Assembly: GCA_029261295.1 (NCBI GenBank)
Contig: JAJDBP010000004.1
Coordinates: 1-64,000 of the forward strand
Length of the DNA: 64,000 bases
Origin: Nitrospirales bacterium
Lineage (GTDB): Bacteria; Nitrospirota; Nitrospiria; Nitrospirales; UBA8639
Reading direction: 5' to 3'
Shown here in pieces: positions 1 through 64,000 of the stretch (its first letter is position 1; every line of letters starts with the position of its first letter). The notes under the pieces are model-generated. The model was not told the DNA's origin and ran no database searches. It saw only the letters and a list, made by a program, of their open reading frames with translations. The translations under genes were made by a program, and so were the position numbers.

Positions 1-3000
1 CGTCACCGCTTCGGTGTGCACGAGGGTCTCCCCTTCGCCAAACCCCGACGCATCACAGGTGCCGTTGCGATAGAGCTCCACCGTGAACGTCGTATCGGGC
101 GTGCTAGTCAAGGTGCCCACCACCACCGTCGCGCCCCCCACGTCACTCACCCCCAGTAACTCCGGGTAGTTCTGCAAGTTGTTCGGACCGGAGTCCGTAT
201 CAGGGTCAGTGACCGCATCCCCCACATCATTCGCCGTGACGCCGTCGCCCACGGCGATGTTCTCTGACAAATCAATGCCGAGTTGGCCATTGAAGTGAAT
301 GACGTTTTGTGAAATCGAATTATCTATTCCTGCATCAGACCGGAAAAGTACTCCATTTTCCGCATTAAACGCCAGAATATTTCTTTGGCTCGCCAGCGTC
401 GTTCCTCCAATGGTGTTATTGCTCGCACCACTGTTTACGGTAATCCCATTCTTATTCGGAAGCGGGCCCGTTCCATCCGCATTGGTTCCGATGAAGTTGC
501 CGTGCACCACATTATTGATAGCACCAGCTCCATTTAGCCTCACACCGCCCTCGACATTCCCAGAGATGAGGTTGCCCGTTCCCGGCGTGGTGCCTCCAAT
601 AGTATTCCCCCCTGAACCGGTCCGAACGCCAAATCCATTCCCAATTGAAGCCGTCCCCGCCGCATTGGTCCCGATGTAGTTCCCCTCTATAATATGGCCC
701 CCAGAGAGATCCTCGGTAAGAATCCCATGCGGGTTCCCAGAAATAAGATTACACGCTCCGGTACAAGCCACGCTGGGAGTTGCATTCGCCCCACCAATTC
801 TGACACTACTCGTTGAGGCATTGTCGAGTATGATCCCCGCGATCCCATTGCTGAGCGCTATGGCTCCAGTCGAGTCTGTGCCAATGTAGTTCCCTTGTAT
901 CAAAGTGGTCGTTCCGACCACTCCGACATCCCCGATACGCAGCCCTTCGGACTGATTGCCTGAAATGACGTTACGTTCTGTCGAAGTGAGTCCCCCAAGC
1001 GTCGTTTGCGAAGCCCCATTACCAAGACTCACGCCTGTAACATTGGGAAGTGGAACCGTTCCAGTCACATCGGTGCCAATGAAGTTACCCTGTACAATGT
1101 TGCCGGTGGCTTGAGGCAACTGAATTCGAACCCCTATCGTGCCATTGCCCGAAATCAGGTTCCGAGCTCCAATAGTGTTCCCGCCTATCGTGTTGGTCGG
1201 TGCCTGGCTAATGCGCACGCCATCGACGGTGTTACCTAGGACTACGGTTCCCGTGACATCCAGACCGATGTAATTGCCCTGCACCATGTTGTCGAATGAC
1301 CCGGTCCCGATACCCACGCCTGTGTTATTTCCTGAAATAATGTTCCTAGACCCAATAGTCAGCCCCCCGATGACATTGCCATGGGCCAATTCTTCATGCC
1401 CCACTCCATTCTGCCCGTTACCCAATTTCGCCGTGCCGGTCGCATCGGTCCCGATGTAGTTGCCCTGTACAAGATTCCCAGTGGCTCCAAAGGTCATATT
1501 GACACCTTGACTATCGTTCCCAGAAATGACGTTGCGGGCCCCCGCAGAAGTCCCGCCAATGGTGTTGACCAGCGCCCCATTAGTAATCCGCACACCATCT
1601 TGCGTGTTTCCTCGATCGGCAGTACCGGTGACATCCGTGCCAATGTAATTGCCCTGAATAATATTTCCAGTCGCCCCTACGCCGGAGATTGAGACTCCGT
1701 TAAGATCGTTTCCCGAAATCACGTTCCGGGCCCCAGGGATCGTGCCCCCGATAGTGTTCTGATTGGCACTGTCTATCCGAATCCCCTCAAGATTCGCTAA
1801 CGCCACGGTGCCGGACACATCCGTCCCAATGAGGTTCCCTTGCACGTTGTTCAATGAGGCTTGCGCCGCCATGTTGATTCCTTGAGCTTCGTTGCCGGAG
1901 ATGATATTGCCCGCTCCAGCCACAATCCCTCCAATAGTATTCTCCAATGTCCCGACCCCTTCCACATACACTCCATAGGAGAGATTCGACACCGCTGCGG
2001 TTCCGGCGACATTAGTGCCAATGAAATTTCCCTGCACCGCGTTGTTACGAGCCTGATTGGTGAGGAACACGCCAATCTCCGCATTACCCGAAATAACATT
2101 TCGCGCCTCTGCGGTGGTTCCCCCGACCGTATTGTTACGCGCTTCAAACAACACGACGCCACTGAGGCTATTACCCAATGCCAGAAGACCGGAAACATCC
2201 GTGCCAACATAATTGCCTTGCACCATATTGCTTGTCGAAATGGCACCTTGAATCTGCACACCATGGCGCACATTTCCTGAAATGACGTTACGACTGCCTG
2301 GAAGCAGCCCTCCCACGGTATTGCTGGAAGCCCCGTTCACAAGCCAAACCCCATTTCTCTGATTGGGGAGCACCTCAATCCCATTCGCCTTTAGACCAAT
2401 GAGATTCCCCGCAATGACGTTCCCGATCGATGTGCTTCCCCTGATCCGAATACCCTCCCTATCATTACCAGAGATCACATTCCCTTCCCCAATTCCAGAA
2501 CCTCCAATGCGATTGCTGACACTACCGTTCATGTGAATACCCTCGTTACCATTACCAAGATCCATCGACCCCATCGGATCGGTCCCGATGAAATTGCCCT
2601 GGATGGTGTTGCCGCCATTAGGACCATTAGTAGGAATCCAAATACCATCGGCCGTAAACCGATTAATGACCAAACCGCGTATCGTGGAATTGCTGCCTCC
2701 TGGATTGATCACGAGGCCATGGGACGCCCCAGCATTGGTCCCATCCAACTCAATCAGGAGCACCGCATTATTCGAAAGCCCTGGACCATTCGTATTCAGA
2801 CTAGCCCCTGGTTGGGTAGAGCCATCGATAAGGACCGGATCCATAATGAAGGGCAGTGGACTCGCTGGCGAGATCGTGTGCACTCCGCCCCCGCCAATGT
2901 CAAAGGCGATGAGATCTAACCCAGCATTATTTGCATGATTAGCTTCTTGGATGGCCGCACGGAGCGTGCATTCTTGCTCCCCGCCTGGAAGGGTATTGCC

Positions 3001-6000
3001 GGTGTAGCACAGGCCATCGCCCTGATTCTCATCATCACTCGCCCCCGTGGGATCAGAGGTGCTGTTCACCGTCAGCGTCAGTCCCACCGCCACGGGATCG
3101 TTCACCACCAGCGTGGTGGTGCCCCGTCCACCCAGAAAGGCCCCAAGAGCCGGGGCAAAGGCAAAGGTGCCATCATTTTCAACTGTGAAGGAGAATGTGG
3201 TTGCCCCACAGAATTCCTCACAGAATCCATGTGACCCGGTCACCAGTACGACGGGTTGCACCACCGTGGCATCCACGGTTTGCACAATCGCGCCTGCACC
3301 ACTGGATAGCCCGAACGTAGGGGCGCTGAGCGCCGTGGCATCGATATTGACCGTGAACCCATCCACCACTAACGTCGATGTCGCTCGACCACTCAGAAAG
3401 CCATTCAAGGCCGCGTCAAAGTCAACCGTGCCATCGTTCTCCACCGTGAAGGTAAACCTACTGCCGCCGCAGACCACATCACAGAAGCCGTGTGACCCAG
3501 CCACCAGTACGACGGATTGCACCACCGTGGCATCCACGGTTTGCACAATCACGCCTGCGCCACTGGATAGCCCGAACGTGGGGGCGCTGAGCGCCGTGGC
3601 ATCGATATTGACCGTGAACCCATCCACCACTAACGTCGATGTCGCTCGACCACTCAGAAAGCCATTCAAGGCCGCGTCAAAGTCAACCGTGCCATCAGGT
3701 TCGACGGTGAACTCAAACGTCGCGACCCCGCAGACCACACTACAGAAGCCATATGTACCTGGTACAAGTTGAAGAAGTTGCGGGATTGTCCCATCAAGGT
3801 TGTTGTGAACTTCCCCCGTGGATGTATTCCGTATGCCAAAGGTCGGTGCCGAGAGCGCGATGGCGTCGATAGTGATGTCGGCGAGGACCGGGGTGAAGGC
3901 GGCCAGATCGCTCAGGCCAATTTCTACGGCTGGGACAAGGTTTTCTAAAAATTCCGTGCGGGCAAAGGCCGAGTCACTATCATAGAAATACACATCATCT
4001 TGCCCTCGCCCTTCCGTGGCAAAAATCCGATCTGCAGGGGCCAGCGTTGAGAAAGTGAGACCTGTAAACGCTGGTGGGAACCCCGAATCAGGATCCAACG
4101 CGGTATCCGTAAACGCCACAGTGAGAACGCCGGTAGTCGGATCCAGCACATACAAGGTGTCGACATGCACTAGATAGATGGTGCCATCTTCTTGAATGGC
4201 TAGATCACCAGCAATTTCCGCATCAAAGGGACTTCCCCCGACTGTCAGGTCCTGCCGCGTGCCGGGCTCTTCTTCGCCACTCAACGGATTGATTTGGAGG
4301 ACTTGGTCCGCCTCGGTATCCACCACCCAGAGCTGATCACCCGAATCAAACACGGCTCCGCGGATCCCCACGAGGGCTGCGTCAAAGGTCACCCTTATCG
4401 GCGTGACCTCGGCGGTGATCGGATCGAAGCGCACCAACCGCATTCCGGTGAGTGGATCGGGCGCGCCCTCTCCTTCAAACCCCACCAAGCCGTAGGTGTG
4501 GGAAAGCGCCAATCCATCAACAAAGACGTCCGTCCCTTGAAATTGAATCGGCCCATGGTCAATCAGATCGGCACTCGCCGGGAGATTCGAATCCTCCGGC
4601 ACAAAGGAAATAAGGTGTGACGGCAGACCGGTATTATGGCCAGGAACGGTTTGGCTTTGCGTCCCATAAATACGGTTCTCGGCTTTCACCGAAATGCAGG
4701 CAGAAAATTCGGAGGTGTCGTTAGTCGTCACGTTTGTCGCCGTCGCTGTCAGGAACCGTCCTGGCAAGACACCCGCTATCGTGGCAGAAAAATCAGCATC
4801 ACCATTGCTATCAGTCGTGATTGGCAGAGGGTCAAAAATCTGGGGAGTCGCGGGCACCGCATCAATCAACATTTCGCCTTCACCAAATCCCGAGACATCA
4901 CACACGACATTCGAAAAGAATTCAAACGTGAAGGTAGAACTCGGCGTGCTATTAAACGTCCCTCGGACTTCCGTGCCTCCACTCACCCGCGTGGCCGTCG
5001 CCAACACCGGATAGTTTTGGAGATTGTTGGGACTGCCATCCACATCTTGCGGATCGTTCGCCGTGACCCCAAAACCATCTTCCACGCCGTCTACAAGATC
5101 TATCCCGAGTTGATTGTTAGCAAAGATAGCATTCCCTTGAATCAGGTTACCTACCCCCGCGTCAACCGACAATCCCACTCCCTGCCTTACATTAAACGCA
5201 ATGGTATTACCTTCGTTAGTGGCCGTTCCTCCAATCGTAATATCAGTGCTTCCCGTATCCACTGAGATTCCTCGCCCATTATTTCCTAATCCGACGACTC
5301 CTGTAATATCCGTACCAATAAGATTCCCTTGAACGAGCGTTCCCGTGGTATTCGACAAATGAATTCCGTTCGAATTATCCGAAATGAGATTGCCTGCTCC
5401 CGTTGTTGGCCCTCCAATCACAGTATCGATCCCTCCACCATCAACAATCCCATTACTGGTGCTTCCCATACCCATGAGCCCATCGGAGCTCGTGCCGATG
5501 CGGTTCCCCTGAATTATGGTTCCCGTGACACTACTTGAAAGGATTTGAATGCCTTGAGTATTCGCGGAAATGACATTGCCTTCTCCCGATGCCGGGCCAC
5601 CAATCATCGTGTTGCTCCCACCCGACAAAAACACGCCTGCCCCAACGCTAGGTATGGGAGTCACTCCATCCATGCCCAGGCCTATATGGTTTCCTTTGAT
5701 GACGTTGTCGTCTGCTCCCAGACCTACTCTCACTTCATGCGCAATATTTCCAGCAATCACATTGCACACACCTGTACAGAGACCCCCGGGGGTCCCGCCA
5801 ACGCCCCCAATAGTATTGTTCGTTGCCCCATTTAGGATGAGGACACCATCGGATTGATTGGGAATCGGGGCTGAGCCGATGACATCCGTCCCGATATAAT
5901 TGCTTTGCACAGAATTAAGCGTTGTTCCGGCATCCGTGATGACCACACCATTTGCGCCGTTACCGGAAATAACATTGCGGGCATCAGCAACCGTACCGCC

Positions 6001-9000
6001 GATCGTATTATTGTTGGCGCCATTGAGAATATTCACGCCATTTGACCCGTTGGGAATGGCTATGGTCCCCGTATGATCCGTTCCAATGAAATTCCCCTCC
6101 AAGACATTATTCGTGGAAGGGGTCCCTGAGGTGTCATTGTTGGTAATGGTGATGCCATCCACAGCATGCCCAGAAATGATATTCCCGGCATCAGTGGCCA
6201 CACCACCAATCTGATTTCCACTGGCCCCTAACAGGTGAATGCCTTGATTACCACCAGCAATCGCCGCTGTCCCCGCCGCATTGACGCCTATATAGTTGCC
6301 CGCGATCGTATTATTGTCTGAATCAGCGATGAGGATGTCCGTGGTATTACCAGAAATGATGTTGCGCTCGGCCACGTCATTCACCCCATCTTGGTCCGTG
6401 CCAATCAACGTCCCATTGGCACCCGCTTGGTAAATCCCTCGTACGGCATTGGGCAGCGGCGCCATGCCCAACGCATCCGTGCCAATCTTATTGCCTTGTA
6501 GCACCGTGCCCGTCGCTCCCTCTCCTTGAATAAAGACCCCAAAAGAATTCGTACCGGAAATGACGTTGCCCACGATCCGATTGTTAGCGTTGACAACATG
6601 CACCCCAAAGGTGGGATTTTCTGCTTGGAGGGGAGCCGTTAGCCCATCAGAATTGGGGCCGATGTAATTGCCTTCGATCAGATTGTTTCCCACCGCACCC
6701 GAGATCGTAATCCCCACACTGCTGGCAGTCTGATGCACAAACCGATTAATCACCACCCCCCGCACGGTGCTGTTGCCGGCCACAAGGTTGAGGCCATTCG
6801 AATTTCCTGCGGAAGACCCATTCAGTTCAATGATCGGCATGCCCGCAAAGCCAGGCTGAGTGGTCCCGTCAATGACAACGGGATCGTTGATGGCCGGAAG
6901 AGCGGACGCAAGGGGCGGTGTGGAAAGCGGCCCAATGGTCTGCAGCCCTCCTGGCGCAATATTAAACGCAATGATGTCCAACCCCGAACTCGCATTGGCG
7001 GCATTGATGGCTTCGCGCAGGCTGCAATGCGTGGCATCACAAAGGTTGTCATTGGCATCATTATTCGAGTTCACCGTGAACTGGCTCATGCCCACGGAGG
7101 TCGTTTCCAAAATGTTCGTATTATTCGCCGCATTAACATCCGGCACCGAGCCATCATTCGTGGCAGACGCCGTGAGCATGAACTGCCCCGCTTGGGTCGC
7201 AGTCACGTTGAGCACGATTTGTGTAGCGGTCAGGACATCCAAGTTGCCCAGATTGCAGGTAGCCGTGGTCGGCCCCACACCAGTCCCTGAACAGGTCCCG
7301 CCAGGGAACGTTGCCGAATCTAAGGTGACACCTGTCGGGAGATCAGCGGACACCACTGTGGCGATGGCCACATCCGTGCCCATGTTGTCGACGTTGAGGG
7401 TGTAGCTGTACGTCCCCGGCGACAGCGCCACCGGATCAGGCGTGTCGGTGATGGTCAGCACGAAATCGGTGGTGGGATTGGTGGATTGGAAGATGGTTTC
7501 TTCGGTGTGGGTATTGTTGCCAAAGTCCGGATCGAATTCGCCCACTAACGTGACTTCGATCTCACTGCTTTTGATGCCCGGAGTGGCACCGGTTGTGTTC
7601 AAGAATATCGTAGCCAGGGATGTGGCCGTATTGACGAGGGCGCCCAAGTGGCACAACACGGCTCCTCCGGCTGGAGGGTCACACGTTGCCCCCGTGACGC
7701 TGTCATAGGTCGCCCCGGTCGGTACGGTCACCGTGAAGTCCACTTGCGTGGCATCATCCGGCCCGTTGTTGGTGATGGTCAGATCTAGCTGATATTGAGC
7801 CCCAATCGTGACCGGATCTGGCAGATCATTCACTACAACGAAAATATCTGCCTCCGGGCCACACAAATTTGGCGTGTAGAGTTCAGCGGTATTCAAACTG
7901 CCATTGTTCTCACTAACTCCTCCAACGACCAGAACTTGCCCTTGTGGCTCCAGAAAAATTTGTCGCGTCCCCCGTCGCGGGCTGGTCATGTCCCCGCCCT
8001 GCACGAATACGCCCGAGTCGATGTGATAGCGCACACTCGTGTCCAAGGCATTGGCGGTGTCATTCGCCCCACCGGCAATCAGCACTCTGCCGCTGGGCAT
8101 CAGCGTTCCCCCAAGACTCAAACCGAAGGCGGAGACGCCAGCGAACGGAGCTGGGAGTGACCCAGTGGGTGCAAAGGTGCCAGTCGCAATCTCGTAGAGT
8201 TCCGCGGAAGCCAACGGGACTGTCGAATCAATTGGAGGACCGAGATCATGCCTGGACCCTGCCGCGATCAATACAGTGCCATTGGGGAGCAACGTGGCCG
8301 CATGATCGCTGCGCGGCACACCCATAGGCCCAGTGGTTTCCGAAAATTGCTCCGTGGCTATATCAAACAGTTCCGCCCCCGAGATAGCCGCATTGCTGTT
8401 GGTGCGTCCCCCCGCCACCAGCACTGTGCCATTGGCCAGATACGTCGCTGAATGGGCATTACGGTTATTCGTCATCGTGTCGGTTATCGCGATGAAGCTA
8501 GCGGGCAAAGGATTGAAGAATTCTGCAGTGTTACTGCGGGTCGCCGGGGCGGTAGAGCCGCCCACCAGGAGGACCCGACCATCGGGAAGCGGCGTGGCGG
8601 TATGCTCCGCACGTGGCTCGGTCATCAGGAGGAAGCCAGGGACAAAGGCGCCTACCGCCGGATCATAGAGTTCCGCCGTGTTGAGTCGATTCCCATCCGT
8701 TGTCAACCCACCGGCGACTAAGACCAGACCATTGGCCAAGAGGGTGGCGGTGTGGATCGTTCGAGGGGTCTGCATCGACCCCGTTTGGGTAAAGGATTGC
8801 GTGGTGGGATCGTAGAGTTCCGCGGTATTGAGCGTGCTAGCAGGGTTTCCTAATCCGCCGGACGTACCACCGGTTATCAAAATTTTGCCGTCTAGCAGTC
8901 GGGTCAGGCGATGCCCAACCCGCGCCACAGATAATGTTGTGGGGGACAAGTCCGTAAACGTCCCCGGGGTCGGCCCAAGTGGATCGGGACAGACTTTAGT

Positions 9001-11565
9001 GACAAAAGCCTGAGTGCCTCCGGCAGCACTGGGAGGCAGAAGCGTGGCATCGGTAAAATCTGCAAAAAGGGTATCTCCCGCAACATATGTGGTTCCCACT
9101 GAATCAACGGCAATTCCTAAGCCCTGATCCTGTAAGGTGCCGCCCAGAAAGGTTGAAAAGACCAAGGCTTCTGGAGGGTCATCAGGGCCACCCGTCAAAT
9201 CGTTGTCCAAACCATCCGTGAGGCGTGTTAAATCAAATTTGGTGATAAAGGCATCGAAATCCCCGGCTAATGTTGCCTGAATGGGATTGAGCAGTGGAAA
9301 GGGATCAGTCATCAACTCCGAAGACCGTGTGGTCCCTGTGATAACCGGTGCCCCGGTCACATCCAAATCTAGGGCGAATGCGGTGTCGCTCCCGCTACCA
9401 CCCAAGTAGGTGGAATATTCTAACACTCCAACGTCGCTCAGCTTTGCCAAAAACGCATCGGTCGAGGCTCCACCATACACCACTTGATATCCATTGGCTG
9501 TCAACGGAAAAGGCGCAGGGGAATCATGGGGAGTGCTGGTTCGGCCTACGACATAGGCAGCCCCTGTTGCATCCACGGCGACATTGAACGGTTCGTCACC
9601 TCCATCGCCACCCACATAGGTGGAGTACACCAGAGCACTTCCTGCCGCATTGAGTTTCGACACAAATCCGTCGGCGGTTCCTCCCTGAAACGTCCCTTGA
9701 AAAGCATTGACCAGGGGAAAAGGAATGAGCGCCGTCTCCGAAGAAGTCGTGGTTCCCGTGATGGTGGCCGACCCTGTTGCGTCTACCGCAATATCAAAGG
9801 CCAGCTCTGCTCCTTCGCCTCCTAGATACGTCGCATACTCTAAGGCCGACCCGGCGGCATTCAGCTTGACGATAAACGCATCGGCTGCCCCGCCCGTAGC
9901 GACTTGAAATGGGTTGGCCGTTGGAAAATTTGTTGAATTTGTGAATCCTGTGAGATACGCCACCCCCGCGCCATCTACTTCTAACCCAAAGGCACGGTCT
10001 GTGGTATCTCCGCCCAACTTTGTGGAATACACCAGAGCATTCCCTGTCGGATTGAGTTTGGCGATAAATACATCGAGGCCACCTCCTGGGCCAATTTGCG
10101 CACTGGCAGGAAACACCGCGGAATCAGTCTGTCCAAGGGCGTAGGCATTCCCGGCATTATCCACAGCGAGACTAAACGCTCGATCATCTCCGGCGCTCCC
10201 GAGGTACGTCGAGTAGATAAACGCCGTGCCTTTCGAGTTAATTTTGGATACGAACGCATCAAAGGCACCGCCTGTAGTGTGACCAAGGCCAGGAGTGACT
10301 TCAGGGAAATCTCCCGAAGATGTTGCCCCTGCTACATACATATTCCCTGCACTATCTACGGCAATGCCTTCGTCGATTTGATCAAACCCGCTGCCGCCCA
10401 GATACCGCGACCAATGTAATATAGGATCGATGATGAGCGGTTTGGTGCTGTCGTAGGCCGCGAGTTGGATGGCGACGCTAGCCAATTCGTGGTCTTTACC
10501 CTCACCCCACCCCTCGCCCTTAAAAAGAGAAGGAACCTGAGCCGTCTCCACAATTGGTAATGAGAAAAGTGAGGCGTGAAAATATTTTGTATGCACCACA
10601 TAGGTGGCAGGGATTTCGACTTTTTGGCCATCGACGAGTTGATAGACGTGGGGTTTGAGGAGGCGGAGGGCGGGTTCGTCGGCAAGATCTGATGCATCGC
10701 CCCTCACCCTTGCCCTCTCCCCACTGGGGAGAGGGGATAAGTTGTTCAATGGGAGGGAAAGCACTAAGTCACCAGTCGTGGGATCGACGATGACCTTGTC
10801 TGTGCCTTCAAAGGCGAGTTGAATCTGATTTGGATCGGCGCCGGGGGCGACAACTAAGTCGTATTCCAATTGTCCTTGATTGCCGTAGTAAACGAGGTCA
10901 ATACCCTCGTAGAGATTGTCGTATTGCACTTTTTTGTAGGTGGGAATGTTCGTGCGCCATTGCTCCGGATCGTTCCCGATGAAGTAGTTGACGATGCCGG
11001 GGAGTTTGTCATCACCAGAAACGGTCGGCGCTTGGTTGGCACCGGCGAATGTCATGCGGACGACAGAGGTTTCACGTTCACCCTTGCCCGCGTTATGGTC
11101 TTTGGTTGCTTCGCCCCTCACCCTAGCCCTCTCCCCACTAGGGAGAGGGGATGCAGATGGTATCTCCCTCTGATTTCTCACTTCTAACGTTTCACGTTTC
11201 CCTGTTCGCAGGGACAAGACCGCTTCCGTTTCAGTGAGAAACAAGGTGTAGCCTTTGCCGCGAGCTAGGTATTTCACATTTGCATCGACCTGTCCTTCGT
11301 TTTTTTCGAAGCTCAAGGGCAAACGACCAAAGGAGGGAATAATTTTGCTGGCTCTGATCGAATTGGGAAGAGATTTCGAATGCTCATTGCCAAGGTGTGT
11401 CCATTCATCAGAGACAATGGTTGGATCCAGGGCATCATGGATATTGGTGATCGGCGCGGGAACGGAAGGTCCCGTGGGATTCCCATTCGCGAGCCCTCCC
11501 ATTCCCACCATCACGACGGCCACCACCGGAAGCATCCATCTAAGACGATTCATCACTCGACTCAT
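1..11565 (-). CDS. Giant secreted SBBP/Kelch/CSLREA/beta-helix surface protein, C-terminus outside window
   Basis: The reading frame is open from the ATG at 11565 to the left edge, about 3855 codons, so the C-terminus is missing. A GAGG Shine-Dalgarno lies 7 nt upstream. Order (approximate residues): signal peptide 1-28; the domain that usually precedes SBBP repeats (DUF7948 in Pfam, from memory) 75-370; seven SBBP propeller repeats 382-850; Kelch/galactose-oxidase repeats 870-1235; CARDB/DUF11 modules to 1490; CSLREA domain 1495-1578, including the literal CSLREA core; NosD-like beta-helix 1595-2160; propeller-like segment 2300-2555; three ~87-aa Cys-pair repeats to 2828; second CSLREA and second beta-helix 2830-3770. 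By comparison with its paralogue upstream, about 750 residues (InlB-like, FN3, jelly-roll and dockerin-like modules) probably lie beyond the edge. The 52-bp gap to that paralogue suggests one operon. Likely a cell-surface or extracellular adhesin/binding protein; the ligand cannot be inferred. Confidence 0.9.
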   Translation of the reverse strand, partial: MSRVMNRLRWMLPVVAVVMVGMGGLANGNPTGPSVPAPITNIHDALDPTIVSDEWTHLGNEHSKSLPNSIRASKIIPSFGRLPLSFEKNEGQVDANVKYLARGKGYTLFLTETEAVLSLRTGKRETLEVRNQREIPSASPLPSGERARVRGEATKDHNAGKGERETSVVRMTFAGANQAPTVSGDDKLPGIVNYFIGNDPEQWRTNIPTYKKVQYDNLYEGIDLVYYGNQGQLEYDLVVAPGADPNQIQLAFEGTDKVIVDPTTGDLVLSLPLNNLSPLPSGERARVRGDASDLADEPALRLLKPHVYQLVDGQKVEIPATYVVHTKYFHASLFSLPIVETAQVPSLFKGEGWGEGKDHELASVAIQLAAYDSTKPLIIDPILHWSRYLGGSGFDQIDEGIAVDSAGNMYVAGATSSGDFPEVTPGLGHTTGGAFDAFVSKINSKGTAFIYSTYLGSAGDDRAFSLAVDNAGNAYALGQTDSAVFPASAQIGPGGGLDVFIAKLNPTGNALVYSTKLGGDTTDRAFGLEVDGAGVAYLTGFTNSTNFPTANPFQVATGGAADAFIVKLNAAGSALEYATYLGGEGAELAFDIAVDATGSATITGTTTSSETALIPFPLVNAFQGTFQGGTADGFVSKLNAAGSALVYSTYVGGDGGDEPFNVAVDATGAAYVVGRTSTPHDSPAPFPLTANGYQVVYGGASTDAFLAKLSDVGVLEYSTYLGGSGSDTAFALDLDVTGAPVITGTTRSSELMTDPFPLLNPIQATLAGDFDAFITKFDLTRLTDGLDNDLTGGPDDPPEALVFSTFLGGTLQDQGLGIAVDSVGTTYVAGDTLFADFTDATLLPPSAAGGTQAFVTKVCPDPLGPTPGTFTDLSPTTLSVARVGHRLTRLLDGKILITGGTSGGLGNPASTLNTAELYDPTTQSFTQTGSMQTPRTIHTATLLANGLVLVAGGLTTDGNRLNTAELYDPAVGAFVPGFLLMTEPRAEHTATPLPDGRVLLVGGSTAPATRSNTAEFFNPLPASFIAITDTMTNNRNAHSATYLANGTVLVAGGRTNSNAAISGAELFDIATEQFSETTGPMGVPRSDHAATLLPNGTVLIAAGSRHDLGPPIDSTVPLASAELYEIATGTFAPTGSLPAPFAGVSAFGLSLGGTLMPSGRVLIAGGANDTANALDTSVRYHIDSGVFVQGGDMTSPRRGTRQIFLEPQGQVLVVGGVSENNGSLNTAELYTPNLCGPEADIFVVVNDLPDPVTIGAQYQLDLTITNNGPDDATQVDFTVTVPTGATYDSVTGATCDPPAGGAVLCHLGALVNTATSLATIFLNTTGATPGIKSSEIEVTLVGEFDPDFGNNTHTEETIFQSTNPTTDFVLTITDTPDPVALSPGTYSYTLNVDNMGTDVAIATVVSADLPTGVTLDSATFPGGTCSGTGVGPTTATCNLGNLDVLTATQIVLNVTATQAGQFMLTASATNDGSVPDVNAANNTNILETTSVGMSQFTVNSNNDANDNLCDATHCSLREAINAANASSGLDIIAFNIAPGGLQTIGPLSTPPLASALPAINDPVVIDGTTQPGFAGMPIIELNGSSAGNSNGLNLVAGNSTVRGVVINRFVHQTASSVGITISGAVGNNLIEGNYIGPNSDGLTAPLQAENPTFGVHVVNANNRIVGNVISGTNSFGVFIQGEGATGTVLQGNKIGTDALGMAPLPNAVRGIYQAGANGTLIGTDQDGVNDVAERNIISGNTTDILIADSDNNTIAGNYIGVNAAGTAAIAGGNQGIHLLGASGNQIGGVATDAGNIISGHAVDGITITNNDTSGTPSTNNVLEGNFIGTDHTGTIAIPNGSNGVNILNGANNNTIGGTVADARNVISGNGANGVVITDAGTTLNSVQSNYIGTDVIGSAPIPNQSDGVLILNGATNNTIGGVGGTPGGLCTGVCNVIAGNIAHEVRVGLGADDNVIKGNHIGLGMDGVTPIPSVGAGVFLSGGSNTMIGGPASGEGNVISANTQGIQILSSSVTGTIIQGNRIGTSSDGLMGMGSTSNGIVDGGGIDTVIGGPTTGAGNLISDNSNGIHLSNTTGTLVQGNLIGTDITGVVGLGNNGRGISVDTGSTDITIGGTATNEGNTIAFNVRQGVGLSVDAGVGNLIQGNAIFANNQLGIDLVDGVEDGFGVTANDPQDVDGSPNNLQNYPVLATATRVSGGTEVRGTFNSTPSSTFTFEFFSNVVCDVSGFGEGEMLIDAVPATPQIFDPLPITTDSNGDADFSATIAGVLPGRFLTATATNVTTNDTSEFSACISVKAENRIYGTQSQTVPGHNTGLPSHLISFVPEDSNLPASADLIDHGPIQFQGTDVFVDGLALSHTYGLVGFEGEGAPDPLTGMRLVRFDPITAEVTPIRVTFDAALVGIRGAVFDSGDQLWVVDTEADQVLQINPLSGEEEPGTRQDLTVGGSPFDAEIAGDLAIQEDGTIYLVHVDTLYVLDPTTGVLTVAFTDTALDPDSGFPPAFTGLTFSTLAPADRIFATEGRGQDDVYFYDSDSAFARTEFLENLVPAVEIGLSDLAAFTPVLADITIDAIALSAPTFGIRNTSTGEVHNNLDGTIPQLLQLVPGTYGFCSVVCGVATFEFTVEPDGTVDFDAALNGFLSGRATSTLVVDGFTVNIDATALSAPTFGLSSGAGVIVQTVDATVVQSVVLVAGSHGFCDVVCGGSRFTFTVENDGTVDFDAALNGFLSGRATSTLVVDGFTVNIDATALSAPTFGLSSGAGAIVQTVDATVVQPVVLVTGSHGFCEEFCGATTFSFTVENDGTFAFAPALGAFLGGRGTTTLVVNDPVAVGLTLTVNSTSDPTGASDDENQGDGLCYTGNTLPGGEQECTLRAAIQEANHANNAGLDLIAFDIGGGGVHTISPASPLPFIMDPVLIDGSTQPGASLNTNGPGLSNNAVLLIELDGTNAGASHGLVINPGGSNSTIRGLVINRFTADGIWIPTNGPNGGNTIQGNFIGTDPMGSMDLGNGNEGIHMNGSVSNRIGGSGIGEGNVISGNDREGIRIRGSTSIGNVIAGNLIGLKANGIEVLPNQRNGVWLVNGASSNTVGGLLPGSRNVISGNVRHGVQIQGAISTSNMVQGNYVGTDVSGLLALGNSLSGVVLFEARNNTVGGTTAEARNVISGNAEIGVFLTNQARNNAVQGNFIGTNVAGTAAVSNLSYGVYVEGVGTLENTIGGIVAGAGNIISGNEAQGINMAAQASLNNVQGNLIGTDVSGTVALANLEGIRIDSANQNTIGGTIPGARNVISGNDLNGVSISGVGATGNIIQGNYIGTDVTGTADRGNTQDGVRITNGALVNTIGGTSAGARNVISGNDSQGVNMTFGATGNLVQGNYIGTDATGTAKLGNGQNGVGHEELAHGNVIGGLTIGSRNIISGNNTGVGIGTGSFDNMVQGNYIGLDVTGTVVLGNTVDGVRISQAPTNTIGGNTIGARNLISGNGTIGVRIQLPQATGNIVQGNFIGTDVTGTVPLPNVTGVSLGNGASQTTLGGLTSTERNVISGNQSEGLRIGDVGVVGTTTLIQGNYIGTDSTGAIALSNGIAGIILDNASTSSVRIGGANATPSVACTGACNLISGNPHGILTEDLSGGHIIEGNYIGTNAAGTASIGNGFGVRTGSGGNTIGGTTPGTGNLISGNVEGGVRLNGAGAINNVVHGNFIGTNADGTGPLPNKNGITVNSGASNNTIGGTTLASQRNILAFNAENGVLFRSDAGIDNSISQNVIHFNGQLGIDLSENIAVGDGVTANDVGDAVTDPDTDSGPNNLQNYPELLGVSDVGGATVVVGTLTSTPDTTFTVELYRNGTCDASGFGEGETLVHTEAVT
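3241..3762 (-). repeat. 261-bp near-identical tandem duplication within the first giant gene
   Basis: Copies begin at about 3241 and 3502, period 261 bp (87 codons). Over most of the unit the DNA is almost identical. It encodes the Cys-pair repeat module. This shows recent in-frame expansion or gene conversion in that array. Confidence 0.8.
10698..10736 (-). repeat. REP-like palindromic element inside coding sequence
   Basis: A CCCTCACCC core followed by an imperfect inverted repeat (CCCTCTCCCC paired with GGGGAGAGGG). It is translated in-frame as a PSGERVRVRG-type peptide. It matches the copies at 11112, 26209 and 26623 and occupies the same place in the protein as the one at 26209. Confidence 0.75.
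11112..11150 (-). repeat. REP-like palindromic element inside coding sequence
   Basis: A perfect nine-base inverted repeat (CCCTCTCCC, CACTA, GGGAGAGGG) preceded by CCCTCACCCTAG. Read in-frame as an SPLSGE-R-ARVRG-type insert in the giant's N-terminal domain. It is at the equivalent position to the copy at 26623. Confidence 0.75.
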
Positions 11566-11617
11566 GCAAGAACCTCTTTCGTCACCACCGCTTTAGGTAG
11601 GTTGAATATTCGCTCAT

Positions 11618-14600
11618 TTACTTTTTCCGAAATCGCTTCGACCGCCTCTTTTGCCGCGTGTTCTTTTTCTCCTTGTGCTGCCTTGGCTTGCTCATCTCCT
11701 CCGATTCCACATCTGCAAAAGGCGTCAGCGGGGCCTCCAGACTCTCGACTGTCGGGGTCGGGAGTCCCTCGCTCCCCGGGTCGGTCAGAGCACTCACGAC
11801 GCCACTGCCACTGGGCAGATGACGCAGGAGATGATCGACAATGGCGGTCAGCGTCACGCGCGTGCCATTGGGGTTGACCACTCCAGTGATTAACGCGCTA
11901 TTGGCCCGCAGCTCAGTTTCGGTCTGCCCCGCCGCCAGGGCGTGAAAGAACCGCATCACGATTTGGGTGTCGGTCAACGTCCCCGCCACCCCATCGCCGT
12001 CCACATCCACCATCGTCAGCCGAGCAGCCTCCAGATACGTCGCAATCGCCCCCGCACTCGCCCGCGCCCCGTTGGTATCAATCAAGCCCTCGACCATGGC
12101 CGCGTCCCGCAAGCCAAACGCCCACCGCGTGAGCATCCCCGCATCCCGCGTATCCGCCACGCCATTCCCATCTACGTCCCACGTCACGACTTGCGTCGGC
12201 GTCCCCGGAAACCGCACTTGACAAATTTGCGTCTGATCCATCACCACCGCCAACGTGGAGGCCATGACGGGTGTCTCGGTTGCCGGCCCACACCCGCGCC
12301 ATTCCACCGAGCCTGCCGTCGGTTCTGCCGCGGTGGCCGTGAGCTGGACCGTGGTGCCTAAGGGATAGGCCGCTTGGGGGGTCCCCGGCAGTGCGGCGGC
12401 CTCTTCTTCGGGAAAGGCCGGTTGCACCACACTCTGCACCGTCCCCGTCCCGGTCCCTTCTGCCACCAACTCTAACGCGGCACAGTCCGGCGGAGGATCG
12501 CCGAGGTATTCAATAGGCACTTCATTGGGGGGACTAAAGGCATTGGCGCCATTCTGCCACACCGCAAAGCCCACCCCGAGCCCGTCGTGTACGGCTGCAT
12601 CCGGCACAGTGCTATACTGCGCCAGCCCATCTAAAAAGACGGTGAACTGATTGCCCTCCACGATGACTTCCAGCGGTTTGGGTTGCGGCATCCCCGCGGG
12701 CCCCAAATGAAACGCCTCTTCGTCACTCAAATCCACATCGGGGGCCATTTCCGTAAAGACGCCCCCCGTCCGCTTGAGAAAGCGCAGCCGCGGCTGCGTC
12801 GGCCCTTGCGTCCAGTCCACCGCCACTCGATAATAGTTGTTCTCATCGCGATAGCGGACGATCAATCCCTGCCCGCCGCCCACAGCCATACTCGTCGCTT
12901 GAATATTCGTCGACCATTTATAATCCAGACGACACGACCCGGTCGGCCGCTCAATGAGGGCCCCACGGCCCTCGGCTTCGATGGGATCATGCACCCCAGA
13001 GGTTTCCTTCAAAATGACCGGCCCCGTCGTACTGGGTTCCCACATCGCGGGGCCATCGACTTCATTTTCTGCGGGGGCGCTGGTCACCCAACGATCCCCG
13101 GCAAACTCCACCACATTGGTGTGGATGTGTTCGCCCGAGGGCGCACTGGCCTCGGGCTCGCCCACCGCCGCTGCCACGAGGGGACTCCCACTGGTCGGCA
13201 GCGTAAGCGAGGAGACAGCCTTATAGTAGGTGACGTCTGGTTCTAACCCCGTAAAGGTATGCGCGGTGACCAGGCCTATATCTTCTCTGACGTCATACTC
13301 GCGCGTAGCCTCCCCTCGGAGCACCCGATACCCAATGGCCTCGGCCACTGGTTGCCACGAACACGTGATCGTGTTCGGCCAATAGGATTCGCACGAAAAA
13401 CCGACCGGGGTTTCCGGCAGATCACACGCGCCCACGGTTGGGCAGAAGCTCGCGCCCACGATGGTCCGGGGAGCGGTGACACTGAAGACACAGGGCTCCG
13501 GCCCCCGACATTTGTCGCCACTCCAGCCGATGAAGTTGGTGCCCGAGGCCGCCTCAGCCACCAGGTGTTCGATCACCGTGTTCTGGGGCACCACCAGCCG
13601 ACATTCCGCCCCTTGATTGCCCGTACAGGCGGCCCCCGGCTGGCTGTCGAGCGCCAGACCCACCGGCGTGCTCGTGACGGTGCCGATCCCATTGCCTAAC
13701 AACCGCACCTCCAGGACGGACAGGGGCACGGTGTACAGCAGGCAGTTGGAAAACTCAGAGGTGTTGCCTTGCGGGTCGGTCGCGGTGGCCGTCAGGCCAA
13801 ACCCCGTGGCGACGGCGGGAGCCACGGTGAACTCAAACGTGACAGTGCCGGTGGTGGGGTCCGTCGTCACCGCTTCGGTGTGCACGAGGGTCTCCCCTTC
13901 GCCAAACCCCGACGCATCACAGGTGCCATTCTTATACAGCTCCACCGTGAACGCCGTGTCGGGCGTGCTGGTCAACGTGCCCACCACCACCGTCGCGCCG
14001 CCCACGTCGCTCACGCCTAACAACTCGGGGTAGTTCTGTAAGTTATTCGGGCCCGTGTCATCGTCCGTCCCATCGGGATCATTTGCCGTGACGCCGTCGA
14101 GATTGAAATCAATCCCCAATTCCACGTTGGAGAAAATGGCGTTGGCGAGAATGGCATTGCCCGTGGCAGCGGTACCATTCACCGTCACACCATCCAGCGT
14201 ATTAAACGCAATGACATTACCCGCGCCGGCGGTTGTTCCGCCAATCGTGTTGCTGGGCGCCTCATTAATGAGCACTCCAACGTTGCCGTTGCCCAGGGGC
14301 GCCGCCCCCGTGACATCGGTGCCGATGTAGTTGCCCTGCACCAGAGTCAAGGTCGCAGAGCCAATGAGCTCGACACCGGCGCCCGCATTTCCGGAAATGA
14401 CGTTCCGGGCGCCGGCGGCCGTGCCACCGATGGTATTGCCACTGGCCGAAAATACTATTCGCACGCCTCGGTCGCCGTTGCCTAGGGCCGCCGTTCCGGC
14501 CGCATTAGTGCCAATAAAGTTACCCTGGACAAAATTCCCAGTCGCTCCCGGGTCGGAGATTAGGACACCGTGAGACAGGTTTCCCGAAATGACGTTGCGA

Positions 14601-17600
14601 GCGCCAACCAGGCCATCGACTAGGCCGTCTGCCGCGTCGTCGCCGCCAATCGTGTTCGTGTCCGCATCATCGATGTACACCCCATCTTGGCTGTTCCCCA
14701 GGTCCTCAGTCCCATTGACATTTGTGCCGATATAATTGCCTCGCACAAAATTCCCGGTCGACGCGCCAAAGATCAGGACACCGTTCGCGTTATTGCCTGA
14801 GATCACGTTACGAGCCAACGCAGTGGTGCCACCGATCGTGTTGCTGACCCCTCCACTTATGCGCACGCCATGGAGGGTGTTGCCTAGGGGGACGGCCCCC
14901 GTGTTATCCGTCCCGATGAAGTTGCCTTCCACCATGTTCCCGGTCGATCCGCTACCCTCAATATCAACGCCGCTGAAGCTGTTTCCCGAAATCAGATTCC
15001 CGGCACTGGCAATCATCCCGCCAATCGTATTGGTGGGTGCCCCACTGATATGCACGCCCATTTGGCTGTTACCCAGGGCGGCGGTTCCATTGACATCCGT
15101 GCCGATATAATTGCCTTGAACAATATTTCCAGTCGCCCCTGCGCCGGAGATGGAGACTCCGTTAAGATTGTTCCCCGAAATCACGTTCCGGGCCCCGGGG
15201 ATCGTGCCACCAATTGTGTTGGCGGACGCATCAATGATCCGTACTCCCCTTGTAGTGTTGCCCAGATCCACGGTCCCTGTGACATCCGTCCCAATGTAGT
15301 TCCCTTGCACAAGATTCCCGGTTGCTGCGGCGCCTCTGATCTCCACACCGTCGCGGGCATTGCCCGAGATGATGTTCCTCGCCCCAGCGATCACTCCTCC
15401 AATCGTGTTGGTGGGAGCCCCGCTGATGAACACACCCTCCGCAGTGTTGCCCAAGTCCACTGTGCCCGTGACATCCGTGCCGATGTAGTTGCCCTGCACA
15501 AGGTTGCCGGTCGCCCCGGCGGCAAAAATTAAGACTCCAGTGGACCCGTTCCCGGATATGATGTTCCGGGCCCCGGCGGTCGTCCCACCGATCGTGTGAT
15601 TCGACGCATTGCTGAGAAGTCCGATGCCATTCCCGGAATTGCCCAATGCCAATGTCCCCGCCGCATTCGTGCCGATATAGTTGCCCTGGACCTGATTGCC
15701 GCCGGGAGCAGCATTCACGAATTGGATGCCGTCGCCGTCATTGCCCGAAATCACATTTCCAGCTTCGGCTACCGTCCCGCCAATAGTATTATTGCCAGCA
15801 GTCGCGGAAGATAGTATTCCATGGAGCGTGTTCCCGAGATCCACCGCCCCTGAAACATCCGTCCCGATGTAGTTGCCTTGTACGAAGTTCCCCGTGCTTG
15901 TCCCGCTGATGCCAATCCCTTGGGTATCGTTCCCTGAGATGATATTGCGAGCCCCCGGGCTCGTCCCGCCAATCAAGTTGTTGTCCGCATTAGACAGTGA
16001 CACCCCATGGACACCATTGCCCATGTCGACGGTACCCGTGATATCCGTCCCGATGTAGTTGCCTTGGATGACATTGGCTTCCGCGGGGCCCTCCGCCACA
16101 ACATTGACGACGACAGAGATGCCACTTCCGCCGTTCGCCGAGATGATATTCCTGGCGGCAGCCGACAGTCCTCCGATGGTATTGCCGGAAGCACTCTTGA
16201 TGGTCACGCCGGAATTGATACTACCGTTCCCCAAGGCCACGGTCCCGGTCACATCGGGTCCAATGAGATTTCCCTGCACGATATTTCCAGTAGAATCTGG
16301 AAAGACAATCGCTACCCCACCCGCGTTATTTCCCGAGATGACATTGCCCTCTCCTGAGGCCGTGCCACCAATGGTATTGTTGGGGGCCTCGATTATGGCC
16401 ACCCCGGTCACGGTATTGGGCAACGCGCTCGTCCCCATGGCGTCCGTGCCAATATAATTTCCTTGCACACGATTGTTGGACGAGGTCGGAGTTCCAATGC
16501 TCACCCCAGCATTCGTATTGCCTGAGATAATGTTTCTGTCTCCTGCCGTAGTGCCGCCAATCTGATTGTTCGCGCTGAAGGTCATACGAATGCCGTCACT
16601 CCCATTGGCTCGAGCCTGCGTGCCCGTTACATCCGTCCCGATGTAGTTGCCTACGATCAGGTTCCCCCCATTCGTGCCCAAGTGAATCCCAATGTTAAAC
16701 CGATTGATCACCAAGCTGCGGACGGTGGAATTTCCAGCCTGAACATTCAGACCACCTACGACCCCCGCACCCGTCCCATCTAATTCAATAATCGGCGAGC
16801 CGGCAAACAAGGGCTGAGTGGTGCCATCAATGACGACCGCATCGTTGATATTGGGGAGGGGGGAAGTCGGAGCAATCGTTTGCTGGCCACCCGCGCCTAT
16901 ATCAAAAACAATGAGGTCGAGCCCAGAATTATTGGCATGGTTGGTTTCTTGGATCGCCGCACGTAAGGTACATTCTCCGGGTGTAGCAGTTTCACAAACA
17001 CCATCACCGGGATTGGCATCACCACTCAATCCCACAGCATCAGTATTCACATTCACAGTCAGGGTTAGGCCCACGGCCACAGAATCACTCACCACCAACG
17101 TTGTTGTACTCCGCCCATTCACAAAGGCCCCCAAGGATGGCGCAAAATCCACCGTGCCGTCGTTCTCGACGGTGAACTCAAACGTCTCAGCGCCACAGGA
17201 CACCTCACAGAATACATAGTTCGTGGACGCCACCAGCGTGAACGTTTGGACTCCGGTACTATCCACTGGGCTTGCGATTCTCCGTGAGGCGGCGCTATTC
17301 CCGGCGAGGCCAAAAGTCGGCGCGGTTAAGGCCGTGGCATCAATGCTTACGGTGAATCCATCCACCATCAACGTGGATGTGCCGCGTCCACTCAGGAATC
17401 CATCTAACGCCGAATCAAAGCCCACCGTTCCATCGTTTTCTACCGAAAAGTTAAAGGTATTCGTGCCACAGGTCACATCACAAAATACATAGTTCGAAGC
17501 AGCCACCAACGTCAACGTAAGTATCATCGTACTATCGACTGGGTCTGCGATCCTCCGTGAACCCGAGCCGTTCCCGCTAATACCAAAGCTCGGCGCACTG

Positions 17601-20600
17601 AGGGCTGTGGCATCAATGTTCACCGTAAATCCATCCACCACCAAGGTGGACGTACCGCGCCCACTCAGAAATCCATCTAACGTCGGATCAAAGTCCACCG
17701 TCCCATCGTCGGCCACGGTAAAGAGAAAGGATCTCGAACCACAGGCCACATCACAAAAGACATAGTTGGTGGACGCTACCAGCGTGAACGTCTGCACCGT
17801 TGTCGTTGGTACGAGGTTCTCGATTTGACGTCCACCCGACCCATTTCCGGCCAGGCCAAAGGTCGGCGCACTGAGGGCCGTGGCATCAATGCTCACCGTA
17901 AACCCATCCACCACCAACGTCGTCGTCCCACGCCCACTCAGGAACCCATCCAGGGCCACATCGAAATCCACCGTCCCGTCGTCCTCTACCGAGAAGGCAA
18001 ACGTCGCCGCCCCACAACGCACATCACAGAAGCTATAGGAGGCAGGAACCAACGTGACAGGCTGAACAACCGTGGCCTCCATCGAGGGTACAATCAGTGC
18101 AGCCCCAATTACTGTCTGGAGGCCAAAGGTCGCCGCCGTCAGGGCCGTGGCATCGATGTTCACCGTGAAGCCATTGACGACGAGGGTATCCGTCCCTCTG
18201 CCACTGATATAAGCCTCCAAACTGACGTCAAAATCTACGGTCCCATCGTTCTCGACCGTGAAGGTAAACACAGTCCCACCACACCGCACATTACAGAATT
18301 CATACGCCCCCGGTGCCAACTGGAGGTCTTGGGACACCGTGCCATCAAATCTGCCGATGCTCCGGATCGCAAACTGAGGCGCGCTTAATGCTGTTGCATC
18401 GATCGTGACCTGGAACAAATCCGTCGCCATGGGAGTCAACGTGGCCAGATCGCCATGGCCAGCATTGACCGTGGGCACCACGTCTTGAATTAATTCGGTG
18501 CGCGAAAAGTTCAAGGCCAGATCATACTGGAATACATCATCGAGAGTTTGGCCATCAAATGTGAACAGATCGAACATTCCGGCATTGGTTGAAAAGGCGG
18601 CCCCGTTATGGAAGGGCGCTGTACTAGTGTCCGGATCTGGCACGTTGTCCGTGAACTGTAGGCTTAACTCGCCGGTTTGCAGATTGAGGTGAAAGAATTG
18701 ATTTCTATTGACGAGGAACATAATTCCATCAGCCCTGACGGCTAAATCTGAGAAACGATTGACATCAAAGGAATTGGTATCGAGGGACATCGCCACCCGA
18801 CTACTTAGTACTTCATCACCGGTGAGAGGATCAATGCGCAGGAGTTCATCCGCGTTTATATCCACGACCCAGAGCTGGCCCATCTCGTCAAACACCGCTG
18901 CCCGTATGCCCTCCAGATTCGCTTGGAACGACCCAATGACCGTGGCCTCCGCCGTCGTAGGATCAATCTGAATGAGGCGCGCCTCGGCTTGCAATTCCGC
19001 CCGTTCAAACGCCAATAGGCCATGCACGGGCGAAAGCGCCAGCCCATCGGCAAAGAAAATATCTGTGTTGCTGATTTGCACGGCACCATGGTCGGTCAGA
19101 TCTGAACCATCTTCCAAGAAGGAGAATAGATGCGTCGGGGTCCCGGGGGCCGTGCTTCCGGAGTTCTCGGAAATGAGTCCGTATATTCTCTGCGCCACTA
19201 CAATGGGGTTGGCCGTGACCGTGACACAATTGGAGAATTCGGAGGTGTCCCCCGTGGAGAGGTCCGTAGCTGTGGCGGTGATACTATCCAAAGCGGGTAT
19301 TTGCACAGAAAATGTGGTTTCAATCCCCACGTCGCCACTGCCATTCGTCGTCACATTCGCAAAACCCAGGAACGCTTCTCCCTCGCCATTGCCTGATGCA
19401 TCACACCCAGTAAGAGCTGAATTAGAGAAAAACTCCAGCCGGAAGGTTCGATTCGGCGTACTATTCAAGGTTCCCTGTATAGTCGTGCTGTTGGTATTAC
19501 TCAGCGCCGCCTCCAACACCGGGAAGTTTTGGAGATTGTTGGGACTCCCATCCACATCCTGCGGATCATTGGGCGTGATGCCGTCGGAAGCCAAATCGAT
19601 TCCTAAGCCACCATTCGTGTGAATGACATTCTGATTAATGGCATTGCCGGATCCCGCATTCCCAGGAGAAATCACTTGCTCCGTCACTACCACCCCTGCC
19701 GCGCCATTAAACGCAATGGTGTTCCCTGCCCCAGGGACAGTACCCCCGATCTCATTGAAACTGGAAAACTGAACGAAAAGGACGCCCGTACCTCCATTGC
19801 CAAGTGGATTCATCCCAGTCGCGTCGGTGCCGATCAAGTTGCCTTGAATGAGATTTCCGTTTGTGGGCGTCGAGGCAGTCCCACCGGAGGAAACACCAGT
19901 ATTCACGTTGCCGGAGATTACGTTGTCCGAGCCTTGCAGGGTCCCGCCCACGGTGTTCCCGGAGGCACCGCCGGTAACATGTACGCCGTTGAAGTTGGCC
20001 ATGGGGAGCAGGCCGGTCACATCCGTGCCAATGTAATTGCCTTGCACAAGATTGCCGGTCGTTCCAGGACTGGTCAGCTCCACGCCATCTCCACCCGGGA
20101 CTCCCGTTCCATTTCCCGAAATGAGGTTGCGCGCGCCGGCCACTGCCCCACCAATCGTGTTCCCATTGGCTGCAAAGGCGAGAGAAACTCCGTCTAGGGT
20201 ATTACCCAGGTCGACCGTACCGGTCAGATCGGTTCCGATGTAATTGCCTTGCACGAGATTGCCAGTTGCCGTGGGGCCGGAAATCCTTACACCGATGGAA
20301 TCATTCCCCGAAATAATGTTCCTCGCGCCGGCGGTTATGCCGCCAATCGTGTTAGTGGGGGCATCACTAAGAAACACGCCATGCTGGGTGTTCCCCAGGT
20401 CCGCGGTCCCCGTGACATCCGATCCGATGTAGTTGCCTTGAACCATGTTAGAGGAGGAGGTCTGATTGATAACGACGCCATTGCCGAGATTGCCGGAAAT
20501 AACATTCCGTTCTGCGACAGTGGTTCCCCCAACCGTATTGTTAGATGGACTATTCAGGGCGACGCCCGTGCCATTAAGACTGACTCCGGTCAAGGCATTT

Positions 20601-23600
20601 CCTAGCGCGACCGTACCTAAGGCATTCGTCCCGATGAGATTGCCTTGCAGATAATTGCCGGTTGCCGTCGTTTCGAGAATGACCCCGTCCCCGTCGGTTC
20701 CGGCGATGACATTGCCCGCGATAGGGGCTACACAGGGATCGCCCAGCGCGACCGGTGCGGTGCCGCCGATACAATTGCCGGAGGCCCCTTCAATCCGCAC
20801 GCCGCGAATGAGATTGCCGCGATCCAACAGGCCGGTTGGATCCGTTCCGATATAATTGCCTTGCACCATATTCCCGAGGAGCGTCGCAGTTCCAAAGATC
20901 GATACCCCGTCGCCGTTGCCAGAAATGACGTTGCGCATATCAGCGGTGGTTCCCCCGATGATATTCCGACTAGCAGGAGCGCTGATGAACACGCCGTCAT
21001 CGGTATTGCCCAAGACATTCCCGTTGATATCCAATCCAATAACATTGCCCGCAACCGTGTTGGCATCGCTGCCAGACCCACTAATACTCACGCCGTCATC
21101 TGAATTCCCCGAAATGAGATTACAAGCACCTGCACAGCCCACACCTGGTACAGTGTTCACCCCCCCAATGGTATTCCCACCAGAACTGATGATGCTCACA
21201 CCAACCACATTAGGGATAGTCAGTAGGCCTGCCGAATTCATGCCGATATAGTTCCCTTCGACAACATTGTTCGTGGCCCCGGCATTGGCAATTGCAACTC
21301 CATTGAGGGTGTTCCCCGAAACCACGTTGCGCTCAAATGCAGTAATCCCACCAATCGTATTACCCTTTGTGATAATGAGAATGCCATGTCCGCTATTGCC
21401 TAGACCTGTATCTCCACTAGCTGTTAGCCCAATGATATTCCCTTGCACGACATTGTTTTCACTCGCTCCTCCGGTATTCGAACCGAGATGTAATCCAGTT
21501 GCGTTGTTCCCAGAGATAACATTCCCCGCACCAGCGACCTCTCCGCCAATCGTATTATTGGCCGCCCCATTAATAATCCAAATCCCCTCAAATCCATTGG
21601 CAAGCGCTACATTTCCGGTGACATCGGTCCCGATGTAGTTGCCTTGAATCGTATTATTGAAAGCACTCGGACCGGACACCCCGCTTGTAATAAGGATACC
21701 TCGCGTACCATTTCCTGATATGACATTACGCGCAGAAGCAGTGGTACCTCCCACTATGTTGTCAGGTCCGGTAATCGTTATTCCCCCGCCATTCAGTAAA
21801 GCAGCTGTCCCAGCAGCATTGGTACCGATATAATTACCCTGAACAAAATTGTTGCTGGCCAGAGTGCCTCCACTGCCACCAAGCATGACCCCGTTGCCCC
21901 CACTGTTTCCAGAGATCACATTGCCGGAACCTGGCAGGAGCCCGCCAACCGTGTTCCCCGTGGCAGCGGCCACAATGTGCACGCCGTTGACTCCATTGCC
22001 CAACGCGAGATGTCCGCTCGCAGTCGTCCCGATAAAATTACCAATTATTTGATTACCGGTGGCGGTCGGCTGTTGAATGAGAATGCCCATTCGAGCATTG
22101 CCAGAAATCACATTGCGATCTTCCGGCCTCGTCCCCCCTACAATATTGTCAGGTCCCTCAACAGTTAGCCCTTCTTCGTTATTCCCAAGGGCCGCCGTAC
22201 CATCGAGATTCGTTCCAATATAATTTCCAACGATCCGATTCCCAGCTGATTGGGTAACAATCCCTGTTCGCCCAAACCGATTGATGACCAAGCCACGGAG
22301 CGTGGAATCCCCACCATTCATGAAGAGACCAAAGCTTGTCGCCCCCGCCAAAGATCCATTCAATTCAATGATCGGTGCGTTGATAAACCCTGGTTGGGTG
22401 GTACCATCAATCACCACTGGGTCTGAAATGATGGGAAGAGCCGAGGCCGGGGAAATCGTTTGTTGCCCACCTGCGTTGACATCAAAGCCGATGACATCCA
22501 GGCCCGAATTGTTCAGGTGATTGGCTTCCTGAATGGCGGCACGTAAGGTACATTCACTCGGCGTCGCTGTTTCACAAAGCCCATCCCCTGGTACGGCATC
22601 GCCACCATCAAGAACACTATTCACCGTGAACGTCTTGAGGCCGACCGACGTGGTTTCGGTGATATTCGTGTTGTTCGAATCGTCCAAATCCGGCACCGCA
22701 TTCGGCCCCGTACTCCCCGCCGTAGCCGTGAGCGTTTTTGTCCCCGCGGTGGTGGGGGTCATGTTGAGAATAATTTGCGTGGCCGACAGCACATCCACGT
22801 CACCCACATTGCAGGTGGCGGTGGCCGGTCCTGCCCCAGTCCCTGAACAAGTCCCGCCGGGGAACGTTGCTGAGTCCAAGGTGACGCCTGTCGGAATGTC
22901 AGCCGTCACCACAGTGGCAATCGCCACATCCGTTCCCATATTGTCGACAGTCAGCGTATAGCTGTACATGCCCGGCGAGAGCGGCACAGGATCGGGGGTG
23001 TCTGTGATGGTCAGGATGAGATCGGTGGTAGGATTCGCAGACTGCATAATAAATGTATTGATCTGTGTGTTGTTACCAAAGTCCGGATCAAATTCATCCA
23101 CGTTTTCCACTGTGGAGGTAATCGCCTTGATACCAGGCATGGCTGTTGTGGTATCAAAGATAATCGTGCGTAAGGGCTCCGCCCCTTTGGTGATGAGTCC
23201 AAATTGACAGGTCACATGCCCACTCATTGGCCCAGTGCCCTCCGTACAATCTGGATCCTGCCCCCCAGTCGCAAACGTCAGATCCGTAGACGAGAAGTCG
23301 GTATCTGCTTTTACCTCAGCTGCATCATCATCTGGCCCACCGTTTAACACCTGCACGTCAACTTGGAGAGACGTACCAACCGTCACCGGATCCGGCGAAT
23401 CAGTCACGGTTAATACCAAATCCGACTCCGGCCCGCACAGATTCGGGGTATACAGCTCGGCGGTGCTTAAATCAGCCACGCTCGTGCTAGAAGAACCTCC
23501 AATCACGAGAACTTGCCCATTGGGTAAAACCGAGAAAAATTCGGAACTATTAGACCTGGGGAAATTTAGCGGTGCCATGAGAGTAAACACACCCCCACCT

Positions 23601-26600
23601 ATTCCTGGATCGTACAATTCGGCGGATTTCAAGCTTGGAGAGTTCGCTAAGATTCCATCAGGATTTTCAAACCCACTAGCAATAAGAACCCTTCCTTCAT
23701 GTAACAACACTGCTGCATGACTGGCCCGCTCATGAATCATAGAACTCGTAACCGAAAATTCCTGTGTAACCGGATCATATAACTCTGCTGACGCGAGCGC
23801 GAAATCATTGTTGGTAGCAATTCGGTTTCGTCCCCCGGTGATAAGAACTTTTCCATTCGCTAATAACGTGGCACGATGCGATCCCCTCGGCGTATTGAGA
23901 GTTCCGACTGTCAGCGTAAAGAGTTGAGTTGTAGGATCGTAAATTTCTGCTAAATTTGTTGAGGCTCCTCCTGAAAAACCTCCCACTATCAATACTGTCC
24001 CATTTGGCAACAATGTCATGGTCGGAGCTTGTCTAGGTATATTCATTGGCCCTGGGGGTGAGGAGGCAAACAATCCAGTTGCTGAATCGAAGAGTTCGGC
24101 ACTGCCAATTGTCCCAATTCCACTAGTAAATCCACCAACTAAAAGAACATTGCCATCGGGCAGTAATAGCGCTGCATGGCTCGCGCGAGACACCTGCATC
24201 CCTCCAGTGCTGACGCTCGTATTGGTAAAAACACCTGATGTTGGAGAAGTGGTCGTATAAAGTTCCGCGGTTGAGAGAGTCCCAGTAGCTCCAGACCCCC
24301 CTGCAACCAGAACTTTTCCATCTGGCAAAAGGGTTGCCGTATGAAGTGCCCTCTCATCGTCCATTGATCCTGTTGCAGAAAAAATTCGTGCTGTCGAGTC
24401 AAAAACTTCAGCAGTGACATGCGTCACAAAAGAAGGAGTGGTCGCATTGCCTCCCACAATTAAAATGTTCCCATTTGCCAACCGGGTCGAAGTATGTGCT
24501 GCCCGTGCTACGACCATGCTTCCAATTCCTGATGGTTGAATCCAAGTGCCAGGTGCTGTGCCCGGCGGAGGGCTGTTGCAGACTTTGGCAACGAAGGCGT
24601 CATCAACACCACCGGCAAATCCGTCGGGCTGAATGACACTCTCTGATGCACCAGGAAAGCCTGCCGCTTCAGTCAACCCTGTAACCAAGACTGTCCCTGC
24701 CGCATCCACCTCAAGGTTTACGCCTACATCACGGCCACTGGTACCAAGATACGTCGCATAGTCAATGCCCGTACCCGTCTGATTCAGCTTCGCCAGAAAG
24801 GCATCTTGACCACCCGCATGCCCGTCGGGCTGGATCACACTCCCCGAAGTCCCAGGCAAACCCGCTGCACCGGTCTGTCCTGTGACATAGGCCGCCCCCG
24901 CCGCATCCACCACAAGGTGATGCCCAAAATCTTCGCCATTGGTGCCCAGGTAGGTCGCGTAGACCAGCGCCGTACCAGCCGGATTCACCTTCGCGACAAA
25001 GACATCCGTTCCACCCGCATGCCCGCCCGGCTGGATCAAATTCCCCAACGCTCCGGGAAAGCCCGCCGCCTCAGTCGGCCCGGTGATATAGGCTGCCCCT
25101 GCCCCATCTACCGCAAGGCCCCACCCAGCATCCCCACCACTGGTGCCCAAATACGTGGAGTAGACCAACCCGTTACCCGCCGGATTCACCTTCACCACAA
25201 AGGCATCACCAAAGGAACCACTACCGGCGAAGCCGCCGGGTTGAATCGGATTCCCCAACGCCCCGGGAAAGCCCGCCGCCCCAGCTTCGCCCACCACATA
25301 CGCTGCTCCAGCCGCATCGACCACAATGGTATTGCCTTCGTCCCATCCACTCGTCCCAAGATACGTGGCGTAGGCCAGCCCCGTACCCGCCGGATTTAGT
25401 TTGGCCACAAAGGCATCATTAGGTCCACCAGCGAAGCCACCGGGCTGAATCAAATTCCCCAGGGCCATAGGAAAGCCCGCTGCATCAGTCGGCCCCGTGA
25501 TATAGGCCGCCCCCAATCCATCCACAGCAATGGAAACTCCCCTATCACGGCCACTAGTGCCCAGATAAGTAGAATAGACAATACCCGTACCTGCTGGATT
25601 TAATTTCGCCACAAAGACGTCTCTAGAACCACCCGCGAACCCGCCGGGTTGAATTTGATTCCCCAACGCCCCGGGAAAACCCGCCGCCCCAGCTTCGCCG
25701 GTCACATAAACCGCCCCGGCTGCATCGACCACAATAGCATTGCCAGAATCAGCCCCTGTGGTGCCCATGTATGTGGCATAGATCAACGCCGTACCTGCCG
25801 AATTCAACTTCAATACAAATGCATCTCCGACACCACCAGCGAAACCGCTGGGTTGAATCGGATTCCCTACCGCCTCAGGAAAGCCTGTAGCCCCAGCCTC
25901 TCCCGTTATATAGACCGCCCCTGCCGAATCCACCGCTATGCCGCGGCCACCATCATTGCCAGTGGTGCCCAAGTAGGTAGACCAATGCAGCACCGGATCA
26001 ATGATGAGGGGTTTGGTGATGTCGTAGGAGGCAAGTTGAATGTTGACCGCGGAAGACGTGCTCAGGGGAGAAGGGAGAAGGGAGACCTGAGACGAATCTG
26101 CCTGCACAACATAGTTGGCGGTGATTTCGACTTTTTTACCGTCGACCAATTGATAGACGTGGGGTTTGAGGAGGCGGAGAGCCGTGGCGTTTTCAAGATC
26201 TGATGCGTCGCCCCTCACCCTAACCCTCTCCCCACTAGGGGGAGGAGATTGATCAGAATATAAGAGAGAAATCACTAAATCGCCAGTGTCGGGATCGACG
26301 GTGACGACATCTGTCCCTTCAAACGCCAATTGAATTTGGGAGGGATCCGAGCCGGGCGCGACCACCAGGTCATATTCCAGTTGGCCTTGGTTGCCGTAGT
26401 AGACTAGGTCGATGCCTTCATACAGATTGTCGTATTGGACTTTTTTGTAGGTGGGGATTTGAGTACGCCATTGGTCGGGGTCGTTGCCGATGAAATAGTT
26501 CACAATGCCGGGAAGTTGATCGTCGCCATTTACTTTTGGTGCCGAGTTGGCGCCGGCGAATTTCATGCGGATGACGGAGGTCCCACTTTCACCTTTGCCA

Positions 26601-27064
26601 GCATTGTGGTCTTTGGTTGCCTCGCCCCTCACCCTAGCCCTCTTCCCACTGCGGAGAGGGGATACAGATGGTGTTTCCTTCTCACTTCTCACTTCTAACT
26701 TTTCACTTGCTGCGTTGCGGAGCGATAAGACCGCTTCGGTCTCGGTGAGAAATAGTGTGTAGCCCTTACCGCGCGCGAGATATTTCACTTTCTCATCGAC
26801 TTGTCCCTGATTTTCTTCGAAGCTTAACGGCAGTTTGCCAATCTCACGTAGTCTAGTAGCTTTGCCTGTACTCTTTTTTGATTCAAGATCCACTCTCACG
26901 AGTTCTGCTCTCTCTTCAATTGCCATTGAGCCCGATGAACTTATGGAGGATGGCTCGTCATATGACGTGATTCTTTGGCTCCCATCTCCTTGACCAGCCA
27001 AACACAGAAGGCCAATGAGCAGGCCATTCACTTGAAACCCTAATTGCTTGAGAAACTTAAGCAT
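11618..27064 (-). CDS. Giant (about 5148 aa) secreted SBBP/Kelch/CSLREA/beta-helix protein with C-terminal dockerin-like module
   Basis: The start at 27064 is preferred over the in-frame ATG at 27097 because AAGGAG lies 5 nt before it and the encoded MLKFLKQLGF segment opens a clear signal peptide. Order (approximate residues): DUF7948-like domain 60-345; seven SBBP repeats 352-820; seven Kelch repeats 840-1205; two CARDB/DUF11 modules 1211-1475; CSLREA 1478-1561; beta-helix 1575-2500 with a recurring GNYIGTDVTGT-type rung; propeller-like segment 2621-2878; five ~90-aa Cys-pair repeats 2885-3328; second CSLREA 3335-3425; second beta-helix 3435-4335; InlB-like GWSG module 4450-4538; FN3 4541-4625; LamG/jelly-roll-like domain 4645-4851; second InlB-like module; dockerin-like pair of calcium loops (DVDGNGVAD and DVDGDGVAG) 4956-5041; strongly basic tail. 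The whole head-to-beta-helix block appears twice internally. Tandem paralogue of the next gene in its transcription direction. Exported, surface or extracellular; substrate unknown. Confidence 0.92.
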   Translation of the reverse strand: MLKFLKQLGFQVNGLLIGLLCLAGQGDGSQRITSYDEPSSISSSGSMAIEERAELVRVDLESKKSTGKATRLREIGKLPLSFEENQGQVDEKVKYLARGKGYTLFLTETEAVLSLRNAASEKLEVRSEKETPSVSPLRSGKRARVRGEATKDHNAGKGESGTSVIRMKFAGANSAPKVNGDDQLPGIVNYFIGNDPDQWRTQIPTYKKVQYDNLYEGIDLVYYGNQGQLEYDLVVAPGSDPSQIQLAFEGTDVVTVDPDTGDLVISLLYSDQSPPPSGERVRVRGDASDLENATALRLLKPHVYQLVDGKKVEITANYVVQADSSQVSLLPSPLSTSSAVNIQLASYDITKPLIIDPVLHWSTYLGTTGNDGGRGIAVDSAGAVYITGEAGATGFPEAVGNPIQPSGFAGGVGDAFVLKLNSAGTALIYATYMGTTGADSGNAIVVDAAGAVYVTGEAGAAGFPGALGNQIQPGGFAGGSRDVFVAKLNPAGTGIVYSTYLGTSGRDRGVSIAVDGLGAAYITGPTDAAGFPMALGNLIQPGGFAGGPNDAFVAKLNPAGTGLAYATYLGTSGWDEGNTIVVDAAGAAYVVGEAGAAGFPGALGNPIQPGGFAGSGSFGDAFVVKVNPAGNGLVYSTYLGTSGGDAGWGLAVDGAGAAYITGPTEAAGFPGALGNLIQPGGHAGGTDVFVAKVNPAGTALVYATYLGTNGEDFGHHLVVDAAGAAYVTGQTGAAGLPGTSGSVIQPDGHAGGQDAFLAKLNQTGTGIDYATYLGTSGRDVGVNLEVDAAGTVLVTGLTEAAGFPGASESVIQPDGFAGGVDDAFVAKVCNSPPPGTAPGTWIQPSGIGSMVVARAAHTSTRLANGNILIVGGNATTPSFVTHVTAEVFDSTARIFSATGSMDDERALHTATLLPDGKVLVAGGSGATGTLSTAELYTTTSPTSGVFTNTSVSTGGMQVSRASHAALLLPDGNVLLVGGFTSGIGTIGSAELFDSATGLFASSPPGPMNIPRQAPTMTLLPNGTVLIVGGFSGGASTNLAEIYDPTTQLFTLTVGTLNTPRGSHRATLLANGKVLITGGRNRIATNNDFALASAELYDPVTQEFSVTSSMIHERASHAAVLLHEGRVLIASGFENPDGILANSPSLKSAELYDPGIGGGVFTLMAPLNFPRSNSSEFFSVLPNGQVLVIGGSSSTSVADLSTAELYTPNLCGPESDLVLTVTDSPDPVTVGTSLQVDVQVLNGGPDDDAAEVKADTDFSSTDLTFATGGQDPDCTEGTGPMSGHVTCQFGLITKGAEPLRTIIFDTTTAMPGIKAITSTVENVDEFDPDFGNNTQINTFIMQSANPTTDLILTITDTPDPVPLSPGMYSYTLTVDNMGTDVAIATVVTADIPTGVTLDSATFPGGTCSGTGAGPATATCNVGDVDVLSATQIILNMTPTTAGTKTLTATAGSTGPNAVPDLDDSNNTNITETTSVGLKTFTVNSVLDGGDAVPGDGLCETATPSECTLRAAIQEANHLNNSGLDVIGFDVNAGGQQTISPASALPIISDPVVIDGTTQPGFINAPIIELNGSLAGATSFGLFMNGGDSTLRGLVINRFGRTGIVTQSAGNRIVGNYIGTNLDGTAALGNNEEGLTVEGPDNIVGGTRPEDRNVISGNARMGILIQQPTATGNQIIGNFIGTTASGHLALGNGVNGVHIVAAATGNTVGGLLPGSGNVISGNSGGNGVMLGGSGGTLASNNFVQGNYIGTNAAGTAALLNGGGITITGPDNIVGGTTASARNVISGNGTRGILITSGVSGPSAFNNTIQGNYIGTDVTGNVALANGFEGIWIINGAANNTIGGEVAGAGNVISGNNATGLHLGSNTGGASENNVVQGNIIGLTASGDTGLGNSGHGILIITKGNTIGGITAFERNVVSGNTLNGVAIANAGATNNVVEGNYIGMNSAGLLTIPNVVGVSIISSGGNTIGGVNTVPGVGCAGACNLISGNSDDGVSISGSGSDANTVAGNVIGLDINGNVLGNTDDGVFISAPASRNIIGGTTADMRNVISGNGDGVSIFGTATLLGNMVQGNYIGTDPTGLLDRGNLIRGVRIEGASGNCIGGTAPVALGDPCVAPIAGNVIAGTDGDGVILETTATGNYLQGNLIGTNALGTVALGNALTGVSLNGTGVALNSPSNNTVGGTTVAERNVISGNLGNGVVINQTSSSNMVQGNYIGSDVTGTADLGNTQHGVFLSDAPTNTIGGITAGARNIISGNDSIGVRISGPTATGNLVQGNYIGTDLTGTVDLGNTLDGVSLAFAANGNTIGGAVAGARNLISGNGTGVPGGDGVELTSPGTTGNLVQGNYIGTDVTGLLPMANFNGVHVTGGASGNTVGGTLQGSDNVISGNVNTGVSSGGTASTPTNGNLIQGNLIGTDATGMNPLGNGGTGVLFVQFSSFNEIGGTVPGAGNTIAFNGAAGVVVTEQVISPGNAGSGNAINQNVIHTNGGLGIDLASDGITPNDPQDVDGSPNNLQNFPVLEAALSNTNSTTIQGTLNSTPNRTFRLEFFSNSALTGCDASGNGEGEAFLGFANVTTNGSGDVGIETTFSVQIPALDSITATATDLSTGDTSEFSNCVTVTANPIVVAQRIYGLISENSGSTAPGTPTHLFSFLEDGSDLTDHGAVQISNTDIFFADGLALSPVHGLLAFERAELQAEARLIQIDPTTAEATVIGSFQANLEGIRAAVFDEMGQLWVVDINADELLRIDPLTGDEVLSSRVAMSLDTNSFDVNRFSDLAVRADGIMFLVNRNQFFHLNLQTGELSLQFTDNVPDPDTSTAPFHNGAAFSTNAGMFDLFTFDGQTLDDVFQYDLALNFSRTELIQDVVPTVNAGHGDLATLTPMATDLFQVTIDATALSAPQFAIRSIGRFDGTVSQDLQLAPGAYEFCNVRCGGTVFTFTVENDGTVDFDVSLEAYISGRGTDTLVVNGFTVNIDATALTAATFGLQTVIGAALIVPSMEATVVQPVTLVPASYSFCDVRCGAATFAFSVEDDGTVDFDVALDGFLSGRGTTTLVVDGFTVSIDATALSAPTFGLAGNGSGGRQIENLVPTTTVQTFTLVASTNYVFCDVACGSRSFLFTVADDGTVDFDPTLDGFLSGRGTSTLVVDGFTVNIDATALSAPSFGISGNGSGSRRIADPVDSTMILTLTLVAASNYVFCDVTCGTNTFNFSVENDGTVGFDSALDGFLSGRGTSTLMVDGFTVSIDATALTAPTFGLAGNSAASRRIASPVDSTGVQTFTLVASTNYVFCEVSCGAETFEFTVENDGTVDFAPSLGAFVNGRSTTTLVVSDSVAVGLTLTVNVNTDAVGLSGDANPGDGVCETATPGECTLRAAIQETNHANNSGLDLIVFDIGAGGQQTIAPTSPLPNINDAVVIDGTTQPLFAGSPIIELDGTGAGVVGGLNVQAGNSTVRSLVINRFNIGIHLGTNGGNLIVGNYIGTDVTGTQARANGSDGIRMTFSANNQIGGTTAGDRNIISGNTNAGVSIGTPTSSNNRVQGNYIGTDAMGTSALPNTVTGVAIIEAPNNTIGGTASGEGNVISGNNAGGVAIVFPDSTGNIVQGNLIGPDVTGTVALGNGSINSGVTIKSASGNTIGGLSAAARNIISANGGSGISVVVNVVAEGPAEANVIQGNYIGTDITGTVDMGNGVHGVSLSNADNNLIGGTSPGARNIISGNDTQGIGISGTSTGNFVQGNYIGTDVSGAVDLGNTLHGILSSATAGNNTIGGTVAEAGNVISGNDGDGIQFVNAAPGGNQVQGNYIGTNAAGTLALGNSGNGIGLLSNASNHTIGGTTAGARNIISGNGSTGVLIFAAGATGNLVQGNYIGTDVTGTVDLGNTAEGVFISGAPTNTIGGVIAGARNIISGNARDGVEIRGAAATGNLVQGNYIGTDVTGTVDLGNTTRGVRIIDASANTIGGTIPGARNVISGNNLNGVSISGAGATGNIVQGNYIGTDVNGTAALGNSQMGVHISGAPTNTIGGMIASAGNLISGNSFSGVDIEGSGSTGNMVEGNFIGTDNTGAVPLGNTLHGVRISGGVSNTIGGTTALARNVISGNNANGVLIFGASTGNFVRGNYIGTNVNGTEDLGNSQDGVYIDDADTNTIGGDDAADGLVDGLVGARNVISGNLSHGVLISDPGATGNFVQGNFIGTNAAGTAALGNGDRGVRIVFSASGNTIGGTAAGARNVISGNAGAGVELIGSATLTLVQGNYIGTDVTGAAPLGNGNVGVLINEAPSNTIGGTTAGAGNVIAFNTLDGVTVNGTAATGNAILANAIFSNVELGIDFNLDGVTANDPDGTDDDTGPNNLQNYPELLGVSDVGGATVVVGTLTSTPDTAFTVELYKNGTCDASGFGEGETLVHTEAVTTDPTTGTVTFEFTVAPAVATGFGLTATATDPQGNTSEFSNCLLYTVPLSVLEVRLLGNGIGTVTSTPVGLALDSQPGAACTGNQGAECRLVVPQNTVIEHLVAEAASGTNFIGWSGDKCRGPEPCVFSVTAPRTIVGASFCPTVGACDLPETPVGFSCESYWPNTITCSWQPVAEAIGYRVLRGEATREYDVREDIGLVTAHTFTGLEPDVTYYKAVSSLTLPTSGSPLVAAAVGEPEASAPSGEHIHTNVVEFAGDRWVTSAPAENEVDGPAMWEPSTTGPVILKETSGVHDPIEAEGRGALIERPTGSCRLDYKWSTNIQATSMAVGGGQGLIVRYRDENNYYRVAVDWTQGPTQPRLRFLKRTGGVFTEMAPDVDLSDEEAFHLGPAGMPQPKPLEVIVEGNQFTVFLDGLAQYSTVPDAAVHDGLGVGFAVWQNGANAFSPPNEVPIEYLGDPPPDCAALELVAEGTGTGTVQSVVQPAFPEEEAAALPGTPQAAYPLGTTVQLTATAAEPTAGSVEWRGCGPATETPVMASTLAVVMDQTQICQVRFPGTPTQVVTWDVDGNGVADTRDAGMLTRWAFGLRDAAMVEGLIDTNGARASAGAIATYLEAARLTMVDVDGDGVAGTLTDTQIVMRFFHALAAGQTETELRANSALITGVVNPNGTRVTLTAIVDHLLRHLPSGSGVVSALTDPGSEGLPTPTVESLEAPLTPFADVESEEMSKPRQHKEKKNTRQKRRSKRFRKK
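26209..26248 (-). repeat. REP-like palindromic element inside coding sequence
   Basis: Variant copy with CCCTCACCCTAACCC and a less perfect stem. Translated as SPPPSGERVRVRG. The flanking bases (GATGCGTCGCCCC) match those of the copy at 10698 in the paralogue. Confidence 0.75.
26623..26661 (-). repeat. REP-like palindromic element inside coding sequence
   Basis: Variant copy translated as SPLRSGKRARVRG. Flanks (TTTGGTTGCCTCGCC) match the copy at 11112 in the paralogue, so the element predates their duplication or was spread by gene conversion. Confidence 0.75.
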
Positions 27065-27097
27065 GGTTTCTCCTTGTGGAGCATTCAGACAGTACAT

Positions 27098-27586
27098 GGT
27101 TCATGAGGAAAGGTAAGAATCCGCACACCCATTCATCGCACCTAGATGAAAAGGTGACCGGGATAAACAGGGTAACCCTGGTGCAGATGAGACCAGTTTC
27201 CCCATTCCAAAATTGCTTATTTAAATGGGAAGGAAAAACAAAGGACGTTACGGTTGGTGAGGGGAATAAGCTTCGTTTCATCTCGCACCTTTTTCCCTAG
27301 GAGTAGCGCAAGAATGATACCGAAGAAGAGATACAATAGAAAGAAAAACTCTACGTATCGATAAAGGGGCTAGGCATGGTTTTTAGAGAGTGAATAACAA
27401 GAATCTCGATGGGCCCTTGGATTTCCGTATGTCCAATTCCCGTCAACATGTCTATTTTTAGATACTTTTTTATCACTTTAGGTACATATTCCAAAAATTT
27501 TCCGTCCAAGCTAAAACCGGAGAACCAGGATAGTCAGTATTCTTTCTCTTGGAATTTTTAACGATATTGATTACTCTGAGTCCATC
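27098..27586. promoter_or_regulatory. Divergent intergenic region with a 13-bp palindrome
   Basis: This 489-bp gap separates the minus-strand giant gene from the plus-strand Crp-family gene, so it should hold promoters for both. A perfect inverted repeat (CAGGGT, one base, ACCCTG) lies at 27168-27180, about 105 bp upstream of the giant's start. An AT-rich stretch spans 27440-27570 before the regulator. I see no convincing -35/-10 pair and no full Crp-type site here. Confidence 0.4.
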
Positions 27587-28276
27587 ATGAATCCCTCAAA
27601 TCCCGTCCGGAGTTCGGCCTGGCTCCAAAATATCCCCCTCTTTTCAGAGTTGAATACGCCAGAATTGGAACTCTTGTTGAATTTTTCCTCCAACCAGCGG
27701 GTCGAAAAGGGCAGTCTTGTTTTTCAGGAAGGAGACTTTGGAGATTACTTACTCATTATTTTATCTGGACGAGTGAAAATCAGTTTGATAGGAAAAGAGG
27801 GGAAAGAGTTTATTTTGGCCATTTTAGGGCCAGGAAGTTTCTTGGGAGAGATGGCGTTGCTTGAATCGGCCCCTCGATCCGCCACTGTCACCACCTTAGA
27901 ATCCTGCGTCTTTCTACGACTCGATCAAGGTCACTTTACGTCGCTGCTTCAGACCCATGCTTCTCTCGGCTTAAAATTATTGAAAGCGTTGTGCACTCGA
28001 CTTCGGGAAACCGATGAACGATTGAGAAGTTTAGTGATGCTGGATATTTATGGGCGAATCCTCCATAGTCTTCACACCCTAGTCACACCCGATTCCCCAC
28101 AACCGCTAGAGCGACATTTGGTCATTTCTCCACGTCCTTCCCACCAAGATATCGCTGATATGATTGGTTGTTCTCGGGAAACAGTGAGTCGCGCGATCAA
28201 GGTTTTACAAACTCGAGGCCACATTACTATTCTCAAGCAAGAAATCCTCCTGCATCAGACCATACGCCACACGTAA
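27587..28276 (+). CDS. Crp/Fnr-family transcriptional regulator
   Basis: A 229-aa cytoplasmic DNA-binding regulator of typical Crp length. Residues 15-130 form a cyclic-nucleotide-binding beta-roll. The phosphate-binding cassette reads FLGEMALLESAPRSATV, keeping the Glu, the Arg and the following Ser that hold the cyclic phosphate in E. coli Crp, so real cAMP or cGMP binding is plausible. A long dimer helix follows. The C-terminal winged helix (about 180-215) has the recognition-helix signature CSRETVSRAIKVL. No cysteine set for an Fnr iron-sulfur cluster is seen. The ribosome-binding site is weak. The next gene downstream on the same strand resembles a cyclic-nucleotide phosphodiesterase, and a Crp-like palindrome lies between them, which suggests control of signal turnover by this protein. 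Exact ligand and regulon are not shown by the sequence. Confidence 0.9.
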   Translation: MNPSNPVRSSAWLQNIPLFSELNTPELELLLNFSSNQRVEKGSLVFQEGDFGDYLLIILSGRVKISLIGKEGKEFILAILGPGSFLGEMALLESAPRSATVTTLESCVFLRLDQGHFTSLLQTHASLGLKLLKALCTRLRETDERLRSLVMLDIYGRILHSLHTLVTPDSPQPLERHLVISPRPSHQDIADMIGCSRETVSRAIKVLQTRGHITILKQEILLHQTIRHT

Positions 28277-28294
28277 ATTCCCTATGAGCATTTA

Positions 28295-28310
28295 TGTGAC
28301 ATTTATCACT
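28295..28310 (+). promoter_or_regulatory. Putative Crp-type operator
   Basis: TGTGA, six bases, TCACT: nine of ten core positions of the classical Crp consensus (TGTGA-N6-TCACA). It lies 18 bp after the Crp-family gene and 136 bp before the start of the phosphodiesterase-like gene. The consensus is established for Crp homologues; occupancy here is inferred. Confidence 0.55.
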
Positions 28311-28446
28311 GACTTCTGCGCAGGCATTCAGTACAATGCACCAATATTTTTCATCAGTGAATCACGCTGTCTTCCACCACGAACACAGACTGGACCTCGT
28401 CAACCTTCATCTTGGCATTCCCGTTTAGTGACATGAAGGAATTCTT

Positions 28447-29235
28447 TTGAAAATTAAAATTCTGGGGTCTCACGGGTCTGACCTTTTTTATTCTCAAAAA
28501 GGGGAAAGCCATCGCTGCCAATGCGTTGGCTTCCTCGTGAACGACCACTTATTAGTTGATGCCGGTACGGTGGCATCAGCTCTCGACTTGGAAGGCCAAA
28601 CACGTATTGACCATGTCATCCTCTCTCATCTACATCTTGATCACATCAAAGGTCTTCCGCCGCTTGTTGATAATCGCGTGGGCACCAATGGGCAGCCCAT
28701 TAATATTTGCAGCATACCTCATGTGTTAGATGGCCTTAAAACGCATATTTTCAATGAAATAGTGTACCCTAATTTTTTTACTCTCCCAAAGGGAGAACCC
28801 CCCTACCTTCAAGCATCGATATTGACGGAAGGCAAGGACACCTTGCTGGGGGATATCCGGGTGACCCCTATCCATGTGAATCACACGGTACCCACCGTGG
28901 GGTTCCTTATTCAAGATGATCAGTCGGCCTGGATTTATAGTGGTGACACCTACCAAACCGAGGAACTCTGGGCTCTGGCCGCTCGAATCCCCAATCTAAA
29001 AGGCGCGTTTATCGAAACATCATTTCCGAATGAATATGAGAATCTTGCCAAAGAAAGCAAGCACCTCACCCCGAAATTGTTAGTACAGGAATACCAAAAA
29101 ATCGGCAAGCCAGAACTCCCTCTATATGTGTTCCATTTAAAACCACAATTTCGAGAACAAATTGCCAACCAGCTTCATGATTTATCCCTCCCTTCTCTGA
29201 GCATTCTTCAAGAGGGTCAGGAAGTTGAGATCTAG
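28447..29235 (+). CDS. MBL-fold hydrolase, probable class II 3',5'-cyclic-nucleotide phosphodiesterase
   Basis: A 262-aa protein starting at TTG; GAAGGA 6 nt upstream supports this start and no better ATG lies nearby. The metal motif HLHLDHIKGL (His61, His63, Asp65, His66) has the H-x-H-L-D-H pattern of class II cyclic-nucleotide phosphodiesterases (PDE1/CpdP type) and of the wider metallo-beta-lactamase fold. Further ligands appear at HVNHTVPTVGF and YSGDT. No signal peptide is seen, so it should be cytoplasmic, unlike periplasmic CpdP. The family hydrolyses cAMP or cGMP to the 5'-monophosphate. The neighbouring Crp-family regulator and the convergent nucleotide cyclase 47 bp downstream support that role. 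Other MBL-fold enzymes (for example RNase Z-like) remain possible, but the core motif fits class II better. Confidence 0.75.
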   Translation: MKIKILGSHGSDLFYSQKGESHRCQCVGFLVNDHLLVDAGTVASALDLEGQTRIDHVILSHLHLDHIKGLPPLVDNRVGTNGQPINICSIPHVLDGLKTHIFNEIVYPNFFTLPKGEPPYLQASILTEGKDTLLGDIRVTPIHVNHTVPTVGFLIQDDQSAWIYSGDTYQTEELWALAARIPNLKGAFIETSFPNEYENLAKESKHLTPKLLVQEYQKIGKPELPLYVFHLKPQFREQIANQLHDLSLPSLSILQEGQEVEI

Positions 29236-29282
29236 GATTACCCAGACATTTCTCTGATGTTTGATAGCTGTTGATGCCTTTG

Positions 29283-31220
29283 CTAAACGGGATGCCTTTT
29301 TCCCGTTAATCGATACACCACCATTTCTTGTTCTTTTCCACGCAAACAAAACGTCCCAACCCGTTCCGTTTGCCACTGAGTGTGAATCGCTTGTCGAGTG
29401 GCTTCTCCCATTAAAGTTCGACACACTCCCTGAGTGGACCACTCCGCTTGCGTTTCTTTTTCGAAACTTTCGAGGCGTGAGGCGACATTCACCGTATCTC
29501 CAATGGTCGTATATTTCATACGCCTGGCACTTCCTAAACAACCCATCACTACTGGCCCAGTATGTATGCCGATCCGCATGCGGACTATTGGTAAATTTGT
29601 GGTCCTCCATTCCTGATGCAATCGTTCCATTTCTTCCCGCATTTCCCAGGCACATGCAATGGCCTGAGATGCGTCATATTGGGATTCCTCCTCAGTCAGA
29701 CGGGGTTCAATACTGCCAAAATCAGCTTTGATCATATCCCCATGGTAGTCATCAATTATCCCACCATATCGCATGATAATGCCGACCATACGATCCATAT
29801 ACCCATTCAACCAATCGAGGAGTTCGGACGGCTCTAGTTTTTCTGAAATTCCTGTAAAGCCTTCAAGGTCAGAAAACATGGTGGTGACGATTTGTTTCCG
29901 TGAACGCAACCGTCCTTCTTCCAATACTTCCCTGCGTTCCGCCCACAAACGATCCACAACCTCTGGGGCCACATGGCGACCAAAAATATCTAAAAGAATT
30001 TTCCGTTCTTGTTTTTCCCGATTAGCCATCAATGACGTAACCAGACCTGCTGAAATTATCCAACTCAAGATGGGGGGGATGAACGGCATCCACCACCCCT
30101 CCTGAATCGCCACAACCACCACCGTCCCGATCACGATACAGCCAAGACTTGCAACAAGAGCAAATATCCATGGCTTTCGCATTCTCCAGCCTATAAGGCC
30201 ACCTAAGATTCCCCATAAGAGGATCCAAGTATGTTCCCATCGATCTGAAATTGATTGAATAGGCGCGGCACCCCCATACGCCGCTTGAAGGAGTTGATTG
30301 ACAAGAGTGGCTTGCAATTCAATTCCAGCCATATGATGGCAGTCTGTCCACCACCCACACCACGGCGTATTAAAAAAATCTTTTACTCCATGAGCCATCA
30401 CTCCTACCATGACAATACGATCATGGAATATTTCAGACTGAACCTGCCCCGTTAACACCGCTTTTAGGGAAACCTTCGGAAAGAGTTGATACGCCGTCGC
30501 ATTTAGCAGAAATTGATACCCCGACGCATCCGCATTCCTATAACTCCCATCCGTTGCTTCAAATGGCCTAAATGTCACGTCCCTCAAAGCCACATGTTCT
30601 GGATTCTCAGAGCTCGGTTGCAAGACAATCTCATCTTGTTCGAAATATCGCATGGCCAGTCGCAACGCAAAGGATGTTTCAAAACTTGTGTCATTATTGA
30701 GAAAAAGCAAGCCCCGCCGAACAATCCCCCCTGAGTCCACAATCAAATCGCTAAACCCAATTTGATCCGTCTCCTGTAGGACCGGTGGGCCGGGGATCCC
30801 TCCGTGCATGGCTTCACCAAATTTCATGACCGTAATAATTTCCCGGTTTTGAGAAAGTATCGCCTCCAACTTCTGGGTCCCTGGAGGCACTGGCATATCT
30901 CTATAGATATCCAATCCAATAGCCCGAATCTGTGAGGGCAAAAGCTCTTGCAGTAATTGGGCGAGATCCCTATCTGATAAGGGCCAATGACCCAACCATT
31001 GAATATCTTCATCCGAAATCGTGACGAGCACGATAGGAGCAGTAGAGCTTATGGGATCAGCGTGAAGCTGAAGAGTCCAGTCATAGGCCGCGAGTTCAGG
31101 GATTTCCAACACTCCCAAGGTTCGAATCCCGATTAAGGACAGAACAACCAAAACCACAAGAGCCATGACTTGAAACCATTCATTGGTTGCCAGCCAGCGG
31201 GAAAAAATTTTCACACTCAT
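29283..31220 (-). CDS. CHASE2-domain class III nucleotide cyclase
   Basis: A 645-aa membrane protein. An N-terminal helix (15-35) precedes an extracytoplasmic CHASE2 sensor domain (about 45-325), then three membrane helices (330-400) and a class III cyclase catalytic domain (440-640). The two metal aspartates are Asp451 in FSDLEGFT and Asp495 in HGDMIKADFG. The transition-state Asn578 and Arg582 lie in IGDTVNVASRLE, and the YTTIGD threonine is the class IIIb type. The position usually occupied by the adenine-specifying lysine (five-residue K-x-x-G-D pattern) is Asp491. CHASE2 proteins convert an extracellular signal into a cyclic nucleotide. AAGGGAAG lies upstream of the start. It converges with the phosphodiesterase-like gene. 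The cyclase family is certain; the product nucleotide is not. Confidence 0.9.
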   Translation of the reverse strand: MSVKIFSRWLATNEWFQVMALVVLVVLSLIGIRTLGVLEIPELAAYDWTLQLHADPISSTAPIVLVTISDEDIQWLGHWPLSDRDLAQLLQELLPSQIRAIGLDIYRDMPVPPGTQKLEAILSQNREIITVMKFGEAMHGGIPGPPVLQETDQIGFSDLIVDSGGIVRRGLLFLNNDTSFETSFALRLAMRYFEQDEIVLQPSSENPEHVALRDVTFRPFEATDGSYRNADASGYQFLLNATAYQLFPKVSLKAVLTGQVQSEIFHDRIVMVGVMAHGVKDFFNTPWCGWWTDCHHMAGIELQATLVNQLLQAAYGGAAPIQSISDRWEHTWILLWGILGGLIGWRMRKPWIFALVASLGCIVIGTVVVVAIQEGWWMPFIPPILSWIISAGLVTSLMANREKQERKILLDIFGRHVAPEVVDRLWAERREVLEEGRLRSRKQIVTTMFSDLEGFTGISEKLEPSELLDWLNGYMDRMVGIIMRYGGIIDDYHGDMIKADFGSIEPRLTEEESQYDASQAIACAWEMREEMERLHQEWRTTNLPIVRMRIGIHTGPVVMGCLGSARRMKYTTIGDTVNVASRLESFEKETQAEWSTQGVCRTLMGEATRQAIHTQWQTERVGTFCLRGKEQEMVVYRLTGKRHPV

Positions 31221-31436
31221 CCGTATTGACTTCCCTTTTTAGCGATCATAAAGGTGCTCACCGTTCACCCAAGAATGATCATGACCACGGAAATGTTTGT
31301 CAGAGAAGATGAAAGGAAATCTTTTCCAGAAAGAAAAATTTCCCATGGCTAATAATTTTATACAGACAATTGGTGGCTAGAAATAAATGGTAGGTGACGA
31401 GAGGTAAGAAGAACAAGCAGCAATCAAAAACTATTG

Positions 31437-32714
31437 TTAATTGGAGGATGAGGCCGTTGAGGCGGGGTGAGGCCCTAAAGGAAGATGGATGAAAAATGTT
31501 GTTCCCACATTGACTTCACTTTGCACTGAAATTTTTCCAGAATGGGCTTCAATGACATCTTTGACAATTTTAGTGCCCAGCCCGGTCCCGCCTTTTTTCT
31601 TGCTCATCGCACTTGTCGTAAACAAGCTATCCCGAATCTCGGCTGGCATCCCACGCCCAGTATCCACCACTTCGATCTGAAGAGTGTGATCCGCAGTGTG
31701 GATGTTTCCGCGAATGGTAATGGTACCGCCGGTTGGTACTTCCGTCACGGCGTTGTTTACGAGATTATAAAAGGCATTAAAGAGGCGGCCTTCGTCGGCT
31801 TGGATTGGTGGAAGGTCATCAATCCCTTCATGATGCAGCGTAATCCCTTTTTCTTGTGCAAAGAGTTTTAACGTATCAAAGACCGAGGCTACAACATGAG
31901 CCATTTTACAGGAAGAAAACTTTGGCGCGCTGCTGAGGCCTTTCACACAATCCGCAATTTCCTTCACGCGATCTTGAATGCGACGGGCATTATTACTCAG
32001 CATTTCAATGACTTCATTGCACAGGTCATGGCTTTTTTGGGCTTTGGCTGGAACCGGGCTTTTCATTTCGGTAAACACTTCATCAATCTCATCTTTGAGT
32101 AATGAGGCTCCGCATAACACCGGCATCAGTAGATTTTTCACATCATGTCCAATATCCCCAAGAATGCAAGCCACTTCAGCGAGTTTCGCCTCTTGAAATA
32201 AACGAGCTTGTTCGATGGATAGGGCCGTGAACGAGGCAATGATGGTGAGGATCGCCACATCATCTTGATCTAAGCGACCATCTTGTTTGTTCATGACTTC
32301 CAACACACCAATAGGATGGCCCTCCCACCGTTTGAGTGGAAGGGCAATCATATCCTGTGTGTTAAAGCCTGTATTTTGATCGATTTTTTCGAGGTGCCGT
32401 TGATCACTCTTGGCGTCTTGAACAACCATCGGCTCGCCTTTGGCAAACACCGACCCTGCAATGCCCTCGGTCCACGGGAATGCAGTACCGGGCCGAGGAG
32501 CCTTGTCACCAATGGCATGGTAAAACACCAATTCCTTGGTTTCCGGTTTAGCGAGCAGCACAGACCCCGCTTGCCCATTCACCACTTCTAAGGCAATCTT
32601 TAATCCCTGCTCAACAAGTTCTTCCACACTCAAGTGTTGAAAGAGGGCTTCGCTTATTCGTCGTGCCGCGTCCAGCTCCCGTTCCCGTCGATCCTGTTGT
32701 GGTGAAATCGTCAT
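31437..32714 (-). CDS. GAF-domain sensor histidine kinase
   Basis: A 425-aa soluble kinase. A GAF domain spans about 15-172. A HisKA-like dimerisation region carries the H-box ILGDIGHDVKNLL with His190 as the likely phospho-acceptor, followed by a long helical insert. The ATPase domain has N-box FYNLVNNAV, G1 VVDTGRGMP and G2 GGTGLGTKIV. No membrane segment is present, so the signal should be a cytosolic ligand of the GAF domain. It lies 76 bp downstream of a single-domain response regulator on the same strand, the likely partner and operon mate. The start codon has only a weak ribosome-binding site, which could mean translational coupling or a slightly different start. Confidence 0.88.
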   Translation of the reverse strand: MTISPQQDRRERELDAARRISEALFQHLSVEELVEQGLKIALEVVNGQAGSVLLAKPETKELVFYHAIGDKAPRPGTAFPWTEGIAGSVFAKGEPMVVQDAKSDQRHLEKIDQNTGFNTQDMIALPLKRWEGHPIGVLEVMNKQDGRLDQDDVAILTIIASFTALSIEQARLFQEAKLAEVACILGDIGHDVKNLLMPVLCGASLLKDEIDEVFTEMKSPVPAKAQKSHDLCNEVIEMLSNNARRIQDRVKEIADCVKGLSSAPKFSSCKMAHVVASVFDTLKLFAQEKGITLHHEGIDDLPPIQADEGRLFNAFYNLVNNAVTEVPTGGTITIRGNIHTADHTLQIEVVDTGRGMPAEIRDSLFTTSAMSKKKGGTGLGTKIVKDVIEAHSGKISVQSEVNVGTTFFIHLPLGPHPASTASSSN

Positions 32715-32790
32715 CGAGGCTGTGCCAATCGTTTCAAAACCTTTGTGGCGCTGGGACGGGTGATCTTAGTCATCTCTTATCGTTCTAGGG

Positions 32791-33198
32791 TTATGTGGCA
32801 AATTTATCTTTAAAGAGCTCATGGCTATTCGCAGCCTTCTTCACGGCTTCCACCAACTTTTCCGATTCAATCGGCTTGGTGAGGTATTCGACAATCCCTT
32901 GCTTAAAGAGCTCATTGGCATCCGTAAAGTCTGGATTCCCCGTTAACACAATGACCGGGACTGAGGGGAATTGTTCACGGAAATAGGAAATGGCACCCAT
33001 CCCGTTCACATTGGGCATCTGCATATCACAGATAATCGTATCGACCGCCAGAGGATTGTCCCCGGATCGAATGGCGTCGATGCCTTTTTGCCCATCTTCC
33101 GCTTCAACCACATCAAATCCGGCTTTGGTTAACGTCAGCCGGATAGTTCGCCGCACATCTTCTTCATCGTCTACAACTAAAACTCGACCTTCAGACAT
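32791..33198 (-). CDS. Single-domain response regulator (CheY-like receiver)
   Basis: A 135-aa receiver-only protein. The start at 33198 is chosen because GGAGG lies 5 nt upstream and translation then begins MSEGRVLVVDDEE, directly on the receiver fold; an upstream in-frame start at 33249 would add 17 unlikely residues. Acidic pocket Asp10/Asp11, phospho-acceptor Asp58 in IICDMQMP, the switch Thr in IVLTGNP and Lys in YLTKPI are all present. There is no output domain, so it must act by protein contact or as a phosphate sink. It is first in an apparent operon with the GAF histidine kinase downstream. Confidence 0.88.
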   Translation of the reverse strand: MSEGRVLVVDDEEDVRRTIRLTLTKAGFDVVEAEDGQKGIDAIRSGDNPLAVDTIICDMQMPNVNGMGAISYFREQFPSVPVIVLTGNPDFTDANELFKQGIVEYLTKPIESEKLVEAVKKAANSHELFKDKFAT

Positions 33199-33503
33199 GG
33201 AAGCCTCCATTTTGGTAAATAGTCCGGTTTCTGCCAATGAACCGGCCAATGTGAGTATGTGATCAGACTATATATGACTCCAAATTCAGGAATGTGAAGC
33301 GAATGCTCGAGTAAAGTTAAATACGTAAATTCAAAGGTGAATTATCGTATTTACTAGCCGATTTTCATAAAGAAGTCAATTGACATGATGATGGAATCTT
33401 TGAATCGAATGTCTTCATTGATATAAGAGGGGCATGAACGAGAGAAGGCTGAGCAAAAATTTAAGGACTCCTGGAAAATATCAATTGGGGCCCAACCCCA
33501 AAT
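33199..33503. other. AT-rich intergenic region
   Basis: This 305-bp gap lies between the haemagglutinin-like gene and the response-regulator gene, both on the minus strand. It should carry the promoter of the regulator-kinase pair. I see no clear terminator hairpin, operator or small gene in it. Confidence 0.4.
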
Positions 33504-36500
33504 CTAGCATCCAATAAACTGATGGGATTTAAACCGTTTCGGTTCATGTGAGGAAAGATGATGCTTCGATGCACTCCTTGTTGCTTCGGCCATTTGAGTA
33601 TCTGCTGCTGGATGAGAGGCGAGGAGTGGGAAAATGGGGCTGGAAAGCCATCCTCCTGGAACTTGAGGAAGCCCACTTCGATCAACCACGGCAAAGCTAC
33701 TAAATTCTCCGTTTTTTCGAGCAGCACATTTGGCCGAGTACATGGTCCCGATATTGGCAGGCGTTTCAGGAAGAGGAGCAATGGTGCCACTTAAATTTTG
33801 AATGGGTGCCTGAATATCCACGGACCCACTAATACCTAAATCAGAGGTGGCATCAATAATCGTAAAAAGATCTCCAAAAATCACATTGGCCACTAAATTG
33901 ATATTGCCTCCATTACCTTCGAAAGCCCTGGCCAAGATCTGAGAATTTTGCAAAACAATAAAATCAGGGTCCAAGAAAATATCTCCACCACCCGTATCCT
34001 TGTCTCCCTTAACAGAACTGATAATTTGGGAATCTTGAACTTGAATGAGCTTTTTCGTTTTCAGCTCAATATTTCCCCCATTGGCCTGAAGGGCTTCGGT
34101 GGTGATAGAACTATTTCTCACCCGAATAGTATTTTCAGCTAAAAGAGCGATCCTTCCGGCATTTCCGGCTCCTGAACTTTCCGCTGTCACCTTCGATGAA
34201 TTCGCTAACGCAACATTTCTTCCCGATCGAAGCGTAATATTCCCACCACTAGCTTTGCTAGCATCTAGGCCGGAACTCAACGCGGAGACCTGAGTCCCAT
34301 TATTGAGGCTCACCGTTCGAAAACCATCCAAAAGAATATCTCCACCTGCAGCCTCAGCCGCTGCTGTTGTTACCAAAGATCCAGAAACCATAATAGTGGG
34401 AGCGATGATACTCACACTTCCCGCATCACCGGCCCCAAAACTTTCTGCAGAGATATTCGCCCCATTCGTGAGAGCAATCGTATCTTGGGAGGTGACGGTA
34501 ATATTCCCACCGTTACCCGATTGGGCAGTGGTTGAAACGGTACTGGCATCAACCCCCACGAATGCGCCTCCGATCACCGTCACATTCCCCGCATCTCCAA
34601 CCCCAGTACTGGCCGCCGTCACAGATGATCCTTCAGAAAGCTGAACATGATCAAGCCCCTCAAGGAAAATGGTCCCGCCATTAGCTATGTTCGCATCTGA
34701 ACCCGAACTTAGCGCCGAAATAATGGAACCATTCTGTAAATCAATGCCGCCCTGAGAATGCACTACTATATCCCCACCTGTAGATTGAGCAGCTGAAGTA
34801 TTGACTCGTCCCCCGTCACTCAAAAAATTATTATTCACCTGAAACTCGACCTTCCCAGAATTACCTTGACCTTCACTTGAGGAAGAGACGGTTCCAGAGG
34901 TTCCGAGTTGAACGGTATCCGAATGGACAAGAATATTTCCTCCTCCACCATCCCCGGACGCGGTCGTGAAAATACCACTGGAAAGACCATTTTGATCTTG
35001 GCCATTGATGACAACCATAGACGCATCAGATCCATCTCCGGTAAGCCCTTGTATGGTGACCGTGCCTCCGGCACCGGTTGCCGTGGTACTGCTATCAATG
35101 CGAGCCCCACCAGTTAATTCTAGGGCATTCAGATTCAAGGTAATAAGACCGGCATCCCCAACTCCCCCACTACTTGCCGATAATCTGGCTCTATTATTCA
35201 CCGCCACTTGGCGTGCATGAATACTTAAATCTCCCCCAGTGCCATCCCCGGCAGTCTCTGTAATTAAGCCAGCACCAACCCCATCAAGGATGACCGAATC
35301 GGCTACCGAACCAGGCCCATTGATACCTTGAATGAGTATAACCCCCCCCCCACTTTTCGGAGGTATTCCAGAAATATTGGTTGGAATACTGCGAGTATTA
35401 ATGCGTGCCCCATCGCCTGTTAAGGATAAGTTCTGAACATCTAAGACCACATTGACCGCCCGGCCACTTCCCCCCGTTATACCAACAATACCGGTTTCAG
35501 TCCCAGTCGCATTAATAGAAAACTGATGTGCACGGATATGGATATCCGAGGCTGAGGCTGGACTGTTCAAATTTTCAGATTTGATCTGCGAACCAGCATC
35601 GATAATAAAGCTACCCGCAATATCAAGATCAATACTCCCACCTTGCCCCTGATAGACTGAAGACAATTGGGAGTTGATGAAACTTCCACCACCAAGCCTC
35701 AATCCTTGGGCCTGGACCAGAATATCACTTCCATCCCCACCACCTTGGACGATAGCATTCAACGTCGAGCCGCCCAGAATATCGATCTGTCTTCCTTCAA
35801 TCAGGATATCGCCAGCATCCCCGAGAAACACGTTCGATTGATCTAATGCACCAGCAGAACGAGCGGTGATCGCACTGTGCCCCGAAAGCATGACATCATC
35901 CTGAACCTTAATATCGATAGCGACAGGTGCCCCATCAAGATTGCCGACGGTGTCGCTCCGAATTTGCGAATTATTGTCCAGCACAAGTTGGCCGCCACGA
36001 ATGATAATGGTCCCACCCCTCGTGGTCGGATCTTCGAGATCACTCAAATTTAACTTTCCCGATACACGTAAAAATGTACTGTCAAAGGTAATCGTTCCCC
36101 AATCGGTCACACCTGACGTGCCCTCTGAAAATGCCGCCCCTCCCTGGATGGCGCTCGAAACCTCCCCATTAGAGGCCAATGATGTCAAAATGATATTCCC
36201 ACTCCGAGCATTGATCGTCCGATCCCCGATATCGATGTCTCCTCCCACGATACCCAAAGTCGCACTATTCGCCATATTCAAAGTCGCACCAGCATCGATG
36301 AAAATTGACGCAGGGTTGCCGGATAAAAATCCAAATGCAGAAGGCGGGGCAGCCGTAAACATGCTCCCAATCTGGCTTTCATTTGAGGAGAAAATACCTC
36401 GCCCTTCGCCTTCCCCTAAACTAATAAAATCTGCTGTCGTGACATAAAACGATCCACCAATATTGAGGCTTCCCTGAGGGCCAAACACGATTCCATTCGG

Positions 36501-36917
36501 ATTGAGAAAAAAAAGATTGGCATTGGATTGTTGGACAGCAGGAAGGTGAACATCAACCCCCAACGTCCCAAACAAATGAGAGGGATTGGTGCCTGTCACT
36601 CTACTCAAGATATTGGCGGCACCTTGAGAATAGAAATTTCCTGTGTCCCCTACACCCACTTGAAAATCAGAAAAACTATGAAACAAGCTCGATCCTTGGG
36701 TATGACCCCCAGTAATATCAAAACGAGTCCCCGAAGGTTCGATCACAGGGGCCACGACTGAATTTTGTCCACCAGGGAGGGTCGTATCGGGAAGAATCGA
36801 AGTGACAACTTCCGCCCATGACTTGGCATGCCACACACTTAGCAAACACCCCACTATCATGAAACTTAGTAGAAATCGACCTCGGGGCTCATTTTCAATG
36901 TGAATGGGTCTTTTCAT
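33504..36917 (-). CDS. Filamentous-haemagglutinin N-terminal-domain adhesin (TpsA-like)
   Basis: A 1137-aa exported beta-helix protein. The start at 36917 is preferred to the ATG at 36932 because GGGAGA stands 6-7 nt before it. Signal peptide to about residue 36. The two-partner-secretion domain (about 37-175) has LPGGQNSV, a GxTRFDI segment, ANLFFLNPNGIVFG and an FYVTTADFIS end, as in the cyanobacterial-type TpsA group. The rest is glycine-rich adhesin beta-helix with GNGGNI- and GDAGSV-type rungs. The C-terminus has a single-Cys SAKCAARK segment and SSFAVVDRSGLPQVPGG, a tail common in this group. A ten-G tract sits near residue 524. TpsA proteins are exported by a TpsB outer-membrane pore; none is encoded in this window. 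Confidence 0.88.
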   Translation of the reverse strand: MKRPIHIENEPRGRFLLSFMIVGCLLSVWHAKSWAEVVTSILPDTTLPGGQNSVVAPVIEPSGTRFDITGGHTQGSSLFHSFSDFQVGVGDTGNFYSQGAANILSRVTGTNPSHLFGTLGVDVHLPAVQQSNANLFFLNPNGIVFGPQGSLNIGGSFYVTTADFISLGEGEGRGIFSSNESQIGSMFTAAPPSAFGFLSGNPASIFIDAGATLNMANSATLGIVGGDIDIGDRTINARSGNIILTSLASNGEVSSAIQGGAAFSEGTSGVTDWGTITFDSTFLRVSGKLNLSDLEDPTTRGGTIIIRGGQLVLDNNSQIRSDTVGNLDGAPVAIDIKVQDDVMLSGHSAITARSAGALDQSNVFLGDAGDILIEGRQIDILGGSTLNAIVQGGGDGSDILVQAQGLRLGGGSFINSQLSSVYQGQGGSIDLDIAGSFIIDAGSQIKSENLNSPASASDIHIRAHQFSINATGTETGIVGITGGSGRAVNVVLDVQNLSLTGDGARINTRSIPTNISGIPPKSGGGVILIQGINGPGSVADSVILDGVGAGLITETAGDGTGGDLSIHARQVAVNNRARLSASSGGVGDAGLITLNLNALELTGGARIDSSTTATGAGGTVTIQGLTGDGSDASMVVINGQDQNGLSSGIFTTASGDGGGGNILVHSDTVQLGTSGTVSSSSEGQGNSGKVEFQVNNNFLSDGGRVNTSAAQSTGGDIVVHSQGGIDLQNGSIISALSSGSDANIANGGTIFLEGLDHVQLSEGSSVTAASTGVGDAGNVTVIGGAFVGVDASTVSTTAQSGNGGNITVTSQDTIALTNGANISAESFGAGDAGSVSIIAPTIMVSGSLVTTAAAEAAGGDILLDGFRTVSLNNGTQVSALSSGLDASKASGGNITLRSGRNVALANSSKVTAESSGAGNAGRIALLAENTIRVRNSSITTEALQANGGNIELKTKKLIQVQDSQIISSVKGDKDTGGGDIFLDPDFIVLQNSQILARAFEGNGGNINLVANVIFGDLFTIIDATSDLGISGSVDIQAPIQNLSGTIAPLPETPANIGTMYSAKCAARKNGEFSSFAVVDRSGLPQVPGGWLSSPIFPLLASHPAADTQMAEATRSASKHHLSSHEPKRFKSHQFIGC
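35342..35351 (-). repeat. Homopolymer tract (ten G on the coding strand) inside the adhesin gene
   Basis: Ten consecutive C on the plus strand, read as G on the coding strand, encode a Gly-Gly-Gly-Val stretch near residue 524. Tracts of this length in surface genes are classical slipped-strand phase-variation sites. A one-base change would truncate the protein soon after this point. Confidence 0.6.
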
Positions 36918-37060
36918 ATTTGATTCTCCCATTTTCCAAATAAAAGCCTATCTCACCAGAACCTCTCCTAAAATGCAAGATAATGCTCCATTCCTGCTGA
37001 TTCACAGCAATCGGCGGTCCCAACATTAATGTCGTCAATGATCCCCTATGGGAATTCCTA

Positions 37061-40000
37061 TTACTCCTTTAGTTCAATGAGAAGGGAGGGGATCCTTGTT
37101 TTTCCTATATCATTGTCTGCCGCCCCCTCCTTCGAATAGAGCAAAACTTGTTCAGGGTTCGCCGGCAGAACTCCTAACGAAAGAAGGCTTCCCTGTCGCA
37201 AAATGGCTTCCCGTATCCACCGCATTACATTTGTCGAATACTGCTGCGTGGCTTCATCAAACGCCATGGGCAACCGAGCAATGTCTTGATTGGCCATCGA
37301 AAAACCGCCTAACCATGTCTGTGCACAATCAGCCTTCGTATTACGAATGTTGGCATCTACCGCACAGGCCCACGTCACCCCCGCACCGGTGCCCCGCGCC
37401 TGCTTCCCCCTGCCGCCTTGCCCATTGCCTTCCACAAACGCCTCACGCAAGGGCACCACTTCGAGCGAAGGATGACTCAGGGACCGCCGAGTGCCTTTCA
37501 CCCGCCCCTGATACGGCGTGAGCACGAGCTGCGCCGAGATGACCTGCTCGGGAAGGAGCTTCGGGAGTGTAAACTGCACCACCGCATGATGGGGCTGCTT
37601 CCCTCCTACTTGCAGCACCGGCTGTGCTCCCACATTCCGATGGGGCTGATGGGCCATCACGGTACTATCATGCGAAACCCCCAATCGCACCTCGGTGCTC
37701 ACCTCCCGCAGGCCCTGTTCCTCCATTGTGCCTGCGGCCTCTCCCGTGGACTCCACCCCCTGGATAGCACTGCCCACCGCTGCTACGGCTTGTTGTCCAT
37801 TCAAATAATAGCGATTGAGGAACGTCACGATCGCTTGCGCAGTCGCCTGTTCATCATTGGGTATCACTCGCCCTCCCGACGTGGGGTCGACTACCCCTCG
37901 AATCAGTTCAGTCATATCTCCCACCTCGCCCCCCTGCTTCCACGCAACATACCGAGCAATAAGATTCGCGTCCGCGGTCGGACTCGCTTGCCCATTGCCA
38001 TCCGGATCGAACACTGTGGAACGACCGGCCTCGATATACGCTTTGATCGCCAACGGATCACCACACCGATCTGAATCAGGATTGTCGCACGCAACAATCG
38101 GTTCCATTAAAGCAGCGCCTTCCAATCCAAACAAGCCACGTTGCAACACCGCCGCATCGATTTGATCCGTAACCCCATTCCCATCAATGTCCAACGTCAC
38201 TGCCGGCGCTGACGAGCCGCCAAACTTCACCTGACATTGGAGATTCTCTGTCACATTCACGCTGAGATTGGTCGGACTCACCAGCTGACATGCGGTAGGA
38301 CCATCCCAGCCATCAAACGAAAAACCCTGATCCTCCGCGGCTGTTAACACCACCACTGTTCCCACCGGATAGGTGACTCCTGGCGACCCGGGGATCCCGA
38401 TTTCCGCAATGGGCAACGCCGCGCCCGCCGGCGGCTGCACCGAAGCCGTGCTCACCGTCCCCTCCCCCGTCCCAATCTGTTGCACTTCTAACACTGCACA
38501 ATTTTGATTCGCGACAGTTTCACCGTATTCCACTAACGGAATCGTCGGCACCGTAAATCGACTACCAATCGTCCGCCAGTTCGAAAATCCAAACGCCGCC
38601 CCCGTCTCAATGGGGTTGTGAGTATCCGTGGCATCAAACACGGTAAGGCCTCCCACACGCACCTGTATGCGCGGTCCCTCTAGAATCACTTCGAGGCTTT
38701 TCTGCGTCATAGCCCCCGGCCCTTCCCCATCAAAAAACATATCCCCTCCCGCGTCAACTTTTTCCGTATCTGCCCCGGTCAGCACATCCGTCAAAAAGCT
38801 CACCTCCGTCCCCTGCCGTTTGACTAAACGAAACCGTGGGGAATCCTGTCCCAATTCCCAATCCACCGTGAAGCGATAGAAGGTTTGGGGGCCATTGACG
38901 CGAAAGACCACGCCCATCGCGCCAGCTTCGTTGAGATCATTCGATCGGAATTGCAGATTCATCCGAAAATCCGGCCGGCAATCGGCTAAGGGATGCGTCA
39001 GAAGGGTCCCCAGCTTGGGCAAGGCTGAGTCAGGCTCAAGCAGATTTTGCGCCGTGGGTATCGTTTGCTCGATCCCGTTATTCACTTCCTCATTGATGGC
39101 TTGCCAGCTGGAGGGCGGTGTCCCAGTATCAATCACCGTCCACCCTATTAATCCCCCAGTGGCTTCAAATCGCACTTCTTCTGAGACCGCACTTTCTTGT
39201 TGGCCAGCTAAGAGCGCAGACGTCCCGGTCAACCCCGAAGGTGGTTCGTTAAAGACGCCCGTCACCACGGCAAAATACGTCACGCCAAGCGTTAAGCCGG
39301 TCAGCGTATGGGCGGTATTGGTTCCGACATTAATCGGGGTCACCCCTTGATAGTTCCCTGATTCGGTACTCACGTAGAGATTGTAGTGAGCAAGTAAATT
39401 GGCATCTTGGTCTTGATCTGGCCCCCAGTTCGCTGCCGCTTGCCCAAAGCCTAGGGACATAACCGTTGGACCAAACGGTTTCCAGGGGAAAAACTGCCAA
39501 AAAGCTGGAAAGGTATTAGAACTAAACGTGGAAGTAATGTGTCGCGTTTGCGTCATGCTCACCGTACAGCGAACATCCTGAACCCCCGCACACCCAGGGC
39601 CTCCCCATCCACCAAACGTGACCCCGGCACCATTAGGTTGGGCAAACAGCTCTACCACCGTTCCCGCAGGAAAAGTTGCGTGACAAAAAGTCTGTCCATT
39701 TCCGCATTCAATTCCCCGTGGCAAACTCGTCACCAGGCCATTCCCTAACCCATTCGTGGTGATCACTAAATCAAATTGCGTAACCGGAACCGTTTGCGTC
39801 AACGCTTGAATGTCGGTGCTTCCAACGATCGGCACGAGCGCCAGATCGTTCTGCACCTGTGCGGAGTGTGTCGTGTGGAAGGCTCCAGCAATCGAGTTGC
39901 CGGACAGCACTTCCACCGTATCATTGAGCACAGGCGTAAACCCATTCACTCGCTCGAAGAGGAGTGTGCCATTCACGGTCACATCCCCTGTCACCGACAC

Positions 40001-43000
40001 CAAATCCGACTCCACACCAGCCTGAAACCCACCCAGCTCCATCGAAAGAGTACTGGTGCTGGCTAGGGTAAGATTTCCATTCACCACAAATGTCCCCGGA
40101 GAATTTCCCGGTGCCAGAAACCCCGCATTCGTGACGTCACCAACAACCGTGCCGCTTGTTTCAATGACTCCGCCCGCCTCATTACTCACTCCTTGAGCTG
40201 CAGTTAATGTTGTTCCAACAGGAATGTGTAAAGTGCCTGAATTGGAAAATGAGCCTGCCACTGACACATCCGATGCTAGAATCACATGTGACGAGGAGGC
40301 CGTATCCACGTGATCAAAATGAGAAGCCGTTGAGCCTGGTTGGGAAAAAGAAACGGTTTGAGGAGAGAGCCCCTGAAAAATGACTTTTAACCCAGTGGCC
40401 GCAAATGGAATACTCCCTCCCGCATTGTGCGTTTGGGAAAAATGCCCCATCACTCGTAACTCCCCGGCGGTTAACGTCCCCACCGTCGTGGCTCCGCTTT
40501 GGTCAGTCGTAAACACCACATTCCCTTCGACCAACACACGATCAGCGGGATTCGTCATAATCAGACCCGTGGTGCCTCCCGGTGAATTCACGACTGTAAG
40601 ATTGCCTGTAATCGAAAGATGATGGCCATTGACCGTAAGCCGCTCTAAGGATCCGGGTTGATCGATAGTGAGATTTCCGGAGACGAACGTATTACCGATG
40701 AGTGAACATTTTCCCGTCACAGTGACATGCGGCAGATTGCCGGCCAACGTACAGGTACTGCCACCGACGACCACCGTTCCCGATCCTCCAATCTCGCCTA
40801 ACCCTTGGATGTTGCCACTCGGCCCAAGGGTAAGAACATTGTTCACCGTAAGATTCGCACCGGCTTGCACAACAACCGATTCGGCTTCCCCAGGATTCGT
40901 GAGGACAGGATTGGTATTTGTGATGGGAATAAACACCGGTTGGCCATTGACGGGAACACCTGGGGGTAACCAATTGATTGGATTTTCCCACTGATTGGAG
41001 TTCTTTCCTCTCCAAGTTTTGGTAAATGTGCCGACCGTGGTTATTTCCTCTGCAGAATTATTGACAAAATTTGGATCCGGTTGTTCCGCCCCTACATAAG
41101 CCGTATTTGTATAACTCCCGCCTATCGCCGCGTTCACGGTAACCGTCACGTTTGCGGTCTCGCCTACCGTCATGTCCAGCAACAGGCAAATGACCGGAAC
41201 GCCCTGGCCACATGAACCATTGCTCGGAAGAGCGGAGCCCAATGTCAAGCCCGCAGGAAGAATGTCCGTCACTCTGACATCTGTAGCCACATCAGGACCA
41301 TGATTGGTGACGAGAAGATTGTATTGAAAATTTCCAATGGCAGTTGGATCAGACGAATCCATCATCGTCACGGACAGATCCGCTAACGGATTGGGACTTT
41401 GGACAACCGTCGACGCCGTGGCTGAATCGTTTGTGGAATTAGGATCATTGCTCGAAGAACTCACCGTTGCCGTATTCATCAAGATCAGAGGGGCACCGGG
41501 AGTTTGTAATGAAATTTGCACCTGTCGGTCTTCTTGAGGAAGCAGCGTTCCAAAGGAGCAAGCCACCAAAGGATCAGATCCACTATTATCAAATCCACAT
41601 CCTGCAGTGGCATTCACAAATGTCGTTCCTAGAGGAAGGGAATCACTGAGGACCACGGTCTCGGCCTGATTCGGGCCCAGGTTGGTCACGGTGAGATCAT
41701 AGGTAATCACATTGTCCGTCTGTACCGGATCTGGGGAATCCAAAATGGTCACTTGGAGATCTGCTTCCGGGGTAGGGTCTAAATTCAATACGCGCACAAC
41801 GCCAGCATTAGAAATTTCCGGAATGCCAAAACGATCAGCATCATTCAAGGGACTCCCCACTACCAACTCTAAGCCACCATCGTTATCCAAGTCTCCGACT
41901 GCAGACACATCCCAACCAAAGTTTTCTGCGTCTTCTAAATTCGGAACAGCCCCTCCAAACAAATCAGAAATCTTTTGCTCTCGTTTGACGGTCCCATCCG
42001 TATTCAGAAACAACAGCCATACGGCTCCGGTCTGAGAGGCCCCATCATCATCGCCAATTGCGCCAACAGCCATATCGGGAATTCCATCCTCATTCATGTC
42101 ACCTAACCCTGCGACAGAACTGCCAAATAAATCTGGCGACTCCAGCTCCCCGTTGAAGTTTCCGTCGAAATCAGAAATCTTCTGGACTGATTGAACGCTC
42201 TCACGCAAGACAGGGATTGGAGACCCCTCAAAACTTCTTTGAAGAAACAGCACCCACACCGCACCCGTCCCAAACCCTCCGTCGCCATCCTGATGAGCCC
42301 CAACGGCCAGATCCGGAATCCCATTACCATCCACATCACCAAGATTGGCCACCGAAGAGCCAAACTCATTAAAGTCCTGAAGGGTCGGGTTCACACCAAC
42401 AGTCGTATCAGATATTTTCAGAGTCCTTTTCACGGAACCGTTGGCATTCAAATACACAATATACACGGCTCCCGTCTCACCTGAGACGCCACCATCATCG
42501 TCCCCCGGCGCACCAACGATCACGTCTGCCATCCCGTCTAGATTCAAATCCCCGACCCCGGCTACCGAACTTCCAAAACGATCGTTGCTGTCAAGGCTCG
42601 CCGGAAATCCAGCACGATCATGACTAATGGTGTGAAAATTGATAACTCCACCCGAGGCGGCTAGAAAAAGTATATACACCGCTCCTTGGTCCGAAGCGGT
42701 CTGAAAGTGGCCCTTAGCGCCTACAGCGATGTCCGTAACCCCATTTCCATCCAGATCACCCAAATTGGCCACAGAAGTACCAAATTCGTCACCTGGTGCT
42801 AACACCCCAAATTCTCCGCTGATAAGATCAGGATCCGATATTTTGTTATGAGACTTTATCGTTCCGTTCGCGTTCATAAAAATGATCCAAACCGCACCTT
42901 TGGAAAAACCTCCTTCATCATCAAATGGCGCGCCTACCGCAAAATCTCCGACCCCATCGCCGTCTAGATCGCCTAAGCCCGTCACCGATGACCCAAATCT

Positions 43001-43216
43001 ATCACCGTTCAATAGAGGAGGATTACGGGGAGATGGAAAAGCGCCATCAGCAAATGCAGGAATTCGAGTACTGGACAACACATCGCCAATGGCTGCATGA
43101 GCGCCCTTCCCGGGGAAAAGACCAACACTCACGAACACAAAAATAATTACAGCCACCCATCCACACGTTCGCAGGATCATGCTTTGCTTTTGTTGAAGAT
43201 TAGGATGACGTTCCAT
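37061..43216 (-). CDS. Large (2051 aa) secreted FG-GAP/DUF11/dockerin-like/DNRLRE protein
   Basis: AAGGA lies 5-6 nt before the ATG. A signal peptide ends near residue 42 (GKGAHA). Order (approximate residues): six FG-GAP (integrin-alpha-like) repeats 72-460 with calcium-type DLDGDGVGD loops; two DUF11 modules 482-727; a beta-solenoid-type region opened by WRGKNSNQWENPINW 735-1140; InlB-like GWGG module 1149-1232; FN3 1249-1342; LamG/jelly-roll-like domain 1352-1562; second InlB-like module 1572-1667; dockerin-like pair (DIDGNGVTD, DPDGNGQAS) 1669-1805; C-terminal DNRLRE-like beta-sandwich 1842-2051. The terminal domain closely resembles that of the next upstream gene (shared PHRNVGAQPVLQVGGK). 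Probably extracellular and surface-displayed. FG-GAP propellers bind ligands or metal ions in many adhesins; the ligand here is unknown. Confidence 0.9.
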   Translation of the reverse strand: MERHPNLQQKQSMILRTCGWVAVIIFVFVSVGLFPGKGAHAAIGDVLSSTRIPAFADGAFPSPRNPPLLNGDRFGSSVTGLGDLDGDGVGDFAVGAPFDDEGGFSKGAVWIIFMNANGTIKSHNKISDPDLISGEFGVLAPGDEFGTSVANLGDLDGNGVTDIAVGAKGHFQTASDQGAVYILFLAASGGVINFHTISHDRAGFPASLDSNDRFGSSVAGVGDLNLDGMADVIVGAPGDDDGGVSGETGAVYIVYLNANGSVKRTLKISDTTVGVNPTLQDFNEFGSSVANLGDVDGNGIPDLAVGAHQDGDGGFGTGAVWVLFLQRSFEGSPIPVLRESVQSVQKISDFDGNFNGELESPDLFGSSVAGLGDMNEDGIPDMAVGAIGDDDGASQTGAVWLLFLNTDGTVKREQKISDLFGGAVPNLEDAENFGWDVSAVGDLDNDGGLELVVGSPLNDADRFGIPEISNAGVVRVLNLDPTPEADLQVTILDSPDPVQTDNVITYDLTVTNLGPNQAETVVLSDSLPLGTTFVNATAGCGFDNSGSDPLVACSFGTLLPQEDRQVQISLQTPGAPLILMNTATVSSSSNDPNSTNDSATASTVVQSPNPLADLSVTMMDSSDPTAIGNFQYNLLVTNHGPDVATDVRVTDILPAGLTLGSALPSNGSCGQGVPVICLLLDMTVGETANVTVTVNAAIGGSYTNTAYVGAEQPDPNFVNNSAEEITTVGTFTKTWRGKNSNQWENPINWLPPGVPVNGQPVFIPITNTNPVLTNPGEAESVVVQAGANLTVNNVLTLGPSGNIQGLGEIGGSGTVVVGGSTCTLAGNLPHVTVTGKCSLIGNTFVSGNLTIDQPGSLERLTVNGHHLSITGNLTVVNSPGGTTGLIMTNPADRVLVEGNVVFTTDQSGATTVGTLTAGELRVMGHFSQTHNAGGSIPFAATGLKVIFQGLSPQTVSFSQPGSTASHFDHVDTASSSHVILASDVSVAGSFSNSGTLHIPVGTTLTAAQGVSNEAGGVIETSGTVVGDVTNAGFLAPGNSPGTFVVNGNLTLASTSTLSMELGGFQAGVESDLVSVTGDVTVNGTLLFERVNGFTPVLNDTVEVLSGNSIAGAFHTTHSAQVQNDLALVPIVGSTDIQALTQTVPVTQFDLVITTNGLGNGLVTSLPRGIECGNGQTFCHATFPAGTVVELFAQPNGAGVTFGGWGGPGCAGVQDVRCTVSMTQTRHITSTFSSNTFPAFWQFFPWKPFGPTVMSLGFGQAAANWGPDQDQDANLLAHYNLYVSTESGNYQGVTPINVGTNTAHTLTGLTLGVTYFAVVTGVFNEPPSGLTGTSALLAGQQESAVSEEVRFEATGGLIGWTVIDTGTPPSSWQAINEEVNNGIEQTIPTAQNLLEPDSALPKLGTLLTHPLADCRPDFRMNLQFRSNDLNEAGAMGVVFRVNGPQTFYRFTVDWELGQDSPRFRLVKRQGTEVSFLTDVLTGADTEKVDAGGDMFFDGEGPGAMTQKSLEVILEGPRIQVRVGGLTVFDATDTHNPIETGAAFGFSNWRTIGSRFTVPTIPLVEYGETVANQNCAVLEVQQIGTGEGTVSTASVQPPAGAALPIAEIGIPGSPGVTYPVGTVVVLTAAEDQGFSFDGWDGPTACQLVSPTNLSVNVTENLQCQVKFGGSSAPAVTLDIDGNGVTDQIDAAVLQRGLFGLEGAALMEPIVACDNPDSDRCGDPLAIKAYIEAGRSTVFDPDGNGQASPTADANLIARYVAWKQGGEVGDMTELIRGVVDPTSGGRVIPNDEQATAQAIVTFLNRYYLNGQQAVAAVGSAIQGVESTGEAAGTMEEQGLREVSTEVRLGVSHDSTVMAHQPHRNVGAQPVLQVGGKQPHHAVVQFTLPKLLPEQVISAQLVLTPYQGRVKGTRRSLSHPSLEVVPLREAFVEGNGQGGRGKQARGTGAGVTWACAVDANIRNTKADCAQTWLGGFSMANQDIARLPMAFDEATQQYSTNVMRWIREAILRQGSLLSLGVLPANPEQVLLYSKEGAADNDIGKTRIPSLLIELKE

Positions 43217-43579
43217 TGCGATCCTTTCTGAGAGGGAGTCTTCTGACCTGTTCGAATTTGGAACAATTTGTCAACGTGATTGACAACAGTGAATAGGTCA
43301 TGAACTCAAAACCTCGACTTTCATTGCTGGTTCTCCACTTCTCGCCTTTCAGTAGATAAATAGGTGCAAAATGGAGACCTCTTTATTTCTGTCAGAACCT
43401 TGCTACACCATATGGAAAAAAATTCTTACATTCTTTCTGTAGTATTTTAACTGTCAACTAAGACATCTCAGAACTCCCATGCCCGTGAGGGCTTCCGTCC
43501 GAAGAGGAACGAAGGGGTGGGAGGAGGGGGAAGGGGGTATTTGATAGTTTTAACACTATAGATAATTTGATTGATGGAT
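43217..43579. promoter_or_regulatory. Intergenic region with a TTGTCAA inverted repeat
   Basis: This 363-bp region lies upstream of the 2051-aa gene. A perfect inverted repeat (TTGTCAA, five bases, TTGACAA) spans 43268-43286, about 52-70 bp upstream of the start codon, where an operator would sit. A purine-rich low-complexity run is present at 43490-43535. I see no gene and no clear terminator for the upstream 2832-aa gene. Confidence 0.45.
43268..43286. promoter_or_regulatory. TTGTCAA-N5-TTGACAA inverted repeat
   Basis: Perfect seven-base arms with a five-base spacer, 52-70 bp upstream of the 2051-aa gene's start. The size and position suit a dimeric repressor or activator site. The regulator is unknown, and it is not a Crp-type consensus. 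Confidence 0.4.
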
Positions 43580-46500
43580 TCATTCCTCCCACTCTAGGTG
43601 GAGGTGAGGGACACGCGAACTTGCCGCACCAAAGTTTCCACCACTTTCTTTCCCATAGAGCCATACACCTTGAGCCGTAGTAGGCATCATGAGAAGAACA
43701 AGATTTGCTTGGCCATCTTCTACAACACGCCTGGCCAGAGACAGAACATCGGACTGGTATTGCTGGGTAACCGAGTCAAAGACTAGGGGTATCGTGGCTA
43801 TCCCAGCAGGAAGATTCGCCTGCCCCCCTGCCCATTCATGATCACAGTCGGCTTTGTTATTACGAATATTGGAATCCACGGCACAGGCCCAGGTCACGCC
43901 TGCGCCCTTCCCCCGAACCCGCTTTTTCTTCCCGCCTTGGCCGTTGCCTTCCTCAAACATGTCCGTCAACGGTCGCACCTCAAGCATGGGATGCCGCAGA
44001 AACCGCCGTTGACCCCTCATCCGCCCTTGATACGGGGTCAAGACCAACTGCGCCGAAACCACTCGCTCCGGCCTCAGGTCTGGAAGCGCAAACTGCAAGA
44101 CCGCATGGTGAGAGTTCTTCCCCCCCACTTGCAGCACGGGCTGTGCCCCCACATTGCGATGCGGGGCCTGCCTCAGCAACGTACTATCCGCCGTCGCGAC
44201 AACCGTCCGCGTGTGCCTCTCCCTCACCACTGAGGCTTCTGTTAATGGACGCCTCTTCATCACGGGAGATTCGCTGACCTCTGTAGTGAGGTGGTCGTCC
44301 GCTTTGATTGCAGGGTCAATAGGGTCTGTGGCTGTTCGGGTTGGCAACTCCACGGCGGCCGGCGCCAGCGCTGGGAGTGTCGCCCGTGTCGCCGTTGGCT
44401 CAAGAAGTTCTTGAGAAGCTTCCTCCGTACTCTGGGCTGGCTCAGCGGGGACCGCCGCGACTAGTTCTCCTTCTGAGCCTTCCAATTCCTCAGGCCCCAG
44501 GGCGGCATGGGCTTCGGCCAGTACGGTCGTCTCTCCTGCCGTCGTTAATTCCTCCCCCGTGACTTCGCTCTCCTCATCCAAAGGTGCGCTCTCAGTTTGG
44601 ACCTCAGCGTCCGCTACCACGAGGGCCTCCGTCACATTGTTGGCCGTCACCCCCTGGGCTTGTTGGGCAGCCGGCAGATGGATGCTCAGAAACGCTTCAA
44701 TCGCAGAAGCCGTGTTGCGTGCCCCACTTGGGTCCACCACCCCGGTGATAAGGTTAGCTCCCCGGGTTCCTGCGATAAACCGTTTCAGGAGCTGCCCATC
44801 GGTCATCGGGTTCAGCTGATTGTTCGCATCCACATCCAATATTGTGGTACGTGCTGAACCTAGGTAGGCCTCAATGGCGGAGGCTGTGGTGCGCGTGGCG
44901 TTGGATCCCAGATTTCCTTGCACTAACGCATCACCCCGTAGGCCAAATAAATACGCCACGATCAACTTGCCATCAAAGTCGGCTTCCGCGACGCCATTGT
45001 CATCCACGTCGAGCGTGACACTCGGGGACGGCACGCCCGTGAACGTGGCCTCACACCGCGTATTCGTTTGCACCGTGACCTGCCCATCCTGACAATCGGC
45101 ATTGTCGCCACTCCAGCCGTTAAAAAGCATCCCCGTATCCGGCGTAGCCAGCAAGCCCACTTGGGTCCCTACTTCATAACTCACCGCCGGTTGGCCCGGC
45201 AGCTGGATGCCGACGGGTGTACTCGATACTTGCCCGCTTCCGGTTCCAATGGCGCCCACTTCTAAGGCCGCACAGATAGGAGGCGGGGCCCCCGAATAGT
45301 CCACCACCTCCACCACTGACGGTTCGGAAAACCGACTACCAGGATTATTCCACGCATACAAGGCAATATTAGTCCCCTGCAGGATCGGGCCTAACGTATC
45401 CTGCACTATCCCTCCAAATCGTAACGGCCCGCCTCCGAGGTTCACGGATAATTGCTCATTGTTGATCTGAAACGTGACGCTTTTGAGCAGCATGTTGCCT
45501 GGTTCAAAATCTTCTTCTTCTCCGTCGCCGATCACTTCTTCGGCCAGCAACTGCGACACCCCATTCGCGCGTTTCAGGAGGCGCAGGCGAGGCTGCGTGA
45601 AGCCCTCCGCCCAATCCAGCGAAAACCGGTAATAATGATCCACGTCCGCCACGCGCACCATCCCCCCCAACGCCCCGGGGCTCTCAGATAACAGCTGAAA
45701 CGACATCGTGTAGTTTTGTCGACATTGCAAGGTGCGCTTTTGGGCAAAGGTGCCTCGCTTTGCTAGATCCCCCGGGGCCGTTTCGGGGATCTGGGTATTG
45801 GCCTGTTGCACAAAGCTCCCATTGGCCCCCGGCACCCAATCGGAGGGCGGGGTGCCTTCATCCACCACCGTCCAATCTTCGCGACCCTGCATGGGGCGGA
45901 AGGTGGGGGAGGCAGACAAACCACTCACTTGTTCTTCCGTCAACGCCGACCCTTCTAGACTCGATGATGCGGTCAATGCACTGGCGGCGATGACACATTG
46001 CACGGCCGCCACATGATCCACCGGAGGCAGGTTCGTCAACGTCACGGTACTCTCGGTGCCTGGCACAGACACCGGGGCACCAAAGATGCCCGGGGTCGTG
46101 CCGGTGGAGACGAAATAACTGGTGCAGATCGGGTTGGGGCGCCACGCCACGGTGGCTTGCTGAAACCAATAGGACTCCACTTCCACCCCAAGGAGGGGTG
46201 GGGGGAATTCGCAGCCACCCGTGTCAGGACAAAACGTGGCCGTGATCGTCCGCGCGTGAGGCAGCGCTAACGTACAACTGGCGCCCGCCACCCCCGCGCA
46301 GCCTTCCCCGGACCATTGCACAAAAACGGAACCTGCTGGCGCCGTGGCGGTGAGGGTCAGCACCGTGTTCTGGGGGTAGACCTCGGTGCAATCCACTGCC
46401 CCCCCGCCACAGTCGATGCCGAGCACCGGTTGCCCAGAGACCGTCGTCTGCACCGTCCCACTGCCATTCCCGTTGGTGGTGACGTTCAATGAATGCGTCA

Positions 46501-49500
46501 CCACGCCGGCATTCTTCACCTCGAGGCATTGCGAAAATTCGGACGTGTTGTTGCCTGGGAATTCCGTAGCGGTGCTCGTGAGGAAATGACCAACAGGGGC
46601 GGTAGGGCTGAACACGGCATTGAAGGGAGCGACTCCTGTCCCATCCGTGGTCACCGCTGTTCGACCCAGAAACGTTTCGCCTTCACCATGCCCAGAGGCA
46701 TCGCAGGTCGGCGTTGAGAAAAACTCTAGAATAAATTGCGTATTGGGTGTGCTGGTCATCGTGCCTTGCACGGCCGTGCTGCCCGTGAAGGCCACTGTCA
46801 TTTCCGGGAAGTTTTGGAGATTGTTCGGACCGGTGTCACTATCGTCTGCGTCGTTGAGAGTGACCGCATCAAAACCCAGATCGATCCCCACCGACGCATT
46901 GTCGAATATCGCATTGCCGAGCACTTGATTGCCCATAGCCACAGCCCCACCTGTCGCCACAATCGTCACACCAGGCCCTTCATTAGACGCGATCAGATTT
47001 CCAGCGCCCGACTCAACTCCACCAATCTGATTTTGGTTCCCGACGATGATGAGGAAAATACCGCCTATGCCCACCCCTCCAAGCGTATTTCCGATCGGCG
47101 TCACCCCATCAACACCCACACCAATGTAATTGCCTTGCACGAGATTGTTGTCACCCGCTATCTCCACTCCGAATTCATCATTACCGGAAATGATGTTCCG
47201 GGCGCCTGGCTCCGTGCCTCCAATCGTATTAAAGGAAGGCCCGTCATCAATTTCGACGCCAGCAAGGGCATTGCCTACATCTAAAAGTCCGGTGATATCC
47301 GTCCCAATCAAATTCCCTTGCACTCGATTATTCACCGCTCCAGGATCAAAAATCTCGACGCCTATCTCCCCATTCCCGGAAATGACATTCCGCGCGCCGG
47401 GCGTGGTGCCCCCCACTGTGTTGCCGGCAACGCCGGCTAGAAGCACACCCACGGCATCGTTGCCCAAGGCCGCTGTTCCCGCCGCATTGGTCCCAATCAG
47501 ATTGCCCTGAATCACATTGCCCGAAACTCCAACCCCAAAGACGCTGATCCCATGAATGAGATTGCCGGAAATCACATTGGCGGCCCCCGGCGTCAACCCG
47601 CCAATCAAATTATTCGTTGAGCCTGTGGTGATGAACACGCCATTGAGAGTATTCCCTCGATTAAGCGTCCCCGTCGGATCCGTCCCGATAAAGTTACCCT
47701 CAATAACGTTGTTCCCTCCTCCACTCATCTCAATTCCCATTTGGTCAAATTGATTGATGACGAGCCCACGGACGGTACTATTCCCAGTGACAATCTCTAA
47801 TCCTGATCCCCCTGAGACATTTGTGCCATCTAACTCAATGTTAATCGTGGCATTGTTGCCCGTCGTCAACGTATTAAGGCTCGATCCCGGTTGCGTGTAC
47901 CCATCGATGACTACGGGATCCGTAATCGTGGGCAAAGGCATTGCTAGATTAATGGTCGCTTGTCCGCCACCGCCGATGTTGAAAGCAATCAGATCGATAC
48001 CGCCCGTGGCATTGGCCGTCGTAATGGCCTCGCGCAACGACCCAACTCCAGACGTACCGCTAGAAGTAACTGTAATCGGATTACCAAGGGTTTCAATCTC
48101 ATAGAGGGTCGCCAGGGGAGTCGCGCTAAAGAGCGACACCCCGCCCAATAAATCTTTGGCGGCAAAGTCGCCCACCACCGACCCATAGGTGAGAATCGAA
48201 AACATATTGGTCGCACTTGGCACATAACCGGGAAGAAGGCGCACGATGAGTGTGCCACCCAGAGTCGCCGTGCCGGTAACCACAAGTTGGTCATGCTGCG
48301 TCCCTGGTGTGAGGCCGCCCAGCTCCATGTTCAAGGTTCCGCCGGCCGTTTGAATGTAATTTCCCGTTATCGTCGCCTTGCCGGCAGAGGAGCCTACACT
48401 CACTACCCCGCCACTGTTGGTCACATCGCCGTTCAAGCAAGATCCGACGGCCGGATCGATCCCGGTCAGAATTCCCCCTTGAAGATCGACCGATGGGAAT
48501 TGAATAGGCCCGCCATTACACAGAAGGCTTCCGGCTGTTTGACTGGTGGCATCGGTAAACGCCAACGTGCTTCCGACATCCGCACGCAGAATCCCGGTGT
48601 GAATAGCCCCGGACGTACTCGGATCAATCGTGAGCACGGTCCCGCCACCCGTGGCCGTCGCCACAATCGTCCCTTGGTTCGTTAAGGCCATGGAATTGTT
48701 CCCCAGGTTACCGGTGCCCTGGATGGTATTGTCGACGTTGGTCAGCCGATCGGTCGCGGCCTGTGCTCGCACACGAGCGTGAACAGCGGTGGTGGACAAC
48801 GTCAGGGTTCCACCGCCTGTCAACGTCACATCCCCCTGAAGCCGCAAGTCCGTGAAGCGGCCAGTCGTCGTCGAATCCACGAGAATCGTGCCGCTATTCG
48901 TAATGGTTCCGATTAGATCTACTAACTCGCCATCCGGCACCACAAAGGCCCCGGCATTGGTCACCCCATTTAATGTGACATTCGACGCCCCGGGTTGATG
49001 TCGAATTACCCCAGTCCCAGTCGTCTGCAAGGTCCCATTCACCACCGTGGCAGCGTTCAGCTCCACCACCGACCCAGCCAAAGCTTCAATCGTGCTGCCG
49101 GTGTTGGTATATGTCCCACCTTGCAGCCGAAGGGTGCCTCCATTCGCCTGCAGGAGCCCGGAGTTCATGGCCCCGGACGCACTTGGATTAATGGTGAGCA
49201 CGGTCCCGCCACCGGTGGCCGTCGCCACAATCGTCCCTTGGTTCGTTAAGGCCATGGAATTGCTCCCCAGGTTACCGGTGCCCTGGATGGTATTGTCGAC
49301 GTTGGTCAACCGATCGGTCGGGGCCTGTGCTCGCACCCGGGCGTGAACAGCGGTGGTGGACAACGTCAGGGTTCCGCCGCCCGTCAGCGTCACATCCCCC
49401 TGAAGCCGCAAGTCCGTGAAAACACCACCCGTCGTCGAGTCGACGAGGATGGTGCCGCTATTGGTGATCGTGCCGACTAAATTCGTGATCCTGCCATTGT

Positions 49501-52078
49501 CAATCTCATAGGCGCCCGTATTCATGACACCATCTAACGTCGTTGTCCCCGTCCCACGAATAACTCCAGTTGGAGCGGTCGTCTGTAACGTCCCATTGAA
49601 GACCGTGGCGCCGTTCAGCTCCACCACATCCCCATCCCGGGCTTCAATCGTGCCGTTGGTGTTGTCGTACGTCCCGTCCAACAGTTCAAGGGTGCCCCCA
49701 TTCGCACGCAGGAGCCCGGTGTTAATGGCCCCGGACGTACTCGGATCAATCGTAAGCACCGTCCCGCCACCCGTGGCCGTCGCCACAATCGTCCCTTGGT
49801 TCGTCAAGGCCATGAAATTGGCCCCCAGGTTACCGGTACCCTGAATGGTATTGTCGACATTGGTCAGCCGATCGGTTGCGGTCTGCGCTCGCACCCGGGC
49901 GTGAACAGCGGTGGTGGACAACGTCAGGGTTCCGCCGCCCGTCAGCGTCACATCCCCATTGATCCGCAAGTCCGTGAAGACGCCACCAGTCGTCGAGTTG
50001 ACGAGAATCGTACCGCTATTCGTAATGGTGCCTGACAAGATGAGCGTACGACCATTGCCCACGGTTAACGTTGCTCCAGCTTCCACGGTGAGCCCACCGA
50101 GCCTGGGAGGATTACTGTTGATGATCGGTTGATTGGCGGTATTGGGAATCAAGACCGTTTCATCCAATAGCGGCGCTGCCCCCTGTTCCCAATTCGCCGG
50201 GGTGTTCCAAACATTGTCGACACTACCATTCCAGATTTTGTCCACCGCGTTCACGGTTGTTGATTCGATCACCGTGTCATTCGCCGGAGTGGGATCGACA
50301 TTAAATGTGGCGGTGACTGTTGTCATATTGTCCACCGATCCTGCGCTGGCCGGGGCCTTCATATTCACCACCACTTGAATGGTGGTGTTGGCGGGAATAG
50401 TTCCTAGCGAACACGTCACTTCTGTCCCGGTTGCAGGATCGCAGGTTCCCTGAACTGGTACCCCTACGACATTGGTGGCTCCAAAGGGAAAGGTGTTGGT
50501 GAGAGTGACGTTGTCGACCGGATCAGCCAGATCCGTATTCATGATGCTAATGGTATAAGAAAGAGCAGCGTTGGCCGTAACCGGATCTGATGAATCCACA
50601 ATGCTATCGATTGTGAGGTCTACGTTGGTTGTGACGGTTAGGAGCGTGGCATCTTCTATATTGTTTGCCCTGGCGGCAATGATGCTTGTTCCCCCTTTGA
50701 GTCCGATGACGTTGCCATTTTGATTGATGGTCGCGACGGCCGGGTCTGAGCTGTTCCACAGCGGCAAAACTTCCAACGAGGAGACTCCCGGAAACGCCAC
50801 CGCAGAACTCACCGCTCCGCTGGTGGTATCCACGACAACCAGATTGCCCCCGACTGACACGACGTGTCGATTCGACGCTGCATCGAGGGTTGCCGCACCT
50901 GCACTCACATTCCTCGGATCGGGCAACAATCCGGCACCACCTGCCGCCACGTCGGCAATTTCTCCTGTGCCAGGGTTAACGGTGACCAACTTATTCGGCG
51001 TTCCTCCGGTGGCTACGGAGTCCGGAAATAATGTCATCCCATACAATGTCCCCCCCACGGAATCATATTCCAATGAGGAGACACCGGTAGCCCCCGCATC
51101 AGGTGCTAATGAGGCCATCGTGGCATTGGTGAACGTTCCATTCATGGTATTCATCGTGACAATTTGATCCCCCGTCGTCACAAAATATCGGTTCCCGTCG
51201 ACGTCCATGGCTGACGGACCCGCGCTTATATTCTGTGGGCCAGGCAGAATGCCAATACCTGGGCCGGCCACAGGGGTGACGATCCCGGTGGCGGGATCCA
51301 CCGTGACTAATTTGTTGACGCCGCCGCCATCGTTGATGACGGCAATCCCAAAGAGCATGTTCGTTAACGCATCATATTCTAACGACGACACACCCGAGGT
51401 TCCTGAAAAGGGGAAATCGGTGACCACTCCGGTTGCCACAGCAATAGTTATGAGGCGCCCTCCGGCCGAGACAAAATAGCGACTGACCGGTCCATCTAAT
51501 GCCGCCACGCCGGCACTGATAGTCGTTGGCCCTGGAAGTGGGTTGCTGATTGGAGAAAGGGAGCCCGTTACGGGATCGACGGCAACCAGTCGGTTCGCTC
51601 CCGCAATGAGCGAAATGCCAAGAATGGAGGCTTGAGTCAGAGCCGGGGTGGTCGCATCACTGAGTGTGGCGGTCGCGGTAAATGGCTGGCCGCCGCCCAC
51701 TGAAATGGTGGGGGTTGTCGGAGCCACGGCAATGGAGTTAATGATGGGTTGTACGGTGACTCCAAAAGGGGCGCTGCCTGCGGCCACCACGCTCGCCGCT
51801 CCTTCCTCCCCAGGAGGCACTTCTACCTCTATTTTCGTGTCACTCCAACTTAGAACCGTGGACAGGGACGTATCAAATGCGACCGTATTGCCCCCCTGAA
51901 TTGTCCCAAACCCTGAACCGTTGATGGTCACCGCGCTACCGGTCACCGAAGGATCAGGGAAGACAGAAGAAATGGTCTGGGCTTGAGACAGGGTCGGCAA
52001 CAGACTGACCATACTCATCAGCATGGTGAGGATGACAACACCCTTTACGAAGTGGGAATGTATATTCAGGACACTCAT
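43580..52078 (-). CDS. Giant (2832 aa) secreted IPT/Big2/beta-helix/dockerin-like/DNRLRE protein
   Basis: GAGGAG lies 4-5 nt before the ATG; a signal peptide ends near residue 34. Order (approximate residues): IPT/TIG domain 37-114; first half of a Big2-like Ig domain 115-153; an inserted propeller-like segment 153-438 with repeated NKLVTVDPATG- and GVSSLEYD-type units; second half of the Big2 domain 441-480; DUF11 485-600; WNGSVDNVWNTPANW segment; three tandem ~187-aa repeats about 674-1170; CSLREA-like domain with VGSLREAI and a beta-helix about 1340-1750; InlB-like, FN3-like and LamG/jelly-roll-like modules; dockerin-like pair (DVDDNGVAE, DVDANNQLN) 2355-2440; a long acidic Ala/Glu/Thr-rich linker about 2470-2600; DNRLRE-like domain 2623-2832. 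The modular tail matches the downstream 2051-aa protein. Surface or extracellular; binding partner unknown. Confidence 0.9.
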   Translation of the reverse strand: MSVLNIHSHFVKGVVILTMLMSMVSLLPTLSQAQTISSVFPDPSVTGSAVTINGSGFGTIQGGNTVAFDTSLSTVLSWSDTKIEVEVPPGEEGAASVVAAGSAPFGVTVQPIINSIAVAPTTPTISVGGGQPFTATATLSDATTPALTQASILGISLIAGANRLVAVDPVTGSLSPISNPLPGPTTISAGVAALDGPVSRYFVSAGGRLITIAVATGVVTDFPFSGTSGVSSLEYDALTNMLFGIAVINDGGGVNKLVTVDPATGIVTPVAGPGIGILPGPQNISAGPSAMDVDGNRYFVTTGDQIVTMNTMNGTFTNATMASLAPDAGATGVSSLEYDSVGGTLYGMTLFPDSVATGGTPNKLVTVNPGTGEIADVAAGGAGLLPDPRNVSAGAATLDAASNRHVVSVGGNLVVVDTTSGAVSSAVAFPGVSSLEVLPLWNSSDPAVATINQNGNVIGLKGGTSIIAARANNIEDATLLTVTTNVDLTIDSIVDSSDPVTANAALSYTISIMNTDLADPVDNVTLTNTFPFGATNVVGVPVQGTCDPATGTEVTCSLGTIPANTTIQVVVNMKAPASAGSVDNMTTVTATFNVDPTPANDTVIESTTVNAVDKIWNGSVDNVWNTPANWEQGAAPLLDETVLIPNTANQPIINSNPPRLGGLTVEAGATLTVGNGRTLILSGTITNSGTILVNSTTGGVFTDLRINGDVTLTGGGTLTLSTTAVHARVRAQTATDRLTNVDNTIQGTGNLGANFMALTNQGTIVATATGGGTVLTIDPSTSGAINTGLLRANGGTLELLDGTYDNTNGTIEARDGDVVELNGATVFNGTLQTTAPTGVIRGTGTTTLDGVMNTGAYEIDNGRITNLVGTITNSGTILVDSTTGGVFTDLRLQGDVTLTGGGTLTLSTTAVHARVRAQAPTDRLTNVDNTIQGTGNLGSNSMALTNQGTIVATATGGGTVLTINPSASGAMNSGLLQANGGTLRLQGGTYTNTGSTIEALAGSVVELNAATVVNGTLQTTGTGVIRHQPGASNVTLNGVTNAGAFVVPDGELVDLIGTITNSGTILVDSTTTGRFTDLRLQGDVTLTGGGTLTLSTTAVHARVRAQAATDRLTNVDNTIQGTGNLGNNSMALTNQGTIVATATGGGTVLTIDPSTSGAIHTGILRADVGSTLAFTDATSQTAGSLLCNGGPIQFPSVDLQGGILTGIDPAVGSCLNGDVTNSGGVVSVGSSAGKATITGNYIQTAGGTLNMELGGLTPGTQHDQLVVTGTATLGGTLIVRLLPGYVPSATNMFSILTYGSVVGDFAAKDLLGGVSLFSATPLATLYEIETLGNPITVTSSGTSGVGSLREAITTANATGGIDLIAFNIGGGGQATINLAMPLPTITDPVVIDGYTQPGSSLNTLTTGNNATINIELDGTNVSGGSGLEIVTGNSTVRGLVINQFDQMGIEMSGGGNNVIEGNFIGTDPTGTLNRGNTLNGVFITTGSTNNLIGGLTPGAANVISGNLIHGISVFGVGVSGNVIQGNLIGTNAAGTAALGNDAVGVLLAGVAGNTVGGTTPGARNVISGNGEIGVEIFDPGAVNNRVQGNLIGTDITGLLDVGNALAGVEIDDGPSFNTIGGTEPGARNIISGNDEFGVEIAGDNNLVQGNYIGVGVDGVTPIGNTLGGVGIGGIFLIIVGNQNQIGGVESGAGNLIASNEGPGVTIVATGGAVAMGNQVLGNAIFDNASVGIDLGFDAVTLNDADDSDTGPNNLQNFPEMTVAFTGSTAVQGTMTSTPNTQFILEFFSTPTCDASGHGEGETFLGRTAVTTDGTGVAPFNAVFSPTAPVGHFLTSTATEFPGNNTSEFSQCLEVKNAGVVTHSLNVTTNGNGSGTVQTTVSGQPVLGIDCGGGAVDCTEVYPQNTVLTLTATAPAGSVFVQWSGEGCAGVAGASCTLALPHARTITATFCPDTGGCEFPPPLLGVEVESYWFQQATVAWRPNPICTSYFVSTGTTPGIFGAPVSVPGTESTVTLTNLPPVDHVAAVQCVIAASALTASSSLEGSALTEEQVSGLSASPTFRPMQGREDWTVVDEGTPPSDWVPGANGSFVQQANTQIPETAPGDLAKRGTFAQKRTLQCRQNYTMSFQLLSESPGALGGMVRVADVDHYYRFSLDWAEGFTQPRLRLLKRANGVSQLLAEEVIGDGEEEDFEPGNMLLKSVTFQINNEQLSVNLGGGPLRFGGIVQDTLGPILQGTNIALYAWNNPGSRFSEPSVVEVVDYSGAPPPICAALEVGAIGTGSGQVSSTPVGIQLPGQPAVSYEVGTQVGLLATPDTGMLFNGWSGDNADCQDGQVTVQTNTRCEATFTGVPSPSVTLDVDDNGVAEADFDGKLIVAYLFGLRGDALVQGNLGSNATRTTASAIEAYLGSARTTILDVDANNQLNPMTDGQLLKRFIAGTRGANLITGVVDPSGARNTASAIEAFLSIHLPAAQQAQGVTANNVTEALVVADAEVQTESAPLDEESEVTGEELTTAGETTVLAEAHAALGPEELEGSEGELVAAVPAEPAQSTEEASQELLEPTATRATLPALAPAAVELPTRTATDPIDPAIKADDHLTTEVSESPVMKRRPLTEASVVRERHTRTVVATADSTLLRQAPHRNVGAQPVLQVGGKNSHHAVLQFALPDLRPERVVSAQLVLTPYQGRMRGQRRFLRHPMLEVRPLTDMFEEGNGQGGKKKRVRGKGAGVTWACAVDSNIRNNKADCDHEWAGGQANLPAGIATIPLVFDSVTQQYQSDVLSLARRVVEDGQANLVLLMMPTTAQGVWLYGKESGGNFGAASSRVPHLHLEWEE
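48500..50030 (-). repeat. Three tandem ~560-bp repeats inside the 2832-aa gene
   Basis: Equivalent positions recur at 50013, 49455 and 48891, giving periods of 558 and 564 bp (186 and 188 codons). The copies are nearly identical in DNA over long stretches. Each encodes a GDVTLTGGGTLTLSTT beta-solenoid block. The similarity suggests recent duplication or homogenisation; copy number may vary between strains. Confidence 0.85.
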
Positions 52079-52134
52079 AAATCTCCTCGGCTACATTTCC
52101 TTAACCTTTTTCATTTTTGAAATTCATACTTTCT

Positions 52135-52683
52135 TCAGCGTTGACTGGTGGCCAGTCCGCTTCCGGCACAAACTCTCGAGTTCGGAGGATTAGCCCCAAG
52201 CGTGAACGTTTCTATGTTCGGAGCAGTGTTGCTCAACACGATCACCGTTCCATCCAAACTGAGTTGGCCTAGCACTTCGTTGCCAGTTAATGTGGCGGTC
52301 TGGGTATTCAGCGAGCCAGAAGTAAACGTGAGGTTACAACTGAACTGATGCAGCACACTCCCATCCGAGTTCACCGTGTAGCTCACGCTGCACGTTTGGT
52401 CAGTGCCATTCAATGCGCCGGGTGCAACCAAAAATCCTTGGCCAGAAAAGCTCCCAGCTCCAAGTCCGTCGTAGGTGAGATTACCTGCCATCACAATGGC
52501 AAAAGTCGGAACACCTAGGGGCGTTCCTGCTCCATCGCTCGCTTCACACGTACGGGTAAAAGTGAAGTTGTAGTCTCCTCGTAAACTCGCATTCTGGGCC
52601 TGAGCCAGCGGTACCTCCGCAACAACCAACACGGATAGAGCCAACAACCCCATAAAGATGATGGACCAAATTTTAGAACGCAT
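52135..52683 (-). CDS. Small exported protein of unknown function
   Basis: A 182-aa protein with a signal peptide (membrane stretch about 6-27, cleavage near AQAQ). GGAG lies 8 nt before the start. The mature part (about 150 residues) begins SLRGDYNFTFTRTCEA and is rich in Gly, Thr and Ser with alternating beta-strand patterning, resembling a small lipocalin-like or beta-barrel secreted protein. Four cysteines (in TRTCEA, QTCSVS, FSCNLT and RVCAGS) could form two disulfides. It lies 56 bp upstream of the 2832-aa giant on the same strand, so co-expression is likely. I do not recognise a named family. Confidence 0.75.
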   Translation of the reverse strand: MRSKIWSIIFMGLLALSVLVVAEVPLAQAQNASLRGDYNFTFTRTCEASDGAGTPLGVPTFAIVMAGNLTYDGLGAGSFSGQGFLVAPGALNGTDQTCSVSYTVNSDGSVLHQFSCNLTFTSGSLNTQTATLTGNEVLGQLSLDGTVIVLSNTAPNIETFTLGANPPNSRVCAGSGLATSQR

Positions 52684-52904
52684 AGGGTCTCTCCTTTGTC
52701 CTGTAAATTCCTCTTGCCGGAATTTCTTTACTCATTATTGTTGTTTCAAGCATTGCTTCTTCACTGTTTGTATTTTCTTTAACGGCGGCACGTGTGATCG
52801 TTCATGGCATTCCGTCGCTCCACACCAATCAGGAGCCCTTCCGGGACCGATGGAAGCACACCGTTGTTGCCCTCCACCTGTTGGGGAATGGGAATGTTGG
52901 TGTG

Positions 52905-53597
52905 TCATTGATCGAGATCGTTCCCAATGAAGTAGTTGACCATGCCGGGGAGTTGGTCGATACCTTTCACGGTTGACACTTGGTTGCCACCAGCGAATTT
53001 CATACGTACTACCGATGAGGTTGTCGCTACTTTCTCTTCCAGGCTATCTACCCCACCTGCACCTCCCCATACAAAGGGAAGGGAAAGATTCATTCCTTCA
53101 CACTTCACGCCTAACGGCTCATGACTTCCCTTCTCACTTTTTCCTTCTAATTTTTCACTGTTTACCCTGCGTAGCGCTAGGACCTCTTCGGTGGGAATTA
53201 GAAAGATGGTGAAGTCTTGATGGCGAGAGAGGAACTCCACCGGCTCCTGCACTTGCCCATGGTTGGGTTCACAGCTTAAGGGCAGGCTGCCGTCGTGTTG
53301 TGCCAGATGAAATGTGTTTATGGCTGGTGTCAACACTCGAGGAGGGAAAGCACTTTGTCGAGATTCACGTTGGGTACGTGAGACTGTTTCCCCATTGGCG
53401 GCAACCAGAGCCACGGGCAACATCAAAGAATAAGAGGAGATTAAAGACGTGAGGATGGAGTGCGGACTTACCCACGCACCAGGTGCGGAAATTGGAGAAG
53501 AAGAACTAGGAGAACCCGTCTTGGGTTTAAAAAATGTTTTCAGTCCGTGAATTCGTTCATCATCGCCACACATCCCATCAGAAAATGCGCACCCCAT
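52905..53597 (-). pseudogene. Truncated remnant of the SBBP-giant N-terminal domain
   Basis: The 230 codons match the N-terminal domain of the two giants at 1-27064: SLPLSCEPNHGQVQ corresponds to their LPLSFEENQGQVD, and VVRMKFAGG through QLPGMVNYFIGNDLDQ to the segment just before their TYKKVQYDNLYEGIDLVYYG. Translation stops at exactly the residue where both intact copies have Trp (TGG read as TGA). The next bases still match the intact copies (AACATTCCC), then homology fades. A signal-like hydrophobic stretch is seen near residues 48-68. The SBBP, Kelch and beta-helix parts are absent. It is most simply a decayed copy; expression as a short exported domain cannot be excluded. Confidence 0.75.
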
Positions 53598-54253
53598 AAA
53601 ACGCTTCCTTTATGGATTATGAATAATGAAAAAATAAGACGGCTCCTACCTACCATTATCCCTTGTGCCTTTCTGCTAAGAAAATACGCCAACTTCATCA
53701 ATTAGGGCCTATCTTCCCATAAAATCCACAAGCAATAACAGTTCCTTGATAAAATTGGTTCTTCCCAGGACACCACTTAATACATTTATGAGGCAATTCA
53801 GCCACTTGTAGAATTTCAGGGGATAACTGAAGTTGCATCGAAGATTGTACATTTGTATCTCTTTAGATACATTTTTCATCTCAATAGATACAATTTCAAG
53901 CAAACATTCTGTTGGTTTTTTGGATATCAGCGTAGGAGTTAAAAGAGGCAATTGGAATGTTCAGTTATTTTTCATTCGAAGACCTGATACTTCGCAGTTA
54001 TTCCCTCAGACATATACCACTCGATATCACTAGAGATTTATTGCTTCAGCCTCATCCCAGCACAAGGACACGTTAAACGTTGGGATTCCTCATCCGTCGT
54101 TTTTCCAAGAGAAAACTCGCAGACCTTGGGTCAGGTCAGATTTGGGATGGGCGGTCAATATCCTTTTTCCTCTGTGCTCAGTCATGGAACCTTATTTGCA
54201 TTACATGACTGAGGCTCTTACAATTTGCTTTGTCCAATCTGATCGGATTTCGT
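53598..54253. promoter_or_regulatory. AT-rich region upstream of the CHAT gene with nested inverted repeats
   Basis: A 656-bp region between the divergent remnant and CHAT genes. TTGTATCT at 53853-53860 is the inverted match of AGATACAA at 53886-53893, and an inner AGATAC at 53865-53870 also pairs with the first arm. This could be an operator with two half-site spacings. No convincing coding region is present; short open frames here have no ribosome-binding site and odd composition. Confidence 0.35.
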
Positions 54254-56599
54254 ATGAACTTCTACTCTTTTCTCAATCCTTCCAAAATTCAACTCCCAAA
54301 CTTCAGGCTCACCCTGCTTCCTAGATTTGTCCTCGTCGCATGTATTATTTTCTTGCCTATGGACGAAGTCGATTCCCAAGAATTTTCCAGTTCTCAATTA
54401 CTGTCTCAAGGGGAATCCTTTGCGCAACATGGCGACCTTGAAGAGGCGGCAAAAAGTTTCTCCTCAGCCGCCCATCAATTTGAGGCTGAAGATAATCCTC
54501 AACAGCAAGGGCAAGCGCTTCTTCGCCTCGCGCATACCTTGATCGGACTTGGGCAATATCAACGGGCCCAACTTGTTTTAAAATTCACAATTAATCTGGA
54601 ACAGACTCTTGGTGATTCACCCACCACCAGTTTGGCCATGGGCCAGCTAGGAAATGTCCTGTTCGCGCTCAACCAACCTGAGCAAGGCCTTACGCTTTTA
54701 CAGCAAAGCCTAGAACTCGCCCGACAGGAAACGCAACCGTTGTTAGTGGCCAGCCTGTTAAATGACCTTGGCAATGCTCTTGTCAGCCAGAAACACTATG
54801 ATCAGGCTTTGGCGGCGTATACGGAGGCGTACGCTCTTGCCCAATCTGATGGCGCACACACGCTCGCCGTCCGTGCCTTAATTAATTCCGGCTTTGTTTC
54901 TGCCTACCAACATTCCCTGGTCGATGCGAAAGAACGGTTCGACCAAGCACAAGTTCGGTTACGAACCATGCCACCTAGCCATGACATCGCTTCGGCGCTC
55001 CTCAGCGTAGGGAACGGCTATGCGAATATATTGCACCAGACCACCGGACCTCAGCTGCAAGCGTTGGCCACTCAGACAGCTCAAACATTTCACGACGCCG
55101 CGGTCATGGCAGCCTCAATCAAAGATTGGCGTACCGAATCATACGGATGGGGGTTTTTAGGGCATGTATATGAACAGGAGGAACGCTGGGAGGAAGCCTT
55201 AGAGCTTACCCGACGTGCCATTCTCGCCAGCCAGCGGACTTATGCGCCCGAATCGCTGTATCAATGGGAATGGCAAATGGGGCGAATTCTTCGAACAGTA
55301 GGGAAACCTGATCAAGCCATCCTTTCTTATCAACGTGCGATTTATACGCTTCAACCTATTCGACGAGAATTGGTCTTCGGGTTGAAAGAAGCGACGTCAT
55401 TCCGCCAAACCATTGGTCCCATGTTTTTTGAACTCGCCGACCTCTTACTTGAGCAAGGTGAAGCCACATCAGAAGCAACGGTTCAACAAGACTTCCTCAT
55501 TCAGGTTCGCAATACGGTGGAAGGCTTTAAAACGGCTGAATTACAAGATTACTTTAAAGACGATTGCGTAGAGGCGACCCAAGCCCGCATTCAAACCATC
55601 GACAAGGTGTCGACCAATACGGCCATTATTTATCCCATTATATTCCCTGATCGAACTGAACTACTTGTGAGCATCGGAGAGACGATTCAGCGATTAACGA
55701 TTTCTATTTCTGAAAAAGAATTGGCCCAGTCTGTCCATGCCTTCCGACGGTTGTTGGAAAAACGTACGACTCGTCAATATCTCCCGCATGCCCAATCCCT
55801 TTACGACCTCTTGATTCGTCCCATGGAACCCTTATTTGAAAAATCTCAGGTTGAGACGGTGGTCTTCGTCCCAGACGGTCCCCTGCGGACCATTCCGATG
55901 GGTCCTTTACACGATGGCAAAAGTTTCTTGATTGAAAAGTATGCCCTGGCCACGACGCCGGGCTTAACCTTAACTGACGCTACATCAACCCGTCGTGGTG
56001 AATTACGCCTTCTTTCTGTGGGTCTGACCGAAGCCAGTCAGGGCTTCTCGCCCCTTCCAAACGTCAAAGCCGAATTAGCCGCACTCACCGTTCTCTTTGA
56101 AGGAGAAACATTATTGAACGATGAATTCGTCATTGCCCGCATGGAACAAGCCATGAAAAAAGAAGAATTTTCAATCGTTCACATTGCCTCCCACGGCAAA
56201 TTTGAAGCGGAAGTCGAAAATTCTTTTCTCCTAGCATTTGATGGCAAACTGACCATGAACCGGCTCGATGAATTAATTGGTTTATTTCAGTTTCGAGAAA
56301 CCCCTCTTGACCTTCTCACACTCAGCGCCTGCGAAACAGCTGCAGGAGATGACCGAGCAGCCCTAGGCTTGGCAGGCGTGGCAATCAAAGCCGGCGCGAG
56401 AAGTGCACTGGCCACCCTCTGGTTTATTAACGACAAGGCTTCTTCGGATATCGTCGAAACTTTTTATAAAGAGCTAAAAAATCCGGCCATATCTAAAGCC
56501 CAAGCCCTACGACAGGCTCAACTGGACCTCTTAACTCATCCCGCCTATCGACATCCCAGTTATTGGTCCCCCTTCCTCATGATCAACAATTGGCTTTAA
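54254..56599 (+). CDS. CHAT-domain (caspase-like) peptidase with TPR-like repeats
   Basis: About 781 aa from the ATG at 54254; a TTG at 54230 would add eight residues. A hydrophobic signal or anchor (about 20-36) is followed by helical TPR-like repeats from about 45 to 400 (QGQALLRLAHTLIGLGQY, LLNDLGNALVSQKHYDQAL and similar). The CHAT domain occupies about 530-781: VVFVPDGPLRTIPMGPLHDG, the catalytic-type His647 in HIASHGKF, Cys693 in TLSACETAAG, and the conserved GLAGVAIKAGARSALATLW. The active-site pair is intact, so proteolytic activity is plausible. CHAT-TPR proteins are caspase-HetF-associated peptidases. The hydrophobic N-terminus suggests a periplasmic or membrane location, close to the nearby giant surface proteins, but no substrate is shown. 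Confidence 0.9.
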   Translation: MNFYSFLNPSKIQLPNFRLTLLPRFVLVACIIFLPMDEVDSQEFSSSQLLSQGESFAQHGDLEEAAKSFSSAAHQFEAEDNPQQQGQALLRLAHTLIGLGQYQRAQLVLKFTINLEQTLGDSPTTSLAMGQLGNVLFALNQPEQGLTLLQQSLELARQETQPLLVASLLNDLGNALVSQKHYDQALAAYTEAYALAQSDGAHTLAVRALINSGFVSAYQHSLVDAKERFDQAQVRLRTMPPSHDIASALLSVGNGYANILHQTTGPQLQALATQTAQTFHDAAVMAASIKDWRTESYGWGFLGHVYEQEERWEEALELTRRAILASQRTYAPESLYQWEWQMGRILRTVGKPDQAILSYQRAIYTLQPIRRELVFGLKEATSFRQTIGPMFFELADLLLEQGEATSEATVQQDFLIQVRNTVEGFKTAELQDYFKDDCVEATQARIQTIDKVSTNTAIIYPIIFPDRTELLVSIGETIQRLTISISEKELAQSVHAFRRLLEKRTTRQYLPHAQSLYDLLIRPMEPLFEKSQVETVVFVPDGPLRTIPMGPLHDGKSFLIEKYALATTPGLTLTDATSTRRGELRLLSVGLTEASQGFSPLPNVKAELAALTVLFEGETLLNDEFVIARMEQAMKKEEFSIVHIASHGKFEAEVENSFLLAFDGKLTMNRLDELIGLFQFRETPLDLLTLSACETAAGDDRAALGLAGVAIKAGARSALATLWFINDKASSDIVETFYKELKNPAISKAQALRQAQLDLLTHPAYRHPSYWSPFLMINNWL

Positions 56600-57189
56600 A
56601 TCACTCGATCCTTTTCCCTCGTCCGAATTCACGACCAGCCCAGCACGACGAATACAGGATCTTCAGACACCCCCTCAGATCCGTCTAATTAAAAGATGTC
56701 CAACCTCATAGTTTTGTTCTTATCGGAAATGCGAGAGAGCCGTCTCAGCTCCTACCTTCCTGACAAAGGCACGTCTTTGACAATTCATACGAATGGATTC
56801 CTCGACTTTGATCTCGCTAACTCGAGCCACCCAAGCTTCCATTTTTAAAATGAGTACAGAGAACAATTCACAAACCAAGCTCCGTTGATCGCCATAATAT
56901 TTTTTGACTTCATCATCCAAATAATCGGCAAAGCCGTGGCACTAATTTCAACACATTAGCAAAAGGAAATTTTTCGAGGAACGGTTTATTGGAATGGGAG
57001 GAATGAAGAAGGGAATGGCAACACACCTACTGGCCAGCACCATCAATCTTCTGGACAGATCTAGTGGTGGTTGAACTCTCTGGGGTGAACGTGCCAAAAA
57101 ATAAATATCAAGAGAAGCCAATATGGCTGACCATCCCCAAGCATGGCCAATAGAGGAGCGGGGGAAACATCAAGAGTTCGAACAAACCT
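56600..57189. other. Intergenic region, no supported gene
   Basis: A 590-bp gap between the converging CHAT and GAF/sigma-54-type activator genes. A 66-codon minus-strand frame at 56720-56920 begins MDDEVKKYYGD but has no ribosome-binding site and no recognised motif; it may be chance or a decayed gene end. I see no clear bidirectional terminator. Confidence 0.35.
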
Positions 57190-58680
57190 TTACAATTCGA
57201 ATCGCTTCATCTTTTTAATCAGGCCCTGCCGGCTCAGGCCCAGCCGCTTCGCGGTTTGTACTTGATTATGTCGACAGACGAGCAACGCTTCGGCAATCAT
57301 CCGTCGTTCAAGATCTTCAACAGCTTGGGGAAGCGTTCGAAACCCATTCGCCTCCATCCTGTTCGTGGGAGGTGCTGCATGACGAATTCCTTCCTCCAAA
57401 TCATCTTCCAAAATGGTAGCCCGTCGCACCATAACAATGAGTCGCTTTATTTCGTGTTCCAATTGCCGAATATTACCAGGCCAAGAATATCCACTCAGGC
57501 ACCTGAGGGCTCCAGACGATATTTTCTTCGGCTCCTTGTTCATCTGCTGACAATAGGTATCCAAAAAATAATTGGCCAACACCGGAATATCTTCAGGGAC
57601 CTCTCGAAGGGAAGGCGTTCGAATTGGCACAACATTGAGGCGGTAAAAAAGGTCTTCCCGAAAGGTCCCTTTTTTCATACCCTCTTGTAAGTTGACATTC
57701 GTTGCGGCAAGAACACGCACATCAAGAGGAATCGTGACACTCTCACCGACTCGCTCAATGGTTCGCTCTTGAAGGACGCGAAGAATTTTGGCTTGAGCAG
57801 CTATCCCTAAATCTCCAATCTCATCTAAAAAAATAGTGCCCCCATTGGCTTCCTCGAATTTCCCAATCCTACCCTCCACACCCGTCGCCACCCCTTTTTT
57901 TATCCCAAACAATTCACTTTCAACCAAGGTATCTGGCAAATTGGCGGTATTTAAGGCCACAAAGGGTTTTCGAGCTCGCGGGCTATTATAGTGAATCGCT
58001 TTGGCCACGAGTTCTTTTCCCGTCCCATTCTCCCCGGTAATGAGGACATCCACCGAGCTCTCTCGAATTTGATCAATCAGTCGGACCAGACTCTGCATCC
58101 GTGGGCTATTGCCAATGATCCGTTGAGTGGAAAACTTCCCCTCAACTTCCTTCCAGAGCTGATGATTTTCTTCTATCAGTTGCTGATGTTGAAATCGTAG
58201 CTGGTCAACCAATTGTGCGCGGCTCAAGGGGCCAGAAATTTGAGCAACCAGGGCCTCAGCCATTCGAACGTCACTCGACGAAAAATCCCCACCACGCTTG
58301 TTGACCGCTTCAAAAACCCCAAAGACCTCACCGTGTGGAAGTTTCAAGGGAATCGCCAACAACGACCGTGTTTTTCGCTTGGTCTTCGCATCAATTCCAT
58401 CATAAAACCGTTGATCGTGCTGGGCATTCCCAACATGAATCGTTTCTTTTTGAGCAATACAGGACCCAGCAATGCCCAGTCGAGCATCCAAGCGAAGCAA
58501 TTGACCATCAATTTTAACTGGAGACCATAACTCACAACGTTCTTGATCAAAAAAAAGGATTCCCACTCCTTCAGCCTGCAAGAGGCGGCCTCCTTCTTTG
58601 GCGATCAGATTCACCAATCGAATGGGATCGTGCTCTTCATTGATCCGTAGACGAAACTCCGGAGACATCTCAAGACCCAT
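57190..58680 (-). CDS. GAF / AAA+ sigma-54-type activator with Fis-type HTH, atypical GAFTGA loop
   Basis: About 496 aa. The start at 58680 is preferred because AGGAGG is 7 nt upstream, whereas the ATG at 58686 is only 1 nt from it. An N-terminal GAF domain (18-165) should bind a small ligand. The AAA+ domain (about 190-410) has Walker A GENGTGKE, Walker B TIFLDEIGD and a NVVPIRTPSLRE segment. The loop that normally reads GAFTGA and touches sigma-54 is GVATGV (57877-57894), lacking the contact Phe. A Fis-type HTH (AKRLGLSRQGLIKKMKRF) ends the protein. Architecture is that of an enhancer-binding regulator. It neighbours the DUF4344-like and PEP-CTERM genes, and sigma-54 regulators control PEP-CTERM genes in some bacteria. 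Confidence 0.88.
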   Translation of the reverse strand: MGLEMSPEFRLRINEEHDPIRLVNLIAKEGGRLLQAEGVGILFFDQERCELWSPVKIDGQLLRLDARLGIAGSCIAQKETIHVGNAQHDQRFYDGIDAKTKRKTRSLLAIPLKLPHGEVFGVFEAVNKRGGDFSSSDVRMAEALVAQISGPLSRAQLVDQLRFQHQQLIEENHQLWKEVEGKFSTQRIIGNSPRMQSLVRLIDQIRESSVDVLITGENGTGKELVAKAIHYNSPRARKPFVALNTANLPDTLVESELFGIKKGVATGVEGRIGKFEEANGGTIFLDEIGDLGIAAQAKILRVLQERTIERVGESVTIPLDVRVLAATNVNLQEGMKKGTFREDLFYRLNVVPIRTPSLREVPEDIPVLANYFLDTYCQQMNKEPKKISSGALRCLSGYSWPGNIRQLEHEIKRLIVMVRRATILEDDLEEGIRHAAPPTNRMEANGFRTLPQAVEDLERRMIAEALLVCRHNQVQTAKRLGLSRQGLIKKMKRFEL

Positions 58681-58933
58681 CACCATTCCTCCTCGTTCTC
58701 ACGATAAGTAACTGAACCGGTTGGGGGGGCAATTTCCCTCACCCGTAATAGCTTTACGGCATAGGGGGAAAGGGCACTACTAGGAAAAAACAGGTATCAA
58801 ATCAGTGACTGTCAACTCTTTTACCGCATGTGAACAATGAGATCAAGCTGGTGAGGGACAAGGGCAGGAAGTTCACCTCCAGGTAGACCTGATTCAATCC
58901 TGAACCTGCAGCAAAACCGCATAGACTTGTCGA

Positions 58934-60061
58934 CTAAAAAACCAAGGAGTCGGACGTGGAAGGTGAAGACGGCTGATCCAAATCAGCAGCCTTACGTTGT
59001 CGAAGTTCTTGCTGAATGAGAGATTTATTCGTCCAGGCTTCGGGCCGCCGCAACAATTGCTTGAGTAAGGCTGTTTGAAAATGCGGAACTAAGACGGGCT
59101 GCCATTTGGACACCAGGGTAGGCTCGTTCACCCACTTCAACATATTGGTTACTTGCTCAGAAGACATTCGATGCTCGTCCTGAGGAAACGACTGTGCTAA
59201 ATTCTTCAGAAGCCTCGTCTGTCCAGAAAAAGCTTCAGCCGTTCCACGTAACCGCCCATCAAGTCGAAAGATTTTCATCAGGGTCACCGCTAATTCCGTG
59301 GCCATGCCTTCATCATCGGCCAAAGGCTGCTCCCATTGCTTCAAAAGTAAATGAGAGAGTTCATGAAATAACGATACAATAATGGCATCAGTTGCCAAGG
59401 ATTTGTCTGCTAAATTTGAGGAAAGCCATTTGGCATACTCCAAACAGAGACCCAAGGAAAAGGAAGAACGAAGAAAGAGGTCCCTGGAATCACACTTCTG
59501 AACAAACATGCGAACAGGCTTATACACCAACGCCCGTGCCACGCGATTCGAAAAAGCCTGCAATTGATCTTCGACTTGTCTGAGTCGGGCCGGAGATTGA
59601 GCGTGAGGCCTGTGATCTGACCCTGAATTCGCTTTCGACGCTCGGACCTCTAACTCAACGGAGCGGGCTTCGTGATGCCGACGATTATCCACCACTAAGA
59701 AATAATGCCCCGCCAGGGGAATCGTGACCGAAAAAGCTAACCGAGAATCCGCTGTCCCTAAAAACAAGGGATGCTCCAATTTAGGAAATTGGGCATAACC
59801 TTGATTATTCACGACCGCAATGGTCACCGGGCCTGACGTGTTTACCATCACACCCACCACCGCGTTTCTGGGAAGATTGCGGAGCTTCACCCCCTTCCAG
59901 GACTGTGCCGGGACCTCGACAGGTATCTTCGCCGTCTGGCTTTTGGCAAAAGCCAGTGATGTATAGAAATCACCCAAGACAACTCCCATTGCGAAGGCCA
60001 AGACTAATGCCCACTTTCCAAAGATTAGTCCCTTCATTCGGAATGTCTTTATTCCAAGCAT
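58934..60061 (-). CDS. Exported DUF4344-like putative metallopeptidase
   Basis: A 375-aa protein; GAGG lies 6 nt before the ATG. Signal peptide or anchor about 10-38 (WALVLAFAMGVVLG). Residues 40-145 form a small beta-domain (VPAQSWKGVKLRNLP, GHYFLVVDNR), possibly a PPC-like pre-peptidase fold. The catalytic part holds FHELSH (His233, Glu234, His237), an HExxH zinc motif, followed by DDEGMATELAV, where the third ligand would lie; this arrangement matches the DUF4344 putative metallopeptidase family. The C-terminal 40 residues are polar. It is divergent from the PEP-CTERM cohesin gene across 392 bp. A role in trimming surface proteins is an inference. Confidence 0.75.
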   Translation of the reverse strand: MLGIKTFRMKGLIFGKWALVLAFAMGVVLGDFYTSLAFAKSQTAKIPVEVPAQSWKGVKLRNLPRNAVVGVMVNTSGPVTIAVVNNQGYAQFPKLEHPLFLGTADSRLAFSVTIPLAGHYFLVVDNRRHHEARSVELEVRASKANSGSDHRPHAQSPARLRQVEDQLQAFSNRVARALVYKPVRMFVQKCDSRDLFLRSSFSLGLCLEYAKWLSSNLADKSLATDAIIVSLFHELSHLLLKQWEQPLADDEGMATELAVTLMKIFRLDGRLRGTAEAFSGQTRLLKNLAQSFPQDEHRMSSEQVTNMLKWVNEPTLVSKWQPVLVPHFQTALLKQLLRRPEAWTNKSLIQQELRQRKAADLDQPSSPSTSDSLVF

Positions 60062-60453
60062 GGATTCCTCAGGGATTTTTCAAAGTATTGTTCCAACATG
60101 GCGTAGGACCTAGGAATTCGAGCGCTCTGTTGAATCCGGACCATAAACGGGGGAAACCCCGTTCAGCATGTAAGAACATACACCCTTCAGACTTTGTAAG
60201 AAAGAGAGCAGACTGTCGTTCAATCTTACAATAGGAGTGCCAAGAAATGTAAATTTTTCTGACATCTTTCTATTCTTCGTCAGCACAAATCACCTAAATG
60301 GAGGGCTTTACATTGTTGAAGCATTTCTCTAAAGTTTATGCATCATACAGCGTTTTTTGGTCATCATTTATGTTTCTCAATTTCTCAATGTGACATTGCG
60401 TTGATACGCGTTAAAAGTTATTAAAGATTTACAACACACAGAAAGGTTTTATT
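60062..60453. promoter_or_regulatory. Divergent promoter region
   Basis: A 392-bp, AT-rich region between the metallopeptidase and the PEP-CTERM cohesin gene. GAAAGG stands 7 nt before the latter's ATG. A TGTGA half-site is present at about 60390 without a matching TCACA. I looked for a -24/-12 sigma-54 promoter and found none that is convincing. Confidence 0.4.
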
Positions 60454-61074
60454 ATGCGCAATCATTCTTATAAAAATTATGGGCTTGCAGGCCTCTTCTC
60501 GCTTGCCTGTCTCTTCTTCCCGCTACAAGCCCAAGCCATCTCTCTCGAGTTCGTCCCCCCTAACCAAACGGTGGATGTGAATGATATCGTAATGGTCGAT
60601 ATCGTGGTAACTGGCTTAGAAGTCGGAGGAATAAATCAAATCGTATCCAGCTTCGATTTGGATGTGACCTATAATCCGCTGGTCTTAACGGCCACATCCT
60701 TTACCTATAGCTCAGCCCTGGATACTGGAACGTTTGGTGACTTACCGAACGATCCACCACTTTTCTTAAATGGGGGTGTTACGTTTATTACCAACGCGAG
60801 CCTTGAGTCCGATGCTGACCTTCAACTCGCACAAGGAGACAGTGTGACTTTGGGCACCTTATTCTTTCAGGCCATAGACTCAGGCCCCAGCACCCTAGAT
60901 TTTGGCTTCGCCTCTTTAGGCGGGACCAACTTCTCTCTGCTTGATTTTTCAAAAGGAACCGGTAATGTGACTGTCCGTCAACCGACTCAAAACCCCATTC
61001 CAGAACCCAGCACCATGCTCCTCATGGGCACGGGCTCCCTTGGGTTACTCGCCTGGCGGCGGTGGAAGAAATAA
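60454..61074 (+). CDS. PEP-CTERM-sorted cohesin-domain protein
   Basis: A 206-aa exported protein. Signal peptide 1-28 (ending LQAQA). Residues about 29-172 fit a cohesin-like jelly-roll: VDVNDIVMVDIVVTGLE, SFDLDVTYNPLVLTATS, then NASLESDADLQLAQGDSVTLGTL and STLDFGFASL, the usual cohesin strand signatures. The C-terminus is a full PEP-CTERM signal: IPEPS, a hydrophobic MLLMGTGSLGLLAW helix, then RRWKK. PEP-CTERM proteins are processed by an exosortase (not in this window). It is followed by a strong terminator and stands alone as a transcription unit. Cohesins bind dockerins; three giant proteins in this window carry dockerin-like modules, so this may be their membrane docking partner. Fold is a confident family call; the partnership is inferred. 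Confidence 0.88.
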   Translation: MRNHSYKNYGLAGLFSLACLFFPLQAQAISLEFVPPNQTVDVNDIVMVDIVVTGLEVGGINQIVSSFDLDVTYNPLVLTATSFTYSSALDTGTFGDLPNDPPLFLNGGVTFITNASLESDADLQLAQGDSVTLGTLFFQAIDSGPSTLDFGFASLGGTNFSLLDFSKGTGNVTVRQPTQNPIPEPSTMLLMGTGSLGLLAWRRWKK

Positions 61075-61105
61075 CCCATTCCTTTTTTAGAAAAATTTAC
61101 ACGAA

Positions 61106-61143
61106 AACGGCTCTTGACCTTTTTAGGTTAAGAGCCGTTTTTT
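61106..61143 (+). terminator. Rho-independent terminator of the PEP-CTERM gene
   Basis: A 15-bp stem (AACGGCTCTTGACCT paired with AGGTTAAGAGCCGTT, one G-T wobble), a TTTT loop and six trailing T. It begins 31 bp after the PEP-CTERM stop codon. Confidence 0.9.
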
Positions 61144-61585
61144 CATGGTCCCTATCACAACCACGATCATGTATGATTGGTATCCAATAACAAATTTTTA
61201 ATATCCACTGTTTCCTATTCTTCCTCTCAATCATTCACCCAACAGCGTCCCGTTTTCCTCTGCTCCTTCTCAACCACCTGTCGTCTGCCTTCGTGGAGCG
61301 GCTATTCAAATAAACCGGCTGACAAGGATTCGCTCTTTGAGACGAATCAATAATGGTTTCGTCCCACGGAACGCGTCAAACCACGAATTCGACGGCTTGG
61401 AAGCATAGCCAGCATCTCTTTTTCGTTCCAAACGATGTAGGTGGGTTGTGAAGGAACTTTTGTCGAAAATCCTTCCCCCAAATTTGGTGTCTCTTTAAAT
61501 GAACAGGGAAGAAAACTGGCGTGCGGTCACATTTCTCCTGCCGGATATGATTGATGGCAGGGAAGAGAGGAAGGGCTTTTTCGGC
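61144..61585. other. Intergenic region, nothing recognised
   Basis: About 440 bp between the terminator and the converging TolC-like gene. No supported gene, repeat or site was found; a plus-strand frame crossing into the TolC-like gene is a shadow. Confidence 0.4.
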
Positions 61586-62965
61586 CTAAAACCCAAGATA
61601 GAAAGATTGGGCCGTGATGGCTTTCTCCTGATAGAGCAACTCCATTCGGCCTTGAGAACGGGCAATATTGACTCGTGCGGCATTAAAATTAAAGAGCGCT
61701 TCTATGGCTTGATCTCGACTATCTGCAAGGGAGGCTTGCGCATTGATAATTTCCAAATGGGTAATCGTGCCAATCGCAAACGCCTTTTGTGAAAGCTCGA
61801 GTTCTTTCCGTGCCAGCTCCAAGGTCTCACGAGAGACCAACACTTGTTCCCTTGAAGACTCAAGCGTGAGGAGCGCATCTCTCGCATCCAACCCCACTTG
61901 GTGAATGAGATTTTTCGTGCGAATATGTTGTTGTCGCAATTGACTATTGCTTTCTTGAATGCGGCCTTCGCGTTGTCCTCCATCGAAGAGCGGAATACTC
62001 AAATACGCCCCGACCGTATGACTGCTAAATCGATCATCAAATTTTTCTCCAATCAAACCATAATCGCCCCGCACATCTAATGAGGGAATACGCTCCCCTT
62101 TAATGGCGTCTAACCGAAGTTCCGTTTCCATTTGGCGGCGATCTTGAGCTTTGAGTTCGACTCGATTATCCATCGCAATCGCAATGGCCTCTTCAGGAGT
62201 TTGTGTGGGCATATCCACCAATTTGAGGGCATCGGTGAAGATTACTTTCGTATCGTTGGGAATCCCCATCACCCGAATCAAATTGAGACGCGATCGGTTC
62301 CGCTCAATCACGGCATCCAGAAGCCGCTGCCGTTCACTGTGATATTGCACTCTGGCTCGCGTGACATCAAGACCGGTAGCCGCGCCCGCCGCTTTCCTTC
62401 CTTCAGCCATAGTCCATAACTCTTTATTCAACTTGACATTGGCTTCTCTTGCCAGCACGGCCGCTTCAGCTCGAATAGCTTCGAAATAGAGTAAAGCAAT
62501 AGTCGAGATCGTATCACGCCTGGTGACTTCCGCTTCAAAACCTGCGGCCTCTGCACCCGTTTTTCCAGATCGCCATTGCTGTATCAGGCTTAAATTAAAG
62601 ATATTTTGGGTAAGCCGTCCGCGAAGATCATGGATATTGCGTCGTCGAGAGACGGCATCCTGGCCACCGAATTGTCCTTGAAACACCTTACGATTGGTGT
62701 AGTTACCTTCTCCTGACAAGTTGGGCAACATCGCTCCTAAACGGGTTAAGGCCACCCCACGAGCTTCTTCAATACGTTCTCGCGAGAGAATGAGGTCATA
62801 ATTATTTTCCACACCAATCTCAATGGCTTTGCGTAAACTGAGCTGATAGATGGGGGCTGACGAAGGAGGAAGTTCTGCAGAGTGAGCCCACCCTTCTCCC
62901 ATCAAGCCAACTATGGCCAGAGTCACTACCCATAATTTCACTGTATCTTTCCACCTATCGTTCAT
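61586..62965 (-). CDS. TolC-like outer-membrane efflux protein
   Basis: About 459 aa. The start at 62965 is preferred over 62977 because GGAG stands 6 nt before it. Signal peptide ends near WAHSAE. Two TolC-type halves follow, each with a long coiled-coil (for example AVLAREANVKLNKELWTMAEGRKAAG and the C-terminal VSRETLELARKELELSQKAF repeat), separated by beta-strand segments (DYGLIGEKFDDRFSSHTVGAYLSIPLFDGG). The GxITxLEIINAQASL motif is typical of the second half. It forms the outer-membrane channel of an RND-type exporter. Two periplasmic adaptor genes precede it in the same operon; the inner-membrane pump is presumably upstream, beyond the window. Confidence 0.9.
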   Translation of the reverse strand: MNDRWKDTVKLWVVTLAIVGLMGEGWAHSAELPPSSAPIYQLSLRKAIEIGVENNYDLILSRERIEEARGVALTRLGAMLPNLSGEGNYTNRKVFQGQFGGQDAVSRRRNIHDLRGRLTQNIFNLSLIQQWRSGKTGAEAAGFEAEVTRRDTISTIALLYFEAIRAEAAVLAREANVKLNKELWTMAEGRKAAGAATGLDVTRARVQYHSERQRLLDAVIERNRSRLNLIRVMGIPNDTKVIFTDALKLVDMPTQTPEEAIAIAMDNRVELKAQDRRQMETELRLDAIKGERIPSLDVRGDYGLIGEKFDDRFSSHTVGAYLSIPLFDGGQREGRIQESNSQLRQQHIRTKNLIHQVGLDARDALLTLESSREQVLVSRETLELARKELELSQKAFAIGTITHLEIINAQASLADSRDQAIEALFNFNAARVNIARSQGRMELLYQEKAITAQSFYLGF

Positions 62966-63015
62966 TGTGTACTCCATGATGTGTCACCCGATCCCTGCGA
63001 TAACAAGTTTAGGGG

Positions 63016-63837
63016 TTATTGAAGAGAAATTCGCATACGGCATTTCAAGCCAGCTTGAAGAAAATAATTTGGATTCGGAAGGCGTAAACGAATGCCAAAT
63101 GTTCCACTGGCGGCATCCACCACTTGATCCACCACTGTCACTTTTGCAGTATATTGGCCACCGACAGGATCTTCTGGCTGTATTTCTGCCTTCATCCCAA
63201 CCTTAACCTTCCCCAACATTCTGACTGGAAGAAAGGCTTCGACTCGCAATGGATCTAATTCCGCCAACTTGACAATCGGAGTGCGGGATAGGAGTTCTCC
63301 CTCTGAGAGAAATCGCTCAATGACGACGCCTTTAATCGGGCTTTGAATCGTTCTCATTTCTAGTTCGGCCCAAGCACGGTTAAAATCAATCTCTGCTAGA
63401 CGCTTGGCTTCGCGCGCTTCCACTAAGGCCAAATCGGCTAATATTTTTGCCGTTTCGGCCTCATCCAATTCACTCAACGAACTAATTTCATTTTCGAATA
63501 ATTCTTTGGTCCTGGTAAATCGACGTTCACCAAACTCCACCCGAGTTTTATTAGTCCGAATGACCGATTCATTGTCGGAACGTACTTTGGCACTTCTGAC
63601 GGCCAACTCCTGAAGCGTGGTATCTAATTTGGCCAACATTTGCCCTTCTTGAACGATATCACCCCGGTCCACATTGACTTGGCTCAACACTCCCTCAACC
63701 TCAGACCCGACATTGACCACGGCATTGGGTTCGATAAGACAATCATACTCCTTGGCATGAAGAATCCCGCCTGGAATAAGGACAGCCACCATACCTAGCA
63801 TCCCTGTCCAAGTTCGTATTGAATACATAAGATTCAT
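63016..63837 (-). CDS. RND-type periplasmic adaptor (membrane fusion protein)
   Basis: A 273-aa exported adaptor. Signal peptide to about residue 29 (GGILHAKE). Lipoyl halves (VEGVLSQVNVDRGDIVQEGQMLAKLD and TIQSPIKGVVIERFLSEGELL) flank an alpha-hairpin (about 75-150). A beta-barrel part follows (AEIQPEDPVGG). It is short for the family and has no lipobox Cys, so it should be soluble in the periplasm. The 29-bp gap to the next adaptor upstream and the 50-bp gap to the TolC-like gene indicate one operon. Its last about 45 residues are closely similar to those of the upstream adaptor. Substrate is not evident. Confidence 0.88.
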   Translation of the reverse strand: MNLMYSIRTWTGMLGMVAVLIPGGILHAKEYDCLIEPNAVVNVGSEVEGVLSQVNVDRGDIVQEGQMLAKLDTTLQELAVRSAKVRSDNESVIRTNKTRVEFGERRFTRTKELFENEISSLSELDEAETAKILADLALVEAREAKRLAEIDFNRAWAELEMRTIQSPIKGVVIERFLSEGELLSRTPIVKLAELDPLRVEAFLPVRMLGKVKVGMKAEIQPEDPVGGQYTAKVTVVDQVVDAASGTFGIRLRLPNPNYFLQAGLKCRMRISLQ

Positions 63838-63866
63838 AGTTGTTCCGTCACCTTTTCGATTGCTCC

Positions 63867-64000
63867 TTATTCTTTGGCAAACCTCAGCTTACACTTCAAA
63901 CCAGCCGAAAGTTGGAAATTGGGATTAGGTAACTCCAGACGAATACCAAACGTTCCGCTGGCCGCATCAATGACTCGATCCACGACCGTGACCTTGGCCA
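63867..64000 (-). CDS. Second RND-type periplasmic adaptor, C-terminal fragment
   Basis: Only the last 43 codons lie in the window, ending LSAGLKCKLRFAKE. The segment AKVTVVDRVIDAASGTFGIR parallels AKVTVVDQVVDAASGTFGIR at the end of the downstream adaptor, so this is a paralogue of it. The stop at 63867 is 29 bp from the next start. Its remaining N-terminal part is beyond the right edge. Confidence 0.85.
   Translation of the reverse strand, partial: AKVTVVDRVIDAASGTFGIRLELPNPNFQLSAGLKCKLRFAKE

Follow-up and report, generated by a model that had tools for sequence, protein, structure and literature searches.

A precedent for the activation of a phosphodiesterase gene by a Crp-type protein is provided by Vfr and cpdA of Pseudomonas aeruginosa (PMC3535393, PMC13001225). 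In this pair, a Crp-type cyclic-nucleotide (cNMP) receptor, itself a global regulator, activates the expression of CpdA, a class III metallophosphoesterase, ensuring cNMP homeostasis. In the CyaD1/Clr/SpdA system of S. meliloti, CHASE2-type receptor cyclases and a Crp-type regulator are accompanied by a phosphodiesterase-like gene at the cyclase locus; its product, SpdA, a class III protein, proved not to act on 3',5'-cAMP, and the gene is not controlled by Clr (PMC4222275), the described Clr target being smc02178, with a class I spacing of -61.5 (PMC4222275, PMC10127613). The CgrA-GcyB/C cGMP circuit of Rhodospirillum centenum features a Crp homologue, TGTGA-N6-TCACA sites beside cyclase-related genes and local autoregulation, by a feed-forward loop on the cyclase subunits and cgrA (PMC4681086). 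Yeast PDE1, Bacillus YhfI, Rv1339 and phage Apyc1 share the MBL fold, an HxHxDH motif and the hydrolysis of cyclic mononucleotides (PMC9293780, PMC9117128).

The locus described here, contained within a 64-kb Nitrospirales sequence (the whole stretch analysed, hereafter the window), probably encodes a circuit dedicated to a 3',5'-cyclic purine nucleotide, in which negative feedback is built in and which is linked to a locus for the secretion of surface proteins. As reported for Vfr and CpdA, a Crp-type receptor is predicted to activate a cNMP phosphodiesterase and thereby maintain homeostasis, but the enzyme is of the MBL fold and, whereas Vfr is a global regulator, strict Crp-type sites are here almost confined to the phosphodiesterase gene (pde). 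The S. meliloti components have their counterparts, whereas the pde operator is predicted at about -41.5, in contrast to the class I spacing at smc02178. The target is a degrading enzyme, in contrast to the R. centenum loop. The encoded protein, predicted to hydrolyse cyclic mononucleotides as PDE1, YhfI, Rv1339 and Apyc1 do, is only about 16-20% identical to this class in fold alignments; unlike them, its family combines a PDE1-like FN...P segment with matches to both PF02112 and PF12706 within 262 aa.

Table 1. Features of the locus, in window coordinates.
Feature	Position	Strand	Supporting data
Crp-type transcription regulator (crp), 229 aa	27587..28276	+	PF00027 90.6 bits; PF13545 HTH_Crp_2; PF00325 Crp
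Crp-type operator TGTGACATTTATCACT (predicted), crp-pde spacer	28295..28310	.	GTGA-N6-TCACTGAC conservation
pde promoter (predicted)	28309..28337	+	-35-like CTGACT 28309-28314, 17 nt, -10 TACAAT 28332-28337
Class-II-like MBL-fold cyclic-nucleotide phosphodiesterase (predicted; pde), 262 aa	28447..29235	+	PF12706 65.1 bits; PF02112 PDEase_II 43.9 bits; TTG start, AAGGAA upstream at 28436-28441
CHASE2-sensor class III nucleotide cyclase, 645 aa	29283..31220	-	PF05226 CHASE2 190.6 bits; PF00211 Guanylate_cyc 79.3 bits; catalytic domain 29304-29900
GAF-domain histidine kinase, 5' of the cyclase gene and in its direction	31437..32714	-	PF02518, GAF
Receiver-only response regulator, in the direction of the kinase and cyclase genes	32791..33249	-	PF00072
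TPS-domain exoprotein (two-partner secretion, filamentous-haemagglutinin-like)	33504..36932	-	PF05860
TPR-CHAT protein	54230..56599	+	PF12770

An ORF check of the window returned crp, pde and the cyclase gene at the positions listed in Table 1, and these, together with the Pfam matches, bear out the original prediction of three adjacent genes between 27587 and 31220. The co-directional crp and pde are separated by a 170-bp spacer; a single crp-pde-cyclase operon is ruled out, because the cyclase gene converges on them from the opposite strand. The latter ends a run of three genes in one direction, being preceded by those for a response regulator and a GAF histidine kinase, both absent from the original prediction. 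Relatives of the kinase, 73-76% identical, occur at five other pde/cyclase loci (L002, L005, L008, L094 and L095), and a 62% identical relative of the response regulator adjoins kinase and cyclase in L138. Read-through into this run from the TPS exoprotein gene, the sole TPS gene found by genome search, was considered; a terminator-like hairpin follows that gene, but such matches are not above shuffled expectation.

The cyclase keeps the metal-binding Asp451 and Asp495 and the transition-state residues Asn578 and Arg582, according to an orthologue alignment and residue tally, and, given its CHASE2 domain, is classified as a class III cyclase with CHASE2. The position of the purine-specifying Lys is occupied by Asp491, and by Asp in every close orthologue examined. 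The cyclase has neither the Lys typical of adenylate cyclases nor, with Asp491 and Thr571 at the two specifying positions, the Glu and Cys of guanylate cyclases. In Ma1120, the analogous combination of Glu and Thr increased the use of GTP, ATP being still preferred (PMC4215837). With Asp491 in place of the ATP-specifying Lys, "adenylate" should not be assumed; the nucleotide of the circuit may be cAMP or cGMP. A genome search identified only two PF00211 cyclases, so that chance juxtaposition, as in a genome rich in cyclases, does not explain the arrangement. The second (C9, 1203 aa) carries the motif DQDTNA; a strict Crp-type site lies shortly downstream of its gene, but within an ORF.

In 12 of 13 genomes, orthologous cyclases are encoded in or near loci of TPS exoproteins, their transporter (ShlB) and CHAT proteins, and in eight genomes relatives of the TPR-CHAT protein lie directly 5' of the cyclase gene. 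The tie to surface proteins is therefore genuine, and runs through the cyclase; no account of it was found in a literature search on CHASE2 together with CHAT. This much stands of the proposal that a local signal may control the adhesin genes. Genome-wide sites were scored by pattern searches, which returned 15 strict Crp-type sites, only two of them intergenic; in the window, no site with up to one mismatch was found upstream of any large surface gene. Direct adhesin control is consequently not supported. A global CRP regulon was also rejected, since the exact palindrome TGTGA-N6-TCACA occurs twice in the genome, as often as the reversed-pattern control. Control of the nearby surface-protein genes by the regulator, in addition to pde or as its main role and by way of weaker or indirect sites, would agree with the conserved cyclase linkage, as well as with the perfect TGTGA-N6-TCACA sites at loci L108/L109. 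These precede a LuxR-type gene, behind which lies one for a lipoprotein-like protein with a LamG domain. We regard such control as unlikely, considering the results of the site searches and the several genomes with the cyclase-TPS association that lack a match to the regulator at E 1e-20.

Aligned with its orthologues, the regulator has an intact phosphate cassette and C-helix Thr (G87, E88, R97, S98 and T142, which we take to be the counterparts of E. coli G71, E72, R82, S83 and T127), and a recognition helix CSRETVSR (RE...R), accompanied by the conserved operator in cis. The cassette Gly-Glu and Arg-Ser pairs and the C-helix Thr place it in the Crp subfamily of Crp/Fnr proteins; it scores 116.3 bits with the E. 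coli CRP equivalog NF008732, below the curated cut-off of 266. The claim of an intact cyclic-nucleotide pocket holds for the cassette and the C-helix Thr, less so for the position of E. coli S128, where the regulator has Asp143. Its closest solved relative is S. meliloti Clr, for which the equivalent pocket residues have been described (PMC10127613).

The operator core GTGA-N6-TCACTGAC is invariant across five crp-pde spacers that are otherwise poorly alignable. It is found in all seven close crp-pde loci, window included, and its presence tracks an upstream crp gene (7/9 pde loci with crp versus 1/41 without; Fisher 2.4e-6 as computed). When each spacer was shuffled, the core was recovered in 0.2-1.0% of the shuffles, and the core plus a -10 in 0-1 of 5000. 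The pde promoter was taken from a promoter scan, whose matches overall are not above those in shuffles. In the seven loci the 16-mer operator lies at a constant 21-22 nt from the -10, with its centre at -41.5/-42.5; in the window it is at about -41.5 of the pde start predicted from sequence near 28344, the position of class II activators. A conserved operator near -41.5, combined with a -10, assigns the predicted pde promoter to the class II Crp-dependent type.

Conservation of operator and spacing at crp-pde pairs, as opposed to 1/41 loci elsewhere, indicates that the regulator most likely activates pde, which would constitute negative feedback and probably make the signal self-limiting. Repression of pde, giving a positive, latching circuit, is quite improbable: the operator overlaps the -35-like hexamer and some Crp-type regulators do repress, but such overlap is normal at class II Crp promoters and the geometry shared by the seven loci is that of a class II activator. 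Class II sites are described as lying close to the -35 element (PMC10127613). In favour of a latch, R. centenum CgrA activates cyclase subunit genes in its feed-forward loop (PMC4681086).

The MBL-fold protein had been proposed as a probable phosphodiesterase, and profile, predicted fold and metal ligands agree with this. Residues H61, H63, D65, H66, H146, D167 and H230 are invariant among 29 relatives, and the segment SHLHLDH, with the remaining MBL ligands, corresponds to the class-II motif (HxHLDH or [T/S]HxHxDH; typical and atypical forms are defined in PMC9293780). All 29 relatives match PF02112; the match of the window protein exceeds the cut-off of 23.7 bits and covers only profile positions 82-141 of 340. 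Yeast PDE1 ranks first by profile (4.3e-14, next entry 3.8e-8) and also by fold (Foldseek), where YhfI and Apyc1, cNMP phosphodiesterases as well, are the next distinct proteins, RNase Z being close behind; an H-x-FN-x5-P motif is in common with PDE1. The score with the Rv1339-type equivalog NF041851 is 36.1 bits, below the curated cut-off of 400. The computational case for a class-II-like cyclic-nucleotide phosphodiesterase is thus strong, and ribonuclease Z and PhnP rank below it as candidates. A Pycsar-related reading, suggested by the proximity to Apyc1 in fold, was dismissed, as the signal would be received in this case by a transcription factor rather than by a toxic effector. It is very improbable that the protein is instead an MBL hydrolase of a different kind, resembling RNase Z or PhnP, whose proximity is incidental: both models match it, below cut-off, both are near in fold, and relatives have a housekeeping context in many Nitrospira, but the PDE1, YhfI and Apyc1 rankings, the shared motif, the clusters that several families form with cyclase and crp genes and the predicted operator at its promoter all argue otherwise.

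The proximity of pde to cyclase and to crp recurs in other genera and families. Clusters of the three genes, in differing orders, were found at L001 and L094, and a cyclase-pde-crp run at L108/L109. The idea that synthesis, degradation and response are encoded together is well supported by this recurrence, by the predicted fold and residues of the phosphodiesterase and by the conserved operator and promoter of pde. Relatives of pde in many Nitrospira genomes adjoin housekeeping genes, such as accD, with no cyclase beside them, and several genomes with cyclase and pde have no match to the regulator at E 1e-20.

All gene functions in the proposed circuit are deduced from sequence. The CHASE2 cyclase would read a periplasmic or extracellular cue and, as its intact metal and transition-state residues suggest, make a cyclic nucleotide. 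This would be bound in the pocket of the Crp-type regulator, which, once loaded, would bind TGTGA-N6-TCACT at -41.5 and activate pde in class II fashion; the predicted phosphodiesterase would then hydrolyse the messenger and reset the signal. Given the linkage of the cyclase to the TPS/CHAT locus, the cue probably has to do with the surface protein exported there or with the condition of the cell surface.

The SpdA precedent, the housekeeping context of pde, the genomes lacking a regulator match and Asp491 count against the circuit.

A wider scenario is put forward tentatively: Asp-for-Lys CHASE2 cyclases might form a separate subfamily, making cGMP (or mixed cyclic nucleotides) as the signal of TPS/CHAT surface loci in Nitrospirales, to which a Crp-type regulator and a class-II-like phosphodiesterase were added, in some lineages, as a self-limiting reader-eraser pair.

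New here are the crp-pde operator and promoter, the cyclase-TPS/CHAT linkage, the Asp of the cyclase orthologues and the result of the adhesin-site search. Among the papers listed by a literature search on cyclic-nucleotide signalling in Nitrospira, none was a dedicated study. The locus brings a bacterial class-II-like phosphodiesterase together with a Crp operator, and connects CHASE2 cyclases with loci of the two-partner-secretion/CHAT kind. It suggests a function for the pde protein family, matches to which, the weakest being distant, occur in 177 of 296 sampled genomes of the phylum, and provides a model, both compact and testable, for the homeostasis of cyclic nucleotides in Nitrospirales, in which the reader would activate the eraser.

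The Crp-type regulator (crp), the MBL-fold protein with class II phosphodiesterase signatures (pde) and the CHASE2 class III cyclase of the original prediction are all present (see table), the cyclase gene being convergent with the other two. The cyclase closes a co-directional run, in which it is preceded by a receiver-only response regulator (RR) and a GAF histidine kinase (HK); the run lies immediately downstream of a gene for an exoprotein with a two-partner secretion (TPS) domain. The genome (4.06 Mb, 38 contigs) holds only two PF00211 cyclases and eight cNMP-binding domains. Proteins with such a domain, which may be further cNMP effectors, include a patatin/NTE-like protein, two pyridine-nucleotide oxidoreductases and a haem-oxygenase-like protein (loci L047, L049, L050 and L053, in G000:C30 and C6). 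Most relatives of the locus whose source is named come from Nitrospirales/Nitrospirota MAGs, so that Nitrospirales is the most likely placement of the organism.

Features of the circuit and of related loci (positions in the window unless a locus handle is given)
Feature	Coordinates	Strand
crp	27587-28276	+
Candidate Crp operator	28295-28310	
pde	28447-29235	+
CHASE2 cyclase	29283-31220	-
DUF7948 giant surface-type proteins	1-11565; 11618-27097; 52905-53597	
DUF7948 copy with in-frame TGA (search)	52872-53270	
Second pde-family copy, same genome	L113:9832-10617 (G000:C26:127831-128616)	
Tandem Crp-type sites	L094:15664-15702	
Second CHASE2 cyclase-like protein	L094:8711-11071; L095:12161-14479	
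Perfect TGTGA-N6-TCACA palindromes	L108:9123-9138; L109:8126-8141	
TPS-ShlB-CHAT-cyclase (CHASE2)-unknown (256 aa)-RR-HK, one direction (genome G127)	L138:1-14339	

The candidate operator, TGTGACATTTATCACT, is located in the crp-pde spacer. Its core, GTGA-N6-TCACTGAC, is invariant among five such spacers poorly alignable elsewhere, and so is the T-A-n-A-n-T pattern of a -10. In these and two further same-genus loci (7/7), the core is accompanied by a -10-like hexamer, 21-22 nt past the 16-mer, so that the operator is centred at -41.5 or -42.5 relative to the predicted start. A -35-like CTGACT overlaps the operator, and identical -35 and -10 hexamers were chosen by a separate promoter scan, whose hits overall are no higher than in shuffles. 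Shuffled versions of each spacer had the core at a frequency of 0.2-1.0%; the core together with the -10 turned up in 0-1 of 5000. The latter figure is optimistic, because the -10 pattern was set after the sequences were seen and was loose enough to accept the TAAATT of the two same-genus loci. Tandem Crp-type sites, 23 bp apart, lie 5' of pde at loci L019/L094, L020/L095 and L003; the window pde has the promoter-proximal site only, without a tandem partner.

The core was found in 7 of 9 non-redundant pde loci with an upstream crp relative, versus 1 of 41 without (Fisher 2.4e-6, computed with 1/42, and not a strict probability because the loci are related). The two upstream-crp loci lacking it, L010 and L011, have regulators 32-34% identical, and the L010 recognition helix differs. 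At the sole core-positive locus without an adjacent crp (L018, genome G125), no -10 is evident at the expected spacing; a 54% identical regulator is encoded elsewhere in that genome. No site was found at L039 and L042, where a more distant cNMP-binding regulator adjoins pde, nor at the pde of genome G271, whose regulator is on a different contig.

The best solved relative of the regulator is entry 7pza, taken here as S. meliloti Clr. The regulator retains the C-helix Thr and the residues of the phosphate cassette, with Asp at the position of E. coli Ser128. The recognition helix, CSRETVSR, holds the Arg, Glu and Arg by which E. coli CRP contacts DNA, so that a TGTGA-N6-TCACA target is predicted. 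There are 15 matches to WGTGA-N6-TCACW in the window's genome, against 6 for the reversed control, and 8 against 4 in genome G253. Only two of the 15 sites are intergenic, the pde site and one, probably due to chance, 15 bp before an rpsH-like gene; in G253, the pde site is the only match outside ORFs of at least 70 aa.

PF02112 and PF12706 are matched by 29/29 aligned relatives of the MBL protein, with seven invariant metal-site residues. Yeast PDE1 ranked first in a profile search with the family (4.3e-14; runner-up 3.8e-8) and in the fold comparison of the AlphaFold2 model (mean pLDDT 94.6), where YhfI and Apyc1 came next and RNase Z close behind. A title in the reference list of PMC9117128 describes PDE1 as dual-specific for cAMP and cGMP; the same paper gives these two nucleotides as the preferred substrates of YhfI. 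The MBL protein is predicted to hydrolyse cyclic nucleotides. Location alone can mislead as to such a function, as the PDE-like SpdA illustrates: its gene lies in a locus with a CHASE2 cyclase and Clr, yet no hydrolysis of 3',5'-cAMP could be detected (PMC4222275). The second pde-family copy is 46% identical, has four in-frame stops and is likely a pseudogene.

The cyclase retains its metal and transition-state residues; in a few f2-family orthologues, His replaces the transition-state Arg. Asp491 occupies the position of the ATP-specifying Lys, as Asp does in all close orthologues examined. In Ma1120, changing this Lys to Glu, with Thr at the second position, raised guanylate cyclase activity, ATP being still preferred (PMC4215837); accordingly, either cAMP or cGMP, or the two together, may be made here. 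The specifying pair is the canonical Lys-Asp in the cyclase of L108 and L109, where the genes run cyclase-pde-crp, as would fit a version of the circuit that uses cAMP within the same class. Beyond these runs, a LuxR-type (GerE) gene begins about 110 bp after the palindromes listed in the table, and a gene for a LamG-domain, lipoprotein-like protein comes next; these are a candidate output of a related circuit. The second cyclase-like protein of L094 and L095 has Arg as its second specifying residue and has lost part of the metal or glycine residues; it is perhaps a catalytically dead sensor.

Of the proposal that a local signal may control the adhesin genes, the association of the circuit with surface proteins is supported, through the cyclase. 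Direct control of the adhesins by the regulator is not: with one mismatch allowed, no Crp-type site was found 5' of the large surface genes in the window, although weaker ones may be present. Every DUF7948 match in this genome falls in the window, in giant surface-type proteins. Genes for TPS proteins, their transporter ShlB or TPR-CHAT proteins (CHAT) lie within about 30 kb of the orthologous cyclase in 12 of the 13 genomes having one, cases that are non-independent through vertical inheritance; neither CHAT nor TPS genes are restricted to these loci, each numbering about 1-5 copies per genome. The exception, G077, has no TPS, CHAT or ShlB match anywhere. CHAT is directly 5' of the cyclase, on the same strand, in eight genomes, and the single TPS gene of the window's genome starts less than 6 kb from it. 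From the L138 arrangement, a CHASE2 cyclase and a kinase would seem to belong regularly to Nitrospirales TPS/CHAT loci.

The components of the circuit are each of a known kind; our literature search yielded no description of a dedicated Crp class II promoter driving a class-II-like PDE of the MBL fold, or of TPS/CHAT loci with a conserved CHASE2-Asp cyclase. The closest parallel in function is the activation of cpdA by Vfr in P. aeruginosa, although CpdA is a phosphodiesterase of another fold (PMC3535393, PMC13001225). In the proposed mechanism, a putative cue would act through the CHASE2 cyclase to produce a cyclic nucleotide, the presumptive ligand with which the Crp-type regulator would activate pde from a class II position, together with any further outputs; the predicted PDE would then hydrolyse the nucleotide and reset the signal.
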